Positions 1 through 64,000 of a stretch of DNA of 64,000 nt are shown in pieces. The stretch is from Aquificota bacterium (lineage in GTDB: Bacteria; Aquificota; Aquificia; Aquificales; Hydrogenothermaceae). The translations under genes were made by a program, and so were the position numbers. Position 1 is the stretch's first letter. Each line of letters opens with the position of its first letter. The notes below the pieces were generated by a model. It did no database searches. It was not told the origin of the DNA and was given only the letters and a program-made list of their open reading frames with translations. The stretch is from assembly GCA_013153635.1 (NCBI GenBank), contig JAADDZ010000014.1:62001-126000 (forward strand), written 5' to 3'.

Positions 1-1029
1 GTTAAAAACGCTCATAGGAACTGTAGTAAGTATGTCTTCTCCCGGGGCGAATATATCCACTGTATTGTAACCGTAGTTTGAATATACTGCTCTATCCTCT
101 GTAGGAGTTAAAGCTCCTACACATATGATATTGTCTGAATTATAAGCACATGGATATATAGGATTGTTATCTGTATTGGTTATATCGTTTCCAGCAGCAG
201 ATACTAGAATGATTCCAAAAGTATCTAATATGTTTATCAGCTTTTCTGCGGCTTTAGAAAACTCTTCCTCTCCAAAACTCGCATTTATAGCAACAATGTT
301 AACCCCTTTGAAGAATTTTTGTTTTAAGATGTACGAAAAACATTGGGCTATATCTTCAGAAAAAAGGGAATAGTTACCAGCAGTACAAGACATAACTTTC
401 ACATTCCAACCTACACCTGCTATACCTATACCGTTATTTCCTACTGCCGCAATAACCCCTGCCACAGCAGTTCCATGGTTGCTACTAGTATAATCTCCAC
501 TTCCTATACCTTCCAAAGCATTCCACCCGTAACAATCATCTATATAACCGTTTTGGTCATCATCTCTTCCGTTATCACATATCTCATCAGGATTTTTCCA
601 AAGGTTATCTTTTAGGTCTACATGAGTATAATCAACCCCACTATCCACTATAGCCACAACTACATCACTTGAGCCTGTTTCTATATCCCAAGCCTTAAAG
701 GCATTGATAGAACTTAAACCCCACTGATTTAGTATAAATTCATCATTAGGTATAGTATCCAAGAGCTTGTATTTGTAGTTAGGTTCAGCAAATTCTATGT
801 AAGGCTTTTCCTTGAGTTCTTTTATGAACTCTTCAACGGTCTTTCCTTGAGGAACCCACACACTATAAATAGTATCAAGCAGATGACTTTTTATTTGGTA
901 CTCTGAAGCTAAAGCTTTTTCATCTTTCACCGATACTATTACTGTACTGTCATCATATTCAGCTGAATAGGAAAAATAAAAGGTAAGTACAGATATTAAA
1001 GATACAACCAAAATGTTTAGTAGCTTCAT
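1..1029 (-). CDS. Subtilisin-like (S8) secreted serine protease, 3' end cut by window edge
   Basis: The protein has an N-terminal signal sequence (residues ~1-22), then an inhibitor I9-like propeptide, then an S8 catalytic domain. The catalytic Asp is in 'VDSGVD' (about position 650) and the catalytic His in 'NHGTAVAGV' (about 470). A 'SAAGND' block follows. The catalytic Ser (GTSMA-type motif) would lie beyond base 1, so its absence here is a window effect and not evidence of inactivation. Translation starts at the ATG at 1027-1029, preceded by GGGAGGCGGAT, a strong ribosome binding site. A secreted thermophilic protease is the likely role; the substrate is unknown. The 128-bp gap to mltG holds its promoter region and an AT palindrome. 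Confidence 0.9.
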   Translation of the reverse strand, partial: MKLLNILVVSLISVLTFYFSYSAEYDDSTVIVSVKDEKALASEYQIKSHLLDTIYSVWVPQGKTVEEFIKELKEKPYIEFAEPNYKYKLLDTIPNDEFILNQWGLSSINAFKAWDIETGSSDVVVAIVDSGVDYTHVDLKDNLWKNPDEICDNGRDDDQNGYIDDCYGWNALEGIGSGDYTSSNHGTAVAGVIAAVGNNGIGIAGVGWNVKVMSCTAGNYSLFSEDIAQCFSYILKQKFFKGVNIVAINASFGEEEFSKAAEKLINILDTFGIILVSAAGNDITNTDNNPIYPCAYNSDNIICVGALTPTEDRAVYSNYGYNTVDIFAPGEDILTTVPMSVFN

Positions 1030-1110
1030 ATCCGCCTCCCAAAATGTATGGTTAATAATTACTTATTTTCCTAGCACTTAGAGATATTTATAAGAAAAAT
1101 ATACTAGATT

Positions 1111-1130
1111 ATAAAATTTGGCAATTTTAT
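1111..1130. promoter_or_regulatory. AT-rich 8-4-8 palindrome upstream of the subtilase
   Basis: ATAAAATT, a TGGC spacer and AATTTTAT form perfect 8-bp arms. The site lies 80-100 bp upstream of the protease start codon on the minus strand and overlaps a possible -35 (TTGCCA). It differs in its inner bases from the AAAC-N3-GTTT sites elsewhere in the window. It could be an operator, or a chance AT-rich palindrome. Confidence 0.3.
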
Positions 1131-1157
1131 TCTGCTTTATATAGTCTATATATCACT

Positions 1158-2132
1158 TTATTTTTTATCTTTTTTTATCTTATTTATATTTTTGATATGT
1201 TCTCTGTAAGTCTTTGAAAAAAGATGTTTTTTTCCATCAAATACATAATAGAGAAAAGCTGTTTTTCTAAAAAAGATAGAAGCTTCTAAGGAAGTTATAG
1301 AAAAATTTCCTATGGGAGTAGGAGGTAAACCATAATTTAGGTATGTGTTGTACGGAGATTTTATTTTCATATCTTGTCGGTTTAAATGTCCAGACCATTT
1401 CTTTTCTAATTTTAGAGCATATATCACTGTAGGGTCTATCTGTAGATGCATTCTTTTTTTTAATCTATTATTAATCACTCCTGCTATAATCGGCTTCTCT
1501 TCATCTATAAAAGTTTCTTTTTCTACTAATGAAGCTATTTTCATTAATTTATAAAAATCGATTCCTTTTTTTTCTGCTATAGATATGTACGAGCTATATT
1601 TTCTCTTGAACTCTTGTAAAAACGTTTTTACAATATTCTCTACAGTTTCTCCTTTCCTAAAGAAGTATGTTTCTGGAGGGAAATAACCCTCAAAACTTTC
1701 TCCTTTTAGTCCAAATTTTTGTACATTCTTTTGATTAAATACATATTTTAAGAAAGTCTCTTTCTTTATAAGTCCTGCGTTTTGTAACTTTTGAGCTATA
1801 TCTATAAGGTCGTTTCCTGCGGTAATCGTTACAGATATTAATTTTTCTTTACCTGTGTACAAGGTCTGCCATACCTTAAAGATAGAAGGGTTTCCACTAA
1901 ACTCATAAAATCCATACCTTAGCGTCTCTCCTTTTAATAAAGAGTATATATAGAATATACGCCAATCTTTGATTATCCCTGTTTTTTGTAGTTTTTTGGA
2001 GATTGTTTTTAGAGAATCTCCCTTTTCTACCTCTATAACAACTGGGTTAGATAGATTTACAACTGTAAGTTTTTTTAATCCATAAAACAAAAGAGAAAAA
2101 GTTATTATTAGAAAGATTATCAGTTTTTTCAT
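1158..2132 (-). CDS. mltG: MltG (YceG) endolytic murein transglycosylase
   Basis: MltG cleaves nascent glycan strands inside the chain and limits peptidoglycan strand length. One N-terminal membrane helix (residues ~3-22) anchors a periplasmic domain. Visible family signatures are the catalytic-Glu segment 'ASLVEKET', then 'MHLQIDPTVIYAL' and 'SPYNTYLNYGLPPTPIGN'. The length of 324 residues is usual for the family (about 330-340). The start ATG overlaps the ruvX stop by 4 bases (ATGA), so the two are translationally coupled. The ruvX-mltG pairing is common in bacteria. Confidence 0.95.
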   Translation of the reverse strand: MKKLIIFLIITFSLLFYGLKKLTVVNLSNPVVIEVEKGDSLKTISKKLQKTGIIKDWRIFYIYSLLKGETLRYGFYEFSGNPSIFKVWQTLYTGKEKLISVTITAGNDLIDIAQKLQNAGLIKKETFLKYVFNQKNVQKFGLKGESFEGYFPPETYFFRKGETVENIVKTFLQEFKRKYSSYISIAEKKGIDFYKLMKIASLVEKETFIDEEKPIIAGVINNRLKKRMHLQIDPTVIYALKLEKKWSGHLNRQDMKIKSPYNTYLNYGLPPTPIGNFSITSLEASIFFRKTAFLYYVFDGKKHLFSKTYREHIKNINKIKKDKK

Positions 2133-2512
2133 CTAGTTTGATTTATAAAACTCTCTAAGATAAAAGCCGCCGCTATACTGTCTTTTTTTTCTTTATCTTT
2201 TTGATATTTTCTCTTTTTTGTTTTTAAAAGCTCCTGTGCCATATCAGTAGTGAATCGTTCATCTACAAACTCTATAGGAACATTTATAAAATTTTGTAAA
2301 TTTTTAGCAAACTCCCTTGTCTTTTTAGCTTGGGTTCCTTCTTCACCAGAGAGAGTAAGAGGTAATCCTACTATAACTTTTTTTATGCCAAATTCTTCTA
2401 TGAGATTGGCGATTTTTTCAAAAATCCTGTCATCATTCTCAAATGTTCTGTACGGAGTAACTACTATCCAGTAAGGGTCACTTATAGCGACCCCTACCCG
2501 TTTATCTCCCAC
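2129..2512 (-). CDS. ruvX: RuvX/YqgF Holliday-junction resolvase-like nuclease; start codon unclear
   Basis: This is a YqgF-family RNase H-fold nuclease, implicated in pre-16S rRNA maturation and resolvase-like activity. Seen: 'GDKRVGVAIS', 'VGLPLTLSGEEG' and 'VDERFTT'. The first ordinary start in frame (GTG, 2510-2512) falls after the conserved first strand. Upstream in-frame codons read 'KLLALDV', which contains the family's active-site Asp, but back to the stop TGA at 2552-2554 there is no ATG, GTG or TTG; only ATA codons at 2549-2551 and 2543-2545. The real protein must begin there, by an ATA start after the GGAG at about 2556-2559, or by a frameshift from the ATG at 2553-2555. It sits just after the DUF2892 gene. 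Confidence 0.88.
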   Translation of the reverse strand: MGDKRVGVAISDPYWIVVTPYRTFENDDRIFEKIANLIEEFGIKKVIVGLPLTLSGEEGTQAKKTREFAKNLQNFINVPIEFVDERFTTDMAQELLKTKKRKYQKDKEKKDSIAAAFILESFINQTR

Positions 2513-2547
2513 ATCTAGAGCTAATAATTTACCTTTTCTCTCTATAT

Positions 2548-2730
2548 CTATTCATCTCCTTTCGTTTTTATTCCAGCAATTAGATAGAGAGGACAGAAGG
2601 TGGTAACCGCAGTAAAGATAAGAATAAAGCCCACAACTTCGGCTATAACAAAAACCCCTCCTTTTTCAATACCAAGCCATATTAGAATCAAACCTACTAA
2701 TGTTCTTACAATAGCGTCCCAAAAAGCCAT
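2548..2730 (-). CDS. DUF2892 (YgaP-type) small inner-membrane protein
   Basis: A 60-residue protein with two predicted membrane helices (about 8-20 and 26-46), separated by a short Gly-rich turn, and a 'TTFCPLYLIAGI' segment typical of DUF2892, the domain found alone or fused to rhodanese in YgaP. The start ATG follows GGAGGAAAAGC. Function is not established; in other bacteria these domains are often linked to sulfur metabolism, which would suit a sulfur-oxidising host (inference). It is wedged between leuC and ruvX in an apparently co-transcribed run. Confidence 0.75.
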   Translation of the reverse strand: MAFWDAIVRTLVGLILIWLGIEKGGVFVIAEVVGFILIFTAVTTFCPLYLIAGIKTKGDE

Positions 2731-2752
2731 GCTTTTCCTCCATCTTTTATTT

Positions 2753-4039
2753 TTATATTAGAGCTTCTTCCTTAGTACCTACTACTTCCTCTGGGTGGGC
2801 TATTCTACCTAAAACTGCTGACGCCGCCGCCACTGCTGGTCCTGCCAAGTAAACTTCACTCCTTGGGTGTCCCATTCTTCCTGTAAAATTTCTATTAGAG
2901 GTAGACACACATACTTCTCCTTCTGCCAGTATTCCCATATGTCCTCCAAGACAAGGTCCACAAGTTGAAGTACTTATAAGACACCCTGCATCAGCTAAGA
3001 CTTCTAATATACCTTCGTGCATTGCTTGTTTATAAATCTGGTCAGAAGCAGGTATCACTATACATCTAACATCTGGGTGTACTTTTCTGCCCTTTAGTAT
3101 CTGGGCGGCTATCCTAAGGTCAGATAATCTTCCATTTGTACAAGAGCCTATAAATACCTGATTTATTGGTTTGCCTGCTACTTCTGTAACTGGTTTTACA
3201 TTAGACGGTAAATTTGGAGCGGCTACTACTGGCTCTATCTTTGAAGCATCAAATTCATACTCACAGCAGTATTGAGCATCTGGATCTGCTTTGTATATTT
3301 TCATCTCTCTATTTGTTCTCTTTTTTACCCAATCTATAACTTTTTCATCAGCTTCCATAATTGCATTCTTACCGCCAGCTTCTATAGCCATATTTGTTAT
3401 TGTTAATCTCTGTTCTACGTCTAGCTCTTTTATAGCTTCTCCATGGTATTCAATCGCTTTATAGAGGGCTCCATCTACTCCTATCTCTCCAATAAGTGTT
3501 AGCACAAAATCTTTGCCACCTACCCATTTTTGTGGTTTTCCATAGAAAACTGCTTTGATTGATTCTGGGACTTTTAACCATGTTTCTCCTGTTGCAAAGA
3601 TATAAGCTATATCTGTAGAACCTACTCCTGTAGAAAACACTCCTAAAGCTCCATATGTACATGTATGAGAATCAGCTCCTATAACCAAATCTCCCGGTAC
3701 TACAAAACCTTTTTCTGGGAGTAATGTATGCATAACTCCACTGTCTTGCCCTTCAAAATAGTTTTTAATGCCCATTTTTTTGGCAAAATCTCTAGAGATT
3801 TTTATCTGTTGAGCAGATAGTATATCTTTTGGGGGAAAGAAATGATCCATAACTAAAGCTATTTTATTTGGGTCGTGAACTTTATCTATTCCATACTTTT
3901 CTAGCTGTCTTATAGCAAGAGGTGCTGTTATATCGTTTGCTATAGCTAAGTCTACTTTTACATTTACAAGTTCTGAAGTCTCTACATACTCTTTATCTGC
4001 ATGTGCGGCTATTATTTTTTGTGTAAGTGTCATTCCCAT
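2753..4039 (-). CDS. leuC: 3-isopropylmalate dehydratase large subunit (LeuC, archaeal/HacA-like type)
   Basis: LeuC is the [4Fe-4S] subunit that isomerises 2- to 3-isopropylmalate in leucine synthesis, with LeuD (not in this window). Aconitase-superfamily marks are visible: 'GADSHTCTYGALG', 'FIGSCTNGRLSDLR' and 'TCGPCLGGH', which supply the cluster cysteines. The length of 428 residues fits the shorter archaeal/thermophile form (about 420) and not the 466-residue enterobacterial one. The start ATG is chosen from AGGAGGATAGACAG just upstream. Homoaconitase of the same subfamily is an alternative that motifs alone cannot exclude. Confidence 0.9.
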   Translation of the reverse strand: MGMTLTQKIIAAHADKEYVETSELVNVKVDLAIANDITAPLAIRQLEKYGIDKVHDPNKIALVMDHFFPPKDILSAQQIKISRDFAKKMGIKNYFEGQDSGVMHTLLPEKGFVVPGDLVIGADSHTCTYGALGVFSTGVGSTDIAYIFATGETWLKVPESIKAVFYGKPQKWVGGKDFVLTLIGEIGVDGALYKAIEYHGEAIKELDVEQRLTITNMAIEAGGKNAIMEADEKVIDWVKKRTNREMKIYKADPDAQYCCEYEFDASKIEPVVAAPNLPSNVKPVTEVAGKPINQVFIGSCTNGRLSDLRIAAQILKGRKVHPDVRCIVIPASDQIYKQAMHEGILEVLADAGCLISTSTCGPCLGGHMGILAEGEVCVSTSNRNFTGRMGHPRSEVYLAGPAVAAASAVLGRIAHPEEVVGTKEEALI

Positions 4040-4118
4040 CTGTCTATCCTCCTGAAATTTAAAAAGTAATAAATATTATAAGTTCAAACTATTGATAATC
4101 AAAAACAAAATTTAAAGA

Positions 4119-4192
4119 CGCGCCCGGAGGGACTCGAACCCCCAACCCCGTGATCCGTAGTCACGTGCTCTATCCAATTGAGCTACGGGCGC
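4119..4192 (-). tRNA. tRNA-Arg (anticodon ACG)
   Basis: Read on the minus strand, the gene has a 7-bp acceptor stem (GCGCCCG/CGGGCGC), the D-arm TAGCTCAATTGG, an anticodon loop CTACGGA with anticodon ACG (read as ICG), and the T-arm GGTTCGAGTCC. The discriminator is G and CCA is not encoded. Its 5' end directly abuts the prfA stop codon at 4193-4195, with no spacer, so it is almost certainly excised from the prfA transcript. Confidence 0.95.
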
Positions 4193-5272
4193 CTAAGATG
4201 TAATCTCGGCTAATTTTTCTTCTTGCTCTTTGGCTATTAACCTGTCGATAATTTCGTCAAGTTCGCCGTTTAGCACTTCATTTAATCTTTGGGTAGTATA
4301 CCCGATTCTATGGTCTGTAACTCTGCTCTGGGGAAAGTTATAAGTCCTAATTTTTTCTCCTCTCTCTCCTGTTCCTATCATTTCTTTTTTTTCTTTTTTT
4401 AGCTTTTCTCTTTCTATCCTGTCATAGTAGTCTTTTACTCTAGCTCTTAGTATCTGCATAGCTTTTGTTTTGTTTTGAAGTTGAGACCTTTCATCTTGGA
4501 CACTTACTACTATACCTGTTGGAAGGTGTGTTATTCTCACAGCTGAATCAGTTGTGTTTACGTGCTGTCCTCCTGCTCCAGATGCCCTAAATGTCTCGAT
4601 TTTTAAATCCTCTGGATTTATTTTTATATCGACCTCTTCCGCCTCTGGAAGAACTGCTACTGTTACCGTTGATGTGTGGATTCTACCGGAGCTTTCTGTT
4701 TCTGGAACTCTTTGGACTCTGTGAACTCCACCTTCGTATTTTAATCTTGAGTAGGCTCCTTTTCCTTTTATGAGGGCTATTACCTCTTTGATACCACCTT
4801 TTTCTGTTGGTTGGTATTTTAAAATATCAACTTTCCACCCGTGTTTATCTGCGTATCTTTGGTACATTCTAAATAGCTCTCCCGCAAATAAAGCGGCTTC
4901 ATCTCCACCTGTTCCGGGTCTTAGTTCTATAATCACATTTTTCTCATCGTTAGGGTCTTTAGGAAGTAAAGAAATCTCTAACTGTTTTTCTAACTGTTTT
5001 TTTCTCTTTTTCAGAGTTTCTAATTCTTCTTCTGCAAGGACTCTCATCTCTTCATCTGAAGAATGAAAAAGCTCTTTTACATTTTCTATATCTTTTTTTA
5101 CTTTTTTGTATTCTTTGTATAGATTTGCTATCTCATTTAAATCTTTATGCTCTTTTGCAAGAGCTTGAAGTTTTTTATTGTCCTTTACAATATCTGGACT
5201 GGACATTTTTGCTTCAAGCTCTTTTAACCTATCTTCTATCTTATTAAGTTTTTGGATTATTAATTTGTCCAT
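4193..5272 (-). CDS. prfA: Peptide chain release factor 1
   Basis: RF1 reads UAA and UAG. The codon-recognition loop contains '[13 protein letters not shown]', so the PxT-type tripeptide is PET, and the peptidyl-hydrolysis loop has 'GAGGQHVN' (GGQ). The N-terminal domain is a long coiled coil (residues ~5-110). The 359-residue length is standard. The ATG lies two bases after the rpmE stop with no clear Shine-Dalgarno, which suggests coupling to rpmE translation. The stop codon touches tRNA-Arg. The rpmE-prfA order is a common pairing. Confidence 0.97.
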
Positions 5273-5274
5273 TT

Positions 5275-5478
5275 TTACTTATTTTCTGATGCTGAAGGTT
5301 CTCCCTTTATTTCAAGAAATAGAGGTTTTATTCTCAATTTTCCTATGTAAAAAGGGTGACACTGGTTGCAAACTTCTAGGTATACTGTATCTCCTTTTGT
5401 AGATAATAAATCAAATTCATTACCACAACCACAGATAAAATGCGTAACTTTGAGTTCAGGGTGAATATCTTTCTTCAC
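5275..5478 (-). CDS. rpmE: 50S ribosomal protein L31 (zinc-binding form)
   Basis: A 67-residue L31 starting 'MKKDIHPE'. Cysteines in 'CGCG' (about residues 16-18) and 'CNQCHPF' (about 37-40) form the Zn site, so this is the Zn-containing (C+) paralogue and not the zinc-free YkgM type. It lies downstream of rho and directly before prfA, an arrangement seen in many bacteria. Confidence 0.95.
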
Positions 5479-5537
5479 TTTGTTACCTCCTAAAATTTAT
5501 ACATAGAATAAAAAGTTTCAAATTAGTTATTTTACTA

Positions 5538-6815
5538 TTATGTATTCATCGATTTCAAGAATTCTTCATTTGTTTTGAACTTGGATAGTTTCTGTAGCAA
5601 GAATTCCATCGCTTCTACAGGGTCCATAGTGGATAGGAATTTTCTAAGTATCCATATCCTTTGAAGTTCCCAATCTTCTAATAGTAGTTCTTCTTTACGA
5701 GTTCCAGATTTTTCTATATTTATAGCTGGGAAGATTCTCCTTTCCATAAGTCTTCTGTCTAAGTAAAGCTCCATATTTCCTGTTCCTTTAAACTCTTCAA
5801 AAATCACATCGTCCATTCTAGAACCTGTTTCTATAAGAGCTGTAGCCAGTATAGTCAAACTACCTCCATCTTCTATATTCCTTGCGGCACCAAAGAATTT
5901 CTTTGGTCTTTGGAGAGCTGTAGCTTCGAGTCCTCCTGACAAAACTCTACCTGAAGGTTGGGTAGTTGCATTGGAAGCTCTTGCTAGCCTAGTCATAGAA
6001 TCAAGTAGGATAACTACATCTTGGTCGTGTTCTACTAGTCTCTTGGCTCTTTCTATTACAAGCTCTGCTACATGCATATGTCTCTCTGGTGGTTCATCAA
6101 AGGTAGAAGCTACCACTTCTGCCCCTTCTCCTACTATCCTTCTCATCTCTGTTACTTCTTCTGGTCTTTCATCTATCAGAAGGATTATCAGATGTACCTC
6201 TGGGTGATTTTTTATTATGGCTTTTGCTATTCGTTGTATAAGTACTGTTTTTCCTGTTTTTGGAGGAGCTACTATAAGACCTCTTTGTCCTTTCCCTATT
6301 GGAGAGACTAAGCTTACTACTCTAGTAGATAAATCAGAAGGGTCGTATTCGAGATTAAATCTCTCTGTAGGGTGAAAGGGTACTAATTTCTCAAAAGGTT
6401 TTCTCTGCCTTATTACTTCTGGCTTTTCTCCGTTAACTGTCTGTATTTTTATAAGTGCTCTATATTTCTCTCCTTCTCTTGGGAGTCTTGCTATTCCTAC
6501 TATGTAATCTCCAGTTTTTAGACCAAACTTTTTTATTTGAGAAGGGGATACATATATATCTGTAGAATGAGGAGCATAGTTGTTTTCTATAGAACGAATA
6601 AATCCATACCCTTCTGGTAAAACTTCTAAAACTCCTTGTATAAAGTTTAACCCTTCTTCTTGTGCTTTTTTTTCTAAGATTTTATTTATTAGCTCTTGTT
6701 TTTTTAAGCCTGTAGTCCTTTGTAGTCCTATATCTTTCCCGAGTTTTTGAAGCTCTTGCAAGGTCATGTTTTTCAGGTCGTCTACAGAGATAGTACTAAG
6801 ATTTGCTAGTGCCAT
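5538..6815 (-). CDS. rho: Transcription termination factor Rho
   Basis: Rho is the hexameric RNA helicase that terminates transcription. Seen in order: the N-terminal Rho helix-bundle (residues ~8-50), the cold-shock-like RNA-binding domain with '[15 protein letters not shown]' (about 60-130), Walker A 'PPKTGKT' (about 188), Walker B with '[13 protein letters not shown]', the Q-loop region after it, and the 'SGTRKEELL' region near the C-terminus. The 425-residue length is typical. A GGAG ribosome site precedes the ATG. It lies 23 bases downstream of mnmE. Confidence 0.98.
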
Positions 6816-6838
6816 GATTCTTCTTCTCCTTTTTGTTT

Positions 6839-8203
6839 TTATTTTCCAATACAGAAATTGCTAAAAATATTTCCAAGTACATCTTCCGTTGTTATTTCTC
6901 CTATGATTTCTTCTAGATGCTTTTCTGCTTCTTGAATATCAAGCATTAATATCTCTTTTTGGTTTTTTAACATTTCAAGATTTTTTAGTGAACTTTCTAA
7001 AGTTGCCTTTGATTTTTCAAGCGCTTTATAATGTCTAAAATTAATGTATATTTCATCGCCTATATCTTCTTTTACATTTAATCTCTCAAAGATTTTTTCT
7101 TCTAATAAAGGGATTCCTTGTTTCGTTTTTGAGCTAACATAAATTATATCCTTAATAATATTATTTCTGTGATTTTTATCAAGTAGTAAATCAATTTTAT
7201 TTCCTACTATTATTGGTTTTTTTTGTTTTATCTCTTCGTAAAGAGTTTTATCTTCTTTAGTCCACCCTTCAGATGCATCAAAAACAAATATCACTATGTC
7301 AGCTTCTTCTAGTTTTTCTTTAGTTTTTTGTATACCTATTTTCTCTATTGTATCGTTGGTTTCTCTAAGTCCTGCTGTATCTAGAAGTTTTACTGGAATA
7401 CCTTTTATGGAGATATTCTCTTCAATAAAATCTCGCGTTGTTCCTTGATATTCGGAGACTATAGCTCTCTCGTATCCTATTAGAGCGTTGAATAGAGATG
7501 ATTTACCTACATTTGGGCGTCCAATTATAGCTAATTTTATACCTTGAGTATAAATCTGACCTTTTTTGTATGAGGATATTAACCTATCTATTTGAGATAA
7601 AACTTTTTCTATCTCTTTTTGGATATGTTCTATATCTACTTCTTCTACATCTTCAGGAAAGTTAAGTTCTGCTTCTATCAATGTTATCAAGTTTAATAGT
7701 ACCTTTCTTAGGTTGTTTATCTGCTCTGAAAGTTTTCCTTCCAAGATATTTACTGCTATTTTTGATGCAGTTGAGGTTTTAGCTTCTATCAGTTGGGCTA
7801 TAGCTTCTGCTTGAGTTAAATCTATCTTTCCGTTTAAAAAGGCTCTCTTTGTAAATTCACCAGCTTCTGCGAATCTTGCTCCTAGATTTATAGCTTCATC
7901 TATTATACGCTTAACTACAGGGACGCTTCCGTGGGTATGTATCTCTACTACATCTTCTCCTGTAAAGCTGTTTGGAGCTTTGAAATATATTAGTAGCCCT
8001 TCATCTATCAAGTTTTCATTTTGGTCATAAAACCTTACAAAATGGACTTTTCTAGGTTCTATGTTATCTTTTTTTGATATAGTTTTACCTATATCTAGAG
8101 CTTTTTTCCCACTAATCCTAACTATAGAAACAGCTGAAGGTACTAGTGGGGTTACATTTGCAACTATTGTATCTTCTAAACTAAAGGGGTTTATCTGCTT
8201 CAT
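6839..8203 (-). CDS. mnmE: tRNA modification GTPase MnmE (TrmE)
   Basis: MnmE works with MnmG to build the cmnm5 modification at wobble U34. The N-terminal folate-binding domain (residues ~1-120) leads to a helical domain that carries an inserted G domain: G1 'GRPNVGKSS', G3 'DTAGLRET', G4 'NKID'. The C-terminus is the family's 'FCIGK' with the functional Cys. The length is 454 residues. Its ATG overlaps the yidC stop by one base (TAATG). MnmG is not in this window. Confidence 0.97.
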
Positions 8204-9807
8204 TACTGTTTTTTGTGTCTACCTAACTGTCTATTTATAATCAGACTTTGTAATAGCCCTAATATATTATTCGTTAACCAATATAAAACAAGTCCTGCTG
8301 GAAAATTCATAAATAGGAATGTAAAGACTCCAGCCATTATGTACATAATCATTTTTTGATTTTTATCACTAGAAGGAGTTATCCACTGCTGGGCTATCAT
8401 TGATAATCCCATAAGTATAGGTAGTATATAGTATGGGTCTTTGTCTGATAAGTCTGGTATCCATAAGAACGGTACATTTTTTAATTCTACTGTAACCATC
8501 AGCACGTTATAAAGAGCTATAAATACTGGTATCTGAACTAATATAGGAAGACAACCGCTCATTGGATTAGCTCCAGCTTCAGAATATAACTTCATTATCT
8601 CTTGCTGGAGTTTTTGTGGGTCTTTGGCGTATTTCTTCCTTAGTTTTTCTATTTCTGGGGCAAGGTCTGCCATTTTTTTCATAGCTTTTAAACTTTTATG
8701 ATTTAAAGGGAAAAAGAGTATCCTAAGTAAGATAGTCAAGATAATTATGGCTATACCCCAATTTGGTATGTAATCATAGATAAAATGTAAAACGATAAAA
8801 AGAGGTTTCCCAAGAATTCCAAAAAACCCAAAATCTATCGTATCTCTAAGAGATAAATCTACACCCCACTCTTTTTTATACTTTTGTGTAAGCTCTCCTA
8901 AAAGAGAGTACAGCTTTGCTCCACCATAGAAGAAACCTTCTGTATAGGTAGGAATCTCTGTAAAAGTGACAGTTTTGTTTTCTGCAACAGGAACTACATG
9001 GACAATTTGGAGAGGATTTTTAAATGCAAAAATCTGCATAAAATATTTATTTTCTTCTCCTGCAAAGTATATCTTTCCTCTGATTATTCTCTCTGCTTCT
9101 ATGTCGTTATCTATCTTTATTAGACCTTTTTCTGTTTTTACTATAGCTCCTGTATGTCCAAAACTTCCTTCATCATCTAGGGATACCCCATTGATAAGAG
9201 CTGTACCTAGATTTTTAAGACCTTGTATCTGAATATCAACAGAAATATCTCCAAGAGGGTTTAGTACGAACTGCTTTTTTATGGATATGCCTTCATGATT
9301 CAAGGTAAATATGATTTTGTCACCTTCTCTTTGGTACGAGTATTCAGTAAAGTTTAACAACATGGTAATATCTGGGTTCGTGGTAATTATCTCTCCGGGA
9401 AAAATTTTATTTGTTTTTGAGAAGTTACTTATAATGTCTGTGTTATATTTGTTTATAAAGATAGATATTATTCTTCCACCTATTTTTGAAAACTCAATAT
9501 ATCCATATTTAGTTTCTATTTTGACTGTATTTTGGAGATTGTCTGCGTTTAGTCTTCTACCATCTAATATTAGATTAAAATTACCTGTAGAGTTATAAGT
9601 AACAGTATTTGAAGAAAGGTCATTTTTTTGAGGTGGTTGAGGATTAGCATTATTTTGAGTTTGTTTGGTCTCTACATTCCTTGCTTCTTCTTTTGGTATG
9701 TTTTTTTCTGAAAAATAACTACCATAGATATAGTACCCTATCATAAACATAGATACGATAAGAAAAAAGACCATTAACCGCTTTTGAATATCATCTTGCT
9801 GATTCAT
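8203..9807 (-). CDS. yidC: YidC membrane protein insertase
   Basis: YidC inserts and folds inner-membrane proteins, alone or with Sec. It has a Gram-negative-type layout: one N-terminal helix (residues ~14-30), a large periplasmic beta-domain (about 60-320), then the conserved five-helix core beginning near 'WGIAIIILTILLRI' with the hydrophilic-groove Arg, and 'NPMSGCLPILVQIPVF'. I use the ATG at 9805-9807 because AGAGG lies 5 bases before it; a GTG two codons upstream (9811-9813) has no room for a ribosome site. The gene belongs to the classical rpmH-rnpA-yidD-yidC-mnmE cluster. Confidence 0.96.
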   Translation of the reverse strand: MNQQDDIQKRLMVFFLIVSMFMIGYYIYGSYFSEKNIPKEEARNVETKQTQNNANPQPPQKNDLSSNTVTYNSTGNFNLILDGRRLNADNLQNTVKIETKYGYIEFSKIGGRIISIFINKYNTDIISNFSKTNKIFPGEIITTNPDITMLLNFTEYSYQREGDKIIFTLNHEGISIKKQFVLNPLGDISVDIQIQGLKNLGTALINGVSLDDEGSFGHTGAIVKTEKGLIKIDNDIEAERIIRGKIYFAGEENKYFMQIFAFKNPLQIVHVVPVAENKTVTFTEIPTYTEGFFYGGAKLYSLLGELTQKYKKEWGVDLSLRDTIDFGFFGILGKPLFIVLHFIYDYIPNWGIAIIILTILLRILFFPLNHKSLKAMKKMADLAPEIEKLRKKYAKDPQKLQQEIMKLYSEAGANPMSGCLPILVQIPVFIALYNVLMVTVELKNVPFLWIPDLSDKDPYYILPILMGLSMIAQQWITPSSDKNQKMIMYIMAGVFTFLFMNFPAGLVLYWLTNNILGLLQSLIINRQLGRHKKQ

Positions 9808-9825
9808 ATGCACCTCTCCACTTTT

Positions 9826-10035
9826 TTATGGGTAATCTACGCCACCTTTAGAAAAAGGGTTACACCTTAAAACTCTCCATATCGCTTTTAGAACACCTTT
9901 TACAACACCGTACTTATTTATAGCTTCTACTGCATAACTAGAACAGGTAGGATAATACCTACATGAATTAGGGAAAACTGGTGATAAAAATCTTTTATAT
10001 AGAAGTAAAAGTTTGATTATTAACTTTGCTATCAT
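9826..10035 (-). CDS. yidD: Membrane protein insertion efficiency factor YidD
   Basis: A 69-residue protein with the family core '[18 protein letters not shown]' and the C-terminal '[12 protein letters not shown]' pattern. It has an amphipathic, positively charged N-terminal helix and assists YidC-dependent insertion. It starts inside the rnpA coding region (41-base overlap in another frame), the usual arrangement in this cluster. Confidence 0.95.
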
Positions 10036-10354
10036 TATTTAAATCTTTCAAGAACTCCAGAAATTCTGATTCAAGATTCTGTAATTTTCTATTAAGCAAT
10101 GGCTTTCTTGCAATAAAAATTATATCAAATCCTTTATTAGAAAGGTAACCAAAATATTTTCTTACTAGTTCTCTTAATAGCCTTTTCGCCCTATTTCTGT
10201 CTACCGCTCTTTTGGAAAACTTTTTAGAGGCAATAAACGCAAATCTAGGATAGCCATGTCTATTTTTTTTGTAAATGATAACAAAATCAGAAAATACTTT
10301 TTTCTTTCCAGAGGAAAGAATCGTTTTAACTTCTTGATTGGAAATCGTTATCAT
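9995..10354 (-). CDS. rnpA: Ribonuclease P protein component
   Basis: RnpA is the protein subunit of RNase P, which trims tRNA 5' leaders. The signature '[18 protein letters not shown]' (residues ~66-83) is the RNR motif that contacts P RNA. The length of 119 residues is normal. The ATG overlaps the rpmH stop (ATGA). This matters because some Aquificota (Aquifex) lack recognisable RNase P protein and RNA genes and use a protein-only enzyme; a clear rnpA argues that this lineage keeps the ribonucleoprotein form. The RNA gene is not in the window. Confidence 0.96.
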
Positions 10355-10494
10355 ACGGTTAATCTTTTTCTTCCTTTTTTTCTACGCCTTTTTATGATTT
10401 TTCTTCCAGCTTTGGTACTCATTCTCTCTAAGAATCCAGACCTTCTCTTCTGTTTTTTCTTAGAGATTCTATTTTTAATCACTTCTGATGCCAT
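10351..10494 (-). CDS. rpmH: 50S ribosomal protein L34
   Basis: A 47-residue, very basic protein translated from the ATG at 10492-10494. It contains 'RSGFLERMSTKAGRKIIKRR', the L34 signature (R-x-G-F-x-x-R-M-x-T-x-x-G-R), and ends 'GRKRLTV'. It has a slightly extended N-terminus compared with the 44-residue E. coli form. AAGGAGGACAAA precedes the start. It is the first gene of the rpmH-rnpA-yidD-yidC-mnmE series. Confidence 0.97.
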   Translation of the reverse strand: MASEVIKNRISKKKQKRRSGFLERMSTKAGRKIIKRRRKKGRKRLTV

Positions 10495-10514
10495 TTTGTC
10501 CTCCTTAAAATGTA

Positions 10515-10538
10515 TAAAAGGGGCTTGAAAATAGCCCC
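10515..10538 (-). terminator. Intrinsic terminator/attenuator after atpE
   Basis: On the minus strand the hairpin GGGGCT-(7-nt loop)-AGCCCC is followed at once by TTTTATA. It stands after the atpE stop and only about 20 bases before the rpmH start, so the rpmH operon has almost no room for its own promoter downstream of it. Partial readthrough would give high atpE expression and lower ribosomal/yidC expression (inference). Confidence 0.75.
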
Positions 10539-10552
10539 ATTAATCTATCTAA

Positions 10553-10924
10553 TTATCCACCTCTAGTAAATCCAGCTTGACCGTCAAATATACCTGTAAA
10601 TAGGAAAATAATTGCAATTAAAAATCCATAAAGAACAAACGTTTCGATAAGCGCCATTCCAATGAACATAGTGGTTAAGAGTCTTGGACCCATGTTTGGG
10701 TTTCTTGCCATTCCTTCTATCACACCTTGTACAGCACTTCCTAGACCTGCACCACCTCCACCAGCGGCGGCACCTATAGCAACACCAGCTCCTATAGCTA
10801 AACTTCCATAAAATATAGCTCTGGCTATTTTGTCTGCATCTTCACTTGTCATTTCTGCGAAAGCTCCTGTTACCACTCCTGTTAACATGAGGGCTATTAG
10901 CAGAAACCTACTGAATTTTACCAT
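10553..10924 (-). CDS. atpE: F1Fo ATP synthase c subunit, with N-terminal signal sequence
   Basis: AtpE forms the membrane c-ring. The first ~23 residues ('MVKF' to 'GAFA') look like a cleavable signal peptide with an A-F-A end. The mature part has two hydrophobic helices: helix 1 with Gly-rich '[19 protein letters not shown]' and helix 2 with the ion-carrying Glu in '[10 protein letters not shown]', joined by the polar loop 'ARNPNM'. The total of 123 residues is long for a c subunit because of the leader; the same feature is known for Aquifex c subunits. It is followed by a terminator hairpin. Confidence 0.95.
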
Positions 10925-10960
10925 TACCTGAAAACCTCCTTACTTTATTTTTAAGAATTT

Positions 10961-11377
10961 TTATGACACTACTAGTGTATCTTTTTCATATTTTGGTACT
11001 GCGTTTATGTATTCTAATGGAACTACTGTCAGACTAGGGTTAACTTTTTCTACCACTTCTTTTAATTTCTCTTTTTTACTTCCACTGTAAAAGAATTCTA
11101 TTGTATATTCACCTTTGAAGTTCTTCAATAGCTCTTTTAATTTAGCTTTTGCTGAATTTTTCTCTTTTTCATCTACATCAATCTCTACAGGGACTCCAAA
11201 TGCAAACGCTAACTCTTTTAGGTAGTAAACATCACTAAGGTCATAATAGACTACTAATTTTGACTGGTTATCACAGTTGTTTCCTAAATATATAGCCCAA
11301 TCTAACGCTTTTATAGACCTTTCATCTTTACTAACAATAACCAAAATCGTATCAAGGTTCTGTTTTTTGTTTTCCAT
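10961..11377 (-). CDS. Small UspA/Rossmann-like protein of unknown function between atpB and atpE
   Basis: A 138-residue soluble protein with a beta-strand start 'LDTILVIVSKDERSIKALDWAIYLG', alternating strands and helices, and 'SLTVVPLEY' near the end. This resembles the universal stress protein fold, but the ATP-binding G-x2-G-x9-G signature is not present. No signal or membrane segment. It is 10 bases after atpB and 36 before atpE, so it is part of the Fo operon. Role unknown; ATP synthase assembly or regulation is a guess from position only. Confidence 0.6.
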   Translation of the reverse strand: MENKKQNLDTILVIVSKDERSIKALDWAIYLGNNCDNQSKLVVYYDLSDVYYLKELAFAFGVPVEIDVDEKEKNSAKAKLKELLKNFKGEYTIEFFYSGSKKEKLKEVVEKVNPSLTVVPLEYINAVPKYEKDTLVVS

Positions 11378-11387
11378 TCATTTCTCC

Positions 11388-12032
11388 TTAATGTTCTTCT
11401 GTTTCAACTATTGCTCCAGCTATGTATACGGTGGTTAGTATCATAAATACATATGTTTGCAAGAAAACTTGAAAGAAGTGGATAAAGATTATCGGTAAAG
11501 GAACTAAAAACGGTACCAAGAATATTAGAACCAAGGTTAGAATTTCTCCACCTGTCATATTAGCAAACAGACGAAGAGCTAAAGTTAGAGGTCTACTTAG
11601 ATGGCTAAGGATTTCTATAAAGAAAAATAGAGGTGCCATAAGTTTAATTGGACCGAAAAAATGTTTAAAGTATTTTATAACACCTTGTTTTTTTATACCT
11701 TCGTAGTTGTAGTAGAAAAATACGAGTAACGCTAAAGCCGCTGTTGTATTGATGTTGGCAGTTGAGGATTCTAATCCGGGAATCAGTCCTATTAGATTTC
11801 CAAAAAATACAAATAGTCCTATTCCAGCGATTAATGGAAAATACTTTCTGCCTTTGTCTCCCATGTTTTCTTTAATCATATTGTTCACAAACTCTATGTA
11901 TACTTCAAAAACATTCTGAATAGGAGAAGGTATCAAAGATGGTTTCTTTGCTAGGATTTTAAAGAGTATCGGAACTATTATAAGAATACCTATGGTCATA
12001 ATAATGTGATTAATATAAAGTCCATGCTCCAA
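11388..12032 (-). CDS. atpB: F1Fo ATP synthase a subunit
   Basis: Subunit a forms the proton half-channels next to the c-ring. It has about five membrane helices, and the essential Arg is in 'LTLALRLFANMTGGE' (about residue 155). The last helix region is 'FLQTYVFMILTTVYI'. The length of 214 residues is normal. The start is TTG (12030-12032) after GGAGGAGTTAATA. The b and F1 subunits are not in this window, so the ATP synthase genes are split, as in Aquifex. Confidence 0.95.
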   Translation of the reverse strand: MEHGLYINHIIMTIGILIIVPILFKILAKKPSLIPSPIQNVFEVYIEFVNNMIKENMGDKGRKYFPLIAGIGLFVFFGNLIGLIPGLESSTANINTTAALALLVFFYYNYEGIKKQGVIKYFKHFFGPIKLMAPLFFFIEILSHLSRPLTLALRLFANMTGGEILTLVLIFLVPFLVPLPIIFIHFFQVFLQTYVFMILTTVYIAGAIVETEEH

Positions 12033-12080
12033 TATTAACTCCTCCAGTCATCAAATCCTTGTTTATTCAAAACTCCGAAT

Positions 12081-12110
12081 ATTATAACAAAATTTTTTGA
12101 TTTATGTCTA
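12081..12110 (-). promoter_or_regulatory. Sigma-70-type promoter for atpB-atpE
   Basis: On the minus strand TAGACA (plus 12105-12110), an 18-bp spacer and TATAAT (plus 12081-12086) precede the atpB start by about 50 bases. It is the only good promoter-like pair in the 108-bp gap between nadA and atpB. Confidence 0.6.
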
Positions 12111-12140
12111 TTGTTAAATACTGTATAAAGGAAAGAATAA

Positions 12141-13082
12141 TTAAACAATTTGGAGCATTCTTTCTAGAGGTTTTTTTGCTTTTTCCATAATGTCTTCAGG
12201 GAGAATTATCTCATTTTCTTCAGATTCTAAAACAGAGAGAATCTTGTCTAAGGTATTTTTTTTCATATCACAGCAGTGAACAGTACCACAGTAATCGGCG
12301 GTTTGGGGAAATACATAGTTTTTGTTTGGGTTTAATTTTTCTAACCAGTGTTTTAGTCCTACCTCTGTTCCTATAATAACTGTATCTGTATCGCAGGTAG
12401 TTGCATATTTTATGATTTGTGATGTGCTTCCGACAAAGTCAGCTATTTCTACTGTATCTGTATTACATTCTGGGTGAACCGCTATTTTCGCATTTGGGTA
12501 TTGTTTTTTTAGCTGTAATAGTTGTTCTTTTGAAAGGTTGAAATGAGGAGGACAGAATCCTTTCCAGAGAATAAACTCTTTTTCTGGAACTTGTTTTGCT
12601 ATAAAGCTTCCTAAAAACTGGTCTGGTATAAATATGATTTTGTCTTCTGGGAGTGCTTTTACTACTTTTACAGCGTTTCTTGAAGTAACTATTACATCTG
12701 CTAATGTTTTAACATCTGCATTTGTATTTACATATGCAACCACTGCCGCATCAGGGTACTGCTCTTTTAGCTTTTTTACTCCTTCATAGGTTGCCATATC
12801 TGCCATTGGGCAACCGCTTTCTGGGTTCGGGTGAAGAACCTTTTTTTCTGGGTTTAGAATTTTTGCTGTCTCTGCCATAAATCTAACACCAGCAAAAACG
12901 ATTATGTCTGCATTTGTCTGCTGTGCTTTCCTTGCAAGCTCTAAAGAGTCTCCTACTACATCTGCTATATCTTGGATTTCTCCTCTTTGATAGTAATGTG
13001 CTAGCAATATAGCATTTTTCTTTTTTCTTAGCTCATCTATCTTTTTTATCAAATCTTTTTGTTCTATTGTAGTTATGCTCAC
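12141..13082 (-). CDS. nadA: Quinolinate synthase NadA
   Basis: NadA condenses iminoaspartate and dihydroxyacetone phosphate to quinolinate for NAD synthesis, using an oxygen-sensitive [4Fe-4S] cluster. Candidate cluster cysteines lie in 'ESGCPMAD', 'HPECNTDTV' and 'DYCGTVHCCDM'. The tandem alpha/beta domains include 'LLAHYYQRGEIQD' near the N-terminus. The length of 313 residues fits the compact thermophile form. The start is GTG (13080-13082) preceded by GGAGGTTAGAAA. A perfect 23-bp palindrome ends 18 bases upstream of the start, so regulation by a DNA-binding protein is likely. Confidence 0.97.
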   Translation of the reverse strand: MSITTIEQKDLIKKIDELRKKKNAILLAHYYQRGEIQDIADVVGDSLELARKAQQTNADIIVFAGVRFMAETAKILNPEKKVLHPNPESGCPMADMATYEGVKKLKEQYPDAAVVAYVNTNADVKTLADVIVTSRNAVKVVKALPEDKIIFIPDQFLGSFIAKQVPEKEFILWKGFCPPHFNLSKEQLLQLKKQYPNAKIAVHPECNTDTVEIADFVGSTSQIIKYATTCDTDTVIIGTEVGLKHWLEKLNPNKNYVFPQTADYCGTVHCCDMKKNTLDKILSVLESEENEIILPEDIMEKAKKPLERMLQIV

Positions 13083-13100
13083 TTTCTAACCTCCAACTGA

Positions 13101-13123
13101 AAAATAAAACAGTGTTTTATTTT
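13101..13123. promoter_or_regulatory. Perfect 10-3-10 palindromic operator in front of nadA
   Basis: AAAATAAAAC, AGT, GTTTTATTTT: all ten positions of each arm match. It sits between the nadA start codon and the upstream AT-rich promoter region. The same architecture recurs in pairs at 40843-40893 and 51760-51810, in front of the 2-oxoacid:ferredoxin oxidoreductase operons. The regulator is not identified. Confidence 0.7.
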
Positions 13124-13159
13124 AATTGTATAAAAATATAGTAGGTGTGTGATAGTTTT

Positions 13160-14545
13160 TCAAGAAAGATTTAATCTTCTTTTCCAAAATTCTATCTGTT
13201 CTAATACTCTTTCTTTAGCTGTTCCTCCAAAAGAACTTCTAGCATCTGCTACATTGTATATAGAAAGTAAATTCAATACATCTGTATCAAATTTGGGACT
13301 AAACTGTTTTAGCTCCTCTAAGGTTATAGATTCTAATTCTCTATCTTTCTCTACAAGATAAGATACGATTTTTCCTACTATATGGTGAGCCTCCCTAAAA
13401 GGTATACCCTTGCGAACTAGGTAGTTAGCTAAGTCTGTAGCTAAAGCAAAACCTCCTGCTGACTGTTCCATTTTTTCTTTTATAGGTTTTAAGCCTTGAA
13501 TTATTTTGGTCATACCTATTATAGAACCTGTTAGCGTCTTCACCGCATCAAAAACAGGCTCTTTATCTTCCTGTAAATCTCTGTTATAAGCTGTAGGAAG
13601 ACCTTTTACTATTGTAAGTACAGCAACCAAATCCCCATAAACTCTACCTGTTTTCCCTCTTATAAGCTCTAAGACATCAGGATTTTTCTTTTGGGGCATT
13701 ATAGAAGAGCCTGTTGTCAGTTTGTCTGGTAGCTCTACAAAACCAAACTCTGTAGAGTTCCAAATAATAAGGTCTTCACTTATTCTTGACAAGTTTGACA
13801 TGCAGATTGCACAGTTTGATAAAAATTCTATGATGTAATCCCGAGAAGCTGTAGCATCTAAAGAGTTTCTCATAACTTCGTTAAACCCTAACTCCTTTGC
13901 TACAAACTCTCTATCTATAGGAAAGTCTACTCCGGCAACCGCTCCACTACCTAAAGGTAATTGATTAATCCTCTTTAAGGAGTCTTGAAATCTTTCTTTA
14001 TCTCTGTTAAACATCTCTAGATAAGCTAGAAAATAATGGGCTAGTCGGATAGGTTGAGCCCTTTGAAGATGGGTATAAGCAGGCATTACTATATCCACTG
14101 TTTCTTGAGCCTTGTTTAGTAGACTTACTTTTAGCTGGGTCAATAGATTTATTAGATTTTGTGTTTCTTCTTTTATATATAGTTTAAATGCGGTTACTAC
14201 TTGGTCATTTCTACTTCTTCCTGTGTGAAGTTTTCCTCCTATTGAACCAATCTTTTCTATTAAAGCTTTTTCTATATTCATATGTACATCTTCTAATTCT
14301 TTTTTCCACTCAAATCTGTCTTGGAGGATTTCTTCTTTTATCTGATTTAGACCTTTTACTATTTTCTCGGCGTCTTCTTTTGGGATAATACCTTTTTCTC
14401 CAAGCATTTTTGCATGGGCGATACTACCTAATATGTCATAAACAGCAAGATTCTTATCAAAAGACACACTTTCTGTAAACTCTTCTACAAAAGAATCTGT
14501 ACTCTCTGAAAATCTACCACCCCAGAGCTTTTCTTTTTTTTCCAT
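13160..14545 (-). CDS. argH: Argininosuccinate lyase
   Basis: ArgH splits argininosuccinate to arginine and fumarate. The fumarase/aspartase superfamily signature 'GSSIMPQKKNPD' carries the catalytic Ser loop, and 'HTGRSRNDQV' and 'TYTHLQ'-type ('PAYTHLQRAQPI') substrate segments are present. The length of 461 residues is typical. The start follows a near-ideal AGAAGGAGG. It is divergent from valS, with an 82-106-bp shared promoter region. Confidence 0.97.
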   Translation of the reverse strand: MEKKEKLWGGRFSESTDSFVEEFTESVSFDKNLAVYDILGSIAHAKMLGEKGIIPKEDAEKIVKGLNQIKEEILQDRFEWKKELEDVHMNIEKALIEKIGSIGGKLHTGRSRNDQVVTAFKLYIKEETQNLINLLTQLKVSLLNKAQETVDIVMPAYTHLQRAQPIRLAHYFLAYLEMFNRDKERFQDSLKRINQLPLGSGAVAGVDFPIDREFVAKELGFNEVMRNSLDATASRDYIIEFLSNCAICMSNLSRISEDLIIWNSTEFGFVELPDKLTTGSSIMPQKKNPDVLELIRGKTGRVYGDLVAVLTIVKGLPTAYNRDLQEDKEPVFDAVKTLTGSIIGMTKIIQGLKPIKEKMEQSAGGFALATDLANYLVRKGIPFREAHHIVGKIVSYLVEKDRELESITLEELKQFSPKFDTDVLNLLSIYNVADARSSFGGTAKERVLEQIEFWKRRLNLS

Positions 14546-14604
14546 AAAAACCTCCTTCTAGGTTTTAAGATTTTATACAAAATAGTTAATTTACTAAAAA
14601 AGGT

Positions 14605-14610
14605 TATAAT
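14605..14610 (+). promoter_or_regulatory. Probable -10 element for valS
   Basis: TATAAT at 14605-14610, with no good -35 at the right distance (ATAGTT). It is 42 bases before the GTG start and the only consensus-like -10 in the argH-valS divergent gap. Confidence 0.4.
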
Positions 14611-14651
14611 TTTTAATTATTATTTTTTTGAAAATATGTAGGAGGACAAAA

Positions 14652-17600
14652 GTGCCTTTAGGTGATTATAACCCAAAAGAGATTGAAGAGAAATGGTATA
14701 AAATCTGGTTAGAAAATGAACTTTTTAAAGCTGATGAAACTGATACCCAAAGACCATACTTTTCTGTACCTATGCCTCCTCCAAATGTTACAGGAAGCCT
14801 ACATATAGGTCACGCTCTAAATATGACCCTTCAAGATGTTATTGTTAGGATAAGAAGACAAGAAGGATACAATACATTATGGCTTCCGGGTTTTGACCAT
14901 GCAGGAATTGCAACCCAATGGGTTGTTACAAAACAGTTAGAATCTGAAGGTTTAAGTAAGTTTGACTTAGGAAGAGAAAAGTTTATAGAAAAAGTCTGGG
15001 AGTGGGTACCAAAAGCAAAAGAAACGATAAAAAAACAGATAGAAAAATTAGGAGCTTCTTGTGATTGGAGTAGGCAGAGGTTTACTTTAGATGAAGGATT
15101 CGCTAGAGCTGTAAGGGAAGCTTTTTCTATCCTCTATGAGGAAGGTTTAATTTATAAAGCTCCTTATATAGTAAACTGGGACCCAAAAGATAGAACTGCC
15201 ATTTCTGACTTAGAGGTAGAATACAAAGAGGAAAAAGGCAAGATATGGTACATAAAATATCCCCTAGAAGATGGGACTGGACACATCGTTGTTGCAACTA
15301 CCCGCCCAGAAACTATGCTAGGAGACACAGCTGTAGCTGTCAACCCTCAAGATGAAAGATACAAAGACTTGATAGGAAAGAAGGTAAAACTTCCGCTAGT
15401 TGACTGGAAAAGAAAAACATGGGATTCCAAAGGAATACAAAATCTGATTCCAATCATCGCTGATGACTATGTAGATGCCTCCTTTGGAACTGGTGCGGTA
15501 AAGATAACTCCAGCTCACGACCCAAATGATTTTGAAGTAGGTCAAAGACATAATTTACCCATAGTTGTCGTCATGGACGAAGAAGCAAAAATGAACGAAA
15601 ATGCAGGAAAATACCAAGGATTAGATAGATACGAAGCAAGAAAAAAGATAGTACAAGATTTAGAAGAACTAGGATTATTGGAAAAAGTAGAAGAACATAT
15701 CCACAATGTTGGACATTCTCAACGGTCTGGTGCAGTTGTGGAACCTTATCTGTCTATACAGTGGTTTGTAAAAACGAAAGAGTTAGCAAAAAAGGCTATA
15801 GAAGTAGTAGAAAAAGGGGAAATCTCTTTTATCCCAGAAAACTGGAAAAAAATATATCTAAACTGGATGTACGAAATAAAAGATTGGTGTATCTCTAGAC
15901 AGATATGGTGGGGACATAGGATTCCTGTTTGGTACTGTCAAGACTGTCAAAATACAAATGTTTTCAGTGATAAGATGTACGACTCTTTAGCTAAAAAAGT
16001 TATATTCAATATGTATGGAGATACTAGAATATCTCAAATTTTCTCTCTAAAAGAGATAACAGATTATCTATTTTCTAAAAATTTTACCCACGAAGAAAAA
16101 ACGAACCTACAGTTTTATGAAACTGTAGTATTTAAAAAACAGATACCAGAACTACAAGACGAAGCTCACATAAAAACCTTCCTAGAAGGAAACTATATAA
16201 AAGTCCCTATACTGTCAAAAGACAATGAGGAGATAGTAGGATTTGCTCCACATGCGATTTTCTTTCTGTACAAAAACGGCTACATAGGAAACAGTTTTAC
16301 AGCAAAAGACATACTAGATGTATATAAAACATATGAAAAAGACATAAAGTTCATATACAGCCAATTACTTGGTAACCTAAAAAAAGAAGAGATTTTCAAC
16401 GACCTAAAAACATTAGAAAATTGGTTAATAGACCATGCATATGGGAACTGTGAAGTTGGGAAAATCTTCTTTACAGAAACAGATAAAGTATTTTCTGTGA
16501 TAGAAGATAATATAGTAGAAACAAAATATCTAATAGAGCTAAGATGTAAAAACTGCAATAGTTTAAACCTAAACCAAGATAAAGATGTGTTAGATACATG
16601 GTTCTCTTCTGGGCTTTGGGCATTCGGGACTCTAGGTTGGCCAGAAAAAACACTAGATTTAGAAAGATTCTATCCTACATCTTTATTAGTTACAGGGTTT
16701 GACATAATCTTTTTCTGGGTTGCCCGTATGATAATGATGGGTATGCACTTTATGAACGAAAAGCCTTTTAAAGATGTTTACATACACGCACTTGTCCGTG
16801 ATGAAAAAGGGGAAAAAATGTCAAAAACCAAAGGAAATGTTATAGACCCCTTAGATATGATAGAAGCCTACGGAGCAGATGCTCTAAGGTTTACATTAAC
16901 AGCCCTAGCCGCACAGGGAAGAGATATAAGACTATCTGAAAAAAGGATAGAAGGTTACAAACACTTTGCAAACAAGATATGGAACGCTTCAAAATTCGTA
17001 CTAACAAACCTAGAAAACTTCATGGTAAACAGCTCCATATATCAATCTGTAAAAGATTTAGATTTATCTTACGAGGATAAATGGATTTTGACAAAACTCC
17101 AAAACACGATAAACAAAGCAAAAGAATCTATAAACAGCTATAAATATAATGAATATGCATCAATTCTGTATGATTTCTTTTGGCACGAATACTGTGACTG
17201 GTATCTAGAATTTATAAAAGAGAGGGTCTACAAAGGAAGTGACAAAGACAAACAGATAGCTTTATCTGTTTTGGTTTATGTACTAGATAAATCTCTAAAG
17301 ATGTTACATTCAATAATGCCTTTCATTACAGAAGAAATATGGCAGAAACTACCTTATAAAGATGCAGACTTTTTACCTATAGCAAAATATCCTCAAGAAG
17401 AAAAAGAGCTTATCTTTGAAAAAGAAACATACCTAGTAGAAATGATAAAAGAACTTATAACATCGATAAGAACAGTAAGAGCAGACTTTAATATAGAGCC
17501 TTCCCGTAAGTTAAATGTGTACATAAAACCAAGTGATGACGAATTTGAAAAAGTTTTACAAAAACTCCAAAACGGGATAAAACTCCTAGCAAAAATAGAT

Positions 17601-17924
17601 GAACTTGTGATAGACAAAAATATGGAAAGACCTCCAAACACAGTAGTAGCCATATCTAAACTAGCAGAAGCTTATATAGATATATCTGATGCTGTAGATA
17701 TTGAAAAAGAGCTACAAAGACAAGAAAAACTTTTAAATGATATACAAAAATCTATGTCCATATCAGAAAAGAAATTGTCAAACGAAAATTTTATAAAAAA
17801 AGCACCAACCGAAGTAGTTGAAAAAGAGAAAAATCTATACAAAGATTTAAAAGAAAAAGCCCAAAGGATTAAATCTGCTATAGAAAATCTAAAATCTATT
17901 TTCTCTGGAAAAGGAGAAAAATAA
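14652..17924 (+). CDS. valS: Valyl-tRNA synthetase with a ~190-residue insertion in its zinc ribbon
   Basis: The class Ia signatures are clear: 'SLHIGHAL' (HIGH), the CP1 editing domain with 'TTRPETMLGDTAVAV', and 'EKMSKTKGN' (KMSKS). A C-terminal coiled-coil arm follows (about the last 70 residues). Start: GTG at 14652-14654 after AGGAGGACAAAA, giving 'MPLGDYNPKEIEEKW'; the upstream in-frame TTG (14628) precedes that ribosome site and is rejected. The 1090-residue length exceeds the usual 860-950. The excess lies between the two zinc-ribbon halves: 'CQDC' (about residues 429-432) and 'CKNC' (about 632-635), normally about 20 residues apart. Confidence 0.97.
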   Translation: MPLGDYNPKEIEEKWYKIWLENELFKADETDTQRPYFSVPMPPPNVTGSLHIGHALNMTLQDVIVRIRRQEGYNTLWLPGFDHAGIATQWVVTKQLESEGLSKFDLGREKFIEKVWEWVPKAKETIKKQIEKLGASCDWSRQRFTLDEGFARAVREAFSILYEEGLIYKAPYIVNWDPKDRTAISDLEVEYKEEKGKIWYIKYPLEDGTGHIVVATTRPETMLGDTAVAVNPQDERYKDLIGKKVKLPLVDWKRKTWDSKGIQNLIPIIADDYVDASFGTGAVKITPAHDPNDFEVGQRHNLPIVVVMDEEAKMNENAGKYQGLDRYEARKKIVQDLEELGLLEKVEEHIHNVGHSQRSGAVVEPYLSIQWFVKTKELAKKAIEVVEKGEISFIPENWKKIYLNWMYEIKDWCISRQIWWGHRIPVWYCQDCQNTNVFSDKMYDSLAKKVIFNMYGDTRISQIFSLKEITDYLFSKNFTHEEKTNLQFYETVVFKKQIPELQDEAHIKTFLEGNYIKVPILSKDNEEIVGFAPHAIFFLYKNGYIGNSFTAKDILDVYKTYEKDIKFIYSQLLGNLKKEEIFNDLKTLENWLIDHAYGNCEVGKIFFTETDKVFSVIEDNIVETKYLIELRCKNCNSLNLNQDKDVLDTWFSSGLWAFGTLGWPEKTLDLERFYPTSLLVTGFDIIFFWVARMIMMGMHFMNEKPFKDVYIHALVRDEKGEKMSKTKGNVIDPLDMIEAYGADALRFTLTALAAQGRDIRLSEKRIEGYKHFANKIWNASKFVLTNLENFMVNSSIYQSVKDLDLSYEDKWILTKLQNTINKAKESINSYKYNEYASILYDFFWHEYCDWYLEFIKERVYKGSDKDKQIALSVLVYVLDKSLKMLHSIMPFITEEIWQKLPYKDADFLPIAKYPQEEKELIFEKETYLVEMIKELITSIRTVRADFNIEPSRKLNVYIKPSDDEFEKVLQKLQNGIKLLAKIDELVIDKNMERPPNTVVAISKLAEAYIDISDAVDIEKELQRQEKLLNDIQKSMSISEKKLSNENFIKKAPTEVVEKEKNLYKDLKEKAQRIKSAIENLKSIFSGKGEK

Positions 17925-17943
17925 TAAATATAATTTTAATACA

Positions 17944-18027
17944 GCCCGAGTGGCGGAACTGGCAGACGCAGGGGACTCAAAATCCCCCGCCCGTAAGGGC
18001 GTGCGGGTTCGACTCCCGCCTCGGGCA
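17944..18027 (+). tRNA. tRNA-Leu (anticodon CAA)
   Basis: A class II tRNA of 84 nt. The acceptor is GCCCGAG/CTCGGGC with discriminator A. The anticodon loop CTCAAAA gives CAA. The long variable arm is GCCCGTAAGGGCGT, and the T-arm is GGTTCGACTCC. CCA is not encoded. A TATAAT lies at 17929-17934, ten bases upstream, so it may have its own promoter after valS. Its 3' end touches the stop codon of the convergent histidine kinase gene. Confidence 0.96.
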
Positions 18028-19080
18028 TTAAAAAATTAATTTCACAGTAACAGTATCTTTTTCATAGCTAAACTGGATAGAACATTTAATCTCCTCACAT
18101 AGTTTTTTTACTATAGATAGTCCTATACCTATACCTCTTTGAGATTCTTTGTAGTATCTCTCAAAGACTTTATCTGGATTTTTTAGTGGTTTTGAGCTGT
18201 TTTGAATCGTAAGGATATTATTTTTTAGATGGATTTTAATCCACCCATCTCTTGTATTGTGTTTAAATGCATTTGAGATGATGTTTGATATTATCCTTTT
18301 CACTGCTGTTTCGTCTGTTTTGATAGCTGTAGGTTCTAGATGTAGTTCTATTTTTATATTTGGATATAAGCTTTTTAAGCTGTTTACCGTTTCTTCTACT
18401 ATTTTGTCTATTTTTACTTCTTTTATATTTTTTTGGGATTCTTTTGTTAGAAATTTGAGGTTTTCGTAAGTCATCATAAGTTGCTCAAGAGCTTTTTCTA
18501 TCCTTTCTATCTCTTCTTCGTCTTTATGTTTTAGTTTTAATATTTTTAGGTTTATCAGTATCGTTGATATAGGCGTGTTTAGGTCGTGAATTATGTCTTT
18601 TACAAACTCATCTATCAATGAGATACCCCTTCTTACAGGGTTTAAACTGTAAAAGGAAAAGGATAACGACAGTAAAAATGATATAAAACTAAAGGTTAAA
18701 AATAAGATAATTGTTTCTTTTTTTATATTGTTTACCTGTTTGTTAAATTCTTCTTTTGGGTATTCTATTTTTAGAGCTTCTTTTTTGGCAAATGGAATAG
18801 GAACAATTATATACAAGGATTCTTCATCTTCGTATAATTGATAGAACGTTTTTTTGTCTTTGTTTTGGATTAGTTTTACTTTGAATTTTTCTCCTTCAAA
18901 TGTGTAGCTGTAGTTTTTCATTTCTAGGAATATCTGATTTTTTAGATTGGAGACTCGGTTCAAGAAAAAAAGGTAAGCTATGACACCTAATAATATCTCT
19001 ATAGATATAAAAAATAGAAAGAAAGATTTTAGTAAGGCTTCTTTTTCATATCTCGTTTCTGGAAGTATTTTTTTAATCAA
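18028..19080 (-). CDS. Sensor histidine kinase
   Basis: Two membrane helices (residues ~20-40 and ~124-145) flank a periplasmic sensor of about 80 residues. The dimerisation helix has the phospho-acceptor His165 in 'DIIHDLNTP', then the N box 'IISNIISNAFKHN', a shortened G1 region 'IQNSSKP' and the G2 box 'GIGIGLSIVKKL'. No HAMP domain is obvious. It overlaps the response regulator start region by 8 bases, so the two form a pair. Ligand unknown; the operon's outer-membrane and secreted proteins suggest an envelope signal (inference). Confidence 0.93.
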   Translation of the reverse strand: MIKKILPETRYEKEALLKSFFLFFISIEILLGVIAYLFFLNRVSNLKNQIFLEMKNYSYTFEGEKFKVKLIQNKDKKTFYQLYEDEESLYIIVPIPFAKKEALKIEYPKEEFNKQVNNIKKETIILFLTFSFISFLLSLSFSFYSLNPVRRGISLIDEFVKDIIHDLNTPISTILINLKILKLKHKDEEEIERIEKALEQLMMTYENLKFLTKESQKNIKEVKIDKIVEETVNSLKSLYPNIKIELHLEPTAIKTDETAVKRIISNIISNAFKHNTRDGWIKIHLKNNILTIQNSSKPLKNPDKVFERYYKESQRGIGIGLSIVKKLCEEIKCSIQFSYEKDTVTVKLIF

Positions 19081-19714
19081 TTGTATATCCTAGCCCTCTT
19101 ACCGCTTTTATGTTTATCCCTGTTTTCTTTTTTAACTTTGTTAATGCTACTCTCAATGCTGTAGGATTTGGATTTATCATAACTCTGTATAGGCTTTCTT
19201 TTGGTACTATCTTTCCTTGATTTTCTAAGAGTTTTAGTAAGAGTTTTCTTTGTACCTCTCCTAGCTCTATCTCTTTTCCATCTTTGAAGAATCTGCCGTT
19301 TTTGTATATGAGATTTTTATAGTTTAGCTGGTTTTGAATATCGGAGGAGTCTTTCTTTTTTCCTATTCTGCTTTTTATTCTTATTAGTAGTTCTTCTAAG
19401 TCAAACGGTTTTTTAATATAGTCTTCTGCTCCTGCTTCGAATCCTCTTGCTATAGTTTCTATATCTTTTAGAGCGGTGATAAAAATCACAGGTGTCTTAT
19501 CATCTGTAGACCTTAGAGCTTCTAATAGTTCTATACCATTACCATCTCCTAGATTTATGTCTATCAGGTACATATCGTATTCTTTGTCAAAAGTTTTAAC
19601 CGCTCCTTCGTCATATGAGTATGCGATGTCTACATCAAAACCGTGGATTTCTAAAAATTTAGCGAGACTTTGAGCTAGGTTTGTGTCATCTTCTATCAGT
19701 AATATCTTTCCCAT
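19073..19714 (-). CDS. OmpR/PhoB-family response regulator
   Basis: The receiver domain (residues ~1-115) has the acidic pair in 'IEDD', phospho-acceptor Asp52 in 'LIDINLGDG', the Thr of 'FITALK' and the Lys of 'IKKPF'. The C-terminal winged helix (about 140-213) ends 'INIKAVRGLGYTID', the typical trans_reg_C wing. It lies between the outer-membrane protein gene (1-base overlap) and the kinase. A direct repeat with 11-bp spacing at 21030-21046, in front of the operon, is the kind of box this family binds, so autoregulation is plausible. Confidence 0.95.
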   Translation of the reverse strand: MGKILLIEDDTNLAQSLAKFLEIHGFDVDIAYSYDEGAVKTFDKEYDMYLIDINLGDGNGIELLEALRSTDDKTPVIFITALKDIETIARGFEAGAEDYIKKPFDLEELLIRIKSRIGKKKDSSDIQNQLNYKNLIYKNGRFFKDGKEIELGEVQRKLLLKLLENQGKIVPKESLYRVMINPNPTALRVALTKLKKKTGINIKAVRGLGYTID

Positions 19715-20493
19715 TACAATCTTACTCCTAGCTTTAGTGATATGAATTGGTCTATAGATTCTTGATTTAGACCGTAACTGTAGTTTAGTAAAAGATAATA
19801 TTTTGAAGTTATATTGTATATACTAAATATAGATACGTACCTGTTGTTATCTCCTGTGAAATCATACGAACCACTTATGTACAGCTTCCTTAGCTGATAA
19901 CCTACTCCTAGAGAAGTTGTATAAGTATCTTCGAATTGATTGTCTCCTCTAAATACAAACCCATAATATATAAAAAAATCTAAAGATTTGTATATGTAGT
20001 CTGCATAAAAAGATGGTGCATAATCAAACTCACCATCTCCTAAGTTATCAGTAGCAGTGGGAATTTTCAAGGTTATTCCCGGATACAAATATAGAGATTT
20101 TATATTAAATGTATAACTAGCATATATATATGTATCTCCAAGGGCAGTTTTATCTATCACTGAATCGTATAAGTAGTAATTTGTAGACAAGGACAAAGAT
20201 AACTTCTTGTATATCATTCCTATGGAAAAATTCCACAGATAATTATAGTAACCATTTCCATCTGTGTATCCAAAACCAGTAGCTATATAAAAATTTGTGT
20301 CTTTATCCTTTTTTACTGGGCAACCTGAACTATCTACAAGCAAATCAAAGGGTGTATTAGGACAAAGGTCTACTTTGTCCTCTACCCCATCTAAGTCAGA
20401 ATCTTGAAAGGCTATGCTTTTAGAAAAAAATACTAGACTCAAAACTAAGCCTAGCATAAAAAGAGATAAAAAGGTTTTTGTATTTATTATCAC
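19714..20493 (-). CDS. Outer-membrane beta-barrel protein with a TSP3-type calcium-binding stretch
   Basis: A 259-residue protein with a signal peptide (about 1-29), then a thrombospondin type-3-like segment 'DSDLDGVEDKVDLCPNTP' with a paired Cys in 'DSSGCPV'. The remainder is about ten alternating aromatic-rich strands of beta-barrel character, ending in 'FISLKLGVRL', a plausible barrel-terminal strand. Function unrecognised. It is in the middle of an operon with the Gln-rich secreted protein and the two-component system (gaps of 1 base or less), so it is probably a regulated envelope component. Confidence 0.7.
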   Translation of the reverse strand: MIINTKTFLSLFMLGLVLSLVFFSKSIAFQDSDLDGVEDKVDLCPNTPFDLLVDSSGCPVKKDKDTNFYIATGFGYTDGNGYYNYLWNFSIGMIYKKLSLSLSTNYYLYDSVIDKTALGDTYIYASYTFNIKSLYLYPGITLKIPTATDNLGDGEFDYAPSFYADYIYKSLDFFIYYGFVFRGDNQFEDTYTTSLGVGYQLRKLYISGSYDFTGDNNRYVSIFSIYNITSKYYLLLNYSYGLNQESIDQFISLKLGVRL

Positions 20494-20494
20494 T

Positions 20495-20977
20495 TTATCT
20501 TCCTCTTCTATGAGTGTTCTGTGAGCGGTCTATATTAAACCCAGAATTTAGTCCTGTTTGGGAATTTTTGTTACCCATGAATCTGTTTTGCGTTTCTATA
20601 TTTCTGTTGAACATATTACTTTCTTTATACTGAAAACTTTTTGGAGTATTCTGTGTGTTTTGTGAGTCGTTGTACTGACTTTTTTCTATATTTCCTTGAC
20701 GTAACTGTTCTCTTAACTGATTGATTATCTTTATTCTTTCTTGTTGGTTTAGCTCTTTTAACTTTATCTTTAGCTGATTCATGTATTTGTATCTTTCTTG
20801 GACTGGTGCTTCTTTGAGCTGTTGAATTAAGTTTTGTATCTCTTGAGATACGTTAGCCTCTAATTTTAGATTTTCTTGAACAGCTGTTTGATTTTTTATC
20901 ATTTCTCCAGAAAAAGAACTACCAGTTAAAGATAGCCAAACAATGACACCTAAAACAAATATCTTTGAGTTTCTCAT
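20495..20977 (-). CDS. Gln-rich secreted protein with internal helical repeat, unknown function
   Basis: A 160-residue protein with a signal peptide (about 1-23, ending 'GSSFSGE'). A charged helical stretch (about 40-95) contains two similar units, 'QERYKYMNQLKIKLKELN' and 'QERIKIINQLREQLRQGN'. The tail (about 96-160) is Asn/Gln/Ser-rich, low-complexity and probably disordered. The repeat recalls the helical periplasmic Spy/CpxP style of stress proteins, but the LTxxQ signature is not present, so no family is assigned. It is the first gene of the operon that ends in the two-component system. Confidence 0.55.
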   Translation of the reverse strand: MRNSKIFVLGVIVWLSLTGSSFSGEMIKNQTAVQENLKLEANVSQEIQNLIQQLKEAPVQERYKYMNQLKIKLKELNQQERIKIINQLREQLRQGNIEKSQYNDSQNTQNTPKSFQYKESNMFNRNIETQNRFMGNKNSQTGLNSGFNIDRSQNTHRRGR

Positions 20978-21002
20978 TTCATTTCCTCCTGCTTAATTTG
21001 TT

Positions 21003-21008
21003 ATTATA
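21003..21008 (-). promoter_or_regulatory. -10 element of the secreted protein/two-component operon
   Basis: TATAAT on the minus strand, 26 bases upstream of the start codon. No consensus -35 is seen; the -35 zone (21026-21031) overlaps the direct-repeat box at 21030-21046, as in activator-dependent PhoB-type promoters. Confidence 0.55.
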
Positions 21009-21029
21009 AGTTAAAAATTAATCTACTAA

Positions 21030-21046
21030 AGTTACCAAATAGTTAC
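21030..21046. promoter_or_regulatory. Direct repeat with 11-bp spacing: probable OmpR/PhoB-type binding box
   Basis: AGTTAC at 21030-21035 and again at 21041-21046 (GTAACT on the minus strand), exactly 11 bp apart. Response regulators of the OmpR/PhoB family bind tandem half-sites at this spacing. The box covers the -35 zone of the minus-strand operon that encodes such a regulator and lies just before the pgeF start on the plus strand. Confidence 0.55.
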
Positions 21047-21060
21047 TTATACAATTTATT

Positions 21061-21681
21061 ATGAAAAATTTAAAATTTGGAAATTTAAACATAGTCTATA
21101 CAGAAAGAACAGATGGGAATCAAAAAATAGAAAAAAATAGAGAATTAGTTCTTAAAACTTTTGGTTTCAAAAAAGTACACATTCCTAATCAAAAACATAC
21201 AAATAAAGTCAGCTTTTATAAAAATGAAGATATAGAATCTGATGGGTTATATACTACCTATCCTAATACACCTATAGGAGTTCTTACAGCAGATTGTATG
21301 CCTATTGCACTATTTGATAGAAACACTCTATCAGTAGTACATGCCGGTTGGAAAGGTCTCTTTTCAGGTATAATTCAAAACAGTTTAAAAAATCTTGATA
21401 TAAAACAGACAAAAGCTTTTATTTTACCTTCTATAAAGCAGTGCTGTTATCAGGTAGACCAACCTTTTATAGAAAAACTAAACATTCCAAACAAGTACCT
21501 TCGAAAGGATAAAAATGGAATATATTTAAATCTTCAAAAAGTTGCAAAAGATATTATTCTTAGATATGGAATAAAATACGTCTATCATATTCCTCTATGT
21601 ACTAAATGTTGTGATAAATTATATTCATACAGAAAAGGAGATTTTGCAGAAAGAATATTGACATTTGCATGGTTTGAATAA
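21061..21681 (+). CDS. pgeF: PgeF/YfiH-family peptidoglycan editing factor (multicopper-oxidase-like fold)
   Basis: Family core: 'VLTADCMPIALFD', 'VVHAGWKGLFSGI' and 'IKQCCYQV', giving the conserved metal-site Cys and His residues. Members have been reported as laccases, purine nucleoside phosphorylases and, in E. coli, as an enzyme removing L-Ser-containing errors from peptidoglycan precursors; which applies here is open. The 206-residue length is short for the family (about 240). No Shine-Dalgarno precedes the ATG, and a TATACA lies seven bases upstream, so the message may be nearly leaderless. Confidence 0.88.
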   Translation: MKNLKFGNLNIVYTERTDGNQKIEKNRELVLKTFGFKKVHIPNQKHTNKVSFYKNEDIESDGLYTTYPNTPIGVLTADCMPIALFDRNTLSVVHAGWKGLFSGIIQNSLKNLDIKQTKAFILPSIKQCCYQVDQPFIEKLNIPNKYLRKDKNGIYLNLQKVAKDIILRYGIKYVYHIPLCTKCCDKLYSYRKGDFAERILTFAWFE

Positions 21682-21697
21682 AGATTAAGGGGAAAAA

Positions 21698-22534
21698 ATG
21701 GGACTAAAAAGATTTTTGGATAAACTTGCAGGAAAAAGAAAAATAAAAATAGAGAAAGGTGAATGGATAAAATGTGAAAAATGCAAAAATCTCGTCTATT
21801 CAGAAGACCTTATTAAAAACCTAAAAATATGCCCTCACTGTGGGTATCACTTTAGAATGACAGCAGAGGAGAGAGTCAAATCTGTACTAGACGAGATTAA
21901 GAATATAGATTTATTTCCTACTTTAAAACCTACAGACCCCCTTAAATTCAAAGATACAAAAAGGTACAAAGAGAGAATAAAGGAAGCAAAAGAAAAGACA
22001 AAACTAAATGAAGCGATAATAATATCTCACGGAAAGATTCTAGATACAGAAGTCGTTCTAGGAGTTATGGACTTTAGATTTATGGGTGGAAGTATGGGTA
22101 GCGTAGTAGGAGAAAAATTTGTAAGAGGAGCAGAGTTTGCCCTAAAAAATAAGATACCTTTTATAGTTTTTACTGCTTCTGGCGGTGCTAGAATGCAAGA
22201 AAGTATACTCTCTCTTATGCAGATGGCAAAAACAGCAATAGCGGTAGGAAAACTAAACGACAGCAAAATTTTGTACACAACTGTACTAACAGACCCAACA
22301 ATGGGTGGTGTATCTGCTAGTTTTGCTTTTCTCGGAGACATCATTATTGCCGAACCTGAAAGTCTCATAGGTTTTGCAGGACCTAGAGTTATAGAACAAA
22401 CGATAAAACAGCAACTCCCAGAAGGTTTCCAAAGAGCAGAATTTCTTTTAGAAAAAGGTCAGATAGATATGGTTGTAGACAGAAAAAATCTAAAAAGAAC
22501 TCTTTATACACTAATCAAACAAACCCAAGGATAA
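21698..22534 (+). CDS. accD: Acetyl-CoA carboxylase carboxyltransferase beta subunit
   Basis: AccD is half of the carboxyltransferase that makes malonyl-CoA for fatty acid synthesis. The N-terminal zinc finger is 'CEKCKNLVYSEDL' followed by 'CPHCGYHF'. The crotonase-fold core has 'SGGARMQESILSLMQMAK' and 'DPTMGGVSASFAFLGD'. The length of 278 residues is typical. Start after AAGGGGAAAA. AccA is not in this window. Confidence 0.97.
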   Translation: MGLKRFLDKLAGKRKIKIEKGEWIKCEKCKNLVYSEDLIKNLKICPHCGYHFRMTAEERVKSVLDEIKNIDLFPTLKPTDPLKFKDTKRYKERIKEAKEKTKLNEAIIISHGKILDTEVVLGVMDFRFMGGSMGSVVGEKFVRGAEFALKNKIPFIVFTASGGARMQESILSLMQMAKTAIAVGKLNDSKILYTTVLTDPTMGGVSASFAFLGDIIIAEPESLIGFAGPRVIEQTIKQQLPEGFQRAEFLLEKGQIDMVVDRKNLKRTLYTLIKQTQG

Positions 22535-22539
22535 AACCA

Positions 22540-23040
22540 TTGAAAAAATCTATCCCAGTTATAGCTATAGTAGGAGCCCACAATAGTGGAAAAACTACTT
22601 TTATACAAAAGGTAGTTCGAAAACTCCAAGAAGATGGATACAATGTATCTGTTATAAAACATGACCCAAAAGGAAAAGCAGAGACAGACAAAAAGGGAAA
22701 AGACAGCTACAAAATTTTTGAAGCAGGAGCTTCCCAAGTTATAGTTGCCTCTCCTACCAAAATTAGCTCATTTATAAGAACTGAAAAACCTCTAAATCCA
22801 GCACAAATCATAGAAAGGTTCGTTGTCCCAGATACAGACCTTGTTATAATAGAAGGATTCAAACATTACAAAGATTTTGATAAATTTGAAGTTATAAGAA
22901 AAGAAGAAAATAGGAATCTGTTAACCCAAAACCCAAAAGGAGTAATTACAGATTACTATCAGTATCCTTTAACATTTAGCATAAATGATGAAACAGATTT
23001 TGTTCAATACCTAAAAGATACTTACCTTAGGAGAAGCTAG
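22540..23040 (+). CDS. mobB: Molybdopterin-guanine dinucleotide biosynthesis adapter protein MobB
   Basis: A P-loop GTPase that assists MobA in adding GMP to molybdopterin. Walker A is 'GAHNSGKTTFI' (about residues 11-21), followed by 'VSVIKHDPKG' and the metal-site-like 'DLVIIEGFKHY'. The length of 166 residues is normal. The start is TTG at 22540 with AAGGA upstream, five bases after the accD stop. Its stop is immediately followed by the hisC ATG. It indicates a molybdoenzyme in the organism; moeA lies about 33 kb away. Confidence 0.93.
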   Translation: MKKSIPVIAIVGAHNSGKTTFIQKVVRKLQEDGYNVSVIKHDPKGKAETDKKGKDSYKIFEAGASQVIVASPTKISSFIRTEKPLNPAQIIERFVVPDTDLVIIEGFKHYKDFDKFEVIRKEENRNLLTQNPKGVITDYYQYPLTFSINDETDFVQYLKDTYLRRS

Positions 23041-24096
23041 ATGTTTGAAAGGTTGAAAAAACTAAAACCATACAAAACAGAAACAACCCCATGTAAAATA
23101 AAACTCTCCTCCAATGAAGACCCATTTGAGCTACCTCTATGGCTTAGAGAGAAAATAGCAACAGCTATAAAAAAAATACCCTTCCAAAGGTATCCAGACC
23201 CAACCTCTACCAAATTAAAAAAACAGCTTGCAAAGTTCTATAAAGTAAACCCAGAAAATATCGTATTAGGAAACGGCTCTGACGAGCTTATACACCTTCT
23301 TATTACAATAGCAGGAGACTATAGCAGACCTGTTATGTATCCTATCCCCACATTTCCTATGTACCAAGTATCAGCAGACATAGTAGGAAGAGCAAAAATT
23401 GAAATACCCCTAGACCATAATTTTCAGTTAAAAAAAGACCAGATAGATAAAGCCTTAGACAAAAACCCTTCTATAGCATTTTTTGCGACCCCAAACAATC
23501 CAACAGGGAACTCCCTAGATAGAGAGCTTATACTGTACACCGCAAGCAAAGGTGTTTTGACCGTAGTAGACGAAGCTTATATACATTTCTCTCAAAGAGA
23601 AGACTTCCTAAACGAAGCTCTAACCAAAGACAATATAATAGTCCTAAGAACTCTTTCAAAAATAGGTCTTGCTGGGATAAGACTTGGAGCATTGATAGCT
23701 AAAAAAGAGATAGCCCAAGAAATAGACAAAGCAAGAGCGCCATTTAACATAACATATCCCACTCAAGTAATAGGAGAAATTGTTCTATCTCAAGGAATAA
23801 AAGAAATAGAAAAACATATAAAAATCATAATCTTAGAGAGAGATAAACTTATAAAAAAACTATCTTCTTTCAAAAAAATCAAAGTATACCCTTCAGATGC
23901 TAATTTCTTTCTTATAAAAGTACCAAACGGTAATCTTCTTCACAAAAAACTCATAGAAAAAGGTATCCTTGTAAGGAATATGTCTCATCTACCAAACTTA
24001 GAAAACTGTCTTAGAGTTTCCATAGGAAAACCAGAAGAAAATTCTGCATTTTTTAGAGCCTTTAAACAAATAATCCAAGAACTTGACTGGACATAA
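23041..24096 (+). CDS. hisC: Histidinol-phosphate aminotransferase
   Basis: A PLP-dependent class II aminotransferase of histidine synthesis. Visible: 'SSNEDPF' near the N-terminus, 'LGNGSDELI', 'ATPNNPTGN', 'DEAYIHF' and the PLP-Lys segment 'LRTLSKIGLAGIRLG'. The length is 351 residues. It starts directly after the mobB stop (TAG ATG), so it is translationally coupled. Confidence 0.95.
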   Translation: MFERLKKLKPYKTETTPCKIKLSSNEDPFELPLWLREKIATAIKKIPFQRYPDPTSTKLKKQLAKFYKVNPENIVLGNGSDELIHLLITIAGDYSRPVMYPIPTFPMYQVSADIVGRAKIEIPLDHNFQLKKDQIDKALDKNPSIAFFATPNNPTGNSLDRELILYTASKGVLTVVDEAYIHFSQREDFLNEALTKDNIIVLRTLSKIGLAGIRLGALIAKKEIAQEIDKARAPFNITYPTQVIGEIVLSQGIKEIEKHIKIIILERDKLIKKLSSFKKIKVYPSDANFFLIKVPNGNLLHKKLIEKGILVRNMSHLPNLENCLRVSIGKPEENSAFFRAFKQIIQELDWT

Positions 24097-24119
24097 ATTT
24101 TCCTTCTTAATTATTATTT

Positions 24120-25232
24120 ATGGAACAGCAAATTTTAGAAAAATTAGACCAATTTTTAAAACAGCTTTTTATAGGAGTTCCTCTTTATAAATGGGCTTTA
24201 GCTCTATCTGTATTTTTCCTTTTTCTTTTATTTAGGAAACTATTTTCCTTGTTCGTAATTAAATCATTAAAAATCTTAGTATCCCGAACAAAAACAAGAT
24301 TCGATGATAAGTTCTTAAAACTGATAGAAAGTCCAATTAGATTTTTATTTATTGTCTTTGGGTTTTGGTTTGCAATAGACATACTCGGCGTAGAAAATGA
24401 CCTAACAAAGCATTTCGTTCGGTCTTTATTTATCGTCTCTATCTTTTGGTTCTTTTACAATGCTATCTATGTTTTTAGCGAAGAAATAAACAGATTTTCA
24501 CAAAAATTTGGACAAGACCTATCCAAAGAGATAGCCAGCTTTATAACAAAAACATTAAAAGCTTTTGTAGTGATACTAGCTTTGGTAGCTATTCTTCAAG
24601 AATGGGGTATAAATGTAAGCGCTCTTATAGCCTCAATGGGATTAGGTGGATTAGCACTAGCTTTAGCCGCAAAAGATACCGCCGCAAATCTTTTTGGCGG
24701 TCTATCAATCTTAGCCGATAAAATATTTAAAATTGGAGACTGGGTAAAAGTAACCAACGACATAGAAGGTATAGTAGAAGATATAGGTCTTCGAACTACA
24801 AAAATAAGAACCTTTGAAAAATCAGTTCTAACTGTACCAAACCAGTTGATAGCAAACTCGGCGGTAGAAAATTTTTCCCGAAGAGATGTAAGAAGAATAA
24901 AGATGGTAGTAGGAGTTGTTTACGATACACCCAAAGAAACTCTAGAAAAGATAGTAAAAGAGATACGTCAGATGTTGCAAAATCACCCTAGAATCGCAAA
25001 AAATCAAACCTTACTGGTTTATTTTGACGAGTTTGGAGATAGCTCCCTAAATATATTTATCTACTGTTTTTCAAACACAGCAAATTGGGAAGAATGGCTC
25101 GCTATAAAAGAAGACGTCATGCTAAAAATTATGGAAATTGTAGAAAAAAATGGCTCATCTTTTGCATTTCCAAGCCGTTCCCTTTATATAGAAAAATTAC
25201 CAGAAGAATTAAAAATAAATAAAAAGGAGTAG
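24120..25232 (+). CDS. MscS-family mechanosensitive ion channel
   Basis: A 370-residue protein with about four membrane helices in the first 175 residues. The pore helix and beta-domain carry 'GGLALALAAKDTAANLFGG' and 'FKIGDWVKV', the MscS signature, followed by the cytoplasmic alpha/beta domain with 'VPNQLIANSAVENFSRR'. It relieves osmotic downshock. No good Shine-Dalgarno precedes the ATG. The stop is three bases before the next gene's ATG. Confidence 0.93.
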   Translation: MEQQILEKLDQFLKQLFIGVPLYKWALALSVFFLFLLFRKLFSLFVIKSLKILVSRTKTRFDDKFLKLIESPIRFLFIVFGFWFAIDILGVENDLTKHFVRSLFIVSIFWFFYNAIYVFSEEINRFSQKFGQDLSKEIASFITKTLKAFVVILALVAILQEWGINVSALIASMGLGGLALALAAKDTAANLFGGLSILADKIFKIGDWVKVTNDIEGIVEDIGLRTTKIRTFEKSVLTVPNQLIANSAVENFSRRDVRRIKMVVGVVYDTPKETLEKIVKEIRQMLQNHPRIAKNQTLLVYFDEFGDSSLNIFIYCFSNTANWEEWLAIKEDVMLKIMEIVEKNGSSFAFPSRSLYIEKLPEELKINKKE

Positions 25233-25235
25233 GAC

Positions 25236-26462
25236 ATGAAGAAAACAGTCTTAACCTCTATAATCACCATTTTCGCTGTAAGTAGTTCTTTTGGTGCCGC
25301 ATATAAGATTCCAGAACAGTCCACCCGTTCTATGGCTCTATCTGGAGCTTATGTAGCTGGAGCTGACTCTGCTGATGCTTCTTACTTTAACCCTGCAAAT
25401 ATGAGTTGGTTAAATACCAACCTAAACTTAGAAGTAGGTTTTAAATATATATATCTCCCTCCTATAAGATTTGAAGGTATAGGTCTAGACCCAATAACCC
25501 TTGACCCTATAATATCCAAAGCCCAAACAAGAACAGAAGAGTTCTATATCCCTTATTTTCACTACGTTAGTCCTCAAGTAGGGAGGTTTAGATTTGGTTT
25601 ATCTTTAACCACACCAGCAGGATTATCTAAAAGATGGCAGACAGACCCTCAAAAATTTACAGCAGAAGAATTTACCTTAAAAGTTGCAGAACTAAACCCT
25701 ACAGTCTCCTTAAAACTAACGTCAAAACTATCAATTGGAGGAGGAATAAGATTTATCTACGCTGAAGGAATAGCAAAATATCAGCACCCAACCGCTTACA
25801 AAGTAGATATGGACGGAGACACTTTTGAATACGGCTATAATCTTGCTATCTCCTATAAACCAGATGAAGAATTTACCCTATCAGCCACCTACAGGTCTAA
25901 AGTAGACTTAAACCTAGATGGAAACGCAGAAGGACATCTATTTGGAACACCTTTTATTGTAAATGGAAAAGTACAGATACCTCTACCTTCAGCCCTCAAT
26001 TTAGGAATAGCCTATCTCTATAAGAAAAAAACAAAATTTGAATTCGTATTCGAAAGAACTTTCTGGTCTGCCTATAAAACACTAGATTTTGATTTTGATA
26101 ACCCTGCTCTTGAAAGTACATTAGGTAAACCTAAAAAGAGGGATTGGGACGATACCAATACCCTTAGATTTGGAATAACCCATTCCTTAAGTGAAAAACT
26201 AGATGTGATGGTAGGATACGCAATAGACGAGACCCCTATACCAGAGCTTACTTTAGGCTTTGAATTACCTGATTCCTTCGGACAGATTTTCTCCTTTGGT
26301 TTTTTAGTACACCCTACAAAAAATCTAGAACTAGGCTTTGCTTTCTTATACGTGAAAAAAGACGATAGATACATAGATTATATAAATCTAAACGGAATCC
26401 AAGGCAGATTTTCAAACTTGAAAGCCAAACTTATCAATCTATCTTTAGGTTACAAATTTTAA
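25236..26462 (+). CDS. FadL/TodX-family outer-membrane transport protein
   Basis: A 408-residue protein with a signal peptide (about 1-20, 'AVSSSFGA') and a mature N-terminus beginning 'AYKIPEQSTRSMALSGAYVA', the FadL hatch signature, with 'ADSADASYFNPANMSW' (the NPA-type motif). The rest is a beta-barrel ending 'LINLSLGYKF' with terminal Phe. It probably carries hydrophobic compounds across the outer membrane; the substrate is unknown. Start after AAGGAGTAGGAC. Confidence 0.93.
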   Translation: MKKTVLTSIITIFAVSSSFGAAYKIPEQSTRSMALSGAYVAGADSADASYFNPANMSWLNTNLNLEVGFKYIYLPPIRFEGIGLDPITLDPIISKAQTRTEEFYIPYFHYVSPQVGRFRFGLSLTTPAGLSKRWQTDPQKFTAEEFTLKVAELNPTVSLKLTSKLSIGGGIRFIYAEGIAKYQHPTAYKVDMDGDTFEYGYNLAISYKPDEEFTLSATYRSKVDLNLDGNAEGHLFGTPFIVNGKVQIPLPSALNLGIAYLYKKKTKFEFVFERTFWSAYKTLDFDFDNPALESTLGKPKKRDWDDTNTLRFGITHSLSEKLDVMVGYAIDETPIPELTLGFELPDSFGQIFSFGFLVHPTKNLELGFAFLYVKKDDRYIDYINLNGIQGRFSNLKAKLINLSLGYKF

Positions 26463-26477
26463 AAACAAGGAGCTTAA

Positions 26478-27164
26478 ATGGACTTTAACATAGATTTAGG
26501 CAAAGTTATTCTTATGGTTCCAGCCCTTTTATTTGCAGTAATCATTCACGAACTAGCCCATGGACTAGTCGCCTACAAACTAGGCGACCCTACCCCAAAA
26601 TTTGCAGGGAGATTAACCTTTAACCCGATACCACATATAGACCCAATAGGTTCTATTTTAGTCCCGGGTATGCTCCTACTATTTAATGCACCTATACTGT
26701 TCGGTTGGGCTAAACCAGTACCTATAAACCCTATGAACTTTAAGAAAGTAGGCTATCGAAAAGGAATGGCTATCACTGCAACCGCAGGACCTTTATCCAA
26801 CCTTATTTCAGCCGCAGTTTTTGGTATAATCTTCCAACTTCTTAGTAATCAGCAAGTAGTTACTAGTTTAGCTAACCTGTTTGGAGCAGATATTATTAAA
26901 ACTGTAATGATTCCTTTACTTTTGTTTCTAAAGTTTGCAGTATCTATCAATGTAGTTCTTGCCATATTCAATATCCTCCCAATTCCTCCTCTAGACGGAG
27001 GAAGAGTTCTTATGAGTATAGTACCTCCACATATCGAACAAAAATTAGAGCCTTTAGAACAGTACGGTTTTTTTATCGTTATCTTTCTCTTACTGTTAGG
27101 AGTACTAAATTACATAATTTTACCCCCTTATATGTTCCTTGTATCCCTCTTTCTTGGAAGTTGA
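26478..27164 (+). CDS. Site-2-type membrane metalloprotease (M50 family, short form)
   Basis: A 228-residue multi-pass protein with the zinc site 'HELAHG' in the first helices and the third ligand region 'NILPIPPLDGGRVL' near the C-terminus. No PDZ or CBS domain is seen, so it belongs to the compact M50B-like group widespread in bacteria, distinct from full-length RseP. Substrate unknown. Its stop codon (TGA 27162-27164) lies inside the -35 hexamer of the tRNA-His promoter. Confidence 0.92.
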   Translation: MDFNIDLGKVILMVPALLFAVIIHELAHGLVAYKLGDPTPKFAGRLTFNPIPHIDPIGSILVPGMLLLFNAPILFGWAKPVPINPMNFKKVGYRKGMAITATAGPLSNLISAAVFGIIFQLLSNQQVVTSLANLFGADIIKTVMIPLLLFLKFAVSINVVLAIFNILPIPPLDGGRVLMSIVPPHIEQKLEPLEQYGFFIVIFLLLLGVLNYIILPPYMFLVSLFLGS

Positions 27165-27189
27165 AACAACTAAGTTTTATACATATAAT
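27161..27189 (+). promoter_or_regulatory. Near-consensus promoter for tRNA-His
   Basis: TTGAAA (27161-27166), a 17-bp spacer and TATAAT (27184-27189). The predicted start is a few bases before the tRNA. The -35 overlaps the stop codon of the upstream protease gene. Confidence 0.8.
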
Positions 27190-27202
27190 ATTAGTCTGAC
27201 AT

Positions 27203-27275
27203 GGAGGGTGTAGCTCAGAGGCAGAGCACAAGGTTGTGGCCCTTGGGGTCGCGGGTTCAAGTCCCGTCACCCTCC
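27203..27275 (+). tRNA. tRNA-His (anticodon GTG)
   Basis: The anticodon loop TTGTGGC gives GTG. The extra 5' G (27203) is encoded and pairs with C73, the tRNA-His identity feature. Acceptor GAGGGTG/CACCCTC, D-arm TAGCTCAGAGG, T-arm GGTTCAAGTCC. CCA is not encoded. Confidence 0.96.
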
Positions 27276-27331
27276 CTTTAAATACAGATTCTCAAGTTGA
27301 TTTTGGAAGTGATTGAATTTATGCTAACCAT

Positions 27332-28551
27332 ATGAAAACGCTAACAAGAGAAAGATTTCATTTTTTAGATTTTAAAGAATACAGAGCTTCAAAAGGAAGA
27401 CATTCGATACATGATTATCCAGCCATGCTTCATTACCTTTTAGTTAGATTTTTTATAAAAAATCTAACGAATCATGACTCTATTATCTACGACCCTTTTT
27501 GTGGTAGTGGTGTATCTATCGTTGAGGGTCTAAAACAAAAGAGAAAAATATTTGGAACTGATATAAATCCTCTCGCCCTCCTAATAGCAGACGTCAGGGC
27601 TTCTGATTTTGATATAAATATTATTGATGAATATTTGAAAAGACTTAAGAATGAGTGGAATAAATTAACATCTGAAATTCCTTCAGTAAAAAATATTGAC
27701 TATTGGTTCAAAGATTATGTTATTAAAGATTTGGGAAGGATTAGAAGATTTCTAAAAAAAATAGATGATGAAAAAATTTCAAAATTTTTTCTTGTTGTTT
27801 TTTCTCAAACTGTTAGAGATGTCTCTAATAATAGAAAAGGAGAGTTTAAAAGGTATAGAATAGAAAAATCTAAACTAAAAAATTTTTGTCCAAATGTAAA
27901 AGAGACCTTTTTAAAAATGCTGACAGCTTCTTAAAATCATTAAAGTACGATGTTCTTGATTTTGAGTATTCTAAGTTATTTTTACACGATACTAGAGAAC
28001 CTATACCAATTGAAAATATAGATTTGGTGATTTCTTCTCCTCCTTACGGAGATAGTAGAACCACTGTTGCTTATGGTCAGTTTTCAAGTTTTAGTTTTGA
28101 TTGGATTAAAGGTTTAAATCCTTATGGAGATAGTGATTTAAAACTTGATAGTCTTTGTCTTGGTGGAAAAAAGATAAAAAAGGAAATAGAGCTTCCTTCA
28201 GAGTATCTGTATGATGCTTTAAGGAATATTCGAAAGGTTGATGAAAAAAGAGCATCAGAGGTTTATTCTTTCTTTTATGACTATTATCTTTCTATTAAAC
28301 AGATAGTTAAAACTTTAAATGACAATGCTAATGTCTGTTTTATCGTTGGAAACAGAACAGTTAAAGGTATCCAGATTGAGATGGACTTTATAACCGCTGA
28401 ATTTTTTGAGAGTTTTGGCTTAACTCTTGAAAGTATTTTTGTTCGTGAAATCTCAAATAAGAGAATGCCTTCTAAAAACTCTCCTACAAATAAAACTGGA
28501 AAAACTTCAAGTACTATGACTAATGAATATATAGTTGTTATGAAGAAATAA
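27332..28551 (+). pseudogene. DNA methyltransferase (SPPY type) split by a frameshift at a T5A5 run
   Basis: Two overlapping reading frames together make one methyltransferase. The first part (27332 to the stop at 27934) has a 'HDYPAMLHYL' segment like motif X and the SAM-binding motif I 'DPFCGSG' (residues ~54-60). The second part (in frame up to 28551) has motif IV 'SSPPYGDS', typical of N4-cytosine/N6-adenine enzymes. Continuity is restored by a -1 shift at TTTTTAAAAA (27908-27917). Either it is a broken gene, or a sequencing error, or ribosomes slip there (the zero-frame T-TTA-AAA resembles known slippery sites). No restriction enzyme gene is adjacent. Sequence composition differs little from the neighbours. 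Confidence 0.75.
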
Positions 28552-28752
28552 AATTTAAAGTATCGGTTTGTATTTGGAAAAACTATCTAATCTAAATTTT
28601 ATAACTCAAGAAAATAGATTATCTAAATCTTCTTGAGCTTAAGATTTTCTTTTTTTCTTTTGCTAATATCTCTTTCACAGTATATCCTCCGTCAAATTCC
28701 AAAATCTATATCCAAGTTTAAATTTCACGGCTAGAGTTTTAATTGAAACACA
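28552..28752. other. Intergenic region, possible gene remnant and weak terminator
   Basis: There is no complete gene in these 200 bases. An 8-bp inverted repeat, CTCAAGAA (28605-28612) with TTCTTGAG (28630-28637), is followed by a T-rich stretch and may end the methyltransferase transcript. On the minus strand a short frame with GGAGGATATACT before a GTG encodes only 'KEILAKEKKKILSSRRFR', possibly a remnant; no function is claimed. Confidence 0.35.
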
Positions 28753-29889
28753 TTAACACCCCAACTTTTTCAAAAGTACTGTAGCGTAGCTTCCCGGAGG
28801 AAGTATAAATGAAATTTTGAGCCAATTATCTCCCTTTTCTAGTATTTTTAAATTCTGTGGGAATACAAAAGCTGGTCTTTCAAAATCTGTAAAAAGTTTT
28901 ATACCTATTTTTTCTGTTTTTAAAATCTCTTGTGTAACTCCTTCACTTTCTAAAACTTCTTGTATTATCTTTTTTATCTTTGGGTCTTTTGGGGGATACT
29001 CGGTGCCAAGTGCAGGGATTTTTAGGTCTTTAATCTGCTGGAATATTTCATCATTTATCTGCTTTATAAAAGCTAGTTCCCACTTTAAAAATGGGGTTCT
29101 ACAGTACCTAAAATACCTTATCACAAAAGTATAAAGGTACTTATTCCATAGATAACTTTGGTATGCAAAGGCAAACATCAATCTTATATTTTTTGGTAAG
29201 ACCATAAAGGCTTTTTTAAAAGAAAGTCCTCTTTTTAATGCTTTTATCATATCTATCTCTGCTTTTGACATAGGGGGTATATGTTTCAAAAATTTTTCCC
29301 ATTTACCCCAACTTTTCCTCATAAATTTTTTTCTTCTTTTGTCTTTTATAGACAATAGATATTCTTTCATCGCTTTTTCATACTCATTTTTTATTAGATA
29401 CTTTATAATAAAGTCTTCAGCATTCATAACAGAACCAAATCTTTGCTCTCCAAAATAGTTCTCAAAACCGTATTTCTGTACAAAAGGTATTTTTTCTTCT
29501 ATTTTTTGAATTTTTGACGGTTTTATATCTCTTATAACTATTTCAAAATAATTTCCCTCAAACTCTCCAAGGTTGATAGCTTTGTCTCCAAAACCTAAGA
29601 ATTCTACAGAATAGTTTTCTTCTTTTAGGTTTTTTAACTTTTCTAAAGAACTGTTGGTGATATTTTTTATAGAAATATACTGCTGGGTGACAGCTTCCTT
29701 GTCTTTCAATCCAGCAAATCCTATATCCTTTAAAGGTGTTTGGGATTTTCTAGATAGTTTTCTAAGAATGTCTATCGTGTTTTCTCTTTTTTTAGTAAGG
29801 AGAAAATAGGCATAATCTCCTTTTTCTTTTATATCTAGATTTTTTATCTCCTTTACAAAGAAGTCTTCTGGTCTTGTCTTAATTTTCAT
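28753..29889 (-). CDS. truD: tRNA pseudouridine(13) synthase TruD
   Basis: TruD makes pseudouridine 13 in tRNA. It begins 'MKIKTRPEDFFVKEI', the classic TruD N-terminus, followed by 'DIGFAGLKDKEAVTQQY', which contains the catalytic Asp region (GxKDkxA), and 'ENYFGEQRFG'. The 378-residue length is typical. Start: the ATG at 29887-29889 overlaps the upstream methyltransferase stop (ATGA). The open frame continues upstream for 57 codons, but that part only mirrors the neighbouring gene. Confidence 0.94.
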   Translation of the reverse strand: MKIKTRPEDFFVKEIKNLDIKEKGDYAYFLLTKKRENTIDILRKLSRKSQTPLKDIGFAGLKDKEAVTQQYISIKNITNSSLEKLKNLKEENYSVEFLGFGDKAINLGEFEGNYFEIVIRDIKPSKIQKIEEKIPFVQKYGFENYFGEQRFGSVMNAEDFIIKYLIKNEYEKAMKEYLLSIKDKRRKKFMRKSWGKWEKFLKHIPPMSKAEIDMIKALKRGLSFKKAFMVLPKNIRLMFAFAYQSYLWNKYLYTFVIRYFRYCRTPFLKWELAFIKQINDEIFQQIKDLKIPALGTEYPPKDPKIKKIIQEVLESEGVTQEILKTEKIGIKLFTDFERPAFVFPQNLKILEKGDNWLKISFILPPGSYATVLLKKLGC

Positions 29890-31061
29890 TCTTTTTTTAA
29901 TAGTAACCCTTTTAGGTATAGTGAGTTTGGTATGTTTAAGATATACGGGTGGTCTATATCTTGGAACATATGTTCTAAAACTTGTATCTTTGTGTTTGTA
30001 TCTTTGGAAGCTTTTAGAGATATTTCTTTTAGGTCTTTTAATGATATATGGTGAGAACATGAAAATACTGCTAGCATACCTTCTTTTTTTAACAGTTTTA
30101 GGCTGTTTAGTATGAGATATTTGAAACCTTTTTCTGCTCCTTGTTTTTCATGTTTTGTCTTTGCAAAAGGAGGTGGGTCTAAGATTATCAAGTCATAGAA
30201 ATTTTTCTTTTGAGCTAACTCTTTTTTCAAAAATTTAAATGCGTCTTCTTTTTCTATTTCATAATTTTTAACAAAATTTAGGTCTATGTTTTCTTTTAGC
30301 TGATTTATCGTTTTTTGTGAAATATCAACGAATTTTACAAAGCTTGCTCCTTTTTTATAAGCATAAATCCCAAATCCTCCTGTGTTTGAGAATATATCTA
30401 ACACTTTAAAATCTTTTTCTACATAATTAGACACTATTTTTCTGTTTTTTCTTTGGTCTAGGAATGCTCCTGTTTTTTGTCCTTCTTTTAGATAAACATA
30501 AAATTTTATATTTTCTTCTTTTACAAGGATTTTGTCTGGTATCTCTCCATATATAATTTTGTTTTCTGTAAAGAGACCTTCTCTGTCTCTCATTTTTGCG
30601 TCAGATTTATCATATATACCAAATGGTTTTATTATTTCTATTAAACTTTGTATTATCTCTTTTCTAAATACTTCCATTCCTGCTGTATTGATTTGGAGGG
30701 ATAGATAGTTATTGTAATAATCTACTATTAATCCGGGTAAACTGTCTGCCTCTGAATGGATTATTCTATATGCGTTTGTACCTTTGATAAGTTTTTTTCT
30801 CTTTATATAAGCTTTCTCTATTTTTTCTCTGAAAAAGTTTTTATCTATTTTTTGTTTTGAAAAAGTTAATATTCTAACAGTTATCTTACTTTTTGGATTG
30901 GCATATCCTATACCTATCAGTTCTCCTTGATTTGACAGTATTTCTACCAATTCGCCCGGGATTAGAGTTTTTGGAAGGTTTTTTATCTCGTTTTTATATA
31001 TCCATGGGAAAAAATTTTTCAATTTTTCTAAAGCTTCTTTCTTTACAAGGATAGATTTCAA
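29886..31061 (-). CDS. RlmI/RlmK-like 23S rRNA (cytosine-C5) methyltransferase
   Basis: A 391-residue class I SAM-dependent methyltransferase with an N-terminal PUA-like domain (residues ~1-75, 'GELVEILSNQGELIGIGYA'), a middle domain, 'LDQRKNRKIV', SAM motif I 'VLDIFSNTGGFGIYA', and motif IV 'LILDPPPFAKTK'. This layout matches the RlmI (YccW) family acting on C1962 of 23S rRNA; the exact target is inferred. It overlaps truD by 4 bases. Confidence 0.88.
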   Translation of the reverse strand: MKSILVKKEALEKLKNFFPWIYKNEIKNLPKTLIPGELVEILSNQGELIGIGYANPKSKITVRILTFSKQKIDKNFFREKIEKAYIKRKKLIKGTNAYRIIHSEADSLPGLIVDYYNNYLSLQINTAGMEVFRKEIIQSLIEIIKPFGIYDKSDAKMRDREGLFTENKIIYGEIPDKILVKEENIKFYVYLKEGQKTGAFLDQRKNRKIVSNYVEKDFKVLDIFSNTGGFGIYAYKKGASFVKFVDISQKTINQLKENIDLNFVKNYEIEKEDAFKFLKKELAQKKNFYDLIILDPPPFAKTKHEKQGAEKGFKYLILNSLKLLKKEGMLAVFSCSHHISLKDLKEISLKASKDTNTKIQVLEHMFQDIDHPYILNIPNSLYLKGLLLKKE

Positions 31062-31074
31062 TTATTTTAAACTC

Positions 31075-31776
31075 CTACATTTTTCTTACATCTATAAAAG
31101 AGCCTGATTCATACCTTAAAAGCTGTGGAAAGATACTGTACAGTAGCTCTGCTGTTTCTTGAGGTGTCCTCTTTGGAGACTTTTTTAGTCTCTTAACAGA
31201 AGGATATTTGTTTTCATCTACTTTTTCAAGAATATAGTTTAACATTGGCGTGAGAACTAAACCCGGTGCTAAAGCTGTTAGGTGTGTGTTTTCCATCTCT
31301 CTTGCGTAAAGTTTTATTAGACAGTTAAGAGCGGCTTTTGATATAGAGTATCCACTCCAACCTCTATTACAATTTATAGCCGCTCCAGAAGATATAGCAA
31401 CTATCTGTTTTACCTTTTTCTTTTCTTCTATAAATACGTCGAGAATAAGTTTGTTAGCCCATACATTAATATCCATAACTTGATTTATCTCTTTTAAAGA
31501 AGTCTGATGCATATCTTTTATCTCACCTAAGATTCCAGCATTTAGGATAGCTATCTCTATATGGTCTACTAGGGCAGTAATTTTTTTTGTACAGCATTTG
31601 ACTTGTTCTAAATGTGATAAATCACATTCTAAAAAATGAAGATTCGGTTCGTTTTCTAAATCTTTTGGTAGATGCCTACTCAAAGCTAAAACTGTATATC
31701 CTTTCTCTAAGTATAATCTAGCTAAGGCTAATCCAAGACCTGAACCTATACCTGTTATAAATATATTTCTTTTCAA
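31075..31776 (-). CDS. Short-chain dehydrogenase/reductase (SDR)
   Basis: A 233-residue classical SDR. The NAD(P)-binding motif is 'TGIGSGLG' (about residues 8-15), then 'AILNAG' and the catalytic Ser and 'YSISK' (Tyr and Lys). The basic 'SRHLP' after strand 2 suggests NADP preference (inference). Substrate unknown. The start is TTG (31774-31776) after GGAGAGAATT. It sits 13 bases upstream of the RlmI-like gene. Confidence 0.9.
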   Translation of the reverse strand: MKRNIFITGIGSGLGLALARLYLEKGYTVLALSRHLPKDLENEPNLHFLECDLSHLEQVKCCTKKITALVDHIEIAILNAGILGEIKDMHQTSLKEINQVMDINVWANKLILDVFIEEKKKVKQIVAISSGAAINCNRGWSGYSISKAALNCLIKLYAREMENTHLTALAPGLVLTPMLNYILEKVDENKYPSVKRLKKSPKRTPQETAELLYSIFPQLLRYESGSFIDVRKM

Positions 31777-31908
31777 AATTCTCTCCTATCTCATGGAAAG
31801 CTTGATTTTGTAAATATTATATAAAATCTAACACTAAATTCGTACAACCTATTGACTAATTGTTTGTTTACAGCAGATTCATTTTTATCTTCTTTCGAGG
31901 AATGTCTC

Positions 31909-32955
31909 ATGGAAACCGTATATGAATCTCTACGAAAAAAAGGTGTATCAAGAAGAGATTTCCTAAAACTATGTACTGTTCTTACTGCCTCTCTTGGAAT
32001 GTCTCCAGAAAAGATACTCGATGTAGCTTATGCGTTAGAAACAAAACCTAAACCTGTAGTGATATGGCTAGAATTTCAAGATTGTGCTGGCTGTAGTGAA
32101 TCTTTTATTAGAAGTACTAGTATATTCCCCTCTGAAATTCTGTTAGATTTGATTTCTCTCGAATATCATGAAACATTAATGGCTCCTTCTGGTGAGTATG
32201 CAGAACTTTCAAAGGAAGAAGCGATAGAAAAATATAAAGGAAAATATATTCTCGTAGTAGAAGGTTCTGTATCTCCACAAGACGATGGAGTATATTGCAC
32301 TGTAGGTGGAAAGTCCAATTACCATCTTCTATTAGAAGCGGCGGAACATGCATCAGCTATTATAGCAGTTGGTAGTTGTGCATGCTGGAGCGGGATACCG
32401 GGAGCAGACCCAAATCCAACAGGTGCTATTCCGGTACACAGAGCATTAAAAGGAAAAACAGTTATAAATGTACCCGGCTGTCCTCCCATAGCAGATGTTA
32501 TGGTAGGAGTCATAGCAAACTACCTTATTCTAGGCAAGATTCCAGAGCTTGATGAGCTTGGAAGACCTAAAGTTTTCTATGGTCAAACAATCCATGATAG
32601 ATGCTACAGAAGACCTTTTTATAATGCAGGGAAGTTTGCCAAATCTTTTGATGATGAAACTGCAAAAGAAGGAATGTGTTTGTTCAAATTAGGGTGCAAA
32701 GGACCAGTTACTCGAAATGCCTGTTCCACAGTAAGGTGGAATGGGGGGATAAGTTTTCCTATTCAATCTGGACACCCATGTTTTGGCTGTTCAGAACCAG
32801 ATTTTTGGGACAGAGGGCATATATATACTCCTTTATCTGTAGTATCAACCGGAATTTCTGGAAAAGAGATAGCCATCGCCACAGCTACAGGGGTGGCGGT
32901 TGGTGTAGCTGTAAAATGGCTCGGTAATTTGAAAAAAGGAGAAAAAAATGGCTGA
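31909..32955 (+). CDS. hydS: [NiFe] hydrogenase small subunit (Isp-type, group 1e-like)
   Basis: The electron-transfer subunit of a membrane-bound uptake hydrogenase. A twin-arginine signal 'VSRRDFLK' (about residues 13-20) exports it. The proximal [4Fe-4S] cysteines begin with 'CAGC' (Cys59, Cys62), followed by 'VGSCACWSGIPGA' and 'NVPGCPP'. The medial/distal region has 'HDRCYRR', 'FKLGCKGP' and 'CFGCSEPDFWD', so three clusters are expected. A C-terminal hydrophobic helix with 'ATATGVAVGVAVKWLG' is its anchor. Start: the ATG at 31909 after GAGGA; an upstream in-frame TTG (31852) would displace the Tat motif. It overlaps isp1 by 8 bases. Confidence 0.96.
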   Translation: METVYESLRKKGVSRRDFLKLCTVLTASLGMSPEKILDVAYALETKPKPVVIWLEFQDCAGCSESFIRSTSIFPSEILLDLISLEYHETLMAPSGEYAELSKEEAIEKYKGKYILVVEGSVSPQDDGVYCTVGGKSNYHLLLEAAEHASAIIAVGSCACWSGIPGADPNPTGAIPVHRALKGKTVINVPGCPPIADVMVGVIANYLILGKIPELDELGRPKVFYGQTIHDRCYRRPFYNAGKFAKSFDDETAKEGMCLFKLGCKGPVTRNACSTVRWNGGISFPIQSGHPCFGCSEPDFWDRGHIYTPLSVVSTGISGKEIAIATATGVAVGVAVKWLGNLKKGEKNG

Positions 32956-33619
32956 TGTTCAATTTTTGGACTTTGTAAGAGGCCCTTTTTTAAAGTTCGC
33001 TATACTATTTTTCTTTCTTGGTATCAGTTATAGAATCATAAGAATTCTAGTAAAAGGTATCCCAAAAGACAAGGCTAAACCTAGAGGAAATGTTCCTTTG
33101 AACATCATAAAAATGCCTATACTAAAACCTATTTACGAATGGCAATTCCCAGATGTTTTCTCTAAAAAAGCTATAATCTATATAGCTGGATTTACATTTC
33201 ATATAGGTTTTTTAGGAGTAACATTTTTAATCCCCCAACATGCATTCCTATGGAAAGAAATCATAGGAATAGAACCTATCTATTTTTCAGGAATGTTAGC
33301 TCACATACTAGCATATGCCACAGTCTTATCTTTGATTATTCTATGGCTGGCACGTATATTTGACCCTGTTTTAAGGCTTTTAACAGGTATAGACGAACAT
33401 ATTGCAAATTTTTTGATATTAGCTACCATTGCTACAGGAATTTTGGCTACTCAATGGGTAGGAGGAAGCACTTATATCACTATGCTATCCATACATATTC
33501 TTTTCGCTAGCATTCTTATTATCTACATACCCTTTAGTAGGCTAGCCCACTTTATTGATTATTTCTTTGCAACCGCCTTTTATGGTAGAGATGTAGGTAA
33601 AAAGGGCGTCTCTATGTAA
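32948..33619 (+). CDS. isp1: Isp1: NarI/DsrM-like cytochrome b membrane subunit of the hydrogenase
   Basis: A 223-residue protein with about five membrane helices and several helix-embedded His residues ('FTFHIGFLG', 'MLAHILAY', 'LSIHILFA') that could ligate b haems, as in the NarI/HmeC/DsrM family. It stands between the small-subunit and Isp2 genes. In purple sulfur bacteria the same order hydS-isp1-isp2-hydL encodes a hydrogenase whose electrons pass through Isp1/Isp2, probably toward quinone or sulfur metabolism. Role inferred from that precedent. Confidence 0.88.
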   Translation: MADVQFLDFVRGPFLKFAILFFFLGISYRIIRILVKGIPKDKAKPRGNVPLNIIKMPILKPIYEWQFPDVFSKKAIIYIAGFTFHIGFLGVTFLIPQHAFLWKEIIGIEPIYFSGMLAHILAYATVLSLIILWLARIFDPVLRLLTGIDEHIANFLILATIATGILATQWVGGSTYITMLSIHILFASILIIYIPFSRLAHFIDYFFATAFYGRDVGKKGVSM

Positions 33620-33637
33620 CACACGGAGGTATAAAAT

Positions 33638-34945
33638 ATGAATCTAACTGTTGAACATAAAGAAAATATATCCCAAGAGGACATAAATATTTTTTATGAG
33701 TTTTGCAAAAAAAGTGTAGATAACGCAGAGATAGCTTCCTACTTAGAAGCTTGTGTAAGGTGTGGTCTATGTTTTGAAGCATGTCATTTTGCTGTAAGTG
33801 AAAACATATCAGGGAAAATGAAACCAGAACTAGTACCCGCCTACAAAGCAGACCTATTGAGAGATATATACAAAGAAAATTACACTATTTTAGGAAAAAT
33901 AAAAAAAGCCCTAGGATTTGGAGTAAAAATAACCCCAGAAAAAATAAAAGAACAAAAATTTCTCGTATATGACACATGTACCAACTGTGATAGATGTGCT
34001 AGAGTATGCCCAATGGGAATAGAGACCCCCAAACTAACCTCAATCGTTAGAGGAGCTTTATCTTTAGCAGGTCAAGCTCCAGAAGACCTAGTCAACGCCA
34101 CAAATGCCGCATTAGAAACAGGTAGTCCCTTTGGTATAGATAAAGAAAGCTACCTCCAGATTCTAACAGATATATCAAAAAACCATGATATTCAAATACC
34201 TATAGATAAAAACAACAGTGAGTATCTATATATAACAACGAGTTTAGACCTTACCCAATTTCAAGACTCCATAGCAAAAGCCGCAAAAATCTTTAACAGA
34301 GCAAATCTAAACTGGACCATGTCTAGTATAGCCAGAGAAGGAAGTAACATGGGAGTTTTTCTAGGAAGAAAAGATATTCAAAAAGAACTAGGTAAAAGAA
34401 TACTAGAAGGAGCAAAAAAGGTAGGAGCAAAATATCTAATATATGCAGAATGCGGACATGGTTACCAATTTTTAAGATACGTAGCTCCAAATCTATTTGA
34501 AGATTGGGATTTTGAGGTAATCTTAGTAGACGAACTAGCGTACAAATTGATAAACGAAAGAAAGATAAATCTAAACAAAAAAGTTTTAAAACAGACAGCT
34601 ACCCTCCATTACTCTTGTCAGATAGGAAGAAGAGGAGGGTTAACCCAAATCCCTAGAGAATTAACAAAAATGGTTTCCGAGAATTATGTAGACAGTATAG
34701 ACAAAGCAGAAAAAAATCTATGCTGTGGTGGAGGAGGTGGCGTTGTGATAAATGAAGAAGCTCATGAACACATGCAAAAAGCTTTTTTACTAAAAATTGA
34801 ACAGTACGACAAAGTTGGGGCAAAAAACATAGTTACTTACTGTGCAAACTGCCAATTTGTATTAGATATGAACTCAAAAGAATACAACAGAGATTACCAA
34901 ATAAAAAGTCTCATAGAGCTAATAGCAGAAGCAATGGAGGACTAA
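33638..34945 (+). CDS. isp2: Isp2: HdrD/GlpC-like iron-sulfur protein of the hydrogenase
   Basis: A 435-residue cytoplasmic-type Fe-S protein. The N-terminal ferredoxin domain has two cluster motifs, 'CVRCGLCFEACH' and 'CTNCDRCARVCPMG'. The C-terminal part has CCG-type elements ('YAECGHG', 'LHYSCQIGRRGG', 'CCGGGGGV', 'TYCANCQ'), like the heterodisulfide reductase HdrD subunit that holds a non-cubane cluster. Start after ACGGAGGTATAAAAT. Its stop lies one base before the hydL ATG. Confidence 0.92.
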   Translation: MNLTVEHKENISQEDINIFYEFCKKSVDNAEIASYLEACVRCGLCFEACHFAVSENISGKMKPELVPAYKADLLRDIYKENYTILGKIKKALGFGVKITPEKIKEQKFLVYDTCTNCDRCARVCPMGIETPKLTSIVRGALSLAGQAPEDLVNATNAALETGSPFGIDKESYLQILTDISKNHDIQIPIDKNNSEYLYITTSLDLTQFQDSIAKAAKIFNRANLNWTMSSIAREGSNMGVFLGRKDIQKELGKRILEGAKKVGAKYLIYAECGHGYQFLRYVAPNLFEDWDFEVILVDELAYKLINERKINLNKKVLKQTATLHYSCQIGRRGGLTQIPRELTKMVSENYVDSIDKAEKNLCCGGGGGVVINEEAHEHMQKAFLLKIEQYDKVGAKNIVTYCANCQFVLDMNSKEYNRDYQIKSLIELIAEAMED

Positions 34946-34946
34946 A

Positions 34947-36653
34947 ATGGAAAAGAGAGTAGTAGTAGACCCAATAACCAGAATAGAAGGACACCTAAGA
35001 ATAGAAGCTCAATTAAAAAACGGAAAAATAGAAAAAGCCTATTCATCAGGAACAATGGTAAGAGGAATAGAAATCATATTAAAAGGAAGAGACCCTAGAG
35101 AAGCTTGGGCTTTTGCCCAAAGGATTTGCGGAGTATGTACCACTGTACACGCTTTTGCATCAATAAGAGCAGTAGAAGATGCTCTAAATATAACAGTTCC
35201 CAAAAACGCAAGTTTGATAAGAAAGCTGATGATTGGAACGATATTTGTTCATGACCATGTAGTACACTTTTATCACCTACATGCTCTAGATTGGGTAAAC
35301 CCTATAACAGCTCTAAAAGCAGACCCCTCAAAAACAGCAGAACTAGCCCAAAAAGTGTCAAATTACCCAAAATCCACACCCAATTATTTTAAAGAAGTCC
35401 AAGACAAAATAAAACAACAAATCGAAAGAAAACAGCTAGGTATATTTAACAAAGGATACTGGAATCACCCAGAGTACAAACTACCTCCAGAAGTTAACCT
35501 GCTAGCAGTAGCCCATTACCTTGACGCTCTTGATTGGCAGACCCAAATAGTACAAATACACACAATTTTTGGAGGTAAAAATCCCCACCCAAACTTTTTA
35601 GTTGGAGGCATGGCTTCTCCTATAGACCCAGACAGCGATACAGCGATTAATATAGAAAAATTAGGTAGAGTTAAAACCTTAATCGAAAACATGATTGATT
35701 TTGTAGATAATGTATACCTTCCAGATGTGATAGCCATTGGTTCTTTTTACAAAGATTGGTTCAAGAAAGGAGAAGGTTTAGGAAACTTTTTAGCCCTCGG
35801 AGAACCTTACTATGATTCTCACAGAGATAATAAATGGTTTATCCCTCCTACCTTCATAAAAAACCGAGATTTAGAAGGATTTGAAGAAGTTGACTATAAA
35901 GAGATAAAAGAATATATAAGCCACAGCTGGTACAAATACTCTGTGGGAGATGAAAAACCTCTACACCCTTTTGAAGGAGAAACCATATTTAACTATACAG
36001 GACCAAAACCCCCTTATGACTATCTAGATGTAGAATCAAAATATAGCTGGCTAAAATCCCCAAGATACAAAGATAAACCTGTAGAAGTAGGACCCTTATC
36101 AAGAGTTCTTGCCCTATACGCCAAAGATAAATACAACGTAAGAAATCTTATAGATAGAATTTTACACGAACTAGACCTACCGTTAGAAGCCATGTTTTCA
36201 ACGATGGGAAGAACTTTAGCAAGAGCTGTAGAAACACATGTATATGCCAATCAGATGAAAAACTGGTTTAACCTACTCGTAGATAATATAAAAAAAGGAG
36301 ACCTACAGAATTTCAATCCAGAAAAATGGGAACCTTCTACATGGGAAAAAGATACTAGAGGGTTTGGACTTATGGAAGCCCCAAGAGGAGCTTTATCCCA
36401 CTGGGTTCACATTCAAAACTGTAAAATAAAAAACTACCAAGCTGTAGTACCTACTACATGGAACGCATCTCCAAGAGATGCAAAAGAACAACCATCAGCC
36501 TACGAAGCATCACTAGTAGGACATCAACTATGGAACCCAAAAGAACCTTTAGAGATTCTTAGGACTATCCATTCTTTTGACCCTTGCCTAGCATGTGCAG
36601 TCCATTTATACGATGAACACAGCAACGAAAAAATAAAAATAAAAGTTACCTGA
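34947..36653 (+). CDS. hydL: [NiFe] hydrogenase large subunit
   Basis: The H2-activating subunit. The N-terminal nickel ligands are in 'RICGVCT' (Cys61, Cys64) and the C-terminal ones in 'DPCLACAVH' (Cys547, Cys550). About 15 residues follow His553 and should be cut off by the maturation protease encoded next door. 'DPITRIEGHLRIE' is the classic start. The length of 568 residues fits group 1 enzymes. It forms one operon with hydS, isp1 and isp2. Confidence 0.97.
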   Translation: MEKRVVVDPITRIEGHLRIEAQLKNGKIEKAYSSGTMVRGIEIILKGRDPREAWAFAQRICGVCTTVHAFASIRAVEDALNITVPKNASLIRKLMIGTIFVHDHVVHFYHLHALDWVNPITALKADPSKTAELAQKVSNYPKSTPNYFKEVQDKIKQQIERKQLGIFNKGYWNHPEYKLPPEVNLLAVAHYLDALDWQTQIVQIHTIFGGKNPHPNFLVGGMASPIDPDSDTAINIEKLGRVKTLIENMIDFVDNVYLPDVIAIGSFYKDWFKKGEGLGNFLALGEPYYDSHRDNKWFIPPTFIKNRDLEGFEEVDYKEIKEYISHSWYKYSVGDEKPLHPFEGETIFNYTGPKPPYDYLDVESKYSWLKSPRYKDKPVEVGPLSRVLALYAKDKYNVRNLIDRILHELDLPLEAMFSTMGRTLARAVETHVYANQMKNWFNLLVDNIKKGDLQNFNPEKWEPSTWEKDTRGFGLMEAPRGALSHWVHIQNCKIKNYQAVVPTTWNASPRDAKEQPSAYEASLVGHQLWNPKEPLEILRTIHSFDPCLACAVHLYDEHSNEKIKIKVT

Positions 36654-36699
36654 TGAAAAAATCTATTATCAGTGTCTAAACTAAAATAGGAGCCTATAT

Positions 36700-37209
36700 A
36701 TGGAAAAAACCTTAATACTAGGAGTAGGAAATCTACTAATCTCTGATGAAGGACTTGGTATAGAAACAATAAATATACTACTGGAAAATTACCAATTTCC
36801 AAACAACGTAGAAATCATAGATGGAGGAACTCAAGGTTTAGAACTTCTGCAATATTTTGACGACGTACAAAATCTACTTATAATCGATGCAATATCTTCA
36901 AAAGAGAAAAAAGCAGGTAGTATAATAAAAATACCAAAAGAAAAGATAAACTATTATCTAGATACCAAAATATCAGCTCACGACATAGGTCTTATAGACA
37001 TTATATCTGCATTAGACTTTACTGGAAAATTGCCTAAAAATATCACAATACTAGGAATCGTACCAGAAAAACTAGAGTTCGAATACGGTCTATCCCCAAA
37101 AATAAAAGAAAATCTCCAAAACTTAGTAAACGAAGTTATAAATCAACTTTTAACATGGAAAATAGGGGAGATAAAACATGTTAATGAACGCAGTGCCTAT
37201 CCTCAATGA
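36700..37209 (+). CDS. Hydrogenase maturation endopeptidase (HyaD/HybD family)
   Basis: A 169-residue protease that trims the large subunit C-terminus after nickel insertion. 'LGVGNLLISDEGLG' supplies the first metal-binding acid, 'DGGTQGLELL' the second and 'SAHDIGL' the His. Start after TAGGAGCCTATAT, 46 bases after hydL. It overlaps the next gene by 32 bases. Confidence 0.92.
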   Translation: MEKTLILGVGNLLISDEGLGIETINILLENYQFPNNVEIIDGGTQGLELLQYFDDVQNLLIIDAISSKEKKAGSIIKIPKEKINYYLDTKISAHDIGLIDIISALDFTGKLPKNITILGIVPEKLEFEYGLSPKIKENLQNLVNEVINQLLTWKIGEIKHVNERSAYPQ

Positions 37210-37552
37210 GATTTATGAAAACCTCAAAGAATTCTACAAAACAGGCAAAAGGCATACAATCTTTACAAATAAAATACCCCTTTGTGAAGAAGATAAAAAA
37301 TTTCTAAAAGAAGCTCTAGGAGAAGGAAATATTAAGATAGAAATCAAATCAGAACTTCACCCAGCTATCTGGAAAGAAACAAAGATAAACGGTGTATGGA
37401 TAGGAATCATTTACGACAAAAACCAAAACCCAATTGTTGAAACAATAGAAATAACCGATTTCCCCCAATTAGCAAAATCCCAAAGAGAAGATATACTAAA
37501 TTCAATAAAAACCTTAGAAAATACCTTAAAAAACTTCATACCGCCAAGATAG
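37178..37552 (+). CDS. HupH/HyaF-like hydrogenase expression protein (C-terminal domain only)
   Basis: A 124-residue soluble protein. 'EEDKKFLKEALGEG' and 'NGVWIGIIYD' followed by 'ETIEITDFPQ' resemble the C-terminal domain of HupH/HyaF, which help assemble the small-subunit Fe-S clusters or target the hydrogenase. It is much shorter than HupH (about 280). A ribosome site GGGGAG lies within the protease gene. Position at the end of the hydrogenase operon supports the call. Confidence 0.65.
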   Translation: MLMNAVPILNEIYENLKEFYKTGKRHTIFTNKIPLCEEDKKFLKEALGEGNIKIEIKSELHPAIWKETKINGVWIGIIYDKNQNPIVETIEITDFPQLAKSQREDILNSIKTLENTLKNFIPPR

Positions 37553-37558
37553 GCGGTA
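37539..37558. terminator. Hairpin between convergent hydrogenase and gap operons
   Basis: TACCGCC (37539-37545) pairs with GGCGGTA (37552-37558) around a 6-nt loop. On the minus strand a TTTTTT tract follows five bases later, which suits termination of gap. On the plus strand no T-tract follows. The left arm is inside the last codons of the HupH-like gene. Confidence 0.55.
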
Positions 37559-37562
37559 CTAC

Positions 37563-38585
<1,023 letters not shown>

Positions 38586-38597
38586 CTAATTTAATTT

Positions 38598-40598
38598 TTA
38601 TTTCTCTAACAGTTTTAAAGCTCTATTTAACACATTATCTACATTAAAACCTAGCCTCTCCATAACAACCTCACCGGGAGCTGAAACCCCAAATCTGTTC
38701 AAACATATAACATCTCCTGTGTCTCCAACAATATCCCTCCAGCCTATACAAGACCCTGCCTCCACAGCTAACTTTGGCACTTCAGATAAAAGAACTTCCT
38801 CTCTATAACTCTTTGGTTGTTTAAAAAACAATTCCCAAGAAGGCATAGAAACTACCCTAACATTTAAACCCTTTTCTTCTAATCTAAAGCTAGCTTCCAA
38901 AGCTAGATGCACTTCAGAACCAGTACCAACCAAAATAATATCAGGTTTATCTATTGAATCCTTTAACACATAAGCTCCATATGGAACACCTTTATATATA
39001 GGATATTTTTCAGGGTCAAGAACTGGAACTCCTTGCCTCGTTAAAACCAAAGCAACAGGCTCTTTCAAAGTCATAGCTAATTTCCAAGCTACTACCGTCT
39101 CATTTGCATCAGCAGGTCTTATAACTGTAAAATCAGGAATCAACCTCAAACTCATCACTTGCTCTATAGGTTGATGTGTAGGACCATCTTCTCCTACACC
39201 AATACTATCATGAGTAAATATAAATATAGAATGTACCTTCATCAACGCAGAAAGCCTCAAAGGCTCTCTCATATAATCAGAAAAAACCAAAAAAGTAGCC
39301 CCATAAGGAATAACACCTCCATGAAGGGTCATACCATTTACAGCCGCTCCCATAGCATGCTCTCTTACTCCAAAATGAAGATTTCTTCCAACCTGTTTAT
39401 TGAAACAGTCTAGAAAATCCTTTTCTCCTTTTAAAATTGTTTTATTAGAAGGTCCTAAGTCTGCAGAACCTCCTAAAAGATAAGGAACTCTCTTAGCTAT
39501 AACATTTAAAGTTTCCCCAGAAGCAACCCTTGTAGCAATTTTTTTCCCTTCAGGAAAATACCTAGGCAAATCTTTATCCCACCCTTTAGGCAACTCTCCT
39601 TTTATAGCCTTTTCAAACTCTTCAGCCAAATCTGGATACACTTTTTTATACTTCTCGAATAAACGATTCCACTCATCTTCCCATTTTTTTCCTCTATCAA
39701 CAGCCTTCCTACAATGTTCTAACGCTTCCTTAGGAACATAAAAAGGTTCAAGAGGCCAATTAAATCTTTTCTTTGTAGCAATAACCGCCTCCTCCCCTAA
39801 AGGTTCCCCATGAGCCGCTGGAGAATCTTGCTTAGGACTCCCATAACCGATATGTGTCCTTACAATAATCAAAGAAGGCTGTTCTTTATTCAACTGGGCA
39901 ATTCTTATAGCCCCTGCAATAGCTTCTATATCATTTCCATCATTTTTTACATTTATAACATGCCACCCTAACGCTTTAAACTTTAGTTCAACATCTTCTA
40001 CAAAGGTTATCCTTGTGTCTCCCTCTATTGAGATATAGTTACAATCGTATAAATAAATAAGCTTTCCTAGTTTCAGTTTCCCTGCCAAAGATGCAGATTC
40101 GGTAGAGATACCCTCCATCAAATCCCCATCAGAGACAATAGCATAAATATAATGGTCAACCAACTTAAAATCAGGTTTATTATATCTATCAGCTAAAAAA
40201 CATTCAGCCATAGCCATACCAACACCCATACCAAATCCCTGACCTAAAGGACCTGTAGTAGCTTCTACGCCGGGAGTCAATCCATATTCAGGGTGTCCAG
40301 GTGTTTTACTCCCCCACTGTCTAAACTGCTTTATATCCTCCAAAGTCAAATCATACCCAGAAAGGTATAAAAGTGAATATAAAAGCATAGAACCATGCCC
40401 AGCAGAAAGAATAAATCTATCTCTATTGAACCACTTAGGATTTTTAGGGTTATGTTTTAAAAATCTGTCCCATAAAACATATGCCATCGGTGCGGCTCCT
40501 AAAGGCATACCCGGGTGACCAGACTTTGCTTTTTCAATAGCATCTACAGATAAAAACCTAATTGTATTAATACAAAGCTCATCTATACTTTTTGACAT
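38598..40598 (-). CDS. tkt: Transketolase
   Basis: A 666-residue TPP enzyme of the pentose phosphate network. N-terminal '[18 protein letters not shown]', the TPP-binding '[19 protein letters not shown]', the middle domain '[20 protein letters not shown]' with the catalytic Glu, and the C-terminal '[12 protein letters not shown]'. It probably supplies ribose and erythrose phosphates from gluconeogenic sugars. Co-transcribed with gap. Confidence 0.97.
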
Positions 40599-40842
40599 CT
40601 CAAAACCTCTACATTTTGATTTTATGAATCTTACAGGTAACTAAAATTTTAACAATTTTCTATACCAAATTCTCCTTTAAATATCTTAATTCCCTATTTA
40701 ACAGTTTTTGGTATAATAAGAGTTAAATTTCGAAATAAAAACGCAAATCAAAGGATTATGATTTTAAATGCTTTATCAAGCTAAAAGAAAAAGTAGGATT
40801 ATAACAAAAATCATACTTTTAAATTTTGTTTTCCAGCATATT

Positions 40843-40865
40843 AAAATCAAACAATGTTATAAAAT
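40843..40865. promoter_or_regulatory. Operator copy 1 upstream of the forDABGE-like operon
   Basis: AAAATCAAAC, AAT, GTTATAAAAT. The left arm is the exact reverse complement of the right arm of the 51760-51782 site. Centre at 40854, 28 bp from the next copy. Confidence 0.6.
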
Positions 40866-40870
40866 TCCAT

Positions 40871-40893
40871 TAAATCAAACATTGTTATAAAAT
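40871..40893. promoter_or_regulatory. Operator copy 2 upstream of the forDABGE-like operon
   Basis: TAAATCAAAC, ATT, GTTATAAAAT. Nearly identical to copy 1 and ending 8 bases before the -35 of the forD promoter, a position suited to an activator or an upstream-bound repressor. Centre at 40882. Confidence 0.6.
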
Positions 40894-40901
40894 TTTAAAA
40901 G

Positions 40902-40930
40902 TTGTTATTATTATTTTTATGGCATATTAT
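40902..40930 (+). promoter_or_regulatory. Promoter of the forDABGE-like operon
   Basis: TTGTTA (40902-40907), a 17-bp spacer and TATTAT (40925-40930), about 30 bases before the forD ATG, which is preceded by AAAGGAGGAC. Confidence 0.55.
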
Positions 40931-40961
40931 TATTTTAATGAAATTTTAAAGGAGGACTAAA

Positions 40962-41681
40962 ATGTCAGACAAAAAAATCATTCCCGGTCCTGCAGGTTAC
41001 ATGCCTGAACCTGCCGTCTTTATGGGTGTAGAACTTCCTCCAGAGGGAAAAGCTCTTCTATACGGCGAAATCGTAGATGAAGAGCAAGCAATGAGGGAAG
41101 CCGCAAAAGCTATGCTCACAAAACCAAATCCCACAATATTTCCCGGACCTCAAGTCCTATGGAACTGGAAAGAAGATGTAGCAGACAAAGCCCAAGCTAT
41201 CTTAGAACTAGCATCAGAAATACCAAATTGTAGAATAATCCCTATGCCTGACTATAGACCAAAATACCCAAAAATCGACCCAGAAGCAGAAATAAACCCA
41301 AACCACCCAAATCTAACAATATTACACAATAAAATAGAAGCATGTATCTTTGTTGGTGTTCACTGTCATTATGCTAACCTCTCTCTTAGAATGATAAGAG
41401 CTGGTACTAACTGTTTTACAATAGCACTTTGCGCTTTTATGGGACACGAAGAAGCGATGGCTTCTTTAAGAGACGTACACGCAGATGACATAAGAAGATT
41501 CAAAGACGTCCTTGTACAGGTAAGAAATGAACTTGGAATAGATTGGACTCCAAAACCACCTCCAAGAAATCCATCACTACCAAAAGAAGAGTGGGAAGCT
41601 CTAAACCCATTAGATTATGGAGATTATATGCATCTTATTATCCCTAAAAAGGGAGAAGAAAACGTTACAGAAACCGAGTAA
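40962..41681 (+). CDS. forD: 2-oxoacid:ferredoxin oxidoreductase accessory subunit (ForD-like, CODH beta/epsilon-like)
   Basis: A 239-residue soluble protein, first of a five-gene set in the order D-A-B-G-E known for the 2-oxoglutarate:ferredoxin oxidoreductase of Hydrogenobacter thermophilus. 'EEQAMREAAKAML' and 'TIFPGPQVLW' recall the nucleotide-fold small subunit (CdhB/epsilon type) of CO dehydrogenase, so an FAD/NAD-like site is possible (inference). Four Cys/His residues in 'CIFVGVHCHYANLSLR' and 'CFTIALC' are shared with its paralogue at 51967. A Pro-rich ~50-residue tail is absent from that paralogue. Function of this subunit type is poorly understood. Confidence 0.7.
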   Translation: MSDKKIIPGPAGYMPEPAVFMGVELPPEGKALLYGEIVDEEQAMREAAKAMLTKPNPTIFPGPQVLWNWKEDVADKAQAILELASEIPNCRIIPMPDYRPKYPKIDPEAEINPNHPNLTILHNKIEACIFVGVHCHYANLSLRMIRAGTNCFTIALCAFMGHEEAMASLRDVHADDIRRFKDVLVQVRNELGIDWTPKPPPRNPSLPKEEWEALNPLDYGDYMHLIIPKKGEENVTETE

Positions 41682-41707
41682 ATTTACAAACTTAGGAGGT
41701 ATTAATC

Positions 41708-42877
41708 ATGCCAGAACAAAAAGTTGTCGATACAGATTATCTATTGCTTGAAGCTCCTAGAGAGAGAAAATTTATAACAGGAGCTCAAGCAATGGCAGAA
41801 GCAGTAAAAAGAGCAAATGTAGATATGGCTATAGCATATCCTATAACTCCTCAATCAGAAGTTATGCACCTAGTTGGAGACCTATACGCTCAAGGTTACT
41901 TAAAAGATTACTATAGAGCAGAAGAAGAATATGGAACAATGTCAGCTATCGCTGGTGCTTCTAGAGCAGGAGTTAGAGTTTTTACAGCGACATCTGGACC
42001 TGGACTTTTAAGAGGTATTGAAGCTATAGCTTCATGGCCGGGACATAGAGTACCAGCAGTACTTGGAGTATTAACTAGAGTTGTAAATGCTCCTTTATCT
42101 ATTCAACCAGATAATATAGAGCTAGCATACTTATTACATAGTGGAATAGTATTACTTCATGCAGAGAATCAGCAAGATGTTTTTGATATGACCCTAGCCG
42201 CATTTGCAATATCTGAAATGGTAGATGTTTATATCCCTGTAGCAGTAGCTACAGAAGGATTCTTCGTTACCCATGCAAAAGGATACGTAGAAATGACTCC
42301 AGAAGATATGAAACTTCCAGCTAGAGACCCATACAAAGCTCCTGTTCCAGTAACGGACTGTGAAGTCCCACCTGCTAGGATACAGAGAGATGCACCAGTT
42401 CAAAAATCTAACTTTATGAGTTATCTGATTCATGCAGTATGGCAACAGGAAGTTTGGGCTTCTAACATGAGAGCGATGAAATACATAAACAAATATTTAG
42501 GAGGACCAATAGAAGTAGTAAATCCTGAAGCAGATGTTTTTGTAGTTGCATCAGGTTGCGCCGCCGCACAAGGAAGAGAAGCTGTAAGATACGCACAGCA
42601 AGAAGGACTAAATGTAGGATTAGTTAAAATAAAATCAATAAGACCTTTCCCAGCAAAAGAAGTAAAAGAAGCTCTCAAGAATGCAAAAGCTGTTATTATC
42701 CCAGAACACAATATCGAGGGTTGGTTGTCTAAAGAAGTAAAAGCCGCAATTCCAAATAGTGGAATAGTAACAGATGGACCAAGAGTATACGGTGGTATGA
42801 CTCTACCTGTAGAACTAATAATGGAAGAGATTTATAAGGCATTAGGCGTAAAAGGAAAACAAAGAGTAGTTATTTAA
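41708..42877 (+). CDS. forA: 2-oxoacid:ferredoxin oxidoreductase alpha subunit (set 1, probably 2-oxoglutarate)
   Basis: A 389-residue alpha subunit with 'AYPITPQSEVMHLVG' (pyrimidine-binding domain start), the acidic 'EEEYGTMSAIAGAS', 'TATSGPGLLRGIE' and 'PLSIQPDN', then the C-terminal domain II 'VVASGCAAAQGREAVRYA'. It carries out the reductive carboxylation step with the beta subunit. Its assignment to 2-oxoglutarate and not pyruvate rests on gene order (D-A-B-G-E), not on residues. RBS AGGAGG. Confidence 0.85.
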   Translation: MPEQKVVDTDYLLLEAPRERKFITGAQAMAEAVKRANVDMAIAYPITPQSEVMHLVGDLYAQGYLKDYYRAEEEYGTMSAIAGASRAGVRVFTATSGPGLLRGIEAIASWPGHRVPAVLGVLTRVVNAPLSIQPDNIELAYLLHSGIVLLHAENQQDVFDMTLAAFAISEMVDVYIPVAVATEGFFVTHAKGYVEMTPEDMKLPARDPYKAPVPVTDCEVPPARIQRDAPVQKSNFMSYLIHAVWQQEVWASNMRAMKYINKYLGGPIEVVNPEADVFVVASGCAAAQGREAVRYAQQEGLNVGLVKIKSIRPFPAKEVKEALKNAKAVIIPEHNIEGWLSKEVKAAIPNSGIVTDGPRVYGGMTLPVELIMEEIYKALGVKGKQRVVI

Positions 42878-42910
42878 TTTTGTCAAAACAAAAACTAGGA
42901 GGTAATAATA

Positions 42911-43774
42911 ATGGGTTTAAAATATATTCAACCAGCACCGGGATTTAAAGAATATCTTCCAAAGGACTACGTTGATTTAATAGATTTTGGTCCTTTTGGA
43001 AAAGAGATAGATGTCCAATACATGGGACAGTACAAAGAGATACTAGAAGAACACCCTATGTGTGCAGGGTGTTGGATGGCATACTTTGTGAGAGTATTTT
43101 ATGCGGCTTTACCAAATCCAGAAGATACTATAGTTTTAGGTACTGCTGGTTGTGCTAGATTAGCACTTTCTCAAGCGGCTGTTCCATTTATATATGGAAA
43201 CTATGGAGATACTAACGCAGTTGCTTCTGGACTAACCAGAGCTCTTAACCTTAGATTCCCAGATAAAACCAAAGACGTGGTTGCTATTGCTGGAGACGGT
43301 GGTCTTATGGACATTGGTTTTAGTATGACTCTCCACTCGTGGTTTAGAAGAGAGAAATTTACAACTATCATGGTGGACAACGAAGTATATGGAAACACAG
43401 GAGGACAAGAGTCAGGTATGTCTCCAAAAGGTGTTCAGCTAAAAATGGCACCAAAAGGTAAAAAATTCGATAAAATTCCAGCTACAGAACTAGCTAAACT
43501 CGCTGGCTGTGTTTATGTAGTTAAATTGGCTCCTACAAATGTTAAAAGAATGGCAAAAGTTATCAAAAGAGCTGTTTTAGCGGCAAGACATTTTGGTCCT
43601 ACCTTTATTCATGCTTATACTTCTTGTAATATTGAATATTCAATCCCAACAGAAGAAGTTCTAAAAGACGCAAGAGAAAGAGAAAAGAAAGATTTTGGAT
43701 TCGAAGAATACATGACAGATGAGGTCAAAGAGTTCTTTGAGGAGATTGAGAAAAAGAAGGAGGTTAAAAAGTAA
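42911..43774 (+). CDS. forB: 2-oxoacid:ferredoxin oxidoreductase beta subunit (set 1)
   Basis: A 287-residue TPP- and [4Fe-4S]-binding subunit. Cluster cysteines start in 'HPMCAGCWMAYF'; a third is in 'GTAGCARL' and a further one in 'TSCNIEYS'. The TPP/Mg motif is 'GDGGLMDIGF' with 'DNEVYGNTGGQES'. It overlaps forG by one base (TAATG). Confidence 0.92.
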   Translation: MGLKYIQPAPGFKEYLPKDYVDLIDFGPFGKEIDVQYMGQYKEILEEHPMCAGCWMAYFVRVFYAALPNPEDTIVLGTAGCARLALSQAAVPFIYGNYGDTNAVASGLTRALNLRFPDKTKDVVAIAGDGGLMDIGFSMTLHSWFRREKFTTIMVDNEVYGNTGGQESGMSPKGVQLKMAPKGKKFDKIPATELAKLAGCVYVVKLAPTNVKRMAKVIKRAVLAARHFGPTFIHAYTSCNIEYSIPTEEVLKDAREREKKDFGFEEYMTDEVKEFFEEIEKKKEVKK

Positions 43775-44460
43775 TGAAAAGGTATAATATTAGAATTGCC
43801 GGGGTTGGTGGACAAGGGGTTGTAACCTCTGCTCATATTCTTGGTAATGCAATGTCAGCGGCAGGTAAATATGCTACCCTTGTTCCATTTTTTGGTTCAG
43901 AAAAAAGAATGGCTCCAGTTGAAGCATACGTAAGAGCTTCTGATGCTCCTATCTATGAAGTTGGAGAGGTTGTTTACCCGAATGTTATTATGATTTACCA
44001 CCCACAGGTTATCACTCACGGGAAATCCTATACTATGCCCTTTTATTCTGGACTTAAAGAAAATGGTATCGTTATCATTAACACAGAAGTGGACATTCTT
44101 ACAGATGAAGATAAAAAAGTACTCGAAGATTTAAATACACAGGTTATTATGTATAACGCAACTGGACTTGCATTAGAGATTGCTGGGACAGAGCTTGCCA
44201 CTAACATGGCTATGATAGGATTCTTCTTTGGTATTACTAAACTCGTTGATTTTGAACATATAGAAAGAGCAGTTAAAGAAAGATTCTTAGGAAATACTTT
44301 TGTAGCCTCTGGTGGTACTGCTTCTTTGGATTCAGCTATAGAGAAAAAATTCAAAAGAAAAGTAGAACTCTTGGAGAAAAATATGCAAGTTATAAGAAAC
44401 GCCTTTAAAATTGTTGAAGAAATGGGCTGGACAGAAGAAAAACAGCCAGCTGGCACATAA
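43774..44460 (+). CDS. forG: 2-oxoacid:ferredoxin oxidoreductase gamma subunit (set 1)
   Basis: A 228-residue gamma subunit with 'IAGVGGQGVVTSAHILG' at the N-terminus and 'SEKRMAPVEAYVRAS' (the RGG-type region is RMA here), matching the family that binds CoA. 'ATNMAMIGFFFG' is conserved with the paralogue at 54620. It is the fourth gene of the set. Confidence 0.92.
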   Translation: MKRYNIRIAGVGGQGVVTSAHILGNAMSAAGKYATLVPFFGSEKRMAPVEAYVRASDAPIYEVGEVVYPNVIMIYHPQVITHGKSYTMPFYSGLKENGIVIINTEVDILTDEDKKVLEDLNTQVIMYNATGLALEIAGTELATNMAMIGFFFGITKLVDFEHIERAVKERFLGNTFVASGGTASLDSAIEKKFKRKVELLEKNMQVIRNAFKIVEEMGWTEEKQPAGT

Positions 44461-44486
44461 TTATAAAATAACACGGAGGTTAGAAT

Positions 44487-44711
44487 ATGTACTATGTAGC
44501 AAAAGTTGATGAGGAAAAGTGTGCAACTTATAAATGTAAACAATGTACACTTTTCTGCCCAGAAGCTAACACATTAATGTTTGATGATGACAGAAATACT
44601 GCATGGGTTAACGAACCAAGATGTAAAGGTTGTGCCCTTTGTGTTTATGTATGTTCAGACCTTCTAAAAAGAGATTGTATTGAGATGGTAATGGTTACAG
44701 CTGAAGATTAA
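44487..44711 (+). CDS. forE: Ferredoxin-like delta-type subunit (ForE-like), 2 x [4Fe-4S]
   Basis: A 74-residue protein with two Cys sets, 'CATYKCKQCTLFCPEA' and 'CKGCALCVYVC', as in delta subunits of pyruvate/2-oxoacid:ferredoxin oxidoreductases. It passes electrons between soluble ferredoxin and the beta-subunit cluster. The first set has an unusual extra spacing (C-x4-C-x2-C). RBS ACGGAGG. The second oxidoreductase operon in this window has no counterpart. Confidence 0.85.
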   Translation: MYYVAKVDEEKCATYKCKQCTLFCPEANTLMFDDDRNTAWVNEPRCKGCALCVYVCSDLLKRDCIEMVMVTAED

Positions 44712-44717
44712 ATTCTA

Positions 44718-44744
44718 TAGGTGGCTGTTGTGCCACCTACTTTT
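44718..44744 (+). terminator. Intrinsic terminator or attenuator after forE
   Basis: TAGGTGGC and GCCACCTA form a perfect 8-bp stem with a TGTTGT loop, followed by CTTTT. It is 6 bases after the forE stop and 33 before the next gene, which probably depends on readthrough. Confidence 0.8.
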
Positions 44745-44776
44745 AAAAATAGAACAAATAAAAGGAGGGCTTTTAA

Positions 44777-45085
44777 ATGACACAAGAATTAAAAGAAAAA
44801 CTAGCAAAGGTAGTAGAGCTAGTAAAAAACGATATGGTAGACCCAGATATTGATATTGAATACTGTATCCCAGAAGTTGCAGTTACTTCTGACAAATGTG
44901 ATGTATCTGGTGAACCTTATATCTTGGTAAAATACATCACAGAAGAACATGACGTCCATGAAAGAAAGATTAAAATTAGAAGAAAATATCAACAGATGTC
45001 TCCTGAAGATTTGGCAAATTTAATCACTTTTTATATTGAGCAGTTTAAAGAAGAAATCGATTCTGTTGAGTATGGTGGAGAATAA
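44777..45085 (+). CDS. Conserved-looking small acidic protein, unknown function
   Basis: A 102-residue soluble protein, largely helical at both ends with a beta-rich middle. It has two Cys ('YCIPE', 'DKCDVSG') that could bind a metal, and a charged 'HDVHERKIKIRRKYQQ'. I do not recognise the family. It follows the forE terminator with a strong ribosome site (AAAGGAGGG) and precedes the CobW-type GTPase by 9 bases, so it may belong functionally to either unit. Confidence 0.55.
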   Translation: MTQELKEKLAKVVELVKNDMVDPDIDIEYCIPEVAVTSDKCDVSGEPYILVKYITEEHDVHERKIKIRRKYQQMSPEDLANLITFYIEQFKEEIDSVEYGGE

Positions 45086-45094
45086 CTATCAAAT

Positions 45095-46024
45095 ATGGTA
45101 TCTTCCTTTATAGTCACAGGTTTCTTAGGTAGTGGAAAAACAACTCTTTTGCTCAACTCTATAAAAGAACATTTTAAAGATAAAAAAATAGCTATCATTG
45201 TCAATGAATTTGGTGAAGTAGGAATAGATGGGAAGATTTTAAAAAATGTTTATAGTGAAGTTTTAGAAATATCGGAAGGGTGTATATGCTGTAAACTATC
45301 AGCTGAATTTGAAAAAGGGGTTACTGAAATACTCCAAAAATACAATCCAGAAATCATATTTGTAGAGACCTCGGGAACTTCTGAACCCTTCCCGATTTTT
45401 CTCTCTTTACAAAATCTTCAAATATCTGTAGAAGGTATCATCTGTGTGATAGATACAAAAAATTTTGAAAACTACAAGGAGCATTCCACTGCTAAATATC
45501 AAATAGGTGGGTCTAACATACTTGTGCTAAACAAGATAGACCTTGTAGATGAAGACACGATAAATAAAGTACAAAAAGAAGTCAAAGCTATAAAAGAGAA
45601 ATACAATATCAAAAATGTATTGACAGGAGAACCTATCTTTAAAAGATATGCCATATATAGGGCAAAGTTTGGCGTATTACCAGAAGAAGTTTTCAAAGGT
45701 GTCTTTAAGATAGAAGATATTTTGGATATAGGACAGAAAGTTTATCCTACAGAACATATTACAGAAGACTCTTTTTACCAAAGGGTAATTTATCTACCAG
45801 AAGATATTGATTTTAAGTATGTAGAAAAACTACTATCTAATCTACCTAAAAATATCTACAGGGTAAAAGGGATAGTAAAAACGAAAGATATTCCTGTACC
45901 GATTTTAGTCAATTACTCTTTTGGAGACGTAACTTTCTCCGAAATTCCAAACTATGAAGGTAAATCGTTTCTTATTCTCATAGGCTCTAATTTGGAGGAC
46001 AAACAGTTAATTCAGCTAAACTAG
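45095..46024 (+). CDS. CobW/COG0523-family metal-chaperone GTPase
   Basis: A 309-residue protein with Walker A 'GFLGSGKTTLL', the metal-binding CxCC in 'EGCICCKLS', 'ETSGTSEP' and 'NKIDL'. The C-terminal domain ('YQRVIYLPEDIDFKYVEKLL') is a shorter CobW_C-like domain. The family delivers Zn or other metals to client proteins. Here its neighbour is dabA, which needs Zn, so DabA is an attractive client (inference). It converges on the hemerythrin gene with a 4-base overlap of the stop ends. Confidence 0.88.
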   Translation: MVSSFIVTGFLGSGKTTLLLNSIKEHFKDKKIAIIVNEFGEVGIDGKILKNVYSEVLEISEGCICCKLSAEFEKGVTEILQKYNPEIIFVETSGTSEPFPIFLSLQNLQISVEGIICVIDTKNFENYKEHSTAKYQIGGSNILVLNKIDLVDEDTINKVQKEVKAIKEKYNIKNVLTGEPIFKRYAIYRAKFGVLPEEVFKGVFKIEDILDIGQKVYPTEHITEDSFYQRVIYLPEDIDFKYVEKLLSNLPKNIYRVKGIVKTKDIPVPILVNYSFGDVTFSEIPNYEGKSFLILIGSNLEDKQLIQLN

Positions 46025-46422
46025 ATTGTATCGCCAACGTGCATAGCTGTCTCTGCGTCCCATCTTGATATGTGCAGTATGAGCCATGGCTTAAACTCGT
46101 CTTCCAAAAATTTAATCAAATCTTCAAAATTCCTAGTTTGTTTCCAATCTTCATACAGCTGATAGATTTTTTGTTTCATTGTATCATGTTCACCTTTGTG
46201 CATCTGATAGGCAAAAAATCTACTTTCTCTCATCATATCTTCTTCTGTAGAGAAATGGTCTTCTATGTCTTCGAGAAATACTTTGAACATATGGTCTGCT
46301 TTTTCTATATCTTTCGCTTTTAAAGCATCGTGTAACTGATTTACTATCTCTACCTCTTCTTCATGGAGAATATTCATCATTGGGTTAGCTACTTGAGGTA
46401 ATTCTTCTTTTTTTAATAGCAT
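46021..46422 (-). CDS. Bacteriohemerythrin-like O2-binding protein
   Basis: A 133-residue four-helix protein with the di-iron ligands in order: 'ILHEEE', 'HFSTEED', 'HKGEHD' and 'HISRWDAE'. It is expected to bind O2 reversibly or sense it. It is the last gene of the dabB-dabA operon (25 bases after dabA). Neighbouring oxidoreductases are oxygen-sensitive, so O2 scavenging near them is a plausible role (inference). Confidence 0.88.
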   Translation of the reverse strand: MLLKKEELPQVANPMMNILHEEEVEIVNQLHDALKAKDIEKADHMFKVFLEDIEDHFSTEEDMMRESRFFAYQMHKGEHDTMKQKIYQLYEDWKQTRNFEDLIKFLEDEFKPWLILHISRWDAETAMHVGDTI

Positions 46423-46447
46423 ATTTAATACCTCTTGGTCTTTAATT

Positions 46448-49342
46448 TTAAATTATACAATAATCTATCTCTTTAATCAACTTAAACTCTCCATCTTCGA
46501 ATTTATAAATCTTTCCATCTTTTTCATCTATCAAAACTAGCCTTATCCATTCATTTAGGATTATTGGACTTGCCAGTTCTGAAGCTTTTGTAGCTTTAAG
46601 CGCAAGCTCCATCGGTGCTTCTAAAAATACTATCAACCTTGTAGGTTCATGATAAGGCTTGTCTTCTAATAAAACTGTTTGGGTAGGAAGTCCTATCTTT
46701 AGGTCACTATAGTTCCCATAAAACACACCTACTTTAGAAACTATATTGTGATACACTTTTGAGCCTGCTCCGAATATTTCGTTGTCTACAGTGGAAAAAT
46801 AATGTTCCAGATTTATCCATTCACCAACGATTAAGGGTCCTGAAAATAGAGCAGTTAGTATAGAAACTTTATCATCATCTATTTTCCAGTCGTATGATAC
46901 AAGAAAAAATCTATTGTGGAGGGTTAGATGTTTTATGCTCTCTCTTTTTCCTACATATGCGGCAACATTCTTAGATAATCCCCATTCTGGTCTTGGCTCT
47001 GACCAATCTATAGCTTTTATAAAAATATCTTCTTCTGTTTCTGTGTACGGAAGGGTTTTTATTCTTTCTTCTCTAGACCTTGATGTGGCAAATTTAATAT
47101 CATCTAAAACTTTCGCAAACAGTTTTTCTTCTTCATCATTCAAAATTTCTGTATCATAAAACTCTATCTCATCTGTAGTAGTGATATGAAGTCCCGGTAG
47201 GAATTTCACATCACTTGGGATTTTTATACCTCTCTCTTCCAGTTTTTTTCTAACTTCTTCTCTGTTTCCTATCATACACATAGCTCTAGCATTTGGAAAA
47301 CTTATATTTCCTCCACAAGCTCCACAATCAAGTGCAGATTCAAAAGGATTGTTATCTGATTTACTTCCATGTCCCACGATAAGAACAAATTTTGGGAAAT
47401 CAGAAACAAGACCTATTGTTTTAAGAAAGTTTTCTAGATACATAACTTGCTCATCGAGAGAGAAACCTACTTGGGATAGTTTTCTCTTTTGGAATTCGTA
47501 ATCTTCCTTTGTTATATTATATTTTTCTTTTAATTTTTCTAATATTTCGTTTGGGACTTTTATAGATAGAGGCTCACCAAATATTAGATGTTTCCATATC
47601 TCTTCCGTTTCTATCTCTGTCAAATCTCTCTTTAAGTAAGCTGAAACGATTTCTTGAATAAACTTAAAATGGACTTTTTTTGCAAACAACTCTATATCTT
47701 CTTGGGATAGTTTGTCTATAATGTATGTAGTCTTTGGCTTTTTAGGTCTAAATTTTGAAAAGAATCTATCAACCTCTCTTGGAAAGAATGTTTTTCCAAA
47801 AAGATTTATACCAAATAACCAACCTATAGCTTCTACTGTTATAAAAGGAGTGTAAGGGTTGTTTTTTAAATCGTTTAAAACTTTCTTTAATGTCTTTGTA
47901 AACCCTTTTTTAGCTTTATACTCTTCATGTCTCTCTTTTGGTAGTTCAAAAACAACATTGTTAGGTTTTATTATCGCAGGACATAGGAACTGCTCATGGT
48001 CTTTATCAAACTCAATAAAAGTTATAGGCATTCTTAAAAAACCTGCAATCCCATAAGTGTTATAGGGACCTATTCGTTCCATATATCTTCTAACAGCTTC
48101 AGAACGAACATCGATACACATAACTAAGGAAGCTAGTAATCTATCTTTGGGAGCTTTTGAACTAGAAAAAAATTCATTTACATAGGTTTCTATATAGCTG
48201 TCTTCCAAAGATTTTAACCAGATGAAACCTTCTTCTTCTTTTAGTACTTTTACAAACTTTGCAAACTCTATCAGGTCTCCTTCAAAAGTTGGAAGTTCTT
48301 TTTTTGCTAGCTGTATCTGAAGGGCATCAAGCTCTAGCTCTTCCTTTACATAACTTTCTAATATTTTTTTAGGTTCTTGACCTTCCTCTAACCAGTCAAT
48401 ATATTTTGGAGGAAGCTGGCTATTGTACTTAAGTATCTTTAAAGCTACAAACTCCCTATTTTTTTCTATAAAGTTATTTAGCTTTTCATAATTATTTATT
48501 TTTTCGTTTTTCATATGCTTCCATTCATAGTACAGCCTCACAGCTAGATAATCTATTAAAGAAGCAGGATATTCCTGTTGCCAATAGTAATAATCATCAG
48601 ATTCTCTATATTTTATAAACCCAGCCCAACCTGCCTGTTTTAAGAGATGAGAAAGAAAATAATTAGAAATCTCTTTTTGGGGAACTTTTAGGTTGTCTAA
48701 AATTTCTTTGATAAAAGCTTGTGCATCTCCACTAAAATCTAAACCTTCATAATACTTAAAAGTATTAAACATACCCAAATGTCTTTGATACATGGACAAT
48801 GTTGTTTGTTCTTGGTCTAAAAATCTAGATATATACTCGATAATATCCCTTTCTATAATCTCTTTTTTATCTGTATCAAAGATAGCATCGAATATCTCAT
48901 ACAAAGTGTAATATTTAACATTATGAGTAATTAGGCAGTTGGCATCTTTAAATTGAGAATCCCTTTTTAGTACATCTATAAGAAATCTATTTATACATTC
49001 TTGTTTTGAGCTTTTATATGTTCTAAAACTTTCCCACCTTGGACTTATCTCTATAAGAAATGTTCTAGCTTCATGAAAATGTTTTACCAAGTTATGCTCT
49101 TTTAGAACCTTTGAAAGGTTCTCTTCCAAGATATGCTGTTTTATCTTACCTTCTTTATAGAGAGAAACATAATATTCAGCAGGCATATAAACATTTGCTT
49201 TGAATATATCTTTTGCTAACTTTAAACCTTCTCTGAAATTTTTCTTCTCAAATCCTGTTAAAGGATTGTGATGGATAAACGTGATAATAGGCCAATATTT
49301 TGGAATTACCCCTTTTACATAATCAAGATTCTCCTTTATCAT
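46448..49342 (-). CDS. dabA: DabA: Zn-dependent subunit of the DAB inorganic carbon transporter (DUF2309)
   Basis: A 964-residue DUF2309 protein. DabA carries a beta-carbonic-anhydrase-like zinc site: here 'VMCIDVRSE' gives Cys409 and Asp411, 'VGHGSKSDNNPFESALDCGACGG' (split: 'IVGHGS', then 'DCGACGG') gives His658 and Cys673. All four key residues are present. With DabB it couples a cation gradient to one-way CO2 hydration or bicarbonate accumulation. N-terminal 'FIHHNPLTGF' is also typical. It overlaps the middle membrane gene by 4 bases. Confidence 0.95.
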   Translation of the reverse strand: MIKENLDYVKGVIPKYWPIITFIHHNPLTGFEKKNFREGLKLAKDIFKANVYMPAEYYVSLYKEGKIKQHILEENLSKVLKEHNLVKHFHEARTFLIEISPRWESFRTYKSSKQECINRFLIDVLKRDSQFKDANCLITHNVKYYTLYEIFDAIFDTDKKEIIERDIIEYISRFLDQEQTTLSMYQRHLGMFNTFKYYEGLDFSGDAQAFIKEILDNLKVPQKEISNYFLSHLLKQAGWAGFIKYRESDDYYYWQQEYPASLIDYLAVRLYYEWKHMKNEKINNYEKLNNFIEKNREFVALKILKYNSQLPPKYIDWLEEGQEPKKILESYVKEELELDALQIQLAKKELPTFEGDLIEFAKFVKVLKEEEGFIWLKSLEDSYIETYVNEFFSSSKAPKDRLLASLVMCIDVRSEAVRRYMERIGPYNTYGIAGFLRMPITFIEFDKDHEQFLCPAIIKPNNVVFELPKERHEEYKAKKGFTKTLKKVLNDLKNNPYTPFITVEAIGWLFGINLFGKTFFPREVDRFFSKFRPKKPKTTYIIDKLSQEDIELFAKKVHFKFIQEIVSAYLKRDLTEIETEEIWKHLIFGEPLSIKVPNEILEKLKEKYNITKEDYEFQKRKLSQVGFSLDEQVMYLENFLKTIGLVSDFPKFVLIVGHGSKSDNNPFESALDCGACGGNISFPNARAMCMIGNREEVRKKLEERGIKIPSDVKFLPGLHITTTDEIEFYDTEILNDEEEKLFAKVLDDIKFATSRSREERIKTLPYTETEEDIFIKAIDWSEPRPEWGLSKNVAAYVGKRESIKHLTLHNRFFLVSYDWKIDDDKVSILTALFSGPLIVGEWINLEHYFSTVDNEIFGAGSKVYHNIVSKVGVFYGNYSDLKIGLPTQTVLLEDKPYHEPTRLIVFLEAPMELALKATKASELASPIILNEWIRLVLIDEKDGKIYKFEDGEFKLIKEIDYCII

Positions 49343-50064
49343 TTAAGAACCTCCTCAAGACCATATATACCTACTGCTAGTAGAACAATATTTAAAACAG
49401 TATGGAATATCTTCTCTTTTCTCTCTAGGTCTATATAAAAGATGTTTTCATTAGCCTTTCCAAAAACAGTATTTACCAAGATTTTCATAGCTACAAAAAA
49501 GTTTCCAAAGAAAAACACAATAATAACCGTATACCAAATCAAATCAAGTTTGTCTTTTAACATACTGTTAAACAAAAACACTGCGTTAGGAAAAGGAGGA
49601 TACAAAGCTAAATTAATAAGATATATCCTTAAAAACAAACCAGCAAAAGGAGATTTTAATGCAAGACCTCCTACAGAAAAGAAGTTGGCACTTCCGTAAT
49701 TTTTCTCATAATAATAACCTATCAAATACAGTCCTACCAACGTTACCAAAAGAGAAAAGATAAAGTAAACAAAGTATTCAAATGAAAATAAGAAATAAAC
49801 AGGAGAATTAATAAAAATAAAGTAATTAACTAATTTATAAATATTAGTTGTCTTTAATGCTTTATAAGTTGTAAAAAGAGATGTTAGTATTGCACTAAAA
49901 ATACAAAAAAGATTTTGGCTACAATTAACATTAAACAGTATCATAAAAAGTAGACCAACGATAATTAAAAAAGCAGAAATAAAAAAGGTGTATTTTTTTA
50001 AGCTTTTTTCTAAAAAAATGTAGTAAGGTACGCCTGCAAGAAGAATTAGTAAAACAAATTCCAT
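49339..50064 (-). CDS. Small polytopic membrane protein, antiporter-like third DAB component
   Basis: A 241-residue protein with six or seven membrane helices. 'GGLALKSPFAGLFL' followed by 'NLALYPPFPNAVFLFN' resembles the G-L-A-x-x-x-P and A-L-x-G-x-P-P segments of NuoL/NuoM/MrpD antiporter subunits, as if it were the C-terminal half of such a protein. It is translated between dabB (12-base gap) and dabA (ATGA overlap), so it is probably a third subunit of the carbon transporter. The two-gene DAB systems described first lack it. Confidence 0.6.
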   Translation of the reverse strand: MEFVLLILLAGVPYYIFLEKSLKKYTFFISAFLIIVGLLFMILFNVNCSQNLFCIFSAILTSLFTTYKALKTTNIYKLVNYFIFINSPVYFLFSFEYFVYFIFSLLVTLVGLYLIGYYYEKNYGSANFFSVGGLALKSPFAGLFLRIYLINLALYPPFPNAVFLFNSMLKDKLDLIWYTVIIVFFFGNFFVAMKILVNTVFGKANENIFYIDLERKEKIFHTVLNIVLLAVGIYGLEEVLK

Positions 50065-50076
50065 AGTTCACCTCTT

Positions 50077-51693
50077 TTAAAAGATTTTAAACAGCTTTAA
50101 GAACAAATCAGGAAAATAAGCTTCTTTAGAGAGAAGTTTGTAAAATGTCCACTTCAATTTGTTAGGTTTCTCCCCATCTATCTCTATATCAGTAAAATGC
50201 TGTTTATATATATATGCCCACCCTACAATCAATATAAGTACCAGCAAACCTAGAGCAAAAATCACAGAAAGATTTAAAGATGCAACCTCATAAAAAAGCT
50301 TGGCATGTTCACCATAGATAAACTCCTCCATAGTCTTCCCCACAAATTCATAAGTCAAAACGATTAGAGTAAATGAAACTAGTAACCCAATAATAACTTT
50401 TGGAGAATCTGACAACGAAACTTTGAAAAAAGATAAAAACAGTTGAGTTCCTGTTAACCAAGCAAAAGCAAGTATCACTACAGCCGCATTAAAATGGAAA
50501 AACTCTTCACTAAGAAGAAATTTTATACCTGCAAAAATAACTACAGGGATTATAGTAAACAAAGCTATAAGCCAAAATAGATTTTTAGATTGATGCTGAT
50601 TATGTATCTTCTCTTCCCAAAAAACCTCATAAGACAACCTTTTAGGGATATTTGGGTCATGTCTAGCATAATGAATCAAACTACCAGATTCCAAGAATAA
50701 AGATGCCTTGAATATACCATGTACAATAAGATGATAAACAGCAAGACTAAACGCTCCAAGACCAATTTCCATAATCATGTATCCCATCTGTCCTACAGTA
50801 GAATAACCTAGAGACCTTTTAATATCTGGAGTCGTTAACATAATCATAGAAGCAAAAATAGCAGTAAATAAGCCAAAGGCAAAAGCTATGTTAAGTACCA
50901 AAGGAGTAAGCAAAAGCAAAAATGCAAGTTTGTTTAAAACAATACCTCCCACATTTACCACACCTGCATGCATCAAAGCAGAAACAGGAGTAGGACCCTC
51001 TGAAGTATAAGGTAACCATATATGAAAAGGGATTATCGCAGATTTCATCATCGCCGCAAACAGATATAAGAACCCTATAACATAAATAATCAAAGGAGTA
51101 GTATCCAAAGCTGAATATTGAGATAACCATATGTCGTATAGTTCAGATAAATAAAAAGTACCAAAAGTTTTATAAGTTAGGACAACTGCTATGATAAATA
51201 ATAAGTCAGCCCCTTTGTGTGTCAAAATAGTCCAGTTAGCAAACTTCACAGCGCTTTTTGACTCTATATTAAAAGATACTAAAAAATACAAAGCCAAACT
51301 CATTATTTGCCAAGCTATCGCAAGAACAACCAGATGGTTGCTCATAACTAGTAGATATATACCAACAAAAATAAAATTAAGTAAGATAAAAAATCTTTTA
51401 TAACCCTTCTCGTCCCACATATACTTTGCAGAGTACTTCCTTATAACCATTCCTAACACAGCAACATACGGAACTAAAATCGCAGAAAGCTCATTAAAAA
51501 CAAGTAAATTATTAAATCCATATATATTTTCATCTTCAAAAATAACAAAATAAGCTCCAAATATACCTAACACAGCGATAAAAGCAGAGAAAAACATACT
51601 AATACGAGGAATAGCTTCTTTATTGTTAATTACCCCTATCAAACCAGCTATAATCAAAGGGATAAAAGGTATAATCAAAACTAACTCTTTCAA
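50077..51693 (-). CDS. dabB: DabB: NuoL/MrpA-like cation-channel subunit of the DAB transporter
   Basis: A 538-residue protein with about 13-15 membrane helices. The proton-antiporter signature 'TSEGPTPVSALMHAGVVNVGG' is recognisable in two parts ('EGPTPVSALMHAG', 'NVGGIVLNK'), with 'TTPDIKRSLGYSTVGQMGYM' following, as in ND5. DabB energises DabA. The start is TTG (51691-51693) with GGAGGATTTTA before it. It is the first gene of the minus-strand operon, with twin operators 67-117 bp upstream of its start. Confidence 0.92.
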   Translation of the reverse strand: MKELVLIIPFIPLIIAGLIGVINNKEAIPRISMFFSAFIAVLGIFGAYFVIFEDENIYGFNNLLVFNELSAILVPYVAVLGMVIRKYSAKYMWDEKGYKRFFILLNFIFVGIYLLVMSNHLVVLAIAWQIMSLALYFLVSFNIESKSAVKFANWTILTHKGADLLFIIAVVLTYKTFGTFYLSELYDIWLSQYSALDTTPLIIYVIGFLYLFAAMMKSAIIPFHIWLPYTSEGPTPVSALMHAGVVNVGGIVLNKLAFLLLLTPLVLNIAFAFGLFTAIFASMIMLTTPDIKRSLGYSTVGQMGYMIMEIGLGAFSLAVYHLIVHGIFKASLFLESGSLIHYARHDPNIPKRLSYEVFWEEKIHNQHQSKNLFWLIALFTIIPVVIFAGIKFLLSEEFFHFNAAVVILAFAWLTGTQLFLSFFKVSLSDSPKVIIGLLVSFTLIVLTYEFVGKTMEEFIYGEHAKLFYEVASLNLSVIFALGLLVLILIVGWAYIYKQHFTDIEIDGEKPNKLKWTFYKLLSKEAYFPDLFLKLFKIF

Positions 51694-51759
51694 TAAAATC
51701 CTCCTAAAGCATTTTTGTTAGGTAATTAATCAAGTACATAATTTTAACAAAAATTTAAA

Positions 51760-51782
51760 AAAATAAAACAGTGTTTGATTTT
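51760..51782. promoter_or_regulatory. Operator copy 1 between dabB and porD
   Basis: AAAATAAAAC, AGT, GTTTGATTTT: nine of ten arm positions pair. Centre at 51771. It lies 67 bp upstream of the dabB start and about 90 bp upstream of the porD -35, so either or both divergent operons may be controlled. Confidence 0.65.
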
Positions 51783-51787
51783 TTTAT

Positions 51788-51810
51788 AAAATAAAACGGC
51801 GTTTTATTTT
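51788..51810. promoter_or_regulatory. Operator copy 2 between dabB and porD
   Basis: AAAATAAAAC, GGC, GTTTTATTTT: perfect arms, identical to the nadA site apart from the spacer. Centre at 51799, 28 bp from copy 1, the same distance as in front of forD. Confidence 0.7.
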
Positions 51811-51871
51811 AATGACAAAAATCATTTTTTAATCCTTAGAAACCAATTATTTTTAGGCATAAACAGTTTAC

Positions 51872-51900
51872 TTGAATTACGATAAAATTTATCTTATATT
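51872..51900 (+). promoter_or_regulatory. Promoter of the porDABG-like operon
   Basis: TTGAAT (51872-51877), a 17-bp spacer and TATATT (51895-51900), which leaves a leader of about 60 bases before the porD ATG. Confidence 0.7.
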
Positions 51901-51966
51901 TAGTAGTAAGCTGTTCTTTAAATGTGTTATTATAAACGAATACCAATCTCTATTTAGGAGGAAACT

Positions 51967-52539
51967 ATGGCAAAATTAGGTCCCGCTCATTATTCACCTT
52001 ATCCCGTCGCTGTTTATGAAGGCATATTAACCCCTCCAAAAGGAAAAGCCCTTCTTTTTACAGAAATCGTAGACGAAGAACAAGCGATGAGAGAAGCCGC
52101 AAAAGCTATGTTAACTAGAGAAAACGCTACAATATTCCCTGGACCACAAGTTTTATACGCATGGAACGACGAAGCAAAAGAAAAAGCAAAACTGATAAAA
52201 GAAATGGCACAAATCCTTGACGCAAAAATAATTCCTATGTATGACTATAGACCAAAATACCCAAAAATCGACCCAGAAGTAGAAATAAACCCAAATCACC
52301 CAAATTTAACGATATGGCACAATAAAATAAAAGCTTGCATATTCATAGGAGTTCATTGTCACTACGCTAATGTTGCACTTAAAATCATAAGGTCTGAAAC
52401 AGACTGCTTTACTATAGCAATGTGTAGCCAAGCTGGTCATGAAGATGCGATGATAACATTGAGAGATCAGCATGTAGAAGAGATAGAAAAATTCTTAGAA
52501 GTAGCAAAAGAGGTAAAAAAAGAACTAGGTAAAGCATAA
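51967..52539 (+). CDS. porD: 2-oxoacid:ferredoxin oxidoreductase accessory subunit (PorD-like, paralogue of forD)
   Basis: A 190-residue paralogue of the 40962 gene, without its Pro-rich tail. Shared blocks: 'EIVDEEQAMREAAKAMLT', 'TIFPGPQVLY', 'DYRPKYPKIDPE' and 'GVHCHYAN'. The segment around 'DYRPKYPKIDPE' is also nearly identical at the DNA level (38 bases without a difference), hinting at gene conversion. The CODH epsilon-like fold is inferred. RBS AGGAGG. Confidence 0.7.
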   Translation: MAKLGPAHYSPYPVAVYEGILTPPKGKALLFTEIVDEEQAMREAAKAMLTRENATIFPGPQVLYAWNDEAKEKAKLIKEMAQILDAKIIPMYDYRPKYPKIDPEVEINPNHPNLTIWHNKIKACIFIGVHCHYANVALKIIRSETDCFTIAMCSQAGHEDAMITLRDQHVEEIEKFLEVAKEVKKELGKA

Positions 52540-52560
52540 TCTTTAAGGAGGTTAATAATT

Positions 52561-53748
52561 ATGCGTATGATTGAAAATAAAGTAGAAAAAAATTGGGCAG
52601 GACAAAGGATTGTCTCCCCTGATTACCTTCTTTTCGAAGCTCCAAGGGAAAAACATTTTATGACAGGTTCAGAAGCAGTAAAAGAAGCAGTCAAAAGAGC
52701 ATCAGTAGACGCATCTGTATCATATCCTATAACCCCTCAATCAGAAGCCGCACACCTCATAGGAGAGCTATGGGCAGAAGGTTATGTAGGTGTGTACTTT
52801 AGAGGGGAAAATGAATTCGGTGTTATGTCAGAAGTTGCAGGAGCCGCAATGGCTGGAGCTAGAGTTATAACAACTACCTCTGGTCCCGGAACATTAAGAG
52901 CTTTTGAAAACTTCCCTATGTGGTCAGGAACAAGAATCCCGGTTCAGTTAGTACTCATGGCAAGAGGTGTAAACTCCCCTCTTTCAATCCAACCAGATAA
53001 CCTTGAAGTAGACTTTTTACTAGATACAGGGTGTATGATATGGTACGCTGAAAACGTTCAAGAACTATTTGATATGATTCTTGCAGGATTCGCAGTTGCA
53101 GAGCAACCAGACGTTCATGTACCTGTTATCACAGCTGTTGACGGTTTCTTTGTTTCACATACAAGAGAGGCTATATATCTTCCTCCAGATGATATAGCAT
53201 TACCTCCTTATGCTCCATATAAATCACCTATGCCTGTTATAGATGCAGAGATACCCCCGGGCAGATTCCTAAGAGACCCATTTGTTATGAAGTCTAACTA
53301 TATATCATATGCTACTCACGCAAGTTGGCAGTGGGAAGTAAGGTCAGCTATAGAAAGGTCTAGACCTTACGCAAAACACTATCTAAAAGGCTTAACAGAA
53401 GAATTTGGAGAAAAAGATTCAGAAGTTGTCTTCATAGCTTGTGGAACAGCCGCATCTCAAGCTAAAGAAGCGGTAAGAATGCTTGAAGAAACAGAAGGAA
53501 TAAAATCCAAAGTAGTAAAACTTAAAACAATTAGACCATTCCCTTATGAAGAGATTTTAGAAGCTACTAAAAACGCAAAATATATATTTATACCAGAGTT
53601 CAATGTGGTCGGCTGGTTAGAAAGAGAAGTGAGAAAAGCTCTCTACAAAAAATCAGATGCCGAAATAATAGGAACTCCTAGAGTTGCCGGTGGTATGACA
53701 ATGCCAAAAGAAATCATAGTAAGAGAAGTTTTAGAATACATCAAATAA
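52561..53748 (+). CDS. porA: 2-oxoacid:ferredoxin oxidoreductase alpha subunit (set 2, probably pyruvate)
   Basis: A 395-residue alpha subunit with 'SYPITPQSEAAHLIGELW', 'ENEFGVMSEVAGAAMAGAR', 'TTTSGPGTLRAFE' and 'GVNSPLSIQPDN'; domain II 'FIACGTAASQAKEAVRM'. With set 1 assigned to 2-oxoglutarate, this would be the pyruvate synthase of the reductive TCA cycle. That assignment is by gene order and elimination. A short N-terminal extension ('MRMIENKVEKNWAGQRI') is present. Confidence 0.82.
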   Translation: MRMIENKVEKNWAGQRIVSPDYLLFEAPREKHFMTGSEAVKEAVKRASVDASVSYPITPQSEAAHLIGELWAEGYVGVYFRGENEFGVMSEVAGAAMAGARVITTTSGPGTLRAFENFPMWSGTRIPVQLVLMARGVNSPLSIQPDNLEVDFLLDTGCMIWYAENVQELFDMILAGFAVAEQPDVHVPVITAVDGFFVSHTREAIYLPPDDIALPPYAPYKSPMPVIDAEIPPGRFLRDPFVMKSNYISYATHASWQWEVRSAIERSRPYAKHYLKGLTEEFGEKDSEVVFIACGTAASQAKEAVRMLEETEGIKSKVVKLKTIRPFPYEEILEATKNAKYIFIPEFNVVGWLEREVRKALYKKSDAEIIGTPRVAGGMTMPKEIIVREVLEYIK

Positions 53749-53759
53749 GGAGGTAAGTT

Positions 53760-54620
53760 ATGGCATATAAAATATATAAAGTAAATGAAGAGTTTAAAGA
53801 TATAGTTCCTGAAGAAGTCGTGGAACTAGAAGAAAAAGCCACTTGGGGAAATCCAAAAAGAGGAGTAATGGACTTACCTGTAACCAAGGAGCTTTTGGAA
53901 GAACATTCTCTATGTGCTGGTTGTCCTGAATCAGCGGCAATAAGGTATATACTAGCGTCTTTACCAAATCCAGAGGACACGATAATAGTAAACTCTACAG
54001 GGTGTACCTCTTTAGTATTTCCTCATATATCCCTTCACACAGTTCACTCTCTCTTTGGTAATCAAAACTCTGTGGCATCTGGAATAAAAAGGGTTTTAGA
54101 GTGGAGATTTCCTGATAAAGCAAAAGATGTAGTAGTTCTAGCTGGAGATGGTGCAACTGTTGATATAGGTCTTGATTACACATTACAATCATTCTTTAGA
54201 CAGGAAAAAATAACTACTATATGTTTTGATAACGAAGTTTATGCAAATACAGGAGGCCAAGAATCAGGACTAACCCCAAAAGGGCATGTTTTCAAAATGG
54301 CTCCCAAAGGAAAACTCTTTGACAAGGTACCTATGTGGCAGTTGGCTATTGATTCTGGCTGTCATTATGTAGCTAGACTAACAGTGTCATCTCCTAAAAA
54401 GGTAGAAAGAGTTATAAAAGAAGCTATATATGTAGCAAGAGAATTAGGACCTACTTATATACACCTTTATACACCTTGTATACTTGAGATAGGTTTAAAC
54501 TCTGATGATGGACTTGATGAGATGAGAAGTAGAGACAAAGAAAGATTCGCATTCTTTGAGTATAAAACTCCACATGCAGAAGAAGTAATCGCTAAATATA
54601 AAGCGGAGGGATTACTATAA
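53760..54620 (+). CDS. porB: 2-oxoacid:ferredoxin oxidoreductase beta subunit (set 2)
   Basis: A 286-residue TPP/[4Fe-4S] subunit. 'HSLCAGCPESAAIRY' gives the first two cluster Cys, 'NSTGCTSL' the third and 'TPCILEIG' a fourth. The TPP motif is 'GDGATVDIGL' followed by 'DNEVYANTGGQES'. The stop and the porG ATG share one base. Confidence 0.92.
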   Translation: MAYKIYKVNEEFKDIVPEEVVELEEKATWGNPKRGVMDLPVTKELLEEHSLCAGCPESAAIRYILASLPNPEDTIIVNSTGCTSLVFPHISLHTVHSLFGNQNSVASGIKRVLEWRFPDKAKDVVVLAGDGATVDIGLDYTLQSFFRQEKITTICFDNEVYANTGGQESGLTPKGHVFKMAPKGKLFDKVPMWQLAIDSGCHYVARLTVSSPKKVERVIKEAIYVARELGPTYIHLYTPCILEIGLNSDDGLDEMRSRDKERFAFFEYKTPHAEEVIAKYKAEGLL

Positions 54621-55336
54621 TGGAAAGAAGACTTGTATCAATAAGAATGCCCGCTCTTGGAGGTCAAGGTGCTGTTACTGCGGCTCATATCATTGCTACT
54701 GCCGCTGACAACGAAGGATACTATGCTGTATCAAACCCTTTCTTTGGGGCTGAAAAAAGAATGGCTCCTTCTGAAAGTTATGCGAGAATAGGGATAGTAC
54801 CTATTTACGATAGAGGAGAAGTGGTATATCCTGACGTGATAATGGTTTTCCACCCACAAGTTATTACTATGGGTAAGTCCTACACCATGCCATTTTACTC
54901 TGGCATAAAGGAAAACGGGCTAATTTTGATAAACAGTGAGCATGACCTTTTAACGAAAGAAGATAGACAGCTCCTAGAGGAAAAAAATGTTTATATACTA
55001 ACAAGAGACTTTACAAAATTTGCGGTAGAGATTGCTGGTACAGAGCTTGCTACTAATATGGCTATGCTTGGTGCTTTGTTCGGTGCAATGGGTATAGTGA
55101 GCAAAGACTCTATCGAAGAAGGTATAAAAGCAAGATTCTTAAAAAAGTATGTAGCCTCTGGTGGTACTGCTTCTTTGGACTCTGCTATCGAAAGAAAGTT
55201 TAAAAGAAAACTAGAATTAATAGAGAAAAATCTATCCACCGCCTCTGCCGCTTATGATTTAGCTAGAGAATGGGCAGAAAGCCAAGGTATAAAACCTTTC
55301 TTACCACCTCCTCCAGTAAAAGAACAAGTAGCATAA
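54620..55336 (+). CDS. porG: 2-oxoacid:ferredoxin oxidoreductase gamma subunit (set 2)
   Basis: A 238-residue gamma subunit: 'MPALGGQGAVTAAHIIA', 'FFGAEKRMAPSESYARI', 'ATNMAMLGALFGAMG' and a near-identical 'YVASGGTASLDSAIERKFKR' to forG. It ends with a Pro-rich tail. It is the last gene before a strong terminator; no ferredoxin-like E subunit follows or precedes this set. Confidence 0.92.
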   Translation: MERRLVSIRMPALGGQGAVTAAHIIATAADNEGYYAVSNPFFGAEKRMAPSESYARIGIVPIYDRGEVVYPDVIMVFHPQVITMGKSYTMPFYSGIKENGLILINSEHDLLTKEDRQLLEEKNVYILTRDFTKFAVEIAGTELATNMAMLGALFGAMGIVSKDSIEEGIKARFLKKYVASGGTASLDSAIERKFKRKLELIEKNLSTASAAYDLAREWAESQGIKPFLPPPPVKEQVA

Positions 55337-55343
55337 CATATAT

Positions 55344-55367
55344 AAACACCCCCTTTTGGGGTGTTTT
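55344..55367. terminator. Strong intrinsic terminator between porG and moeA
   Basis: AAACACCCC (55344-55352) pairs with GGGGTGTTT (55358-55366) around CTTTT, followed by TATTT on the plus strand. It ends the por operon, and its A-rich 5' side may also serve the convergent moeA. Confidence 0.88.
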
Positions 55368-55369
55368 AT

Positions 55370-56608
55370 TTACTCATTTAAAAAGTAAGTATCAAAGAGA
55401 ATCACTTCTATTTCAGCATTTTTGGGTATCTGTGTCGTTCCTTTTGGTACAATACCTAACCCGTTTGCTTTTAACATACTAGTTAATATATTTGACCCCT
55501 GTTTTCCTGTAACCTCTGCAAAAAAACAGTTATCTGTTTTTTCCACCTTAACTCTTATAAATTCTAACCTATCCCCTTTTTTTCTTTTGTATCCTGTTTT
55601 TAGTTTTGCCTTGATTTTTGGATTGTGAACTTTTTCAAATCCCATCATCTTTTTTATGGCTGGTTTTACTAATGTTTCAAAAACAACCATCGATGCAACC
55701 GGATTTCCGGGAATACCAAAAAATAATTTTTGGTTTTCTGTACCCCATGTACCAAAAACTACTGGTTTACCGGGTTTTTGAGCTATTTTCCAAAAAATAG
55801 TTTTTACACCTAGAACTTTTGATACAAAGTCCTTTACTAAATCGTACTCTCCTACAGAAACACCACCGGTAGTTAACAAAACATCACACGTCTTGGCATA
55901 AGATAGTTTCTCTGTTAAATCTTCTGGATTATCTTTTGCGAAGCCCAAGATAATAGGTTCTGCTCCTGCTTGTTTTATCTGTGCATAAAGAGAGTAAGTA
56001 TTTGATGTTCTAATTTGAGATGGAGAAGTTATTGGCTCTCCTATATCTAGGATTTCATCGCCAGTTGTTAAAATACCTACTTTTAGTTTTTGCTTTACAT
56101 AAACGGTAGGTTTGTTTACAGATGCCATTATACCTATTTCTGGGGGTCTAATCAGTGTCCCTTTTTCGATTAATATCTGTCCTTTTTTGTAGTCGTCTCC
56201 TTTTGTCCTTATGTTTGCTCCTTTTGGTAACTCTTGAGAGATTATAAGTCTATCTTCTTCTACCTTTACTAGCTCCTTTTGAATAACTGTATCTGCTCCT
56301 TTTGGTATTACCGCTCCTGTATATATGGATACTGCTGTTCCTTTTGTAACTTCTACTTGACTGCCTCCTGCTTTTATTTCTCCTTTTATCTTCAAAATAG
56401 CAGGATTTTCTTTTGAAGCTCCTTTTATATCTTCATACCTAACTGCAAACCCGTCCATTCCACTATTATCAAAAGGTGGATTATCCCTATCCGCTAAAAT
56501 ATCTTCTGCTAATATTCTAAATAGAGAGTCAGCTAAAAAAACTTTTTCGTTCCCTAAAACTTTTGTATTATCTAGCACCAATTTTAATGCTTCTTGGTAG
56601 TCTAACAT
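55370..56608 (-). CDS. moeA: Molybdopterin molybdenumtransferase MoeA
   Basis: MoeA inserts molybdate into adenylated molybdopterin. Seen: 'RDNPPFDNSGMDGFAVR', 'TTGDEILDIGEPI', 'TTGGVSVGEYDLVKD' and 'FGIPGNPVASMVVFE'. The length of 412 residues is typical. Together with mobB it indicates synthesis of a bis-MGD-type cofactor. Confidence 0.95.
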   Translation of the reverse strand: MLDYQEALKLVLDNTKVLGNEKVFLADSLFRILAEDILADRDNPPFDNSGMDGFAVRYEDIKGASKENPAILKIKGEIKAGGSQVEVTKGTAVSIYTGAVIPKGADTVIQKELVKVEEDRLIISQELPKGANIRTKGDDYKKGQILIEKGTLIRPPEIGIMASVNKPTVYVKQKLKVGILTTGDEILDIGEPITSPSQIRTSNTYSLYAQIKQAGAEPIILGFAKDNPEDLTEKLSYAKTCDVLLTTGGVSVGEYDLVKDFVSKVLGVKTIFWKIAQKPGKPVVFGTWGTENQKLFFGIPGNPVASMVVFETLVKPAIKKMMGFEKVHNPKIKAKLKTGYKRKKGDRLEFIRVKVEKTDNCFFAEVTGKQGSNILTSMLKANGLGIVPKGTTQIPKNAEIEVILFDTYFLNE

Positions 56609-56678
56609 CGCTAAATCTCCTTTTTCCTTTATTTTATTTTATAGTTCTATATAGATAAAAGATTTTTGTCATATACAG

Positions 56679-56707
56679 TTGACAAACCTTAAGAACAATT
56701 ATATATT
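56679..56707 (+). promoter_or_regulatory. Consensus-like promoter for tRNA-Met
   Basis: TTGACA (56679-56684), a 17-bp spacer and TATATT (56702-56707), 16 bases before the tRNA. The -35 is a perfect hexamer. Confidence 0.85.
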
Positions 56708-56722
56708 ATTGTCTTGCTATAA

Positions 56723-56795
56723 GGGCTCGTAGCTCAGTTGGCAGAGCAGACGGCTCATAACCGTCTGGTCGGAGGTTCGAGTCCTCCCGGGCCCA
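56723..56795 (+). tRNA. tRNA-Met (anticodon CAT; elongator type likely)
   Basis: The anticodon loop CTCATAA gives CAT. Acceptor GGGCTCG/CGGGCCC with discriminator A, D-arm TAGCTCAGTTGG, T-arm GGTTCGAGTCC. The first base pair is G-C, unlike the mismatched initiator, and the anticodon stem lacks the three G-C pairs of initiators, so elongator Met is preferred; a lysidine-modified Ile tRNA is the alternative. CCA is not encoded. Confidence 0.92.
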
Positions 56796-56820
56796 TATTA
56801 AAGTTTTAGGTAAATGAATA

Positions 56821-57528
56821 ATGGAAACAGGCATAGAAACACTTTATCAGCTATCTCAAATAGATTCACAGATAATCAAACTAGAAAATCTTCTTAAGAA
56901 ATTACCTCAAGAAATCCAGCAATTAAAAGAAGAAAGTGAAGCTCTTATATCCAAACTAGAACATGTAAATAACGAACTAAAAAAGTTAGAGAAATTAAAA
57001 AAAGAAAAAGAGCTAGAAATACAAGAACAGGAAGATAGGATAGTCAAAATTCAACAAAACCTAGATAGGGTAAAAACCAACGAAGAGTACAAAGCTCTAC
57101 TAAGAGAAAAAGCTCACATAGAAGAGCTTATAATGGATATAGAAGATGAGATTTTACAAATAATGGAACAGCAGGAACATTTAGAGAAAGAAAGAGAAGA
57201 GATAAAAAAACAGGTAGAGATAGAAAGAAAGAAAATAGAAGAAAAGATAAAACAAAAACAAAAAGAACTAGAAACTATAAAGAATAAAATTCAACAGTTA
57301 AAAGAAGAAAGAGAAAAAATAAAACAAAACATTTCTAAACCTCTACTTTCAAAATATGAAACTATCAGACAGGCGAGAGATGGATTAGCAGTGGCTTTAG
57401 CTCAAGATGGTACATGTGCCGGCTGTTATATGATAATACCTCCCAAATTGTACAGCGAAGTTATAAAAGCAGAAGAACTATTTACTTGTCCCCATTGTGG
57501 AAGATTTTTGTATTACGAATCAAAATAA
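56821..57528 (+). CDS. Coiled-coil protein with C-terminal zinc ribbon (CT398/DUF164 type)
   Basis: A 235-residue protein: a long antiparallel coiled coil (residues ~5-180, rich in Glu/Lys/Gln) followed by a C4 zinc ribbon 'GTCAGCYMII' and 'FTCPHCGRF'. This is the widespread CT398/zf-RING_7 architecture, of uncertain function; the Chlamydia member has been linked to secretion systems. It lies 25 bases after tRNA-Met, probably on the same transcript. Confidence 0.85.
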   Translation: METGIETLYQLSQIDSQIIKLENLLKKLPQEIQQLKEESEALISKLEHVNNELKKLEKLKKEKELEIQEQEDRIVKIQQNLDRVKTNEEYKALLREKAHIEELIMDIEDEILQIMEQQEHLEKEREEIKKQVEIERKKIEEKIKQKQKELETIKNKIQQLKEEREKIKQNISKPLLSKYETIRQARDGLAVALAQDGTCAGCYMIIPPKLYSEVIKAEELFTCPHCGRFLYYESK

Positions 57529-57531
57529 AAG

Positions 57532-57549
57532 GTAGGGGAACTCCCCCAC
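57532..57549. terminator. Hairpin between convergent zinc-ribbon and NapH-like genes
   Basis: GTAGGGG pairs with CCCCCAC around AACT, with one mismatch. On the minus strand CCTTTTATTTT follows, so it is best read as the terminator of the NapH-like gene. Confidence 0.6.
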
Positions 57550-57551
57550 TG

Positions 57552-58445
57552 TTAATGATGCTTTGGTCTTTTGTGTTTTCCTTCTATAAACTCTGGGTCT
57601 CTTGGAGGTAGTTCTCTAACCCAAACCATAAGAGGCTCTTTACATTCTTTTGTTCTTACCTGTTTACATACATCTATACATGTACCACAAGCGATACATG
57701 CCTGAATCCCTTTATAAAAATCATTTATATAAGCCATTCTTCTAGGGTCTAAAGCCATTGGACAATGAATTATACACGCTCTACAGCTTCCACAGTCATC
57801 TAAATCTGCCCAAGGAACCATAGTTGGTTTAAAAATGTGGTGGTAAGGAGTTATTTTTTGGTATATTCCAGTTGGACAGAAAACTCTGCACCATTTTTTT
57901 CCTATGAAAACTTCAAAGAAGAAAATCCCAGTTGTACCAATAAATGCAAACCACATTGGTGCAAAAAAAGGATTGGTCTTATAAAAGAAAACTCTCAAAT
58001 CGGTAATCCAGTTAAAAAACAAAAGAGCAAAGAGTACTGCTACAACAAAAGATAAAATCCAGTATTCTAATCTTTGAAACTTTGAAGACCTAGGACCGTA
58101 TAGCATTCTCCTGAATTTCTCTTGTACCTCTGCTACAAAACCTCCGGGACATATCCAACCACAAAATACTCTACCATTTATAAGGTTCAAAACTATAACT
58201 AGTATTGCAAAAAAACCACCTGCTACTATCACAGCTCCTAAGCCTTGTACTATATCTACCTGCTTTCCAAAAATCCAAGCTTCATTATGAGCTATATCTA
58301 TTTTTGCAATTCTAAACGTAGGAAGTATTATAAGGGCAAGTATGATAAGTATATAAGAGGTATTTCTCAATATCTCAAACTTATGGGTTTCCCAAAATGA
58401 TGGTTGAGGGCAGGCTGGGGCGTCTTGGGCTATATGTTTTTGCAT
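57552..58445 (-). CDS. NapH/CcoG-like polyferredoxin membrane protein
   Basis: A 297-residue protein with about five membrane helices. Two Cys-x3-Cys-Pro motifs at membrane faces, 'CGWICPGG' and 'CRVFCPTG', are the NapH/NosR signature. Two C-terminal [4Fe-4S] motifs follow, 'CGSCRACIIHCP' and 'CIACGTCIDVCK'. The C-terminus ends 'HKRPKHH'. It may move electrons from quinol to a periplasmic or cytoplasmic partner. No nap or nos genes adjoin it, so the partner is unknown. Confidence 0.85.
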   Translation of the reverse strand: MQKHIAQDAPACPQPSFWETHKFEILRNTSYILIILALIILPTFRIAKIDIAHNEAWIFGKQVDIVQGLGAVIVAGGFFAILVIVLNLINGRVFCGWICPGGFVAEVQEKFRRMLYGPRSSKFQRLEYWILSFVVAVLFALLFFNWITDLRVFFYKTNPFFAPMWFAFIGTTGIFFFEVFIGKKWCRVFCPTGIYQKITPYHHIFKPTMVPWADLDDCGSCRACIIHCPMALDPRRMAYINDFYKGIQACIACGTCIDVCKQVRTKECKEPLMVWVRELPPRDPEFIEGKHKRPKHH

Positions 58446-58507
58446 AATCTACCTCCTGTTTTAATTATTATTTCGTAACTTCCGATATAAAAATGATATA
58501 AAATTTC

Positions 58508-58535
58508 TTTACAATTTAATACAGTTTGGTATATT
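58508..58535 (+). promoter_or_regulatory. Promoter of the PEGA lipoprotein gene
   Basis: TTTACA (58508-58513), a 16-bp spacer and TATATT (58530-58535). The predicted start point falls inside the palindrome at 58544-58559. Confidence 0.6.
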
Positions 58536-58543
58536 ATACAAGA

Positions 58544-58559
58544 GTTAGTACTTACTAAC
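58544..58559. promoter_or_regulatory. Palindromic operator at the PEGA lipoprotein start site
   Basis: GTTAGTA, CT, TACTAAC: perfect 7-bp arms. Its place between the -10 and the AAGGAGG ribosome site fits a repressor site of TetR-like size. The regulator is not identified. Confidence 0.6.
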
Positions 58560-58571
58560 AAGGAGGCGAAT

Positions 58572-60170
58572 ATGAAAAAATTTTTTACCCTTTTCGGTCT
58601 TTTTATCTTTAGTGTTTTTCTGGTAGCTTGTGAAGGAAAAGGTCAATTAGTTATAAAAGAACCTCCAAACGCAAAAGTATACATAAATGGAAAGTATGTA
58701 GGTACTACTCCTATAAAACTCACCTTAAAAGAGGGTAGATACAAAGTAACAGTTGCTACTTCTGAATTTGATGAAGATACCAAAATAGTTCAGATATTTT
58801 TTGATAGAACTGTTGAACTTACCTTTAATCCAAAACCTAAAGGTATATTAGAAGCTGATTCTAAACCTCAAGGAGCAAAAGTTATAGATGGTAAAGAGAT
58901 TTTAGGTAAAACTCCTCTAAGGGTAAAACTAGACCCCGGTGAGCATATACTCGTGTTTAAATATGGCTCTTTAGGAGCTTCAAGAAAGGTAAAGATAGAA
59001 TATCGAAAAGTTACTAAACTTTTTGTTAATTTGGAAAAAGCGGTGGTACATTTTTATTTAGACCCTGAAGATGCTGAACTTTATATTGATAATAAACCTA
59101 TCAAAGCTCCTGCTACCTTAGAGCTAGATGAAGGTGAACATATAGCGATTGTAAAGAAAGGTGTTTATGAGGACAAGTTTAAGTTTTACGTTAAAAAAGG
59201 AGAAGAAAAAAAGATAACATACAAACTAATGGACGTTCAGCTTCCTCCAATACAAGCTTATGCTCCAATAGAATTTACCAAAGATTACAAATTCTTAGTT
59301 AGCTTAGGAAAGGGAGGAATCTATTTTTGGGATTTAGAAGAGCTAAAACCTCATATATCTGTTTATGACCCTCAAGATGTAAGAAATTTTGATAAATTCA
59401 TAAATTTTGATGTTAGTGATGACAAAAAACTTATAGTAGGTGTAAAACCTATAAAAGCCCTTAAATATCTACTTGAAGACAAAAATAAACCAGCTACAAA
59501 AATACTCTTATGGAATGCTTTAACTTTATCTCCTACTTTTTCTCAAATCTTTTATTATGAGATAGTAGGTGCATCTGTAAACAAAACTAAAGACCGTGTA
59601 TTTATGATAACTAAGAATGGTGACTTGTTAAAACTAAATATAACAGATAATCAGATTAGCTCTGTTCCTTTAGACAATGTACCTCTTACAGACATTAAAA
59701 GGCTAGAAGACAAGATTTATATCTCATCTTCTTCAGGAAAAGTTGTAGTTATAGACAGTACGAGTGGAGATGTTCTATCTTCTAAAGAAGTTCACGAAAG
59801 TACGATAAACAGATTAGAAATCTCAAAAGATGGAAAATATATAATCACTGCCTCTAATGACGGAAAAGTTAACCTTTTAGATAGAGATATAAATATCGTA
59901 AAATCTTTCGATATTGGAAAACCTGTATATGCCGCAAATATTTCTATTTCTGATGATGCTCTTGCATATAGCGTAGGCAAAATAGTAAAAGTTATAAACA
60001 TCTCTGATTTGTCACAGCTGTATCAGATAGACGACTTAAATGCCAAAGTAATCGACATAGAATTTTGGACAGAAGATATAATAATAACTGGTTCTGGCTT
60101 AGAAAAACCAGAAGTCAAACTGTGGAACAAAGGGCATCTTCTTAGAAAATGGGTTCAAACAATTGAATAA
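58572..60170 (+). CDS. Lipoprotein with three PEGA domains and a beta-propeller-like C-terminus
   Basis: A 532-residue protein with a lipobox 'FLVAC' (Cys20). Three tandem PEGA-like units follow (about 25-85, 90-155 and 155-215), each with the turn 'VYINGKYVGTTP'-like pattern (second: 'VIDGKEILGKTP', third: 'LYIDNKPIKAP'). The remaining ~300 residues form repeated four-strand blades such as 'VVVIDSTSGDVLSSKEV' and 'ISKDGKYIITASNDGKVNL', WD40-like. Probably an outer- or inner-membrane anchored surface-layer or signalling scaffold; no function is known. Confidence 0.75.
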   Translation: MKKFFTLFGLFIFSVFLVACEGKGQLVIKEPPNAKVYINGKYVGTTPIKLTLKEGRYKVTVATSEFDEDTKIVQIFFDRTVELTFNPKPKGILEADSKPQGAKVIDGKEILGKTPLRVKLDPGEHILVFKYGSLGASRKVKIEYRKVTKLFVNLEKAVVHFYLDPEDAELYIDNKPIKAPATLELDEGEHIAIVKKGVYEDKFKFYVKKGEEKKITYKLMDVQLPPIQAYAPIEFTKDYKFLVSLGKGGIYFWDLEELKPHISVYDPQDVRNFDKFINFDVSDDKKLIVGVKPIKALKYLLEDKNKPATKILLWNALTLSPTFSQIFYYEIVGASVNKTKDRVFMITKNGDLLKLNITDNQISSVPLDNVPLTDIKRLEDKIYISSSSGKVVVIDSTSGDVLSSKEVHESTINRLEISKDGKYIITASNDGKVNLLDRDINIVKSFDIGKPVYAANISISDDALAYSVGKIVKVINISDLSQLYQIDDLNAKVIDIEFWTEDIIITGSGLEKPEVKLWNKGHLLRKWVQTIE

Positions 60171-60234
60171 TATAATAAAAGAGGAATATATTAATACTGT
60201 AATAATCTTTTACAAGATGTGAGGTTTTTAATTA

Positions 60235-61614
60235 ATGTGTGGAGTTTTTGGTGTTTTTGACCATAAGTCAGCGGCTTACCTTACTTATCTAGGGCTTCAT
60301 GCCCTTCAGCATAGAGGTCAAGAATCTGTAGGTATAGCTGTATCCGACGGATACGACATTAATCTAAAATTAGGAAATGGATTAGTAACCAAAGCCATAA
60401 AAGAAGAAGACATAAAAGAGCTAAAAGGAGACCTTGCCATAGGACATGTAAGGTACTCAACCTCTGGAGGTAGCAATCCCAAAAATATACAACCCTTTTT
60501 CGCTCACTTTTATGGTGGAGCTTTCGCTATAGCTCACAATGGAAATCTTGTAAACGCTCATGAATTAAGAATGTTTTTAGAAAAAGATGGAGCTATTTTT
60601 AGGTCTACATCTGATACAGAAGTGTTTATCCATCTAATTGCTAGAGCAAAAGAACCTCCTCCTTCTCATATCATACTTCACAAAAATGATAAAGAGTTCA
60701 TACCTCATATCTTTGAAGCTATGAAAAAAGTCAAAGGTGCTTACTCTCTAGTGATACTAAGAGAAAGACAACTTATAGCTGTTAGAGACCCTTATGGTTT
60801 TAGACCTTTGGTGCTTGGGAAAAATAGAACAGGGAGCTACTTTGTAGCTTCTGAAACTTGTGCTTTGGATATTGTAGATGCAGAATATCTTCGAGATGTA
60901 AACCCCGGAGAAGTTCTCGTTATAGACGACGCAGGACTAAGGTCTTATTATCCATTCGAAAACTTAGAAAAGCTTGCAAAATGTATATTTGAATACGTGT
61001 ATTTTGCCCGTCCTGACAGCAAAATATTTAAAGACTGGGTATATGGAATTAGAAAGGAGATGGGAAAAAATCTTGCAAAAGAGTACAAAATAGAAGCTGA
61101 CTATGTTGTTCCTGTGCTAGATTCTGGTCTTCTAGCCGCAAAAGGATACTCTGAAGAAAGTGGCATACCCTTAGAGATTGGTCTTATAAGAAACCATTAT
61201 GTAGGTAGAAGTTTTATTCAGCCTACTCAAGACATAAGAGATTTGAGTGTAAAGTTAAAACTAAATCCAGTAAGATATGTAGTCGAAAACAAAAGACTTA
61301 TCGTTATAGATGATTCTTTAGTAAGAGGAACCACTAGCAGAAAGATAATAAATATGTTAAAAGAGGCAGGAGCTAAGGAAGTTCACCTTTTAATAAGTTC
61401 ACCTCCAGTTATAGATTCTTGTTATTACGGGATAGATACCCCTACAAAAGAAGAGCTTATAGCTAACAAAATGAGCATAGAAGAGATAAGAAAGTATATA
61501 GGAGCAGACAGTCTACATTATCTATCTTTAGAAGGTATGCTAAAAGCGGCAAATAAATTTAGACAAAAAGGTTTCTGTACTGCATGCTTCACAAGTGACT
61601 ATCCAATTTTATAG
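60235..61614 (+). CDS. purF: Amidophosphoribosyltransferase (B. subtilis type, likely Fe-S)
   Basis: The first step of purine synthesis. It begins 'MCGVFGVFDH' with the nucleophile Cys2 exposed after Met removal and no propeptide. The glutaminase domain has 'HRGQESVGIA' and 'HNGNLVNA'. The PRPP loop is 'VIDDSLVRGTTSRK'. Cys residues near 'KCIFEYVYFARPDS', 'DSCYYGID' and 'FCTACFTSD' match the cluster-binding pattern of the Fe-S-containing class. The length is 459 residues. Confidence 0.96.
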   Translation: MCGVFGVFDHKSAAYLTYLGLHALQHRGQESVGIAVSDGYDINLKLGNGLVTKAIKEEDIKELKGDLAIGHVRYSTSGGSNPKNIQPFFAHFYGGAFAIAHNGNLVNAHELRMFLEKDGAIFRSTSDTEVFIHLIARAKEPPPSHIILHKNDKEFIPHIFEAMKKVKGAYSLVILRERQLIAVRDPYGFRPLVLGKNRTGSYFVASETCALDIVDAEYLRDVNPGEVLVIDDAGLRSYYPFENLEKLAKCIFEYVYFARPDSKIFKDWVYGIRKEMGKNLAKEYKIEADYVVPVLDSGLLAAKGYSEESGIPLEIGLIRNHYVGRSFIQPTQDIRDLSVKLKLNPVRYVVENKRLIVIDDSLVRGTTSRKIINMLKEAGAKEVHLLISSPPVIDSCYYGIDTPTKEELIANKMSIEEIRKYIGADSLHYLSLEGMLKAANKFRQKGFCTACFTSDYPIL

Positions 61615-61626
61615 GAGGTTTTATGT

Positions 61627-61815
61627 ATGCCGTACGTTAATGTAAAAGTAGCTGGGAAACTGTCAAAAAAACAAAAAGAAGAGATAGTAGAAGGGATAAC
61701 AAAGCTTTTAGAAAAAGTGGCAAACAAACCACCACAAGCAACTTACGTAGTTATAGAGGAGATAGATAGAGATAACTGGGGAAAAGGTGGAAAACTGTTA
61801 TCAGAAAAAAAATGA
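61627..61815 (+). CDS. 4-oxalocrotonate tautomerase-family enzyme
   Basis: A 62-residue protein starting 'MPYVNVKV'; Pro becomes the catalytic N-terminal base after Met removal. 'KEEIVEGITKLLEKV' and 'VVIEEIDRDNWGKGG' match the 4-OT fold (Trp near residue 50). An out-of-frame ATG lies five bases upstream, but the Pro fixes the start. The physiological substrate is unknown. Confidence 0.9.
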   Translation: MPYVNVKVAGKLSKKQKEEIVEGITKLLEKVANKPPQATYVVIEEIDRDNWGKGGKLLSEKK

Positions 61816-61824
61816 GGCTAAAAT

Positions 61825-62925
61825 ATGCCTAAGTTAAAACAGATACAAAACAAAATACAAAAGGAAGGTTTAGACAGCTTCTTCTTTTCAAGTAAAGCAA
61901 ATATATTCTATATGACATATTTCTCTTCTTCTAACGCTTATGTGATATTAAAACCTGACGAAAAATATTTTATAACTGACTCTCGTTATTATGAAGGAGC
62001 CAAAGAAAAACTAAAAGACTGGAATGTTATTGAGTTAGATGCAGGGGAAAAGAAAGGTATAGACCACCTAAGAGAACTTATAAATCAGCTAGGTGGAGAA
62101 AAAGTAGGTTTTGAAAAAGACAAAGTTACCATCTCCTTTTACGAAAAACTCCTAAACAAAAACTCAAAAGAAAAAAAAGATAGACTCCATTCTCATCTTA
62201 TAGGATACGAAGGTTTCCTTAATGAGATTCGTATGGTTAAAACAGAAGAAGAAATAAACATAATAAAACAAGCTGTAAAAAAAACAGATAACATCTTTAA
62301 AAAACTGTTAAAAGAGATTCCAAAATCAAAAACAGAACTAGATATAAGAAAAAAAATCATCAACTACATATTTGAGGAAGGAGGAACAGGAGAAAGCTTT
62401 CCAGCCATTGTAGCATCAGGAGAGCATTCAGCCATACCTCATTGGGAAACATCCTCTTCTAGTTTAAAGTGGAACACATTTTTACTTATAGATATGGGTC
62501 TAATCTACAAAGGTTACTGTTCAGATTTTACCCGAACAATCGGTTTAGGAAAGATAGATAAAGAGTTAGAAAAGATATATCACATAGTAAAAGAAGCCCA
62601 CGAAGAAGCAACAAATGTAGTAAAAGCTGGGATACCAATTGGAGAGATAGACCTTGCGGCACGAAGAGTGATAGAAAAAGCTGGATACAAAGAATATTTT
62701 ATCCATTCAACAGGACATGGAATCGGAGTAGAGATTCATGAAGAACCTAGGATATACAAAACAAATCAAGACCTATTACAAGAAAATACAGTATTTACAA
62801 TAGAACCGGGAGTCTACATTCCGGGAAAAGCTGGAGTTAGGCTCGAAAACATTGTAGTCTGTAGAAAAGATAAAGCACAAGTATTAACTGAAACAGATTT
62901 AGAACTTAGGATATTAGAAAGATGA
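61825..62925 (+). CDS. Xaa-Pro aminopeptidase-like M24 metallopeptidase
   Basis: A 366-residue creatinase/prolidase-family enzyme with an N-terminal creatinase_N domain (about 1-130). The dinuclear metal ligands are in '[18 protein letters not shown]' (two Asp), '[14 protein letters not shown]' (His), '[11 protein letters not shown]' (Glu) and 'GVRLENIVV' (Glu). Substrate specificity (PepP versus PepQ) cannot be settled. It overlaps rdgB by 4 bases. Confidence 0.92.
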
Positions 62926-63551
62926 AATTAGACAAGATACTCTTGGCAACTACAAATAAAGGTAAACTAAAAGAATTTAAACATCTCCTAAAAGATGCAG
63001 AGATACAGATTCTATCTCTACAAGATATGCCTCAAAAAATAGAAGTAGTAGAAGATAGACCTACCTTTTTAGAAAATGCTATAAAAAAGGCTAAAGAATA
63101 CGCTTTATTTTATAAAGTTCCAGTTATTGCTGAAGATGCAGGACTAGAGATAGATGCCCTTGGAGGCTTTCCCGGAGTATATTCAGCTAGATTTTTTTCT
63201 TTAAAAGAATTTGGAGGAGAAGAGCCTGTACAAGACAGTACAGATAGAGCAAACATATTAAAAGTTCTTAGACTGATGGAAGGGGAAAAAAATAGAACCG
63301 CTAGATTTGTAAGTAATATCGTCCTTTATATTCCAGAAGAAGAAGGTTTTTGGACAGAAGGTTATCTGTACGGAGAAATTACCCAATCTCCATTAGGAGA
63401 AGGAGGTTTTGGGTATGACCCTATATTCAGACCTATAGATTCAGAAAAAACGCTAGCTCAACTTAGTCCTGAAGAGAAAAACAGAATTAGTCATAGAGGC
63501 CAAGCTGTAAGAAAACTTATAAAAGTTATTAAACAGCTGAAAAATGAATGA
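62922..63551 (+). CDS. rdgB: XTP/dITP diphosphatase (RdgB/HAM1 family)
   Basis: It removes non-canonical purine nucleotides. '[16 protein letters not shown]' at the N-terminus, '[14 protein letters not shown]', '[21 protein letters not shown]' (in pieces '[10 protein letters not shown]' and 'PGVYSAR'), 'GYDPIF' and '[10 protein letters not shown]' at the C-terminus are family signatures. The length is 209 residues. Confidence 0.95.
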
Positions 63552-64000
63552 TATAAAAGTAAACAAAGAAAAATTAAAAAACTACCTAAAAGAGCTTGTA
63601 TCTATACCTAGTTACAAGGATTGTAAAAATATTCAAAACTACATATCAGATAAACTTTCTTTTTTGAGATGGGAAAAACAGTTTATTGGAAAAAATGACC
63701 TATACAACCTTATCAGTATAAACCCAAGAAAACCTTTTTTGATAAACACCCACGTAGATACAGTACCTCCTATAGATATGGAAAATCCATTTGAACTAAA
63801 AGAAAAAAACGGAGCTTTTTATGGGAGAGGGACAGCTGACACAAAAGGATTGATAGCATCTTTAATACTGGCTATTGAACTGTTCAAAAAAAATTTTCCC
63901 AAAAAAGAATTGCCTGTATCTTTGGCTTTTACAGTGGACGAAGAACAAAATACAGCCCTTGGTTCTGAAAAATTGAGAGAAGTTCTTAAGCCTATAAAAT
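63544..64000 (+). CDS. M20-family metallopeptidase (ArgE/DapE-like), 3' end cut by window edge
   Basis: It begins at the ATG 63544, overlapping rdgB by 8 bases; the alternative ATG at 63548 hits a stop at once. Metal-ligand motifs: 'NTHVDTVPP' (His, Asp), 'GRGTADTKG' (bridging Asp) and 'TVDEEQN' (catalytic and ligand Glu). Only the first ~152 residues are in the window. It may be an acetylornithine/succinyl-diaminopimelate deacylase or a peptidase; the substrate cannot be told. Confidence 0.88.

Follow-up and report, generated by a model that had tools for sequence, protein, structure and literature searches.

The window analysed here is the whole 64-kb stretch of DNA, and its source is a hot-spring-type bacterium. 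Between positions 40843 and 55336 of this window, all of the genes named in the earlier note are present. On the plus strand lie forD (OGOR delta subunit, 40962–41681, PF02552), forA (alpha subunit, 41708–42877), forB (beta, 42911–43774), forG (gamma, 43774–44460) and forE (a small [4Fe-4S] epsilon subunit, 44487–44711), followed by an open reading frame of 102 amino acids (44777–45085), which was absent from the earlier note and to which protein families assign no function, and by the gene for a cobW-type G3E GTPase (45095–46024, PF02492). The minus strand carries the genes for a bacteriohemerythrin (46021–46422, PF01814 and TIGR02481), located 3' of dabA, for the DAB1-like zinc subunit DabA (46448–49342, PF10070, 689 bits, E = 1.3e-206), for a third membrane protein of 241 amino acids (49339–50064), and for DabB, a NuoL/Mrp-like proton-channel subunit (50077–51693, PF00361/PF00662). 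On the plus strand again are porD (POR delta subunit, 51967–52539), porA (alpha, 52561–53748), porB (beta, 53760–54620) and porG (gamma, 54620–55336). The hemerythrin, dabA, the third gene and dabB are thus encoded on the strand opposite to for/cobW and por; cobW and the hemerythrin gene converge with a 4-bp overlap, and dabB and porD diverge across a 273-bp spacer. Because this arrangement recurs in relatives, it is not a matter of chance.

The forA product is 84% identical to the OGOR-side cluster of a putative A. aeolicus genome versus 47% to the POR-side cluster, and that of porA is 78% identical to the POR side versus 53% to the OGOR side; judged from these identities, the orthology of the forDABGE and porDABG operons is unambiguous. 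Gene order and orthology together identify the former as encoding a five-subunit OGOR. The por operon comprises D, A, B and G only, and is not of the five-subunit porEDABG type; the sole porE match within the 64-kb window is forE itself.

The genome contains a single dabA, and the PF10070 match spans the full length of its product. In an alignment to PDB 9rd0_A, residues C409, D411, R413, H658 and C673 correspond to C351, D353, R355, H524 and C539 of H. neapolitanus DabA2, and these residues of the Cys2His zinc site and the Asp-Arg dyad are invariant in all 44 of the 44 DabA sequences compared, so that the active site is intact. DabB matches PF00361 (125 bits) and PDB 9rd0_B. The third membrane gene very probably encodes a DAB subunit, since the long DabB of Aquificaceae ends in a homologous C-terminal extension (hhalign probability 98%, E = 1.5e-13; the control against DabB of its own type gave 0.2%); its match to the Nitrobacter third gene is weak in a single-sequence comparison, and its fold prediction (pLDDT 44) is unusable. 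An additional membrane subunit encoded between dabB and dabA is the three-subunit trait of DAB1. A quite different activity, that of a Na+/HCO3- symporter or cation pump in pH or ion homeostasis, has been proposed for MpsAB homologues (PMC13144422), and DabB does belong to the Mrp/NuoL superfamily. However, the full zinc site is kept, exchange at the same chromosomal slot with the SbtA bicarbonate transporter family points to carbon uptake, and dabB has a predicted operator in common with rTCA genes (both described below); we regard an ion-homeostasis role as very improbable.

The earlier note had staked its proposal on conservation of the dab/for/por linkage in relatives, and this linkage is kept across two families. 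Carbon-uptake genes adjoin for and/or por in 44 of the 55 Aquificota genomes in which the neighbourhood is readable, one of the 44 having a dabA remnant only. The position following forDABGE holds DAB1 in eight of these genomes, DAB2 in 18 and SbtAB in 13; uptake genes lie beside por or upstream of for in four others, and 11, besides the one with the remnant, have none. Some genomes stack two uptake systems at this position, which is a carbon-uptake slot in most of the Aquificales genomes read. SbtA-SbtB is absent from the source genome, and dab lies apart from for/por in Aquifex (g11), in putative Hydrogenobaculum genomes (g14) and in a putative T. albus genome. Such a neighbourhood might merely be inherited, for, por and an uptake gene having been joined once and then moved together by descent or transfer with no functional coupling. 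The for-orf102-cobW core is indeed kept even in genomes devoid of dab, and some Hydrogenothermaceae have both DAB and the five-subunit type of for/por, as though the two had been acquired together. However, the occupant of the slot switches among the non-homologous DAB1/DAB2 and SbtAB while the place stays constant; DAB1 and DAB2 form separate clades, a Nitrobacter DabA falling with the latter; two Sulfurihydrogenibium-type genomes with DAB2 differ, G103 having it next to por and G098 having SbtAB upstream of for; and a separate copy of the predicted operator lies in the dabB promoter. We therefore consider mere inheritance unlikely, and favour several independent insertions at the slot.

The same comparison bears on the accessory functions suggested for the neighbouring genes. 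CobW was rejected as a metal chaperone of DAB because its gene tracks for and not dab: it stays with forDABGE where the slot holds SbtAB, and is missing in several genomes in which DAB directly follows for. The hemerythrin is confined to two genera (g1/g2), and its role as a general accessory of DAB was likewise abandoned. The 102-aa gene is kept 3' of forE wherever the downstream stretch is readable (including G098/L110, and leaving aside contigs that end early); its product has no Pfam or NCBIfam match, and its AF2 model (pLDDT 80) has no PDB match at E≤0.001.

Two predicted copies of an rTCA operator are located upstream of forD (40846–40889, plus strand; ATCAAACAATGTTATA at 40846–40861 and ATCAAACATTGTTATA at 40874–40889), and two more in the dabB/porD spacer (51763–51807, no strand assigned), where the nearest copy is 71 bp from dabB and the copies are 160–190 bp from porD. 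The source genome contains seven matches, in six places, to ATCAAACANNGTT, and none to the reversed control; in addition to forD, the operator there precedes icd-aclBA, acn, ferredoxin, nuoH, argF and nadA. The pattern was first read off the island itself, and most of the other targets were found later; when the island was left out of the training set of a weight matrix, the dabB site scored best in the 64 kb. Matches occur in all 41 of 41 Hydrogenothermaceae genomes, typically 5–20 per genome versus 0–2 for the reversed control, and their neighbours across the family are acn, icd, aclB, mdh, frdA, ferredoxin and nuo. Given that nadA, argF and tpx are also preceded by the operator, its signal may be one of carbon or nitrogen status in general. 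The earlier note had looked for co-regulation with CO2 supply, and the part of this that can be computed agrees: the dabB promoter has the same predicted operator as the rTCA genes. The palindrome resembles the group 2 consensus of IclR/KdgR-type operators and may be bound by an IclR-family regulator; in one relative (L200) an IclR gene has a site 38 bp upstream, and the source genome's own IclR gene has no such site. As a common signal the palindrome was preferred to an FNR-like dyad, which is conserved in the dabB/porD spacer but was not convincingly recovered upstream of forD. A scan for sigma-70 promoters was at background (62 versus 53.6 expected), and a literature search for an rTCA regulon already described in Aquificales returned nothing relevant.

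In targeted searches of the source genome, RuBisCO, alpha-carbonic anhydrase and beta-carbonic anhydrase were not found; the genome encodes ATP citrate lyase, one PYC-type carboxylase and a gamma-carbonic anhydrase-like protein, the last of which may give the cytosol some carbonic anhydrase activity. As RuBisCO is absent, the strict definition of a CO2-concentrating mechanism, built on RuBisCO and carboxysomes, does not apply to the system. Among Hydrogenothermaceae, DAB or SbtA accompanies five-subunit-type for/por in 13 of 14 genomes and is absent from all 27 that lack such for/por, and beta-carbonic anhydrase in two of 13 uptake genomes versus 25 of 28 others, both counts being uncorrected for relatedness. 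The beta-carbonic anhydrases of the exceptional genus, in those read (G068 and G070), begin with a signal-peptide-like segment. A proposed location of beta-carbonic anhydrase beside por/kor in DAB-less relatives was dropped, as no for/por-type neighbour was present among the loci listed.

This nearly exclusive distribution of beta-carbonic anhydrase and DAB/SbtA would also be expected if DAB replaced a cytosolic carbonic anhydrase and fed HCO3-, its direct product (PMC13144422), mainly to anaplerotic and biosynthetic carboxylases (pyruvate carboxylase, carbamoyl phosphate, purines and fatty acids), with the proximity to OGOR/POR reflecting common growth-rate control. The PYC-type carboxylase and the operator before argF, whose product uses carbamoyl phosphate, are consistent with such a role. 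However, the neighbour of the slot is OGOR, which uses CO2, and not the biotin carboxylase, no operator match lies within the 9-kb neighbourhood of the latter, and the stacking of two uptake systems also argues against this reading; a mainly biosynthetic supply is possible but doubtful.

We consider it likely that the rTCA cycle receives bicarbonate from a DAB1-type pump, which would be matched to it by location and by a common predicted operator. The dabB-third subunit-dabA operon would encode a three-subunit, DAB1-type pump for dissolved inorganic carbon, in which the zinc site of DabA would hydrate entering CO2 to HCO3-, proton flow through DabB would drive this reaction in one direction, and the membrane arm would be completed by the third subunit. 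The biotin-dependent carboxylase could be fed directly by HCO3-, and CO2 for OGOR, POR and isocitrate dehydrogenase would return from the HCO3- pool by spontaneous dehydration, which is fast at high temperature, or through the gamma-carbonic anhydrase-like protein; absence of a cytosolic beta-carbonic anhydrase would limit leakage. Supply and demand may be matched both by the uptake slot after forDABGE and by the palindromic operator before dabB, forD and other rTCA, ferredoxin and complex I operons. The earlier note had proposed carbon uptake serving ferredoxin-dependent carboxylases. Linkage and predicted operator do tie uptake to these enzymes, but the benefit to them would be indirect rather than direct, because DAB delivers HCO3- whereas OGOR and POR use CO2 (PMC10880623). 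The view of DAB as mainly a Calvin-cycle partner is dated, as DabAB is abundant in A. aeolicus membranes (PMC10052474) and carbon-uptake or carbonic-anhydrase genes were reported in 2024 to lie with por/kor genes in rTCA organisms (PMC10880623).

A phylum-wide slot filled by interchangeable, unrelated uptake systems, together with a common predicted control element, suggests that the rTCA pathway, and not the Calvin cycle alone, is normally accompanied by carbon uptake. We give an even chance to the broader proposition that Aquificales possess a compartment-free, rTCA-coupled carbon-concentrating system, with a dedicated post-OGOR slot in which DAB1, DAB2 and SbtAB replace one another, and with a single IclR-type regulon in Hydrogenothermaceae that unites the pump with almost all of the rTCA cycle, its ferredoxin and complex I. 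Carbon-concentrating mechanisms have been studied almost wholly around RuBisCO; if the proposition is true, inorganic carbon is limiting for autotrophs outside the Calvin cycle too, and a dedicated supply has evolved in them. The island offers a handful of genes and one operator motif for experiments, and is relevant to primary production in hot springs and to the engineering of rTCA carbon fixation.

By its published description (PMC13144422), H. neapolitanus DAB1 (hneap_0907-0909) likewise combines DabA, a NuoL-like DabB and a small membrane protein in one operon, but the partner pathway here is the reductive TCA cycle, in a genome lacking RuBisCO. H. neapolitanus DAB2 (PDB 9rd0) has the same Zn ligands (Cys351, His524 and Cys539) and Asp353-Arg355 dyad; unlike DAB2, the present system has a separate third subunit, which in Aquificaceae is fused to DabB, and DabA similarity is partial along the length. 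SbtA-SbtB, a bicarbonate transporter with a PII-like partner, holds the slot as DAB does, but is non-homologous to it. The for and por operons share subunit order with those of the five-subunit OGOR and POR of Hydrogenobacter/Aquifex (forDABGE/porEDABG) and 77–87% identity with the matching cluster of a putative Aquifex genome, but differ in that DAB sits between them and por lacks its own porE. The operator (AAATCAAACANTGTTTGATTT) resembles that of KdgR (AAATGAAACAnTGTTTCATTT) and other IclR-family group 2 operators (PMC5559549, PMC8222616), whereas its targets are rTCA genes and its regulator is only putative. Finally, Scott and colleagues reported in 2024 that por/kor genes of rTCA organisms share their location with genes for carbon uptake or carbonic anhydrase (PMC10880623, Fig 2), an observation with which ours agrees in general; their text describes neither an exchangeable slot after OGOR nor a common operator. 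Thus, co-location with rTCA genes was already known, and the exchangeable slot and the common operator appear to be new.

The open reading frames and family searches of the window bear out the genes and limits that an earlier note had proposed for the island (40843–55336). Reading rightward are forDABGE, a 102-aa gene and cobW; these are followed by a hemerythrin gene, dabA, a 241-aa membrane gene and dabB, all on the opposite strand, and by porDABG, again rightward. The convergent cobW and hemerythrin genes overlap by 4 bp, and a 273-bp spacer separates the divergent dabB and porD. The 102-aa protein (44777–45085) follows forE in every relative with a readable downstream stretch; its AF2 model is fair, and a PDB search with it at E ≤ 0.001 gave no match. 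Directly upstream of the island (34947–40598), the plus strand carries a hydrogenase large subunit gene and a small maturation-protease-like ORF; GAPDH and transketolase genes follow on the minus strand.

The for and por operons were compared with the clusters of a genome with a 1 551 335-bp chromosome, presumably that of A. aeolicus; the window's por operon has no porE. Window forA matches the OGOR-side cluster at 84% and the POR-side cluster at 47%, and porA matches the POR-side cluster at 78% and the other at 53%, the OGOR and PFOR stretches of the presumed A. aeolicus being assigned from chromosomal order. By these matches, for appears to be the OGOR-side and por the POR-side orthologue. 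The two Aquifex clusters have been proven biochemically to be OGOR and PFOR, and DAB in Aquifex is already published (PMC10052474).

We searched 136 Aquificota genomes, finding PF10070 in 52 and PF02552 (delta subunit) above the cut-off in 94, and searched the stretches around these matches with the window proteins. The linkage of dab with for and por, as put forward in the earlier note, is conserved among relatives, and the window arrangement recurs in genera g1 and g2; in G065 (g2), dab is linked to por alone. Genera g5 and g9 (with a presumed S. azorense in g9) have the order for-orf102-cobW-dabB-third gene-dabA-porE-porDABG, all in one direction. Two Sulfurihydrogenibium-type genomes of g9 (G097 and G100) have sbtA and sbtB between the third gene and dabA (e.g. 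L041 7267–8538, also L043), so that one cluster holds two carbon-uptake systems. In g5/g9, cobW is separated from dabB or porE by the gene for a 277-aa protein that matches the glutamate-synthase central domain (L041 4225–5058, L040, L065, L110). The Aquificaceae, which include a presumed H. thermophilus, have for-orf102-[cobW] followed by a different DAB lineage, and sbtA-sbtB occupies the slot after forDABGE in g15, g16, g19 and part of g18. Among the 55 readable genomes, counted by hand from the search output, the slot contains SbtAB in 13, DAB2 in 18, DAB1 in eight and a dabA remnant in one; uptake genes lie beside por or upstream of for in four, and the remaining 11 (g11, g14 and G078) have none there, most having dab or sbtA elsewhere. 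Chance placement would be expected in roughly 5% per genome. The remnant (G026:C28, L083) is a short match with an in-frame stop after for-cobW, and sbtA is on another contig, an apparent replacement of DAB. One contig (G066:C39, L037) carries forD and dabB duplicated in inverted orientation at its ends, probably an assembly artefact, and a third PF02552 match, inside 720–790-aa frames of Aquificaceae genomes (e.g. G001:C1:1147885), possibly marks a CO-dehydrogenase-like fusion.

In the DabA tree, DAB1 (fully supported) and DAB2 form separate clades which, with the different slot occupants, argues that different systems entered the slot on more than one occasion. A Nitrobacter plasmid DabA joins DAB2, a grouping held lightly given the long branches. 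That N. hamburgensis plasmid (NC_007959.1) has two tandem dabB-third gene-dabA operons with a PII gene after the first; a PII-like gene, a possible DAB regulator, usually follows the DAB2-lineage dabA of Aquificaceae (L050 and others), where the window has hemerythrin. Window DabA scores 689 bits against PF10070 and keeps the zinc-site Cys, Asp, Arg, His and Cys in alignment to the solved DabA2 (PDB 9rd0); these residues, required for DAB function in H. neapolitanus (PMC13144422), do not vary among the 44 DabA compared. The window's DabB belongs to the NuoL/Mrp type of subunits. The third gene (241 aa) has no match in Pfam or NCBIfam; a profile built from 14 homologues, however, matches the C-terminal extension of the 753–790-aa DabB of Aquificaceae (98%, E 1.5e-13; 0.2% against its own DabB family as control). 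Because its homologue is fused to DabB there, the third gene is very probably a subunit of the DAB complex, a strong but not final match since both profiles are hydrophobic and shallow. The dabB, third gene and dabA of the window reproduce the three-gene layout described for DAB1.

The genome containing the window encodes ATP citrate lyase and a PYC-type carboxylase, and RuBisCO was not found in it; ATP citrate lyase in the absence of RuBisCO indicates an rTCA cycle. The sequence itself shows the gene content, the linkage and the operator, whereas the function is inferred. Spontaneous HCO3- dehydration is fast at the growth temperatures of such organisms. The zinc site of DAB hydrates CO2 to HCO3- under proton motive force (PMC13144422), and HCO3- would enter metabolism through the PYC-type carboxylase. 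Because OGOR and POR use CO2 (PMC10880623), CO2 would have to be regained from HCO3-, spontaneously or by a gamma-carbonic-anhydrase-like protein. This genome lacks alpha- and beta-carbonic anhydrases; it encodes the gamma-like protein, so its cytosol may contain some carbonic anhydrase. In Hydrogenothermaceae, beta-carbonic anhydrase is encoded by two of the 13 genomes that have DAB or SbtA and by 25 of the 28 that lack them (Fisher p = 7e-6, shared ancestry ignored), and by none of 64 Aquificaceae genomes. Both exceptions belong to g2; of the g2 enzymes, the ones read (G068 and G070) are probably exported, since they start with a signal-peptide-like segment.

A palindrome in the dabB-porD spacer (51763–51807), conserved across the spacers of five relatives and taken as the predicted rTCA operator, also lies upstream of forD (40846–40889). 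The pattern ATCAAACANNGTT has seven matches (six places, one on both strands) in this 1.69-Mb genome and the reversed pattern none; a wider form, ATMAAACRNYGTTWKA, occurs in 41/41 Hydrogenothermaceae genomes, typically 5–20 times each versus 0–2 for the control. Site-by-site reading of this genome, G075, G069 and G065 places it before acn, icd, aclB, mdh, frdA, ferredoxin, nuoA or nuoH, nadA, argF and tpx. The nadA gene of the window (quinolinate synthase, 12141–13082, minus strand) is preceded at 22 bp by a perfect copy (13104–13120), and likewise in relatives. Two DAB-less genomes have it before acn, icd, mdh, ferredoxin, argF, nuoA, nadA and acetyl-CoA synthetase genes, and also before genes for a 4Fe-4S protein (a presumed POR delta subunit), a forA-like (30%) product and an IclR regulator. 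With a weight matrix trained solely on sites outside the island, the spacer site scores 31.6 of 32.0, the highest in 64 kb, followed by nadA (30.1), the second spacer copy (27.1) and the forD sites (23.4 and 20.6); the next best window site reaches 11.2 and Markov backgrounds 9–11. The nearest spacer copy is 50–86 bp from the dabB start in 5/5 loci, as at other targets, and 162–223 bp from porD, so it probably acts on dabB and may act on porD as well. An FNR/CRP-like dyad, ATGACAAAAATCAT (51812–51825), beside the palindromes is kept in five relatives. The forD upstream region of the presumed H. thermophilus genome showed no operator, and Aquificaceae may thus use other control.

Carbon-uptake or carbonic-anhydrase genes beside rTCA genes are already published (PMC10880623). 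A search of open literature, including the text of PMC10880623, yielded no report of an interchangeable slot after OGOR or a shared rTCA operator; this suggests, and does not prove, that both are new to the literature. One copy of the operator lies 38 bp upstream of an IclR-family regulator gene (G072:C179, L200), whose product is a candidate autoregulated master regulator. The island palindrome conforms to group 2 among IclR-family sites (PMC8222616), and a single symmetric base pair sets it apart from the KdgR consensus (PMC5559549).
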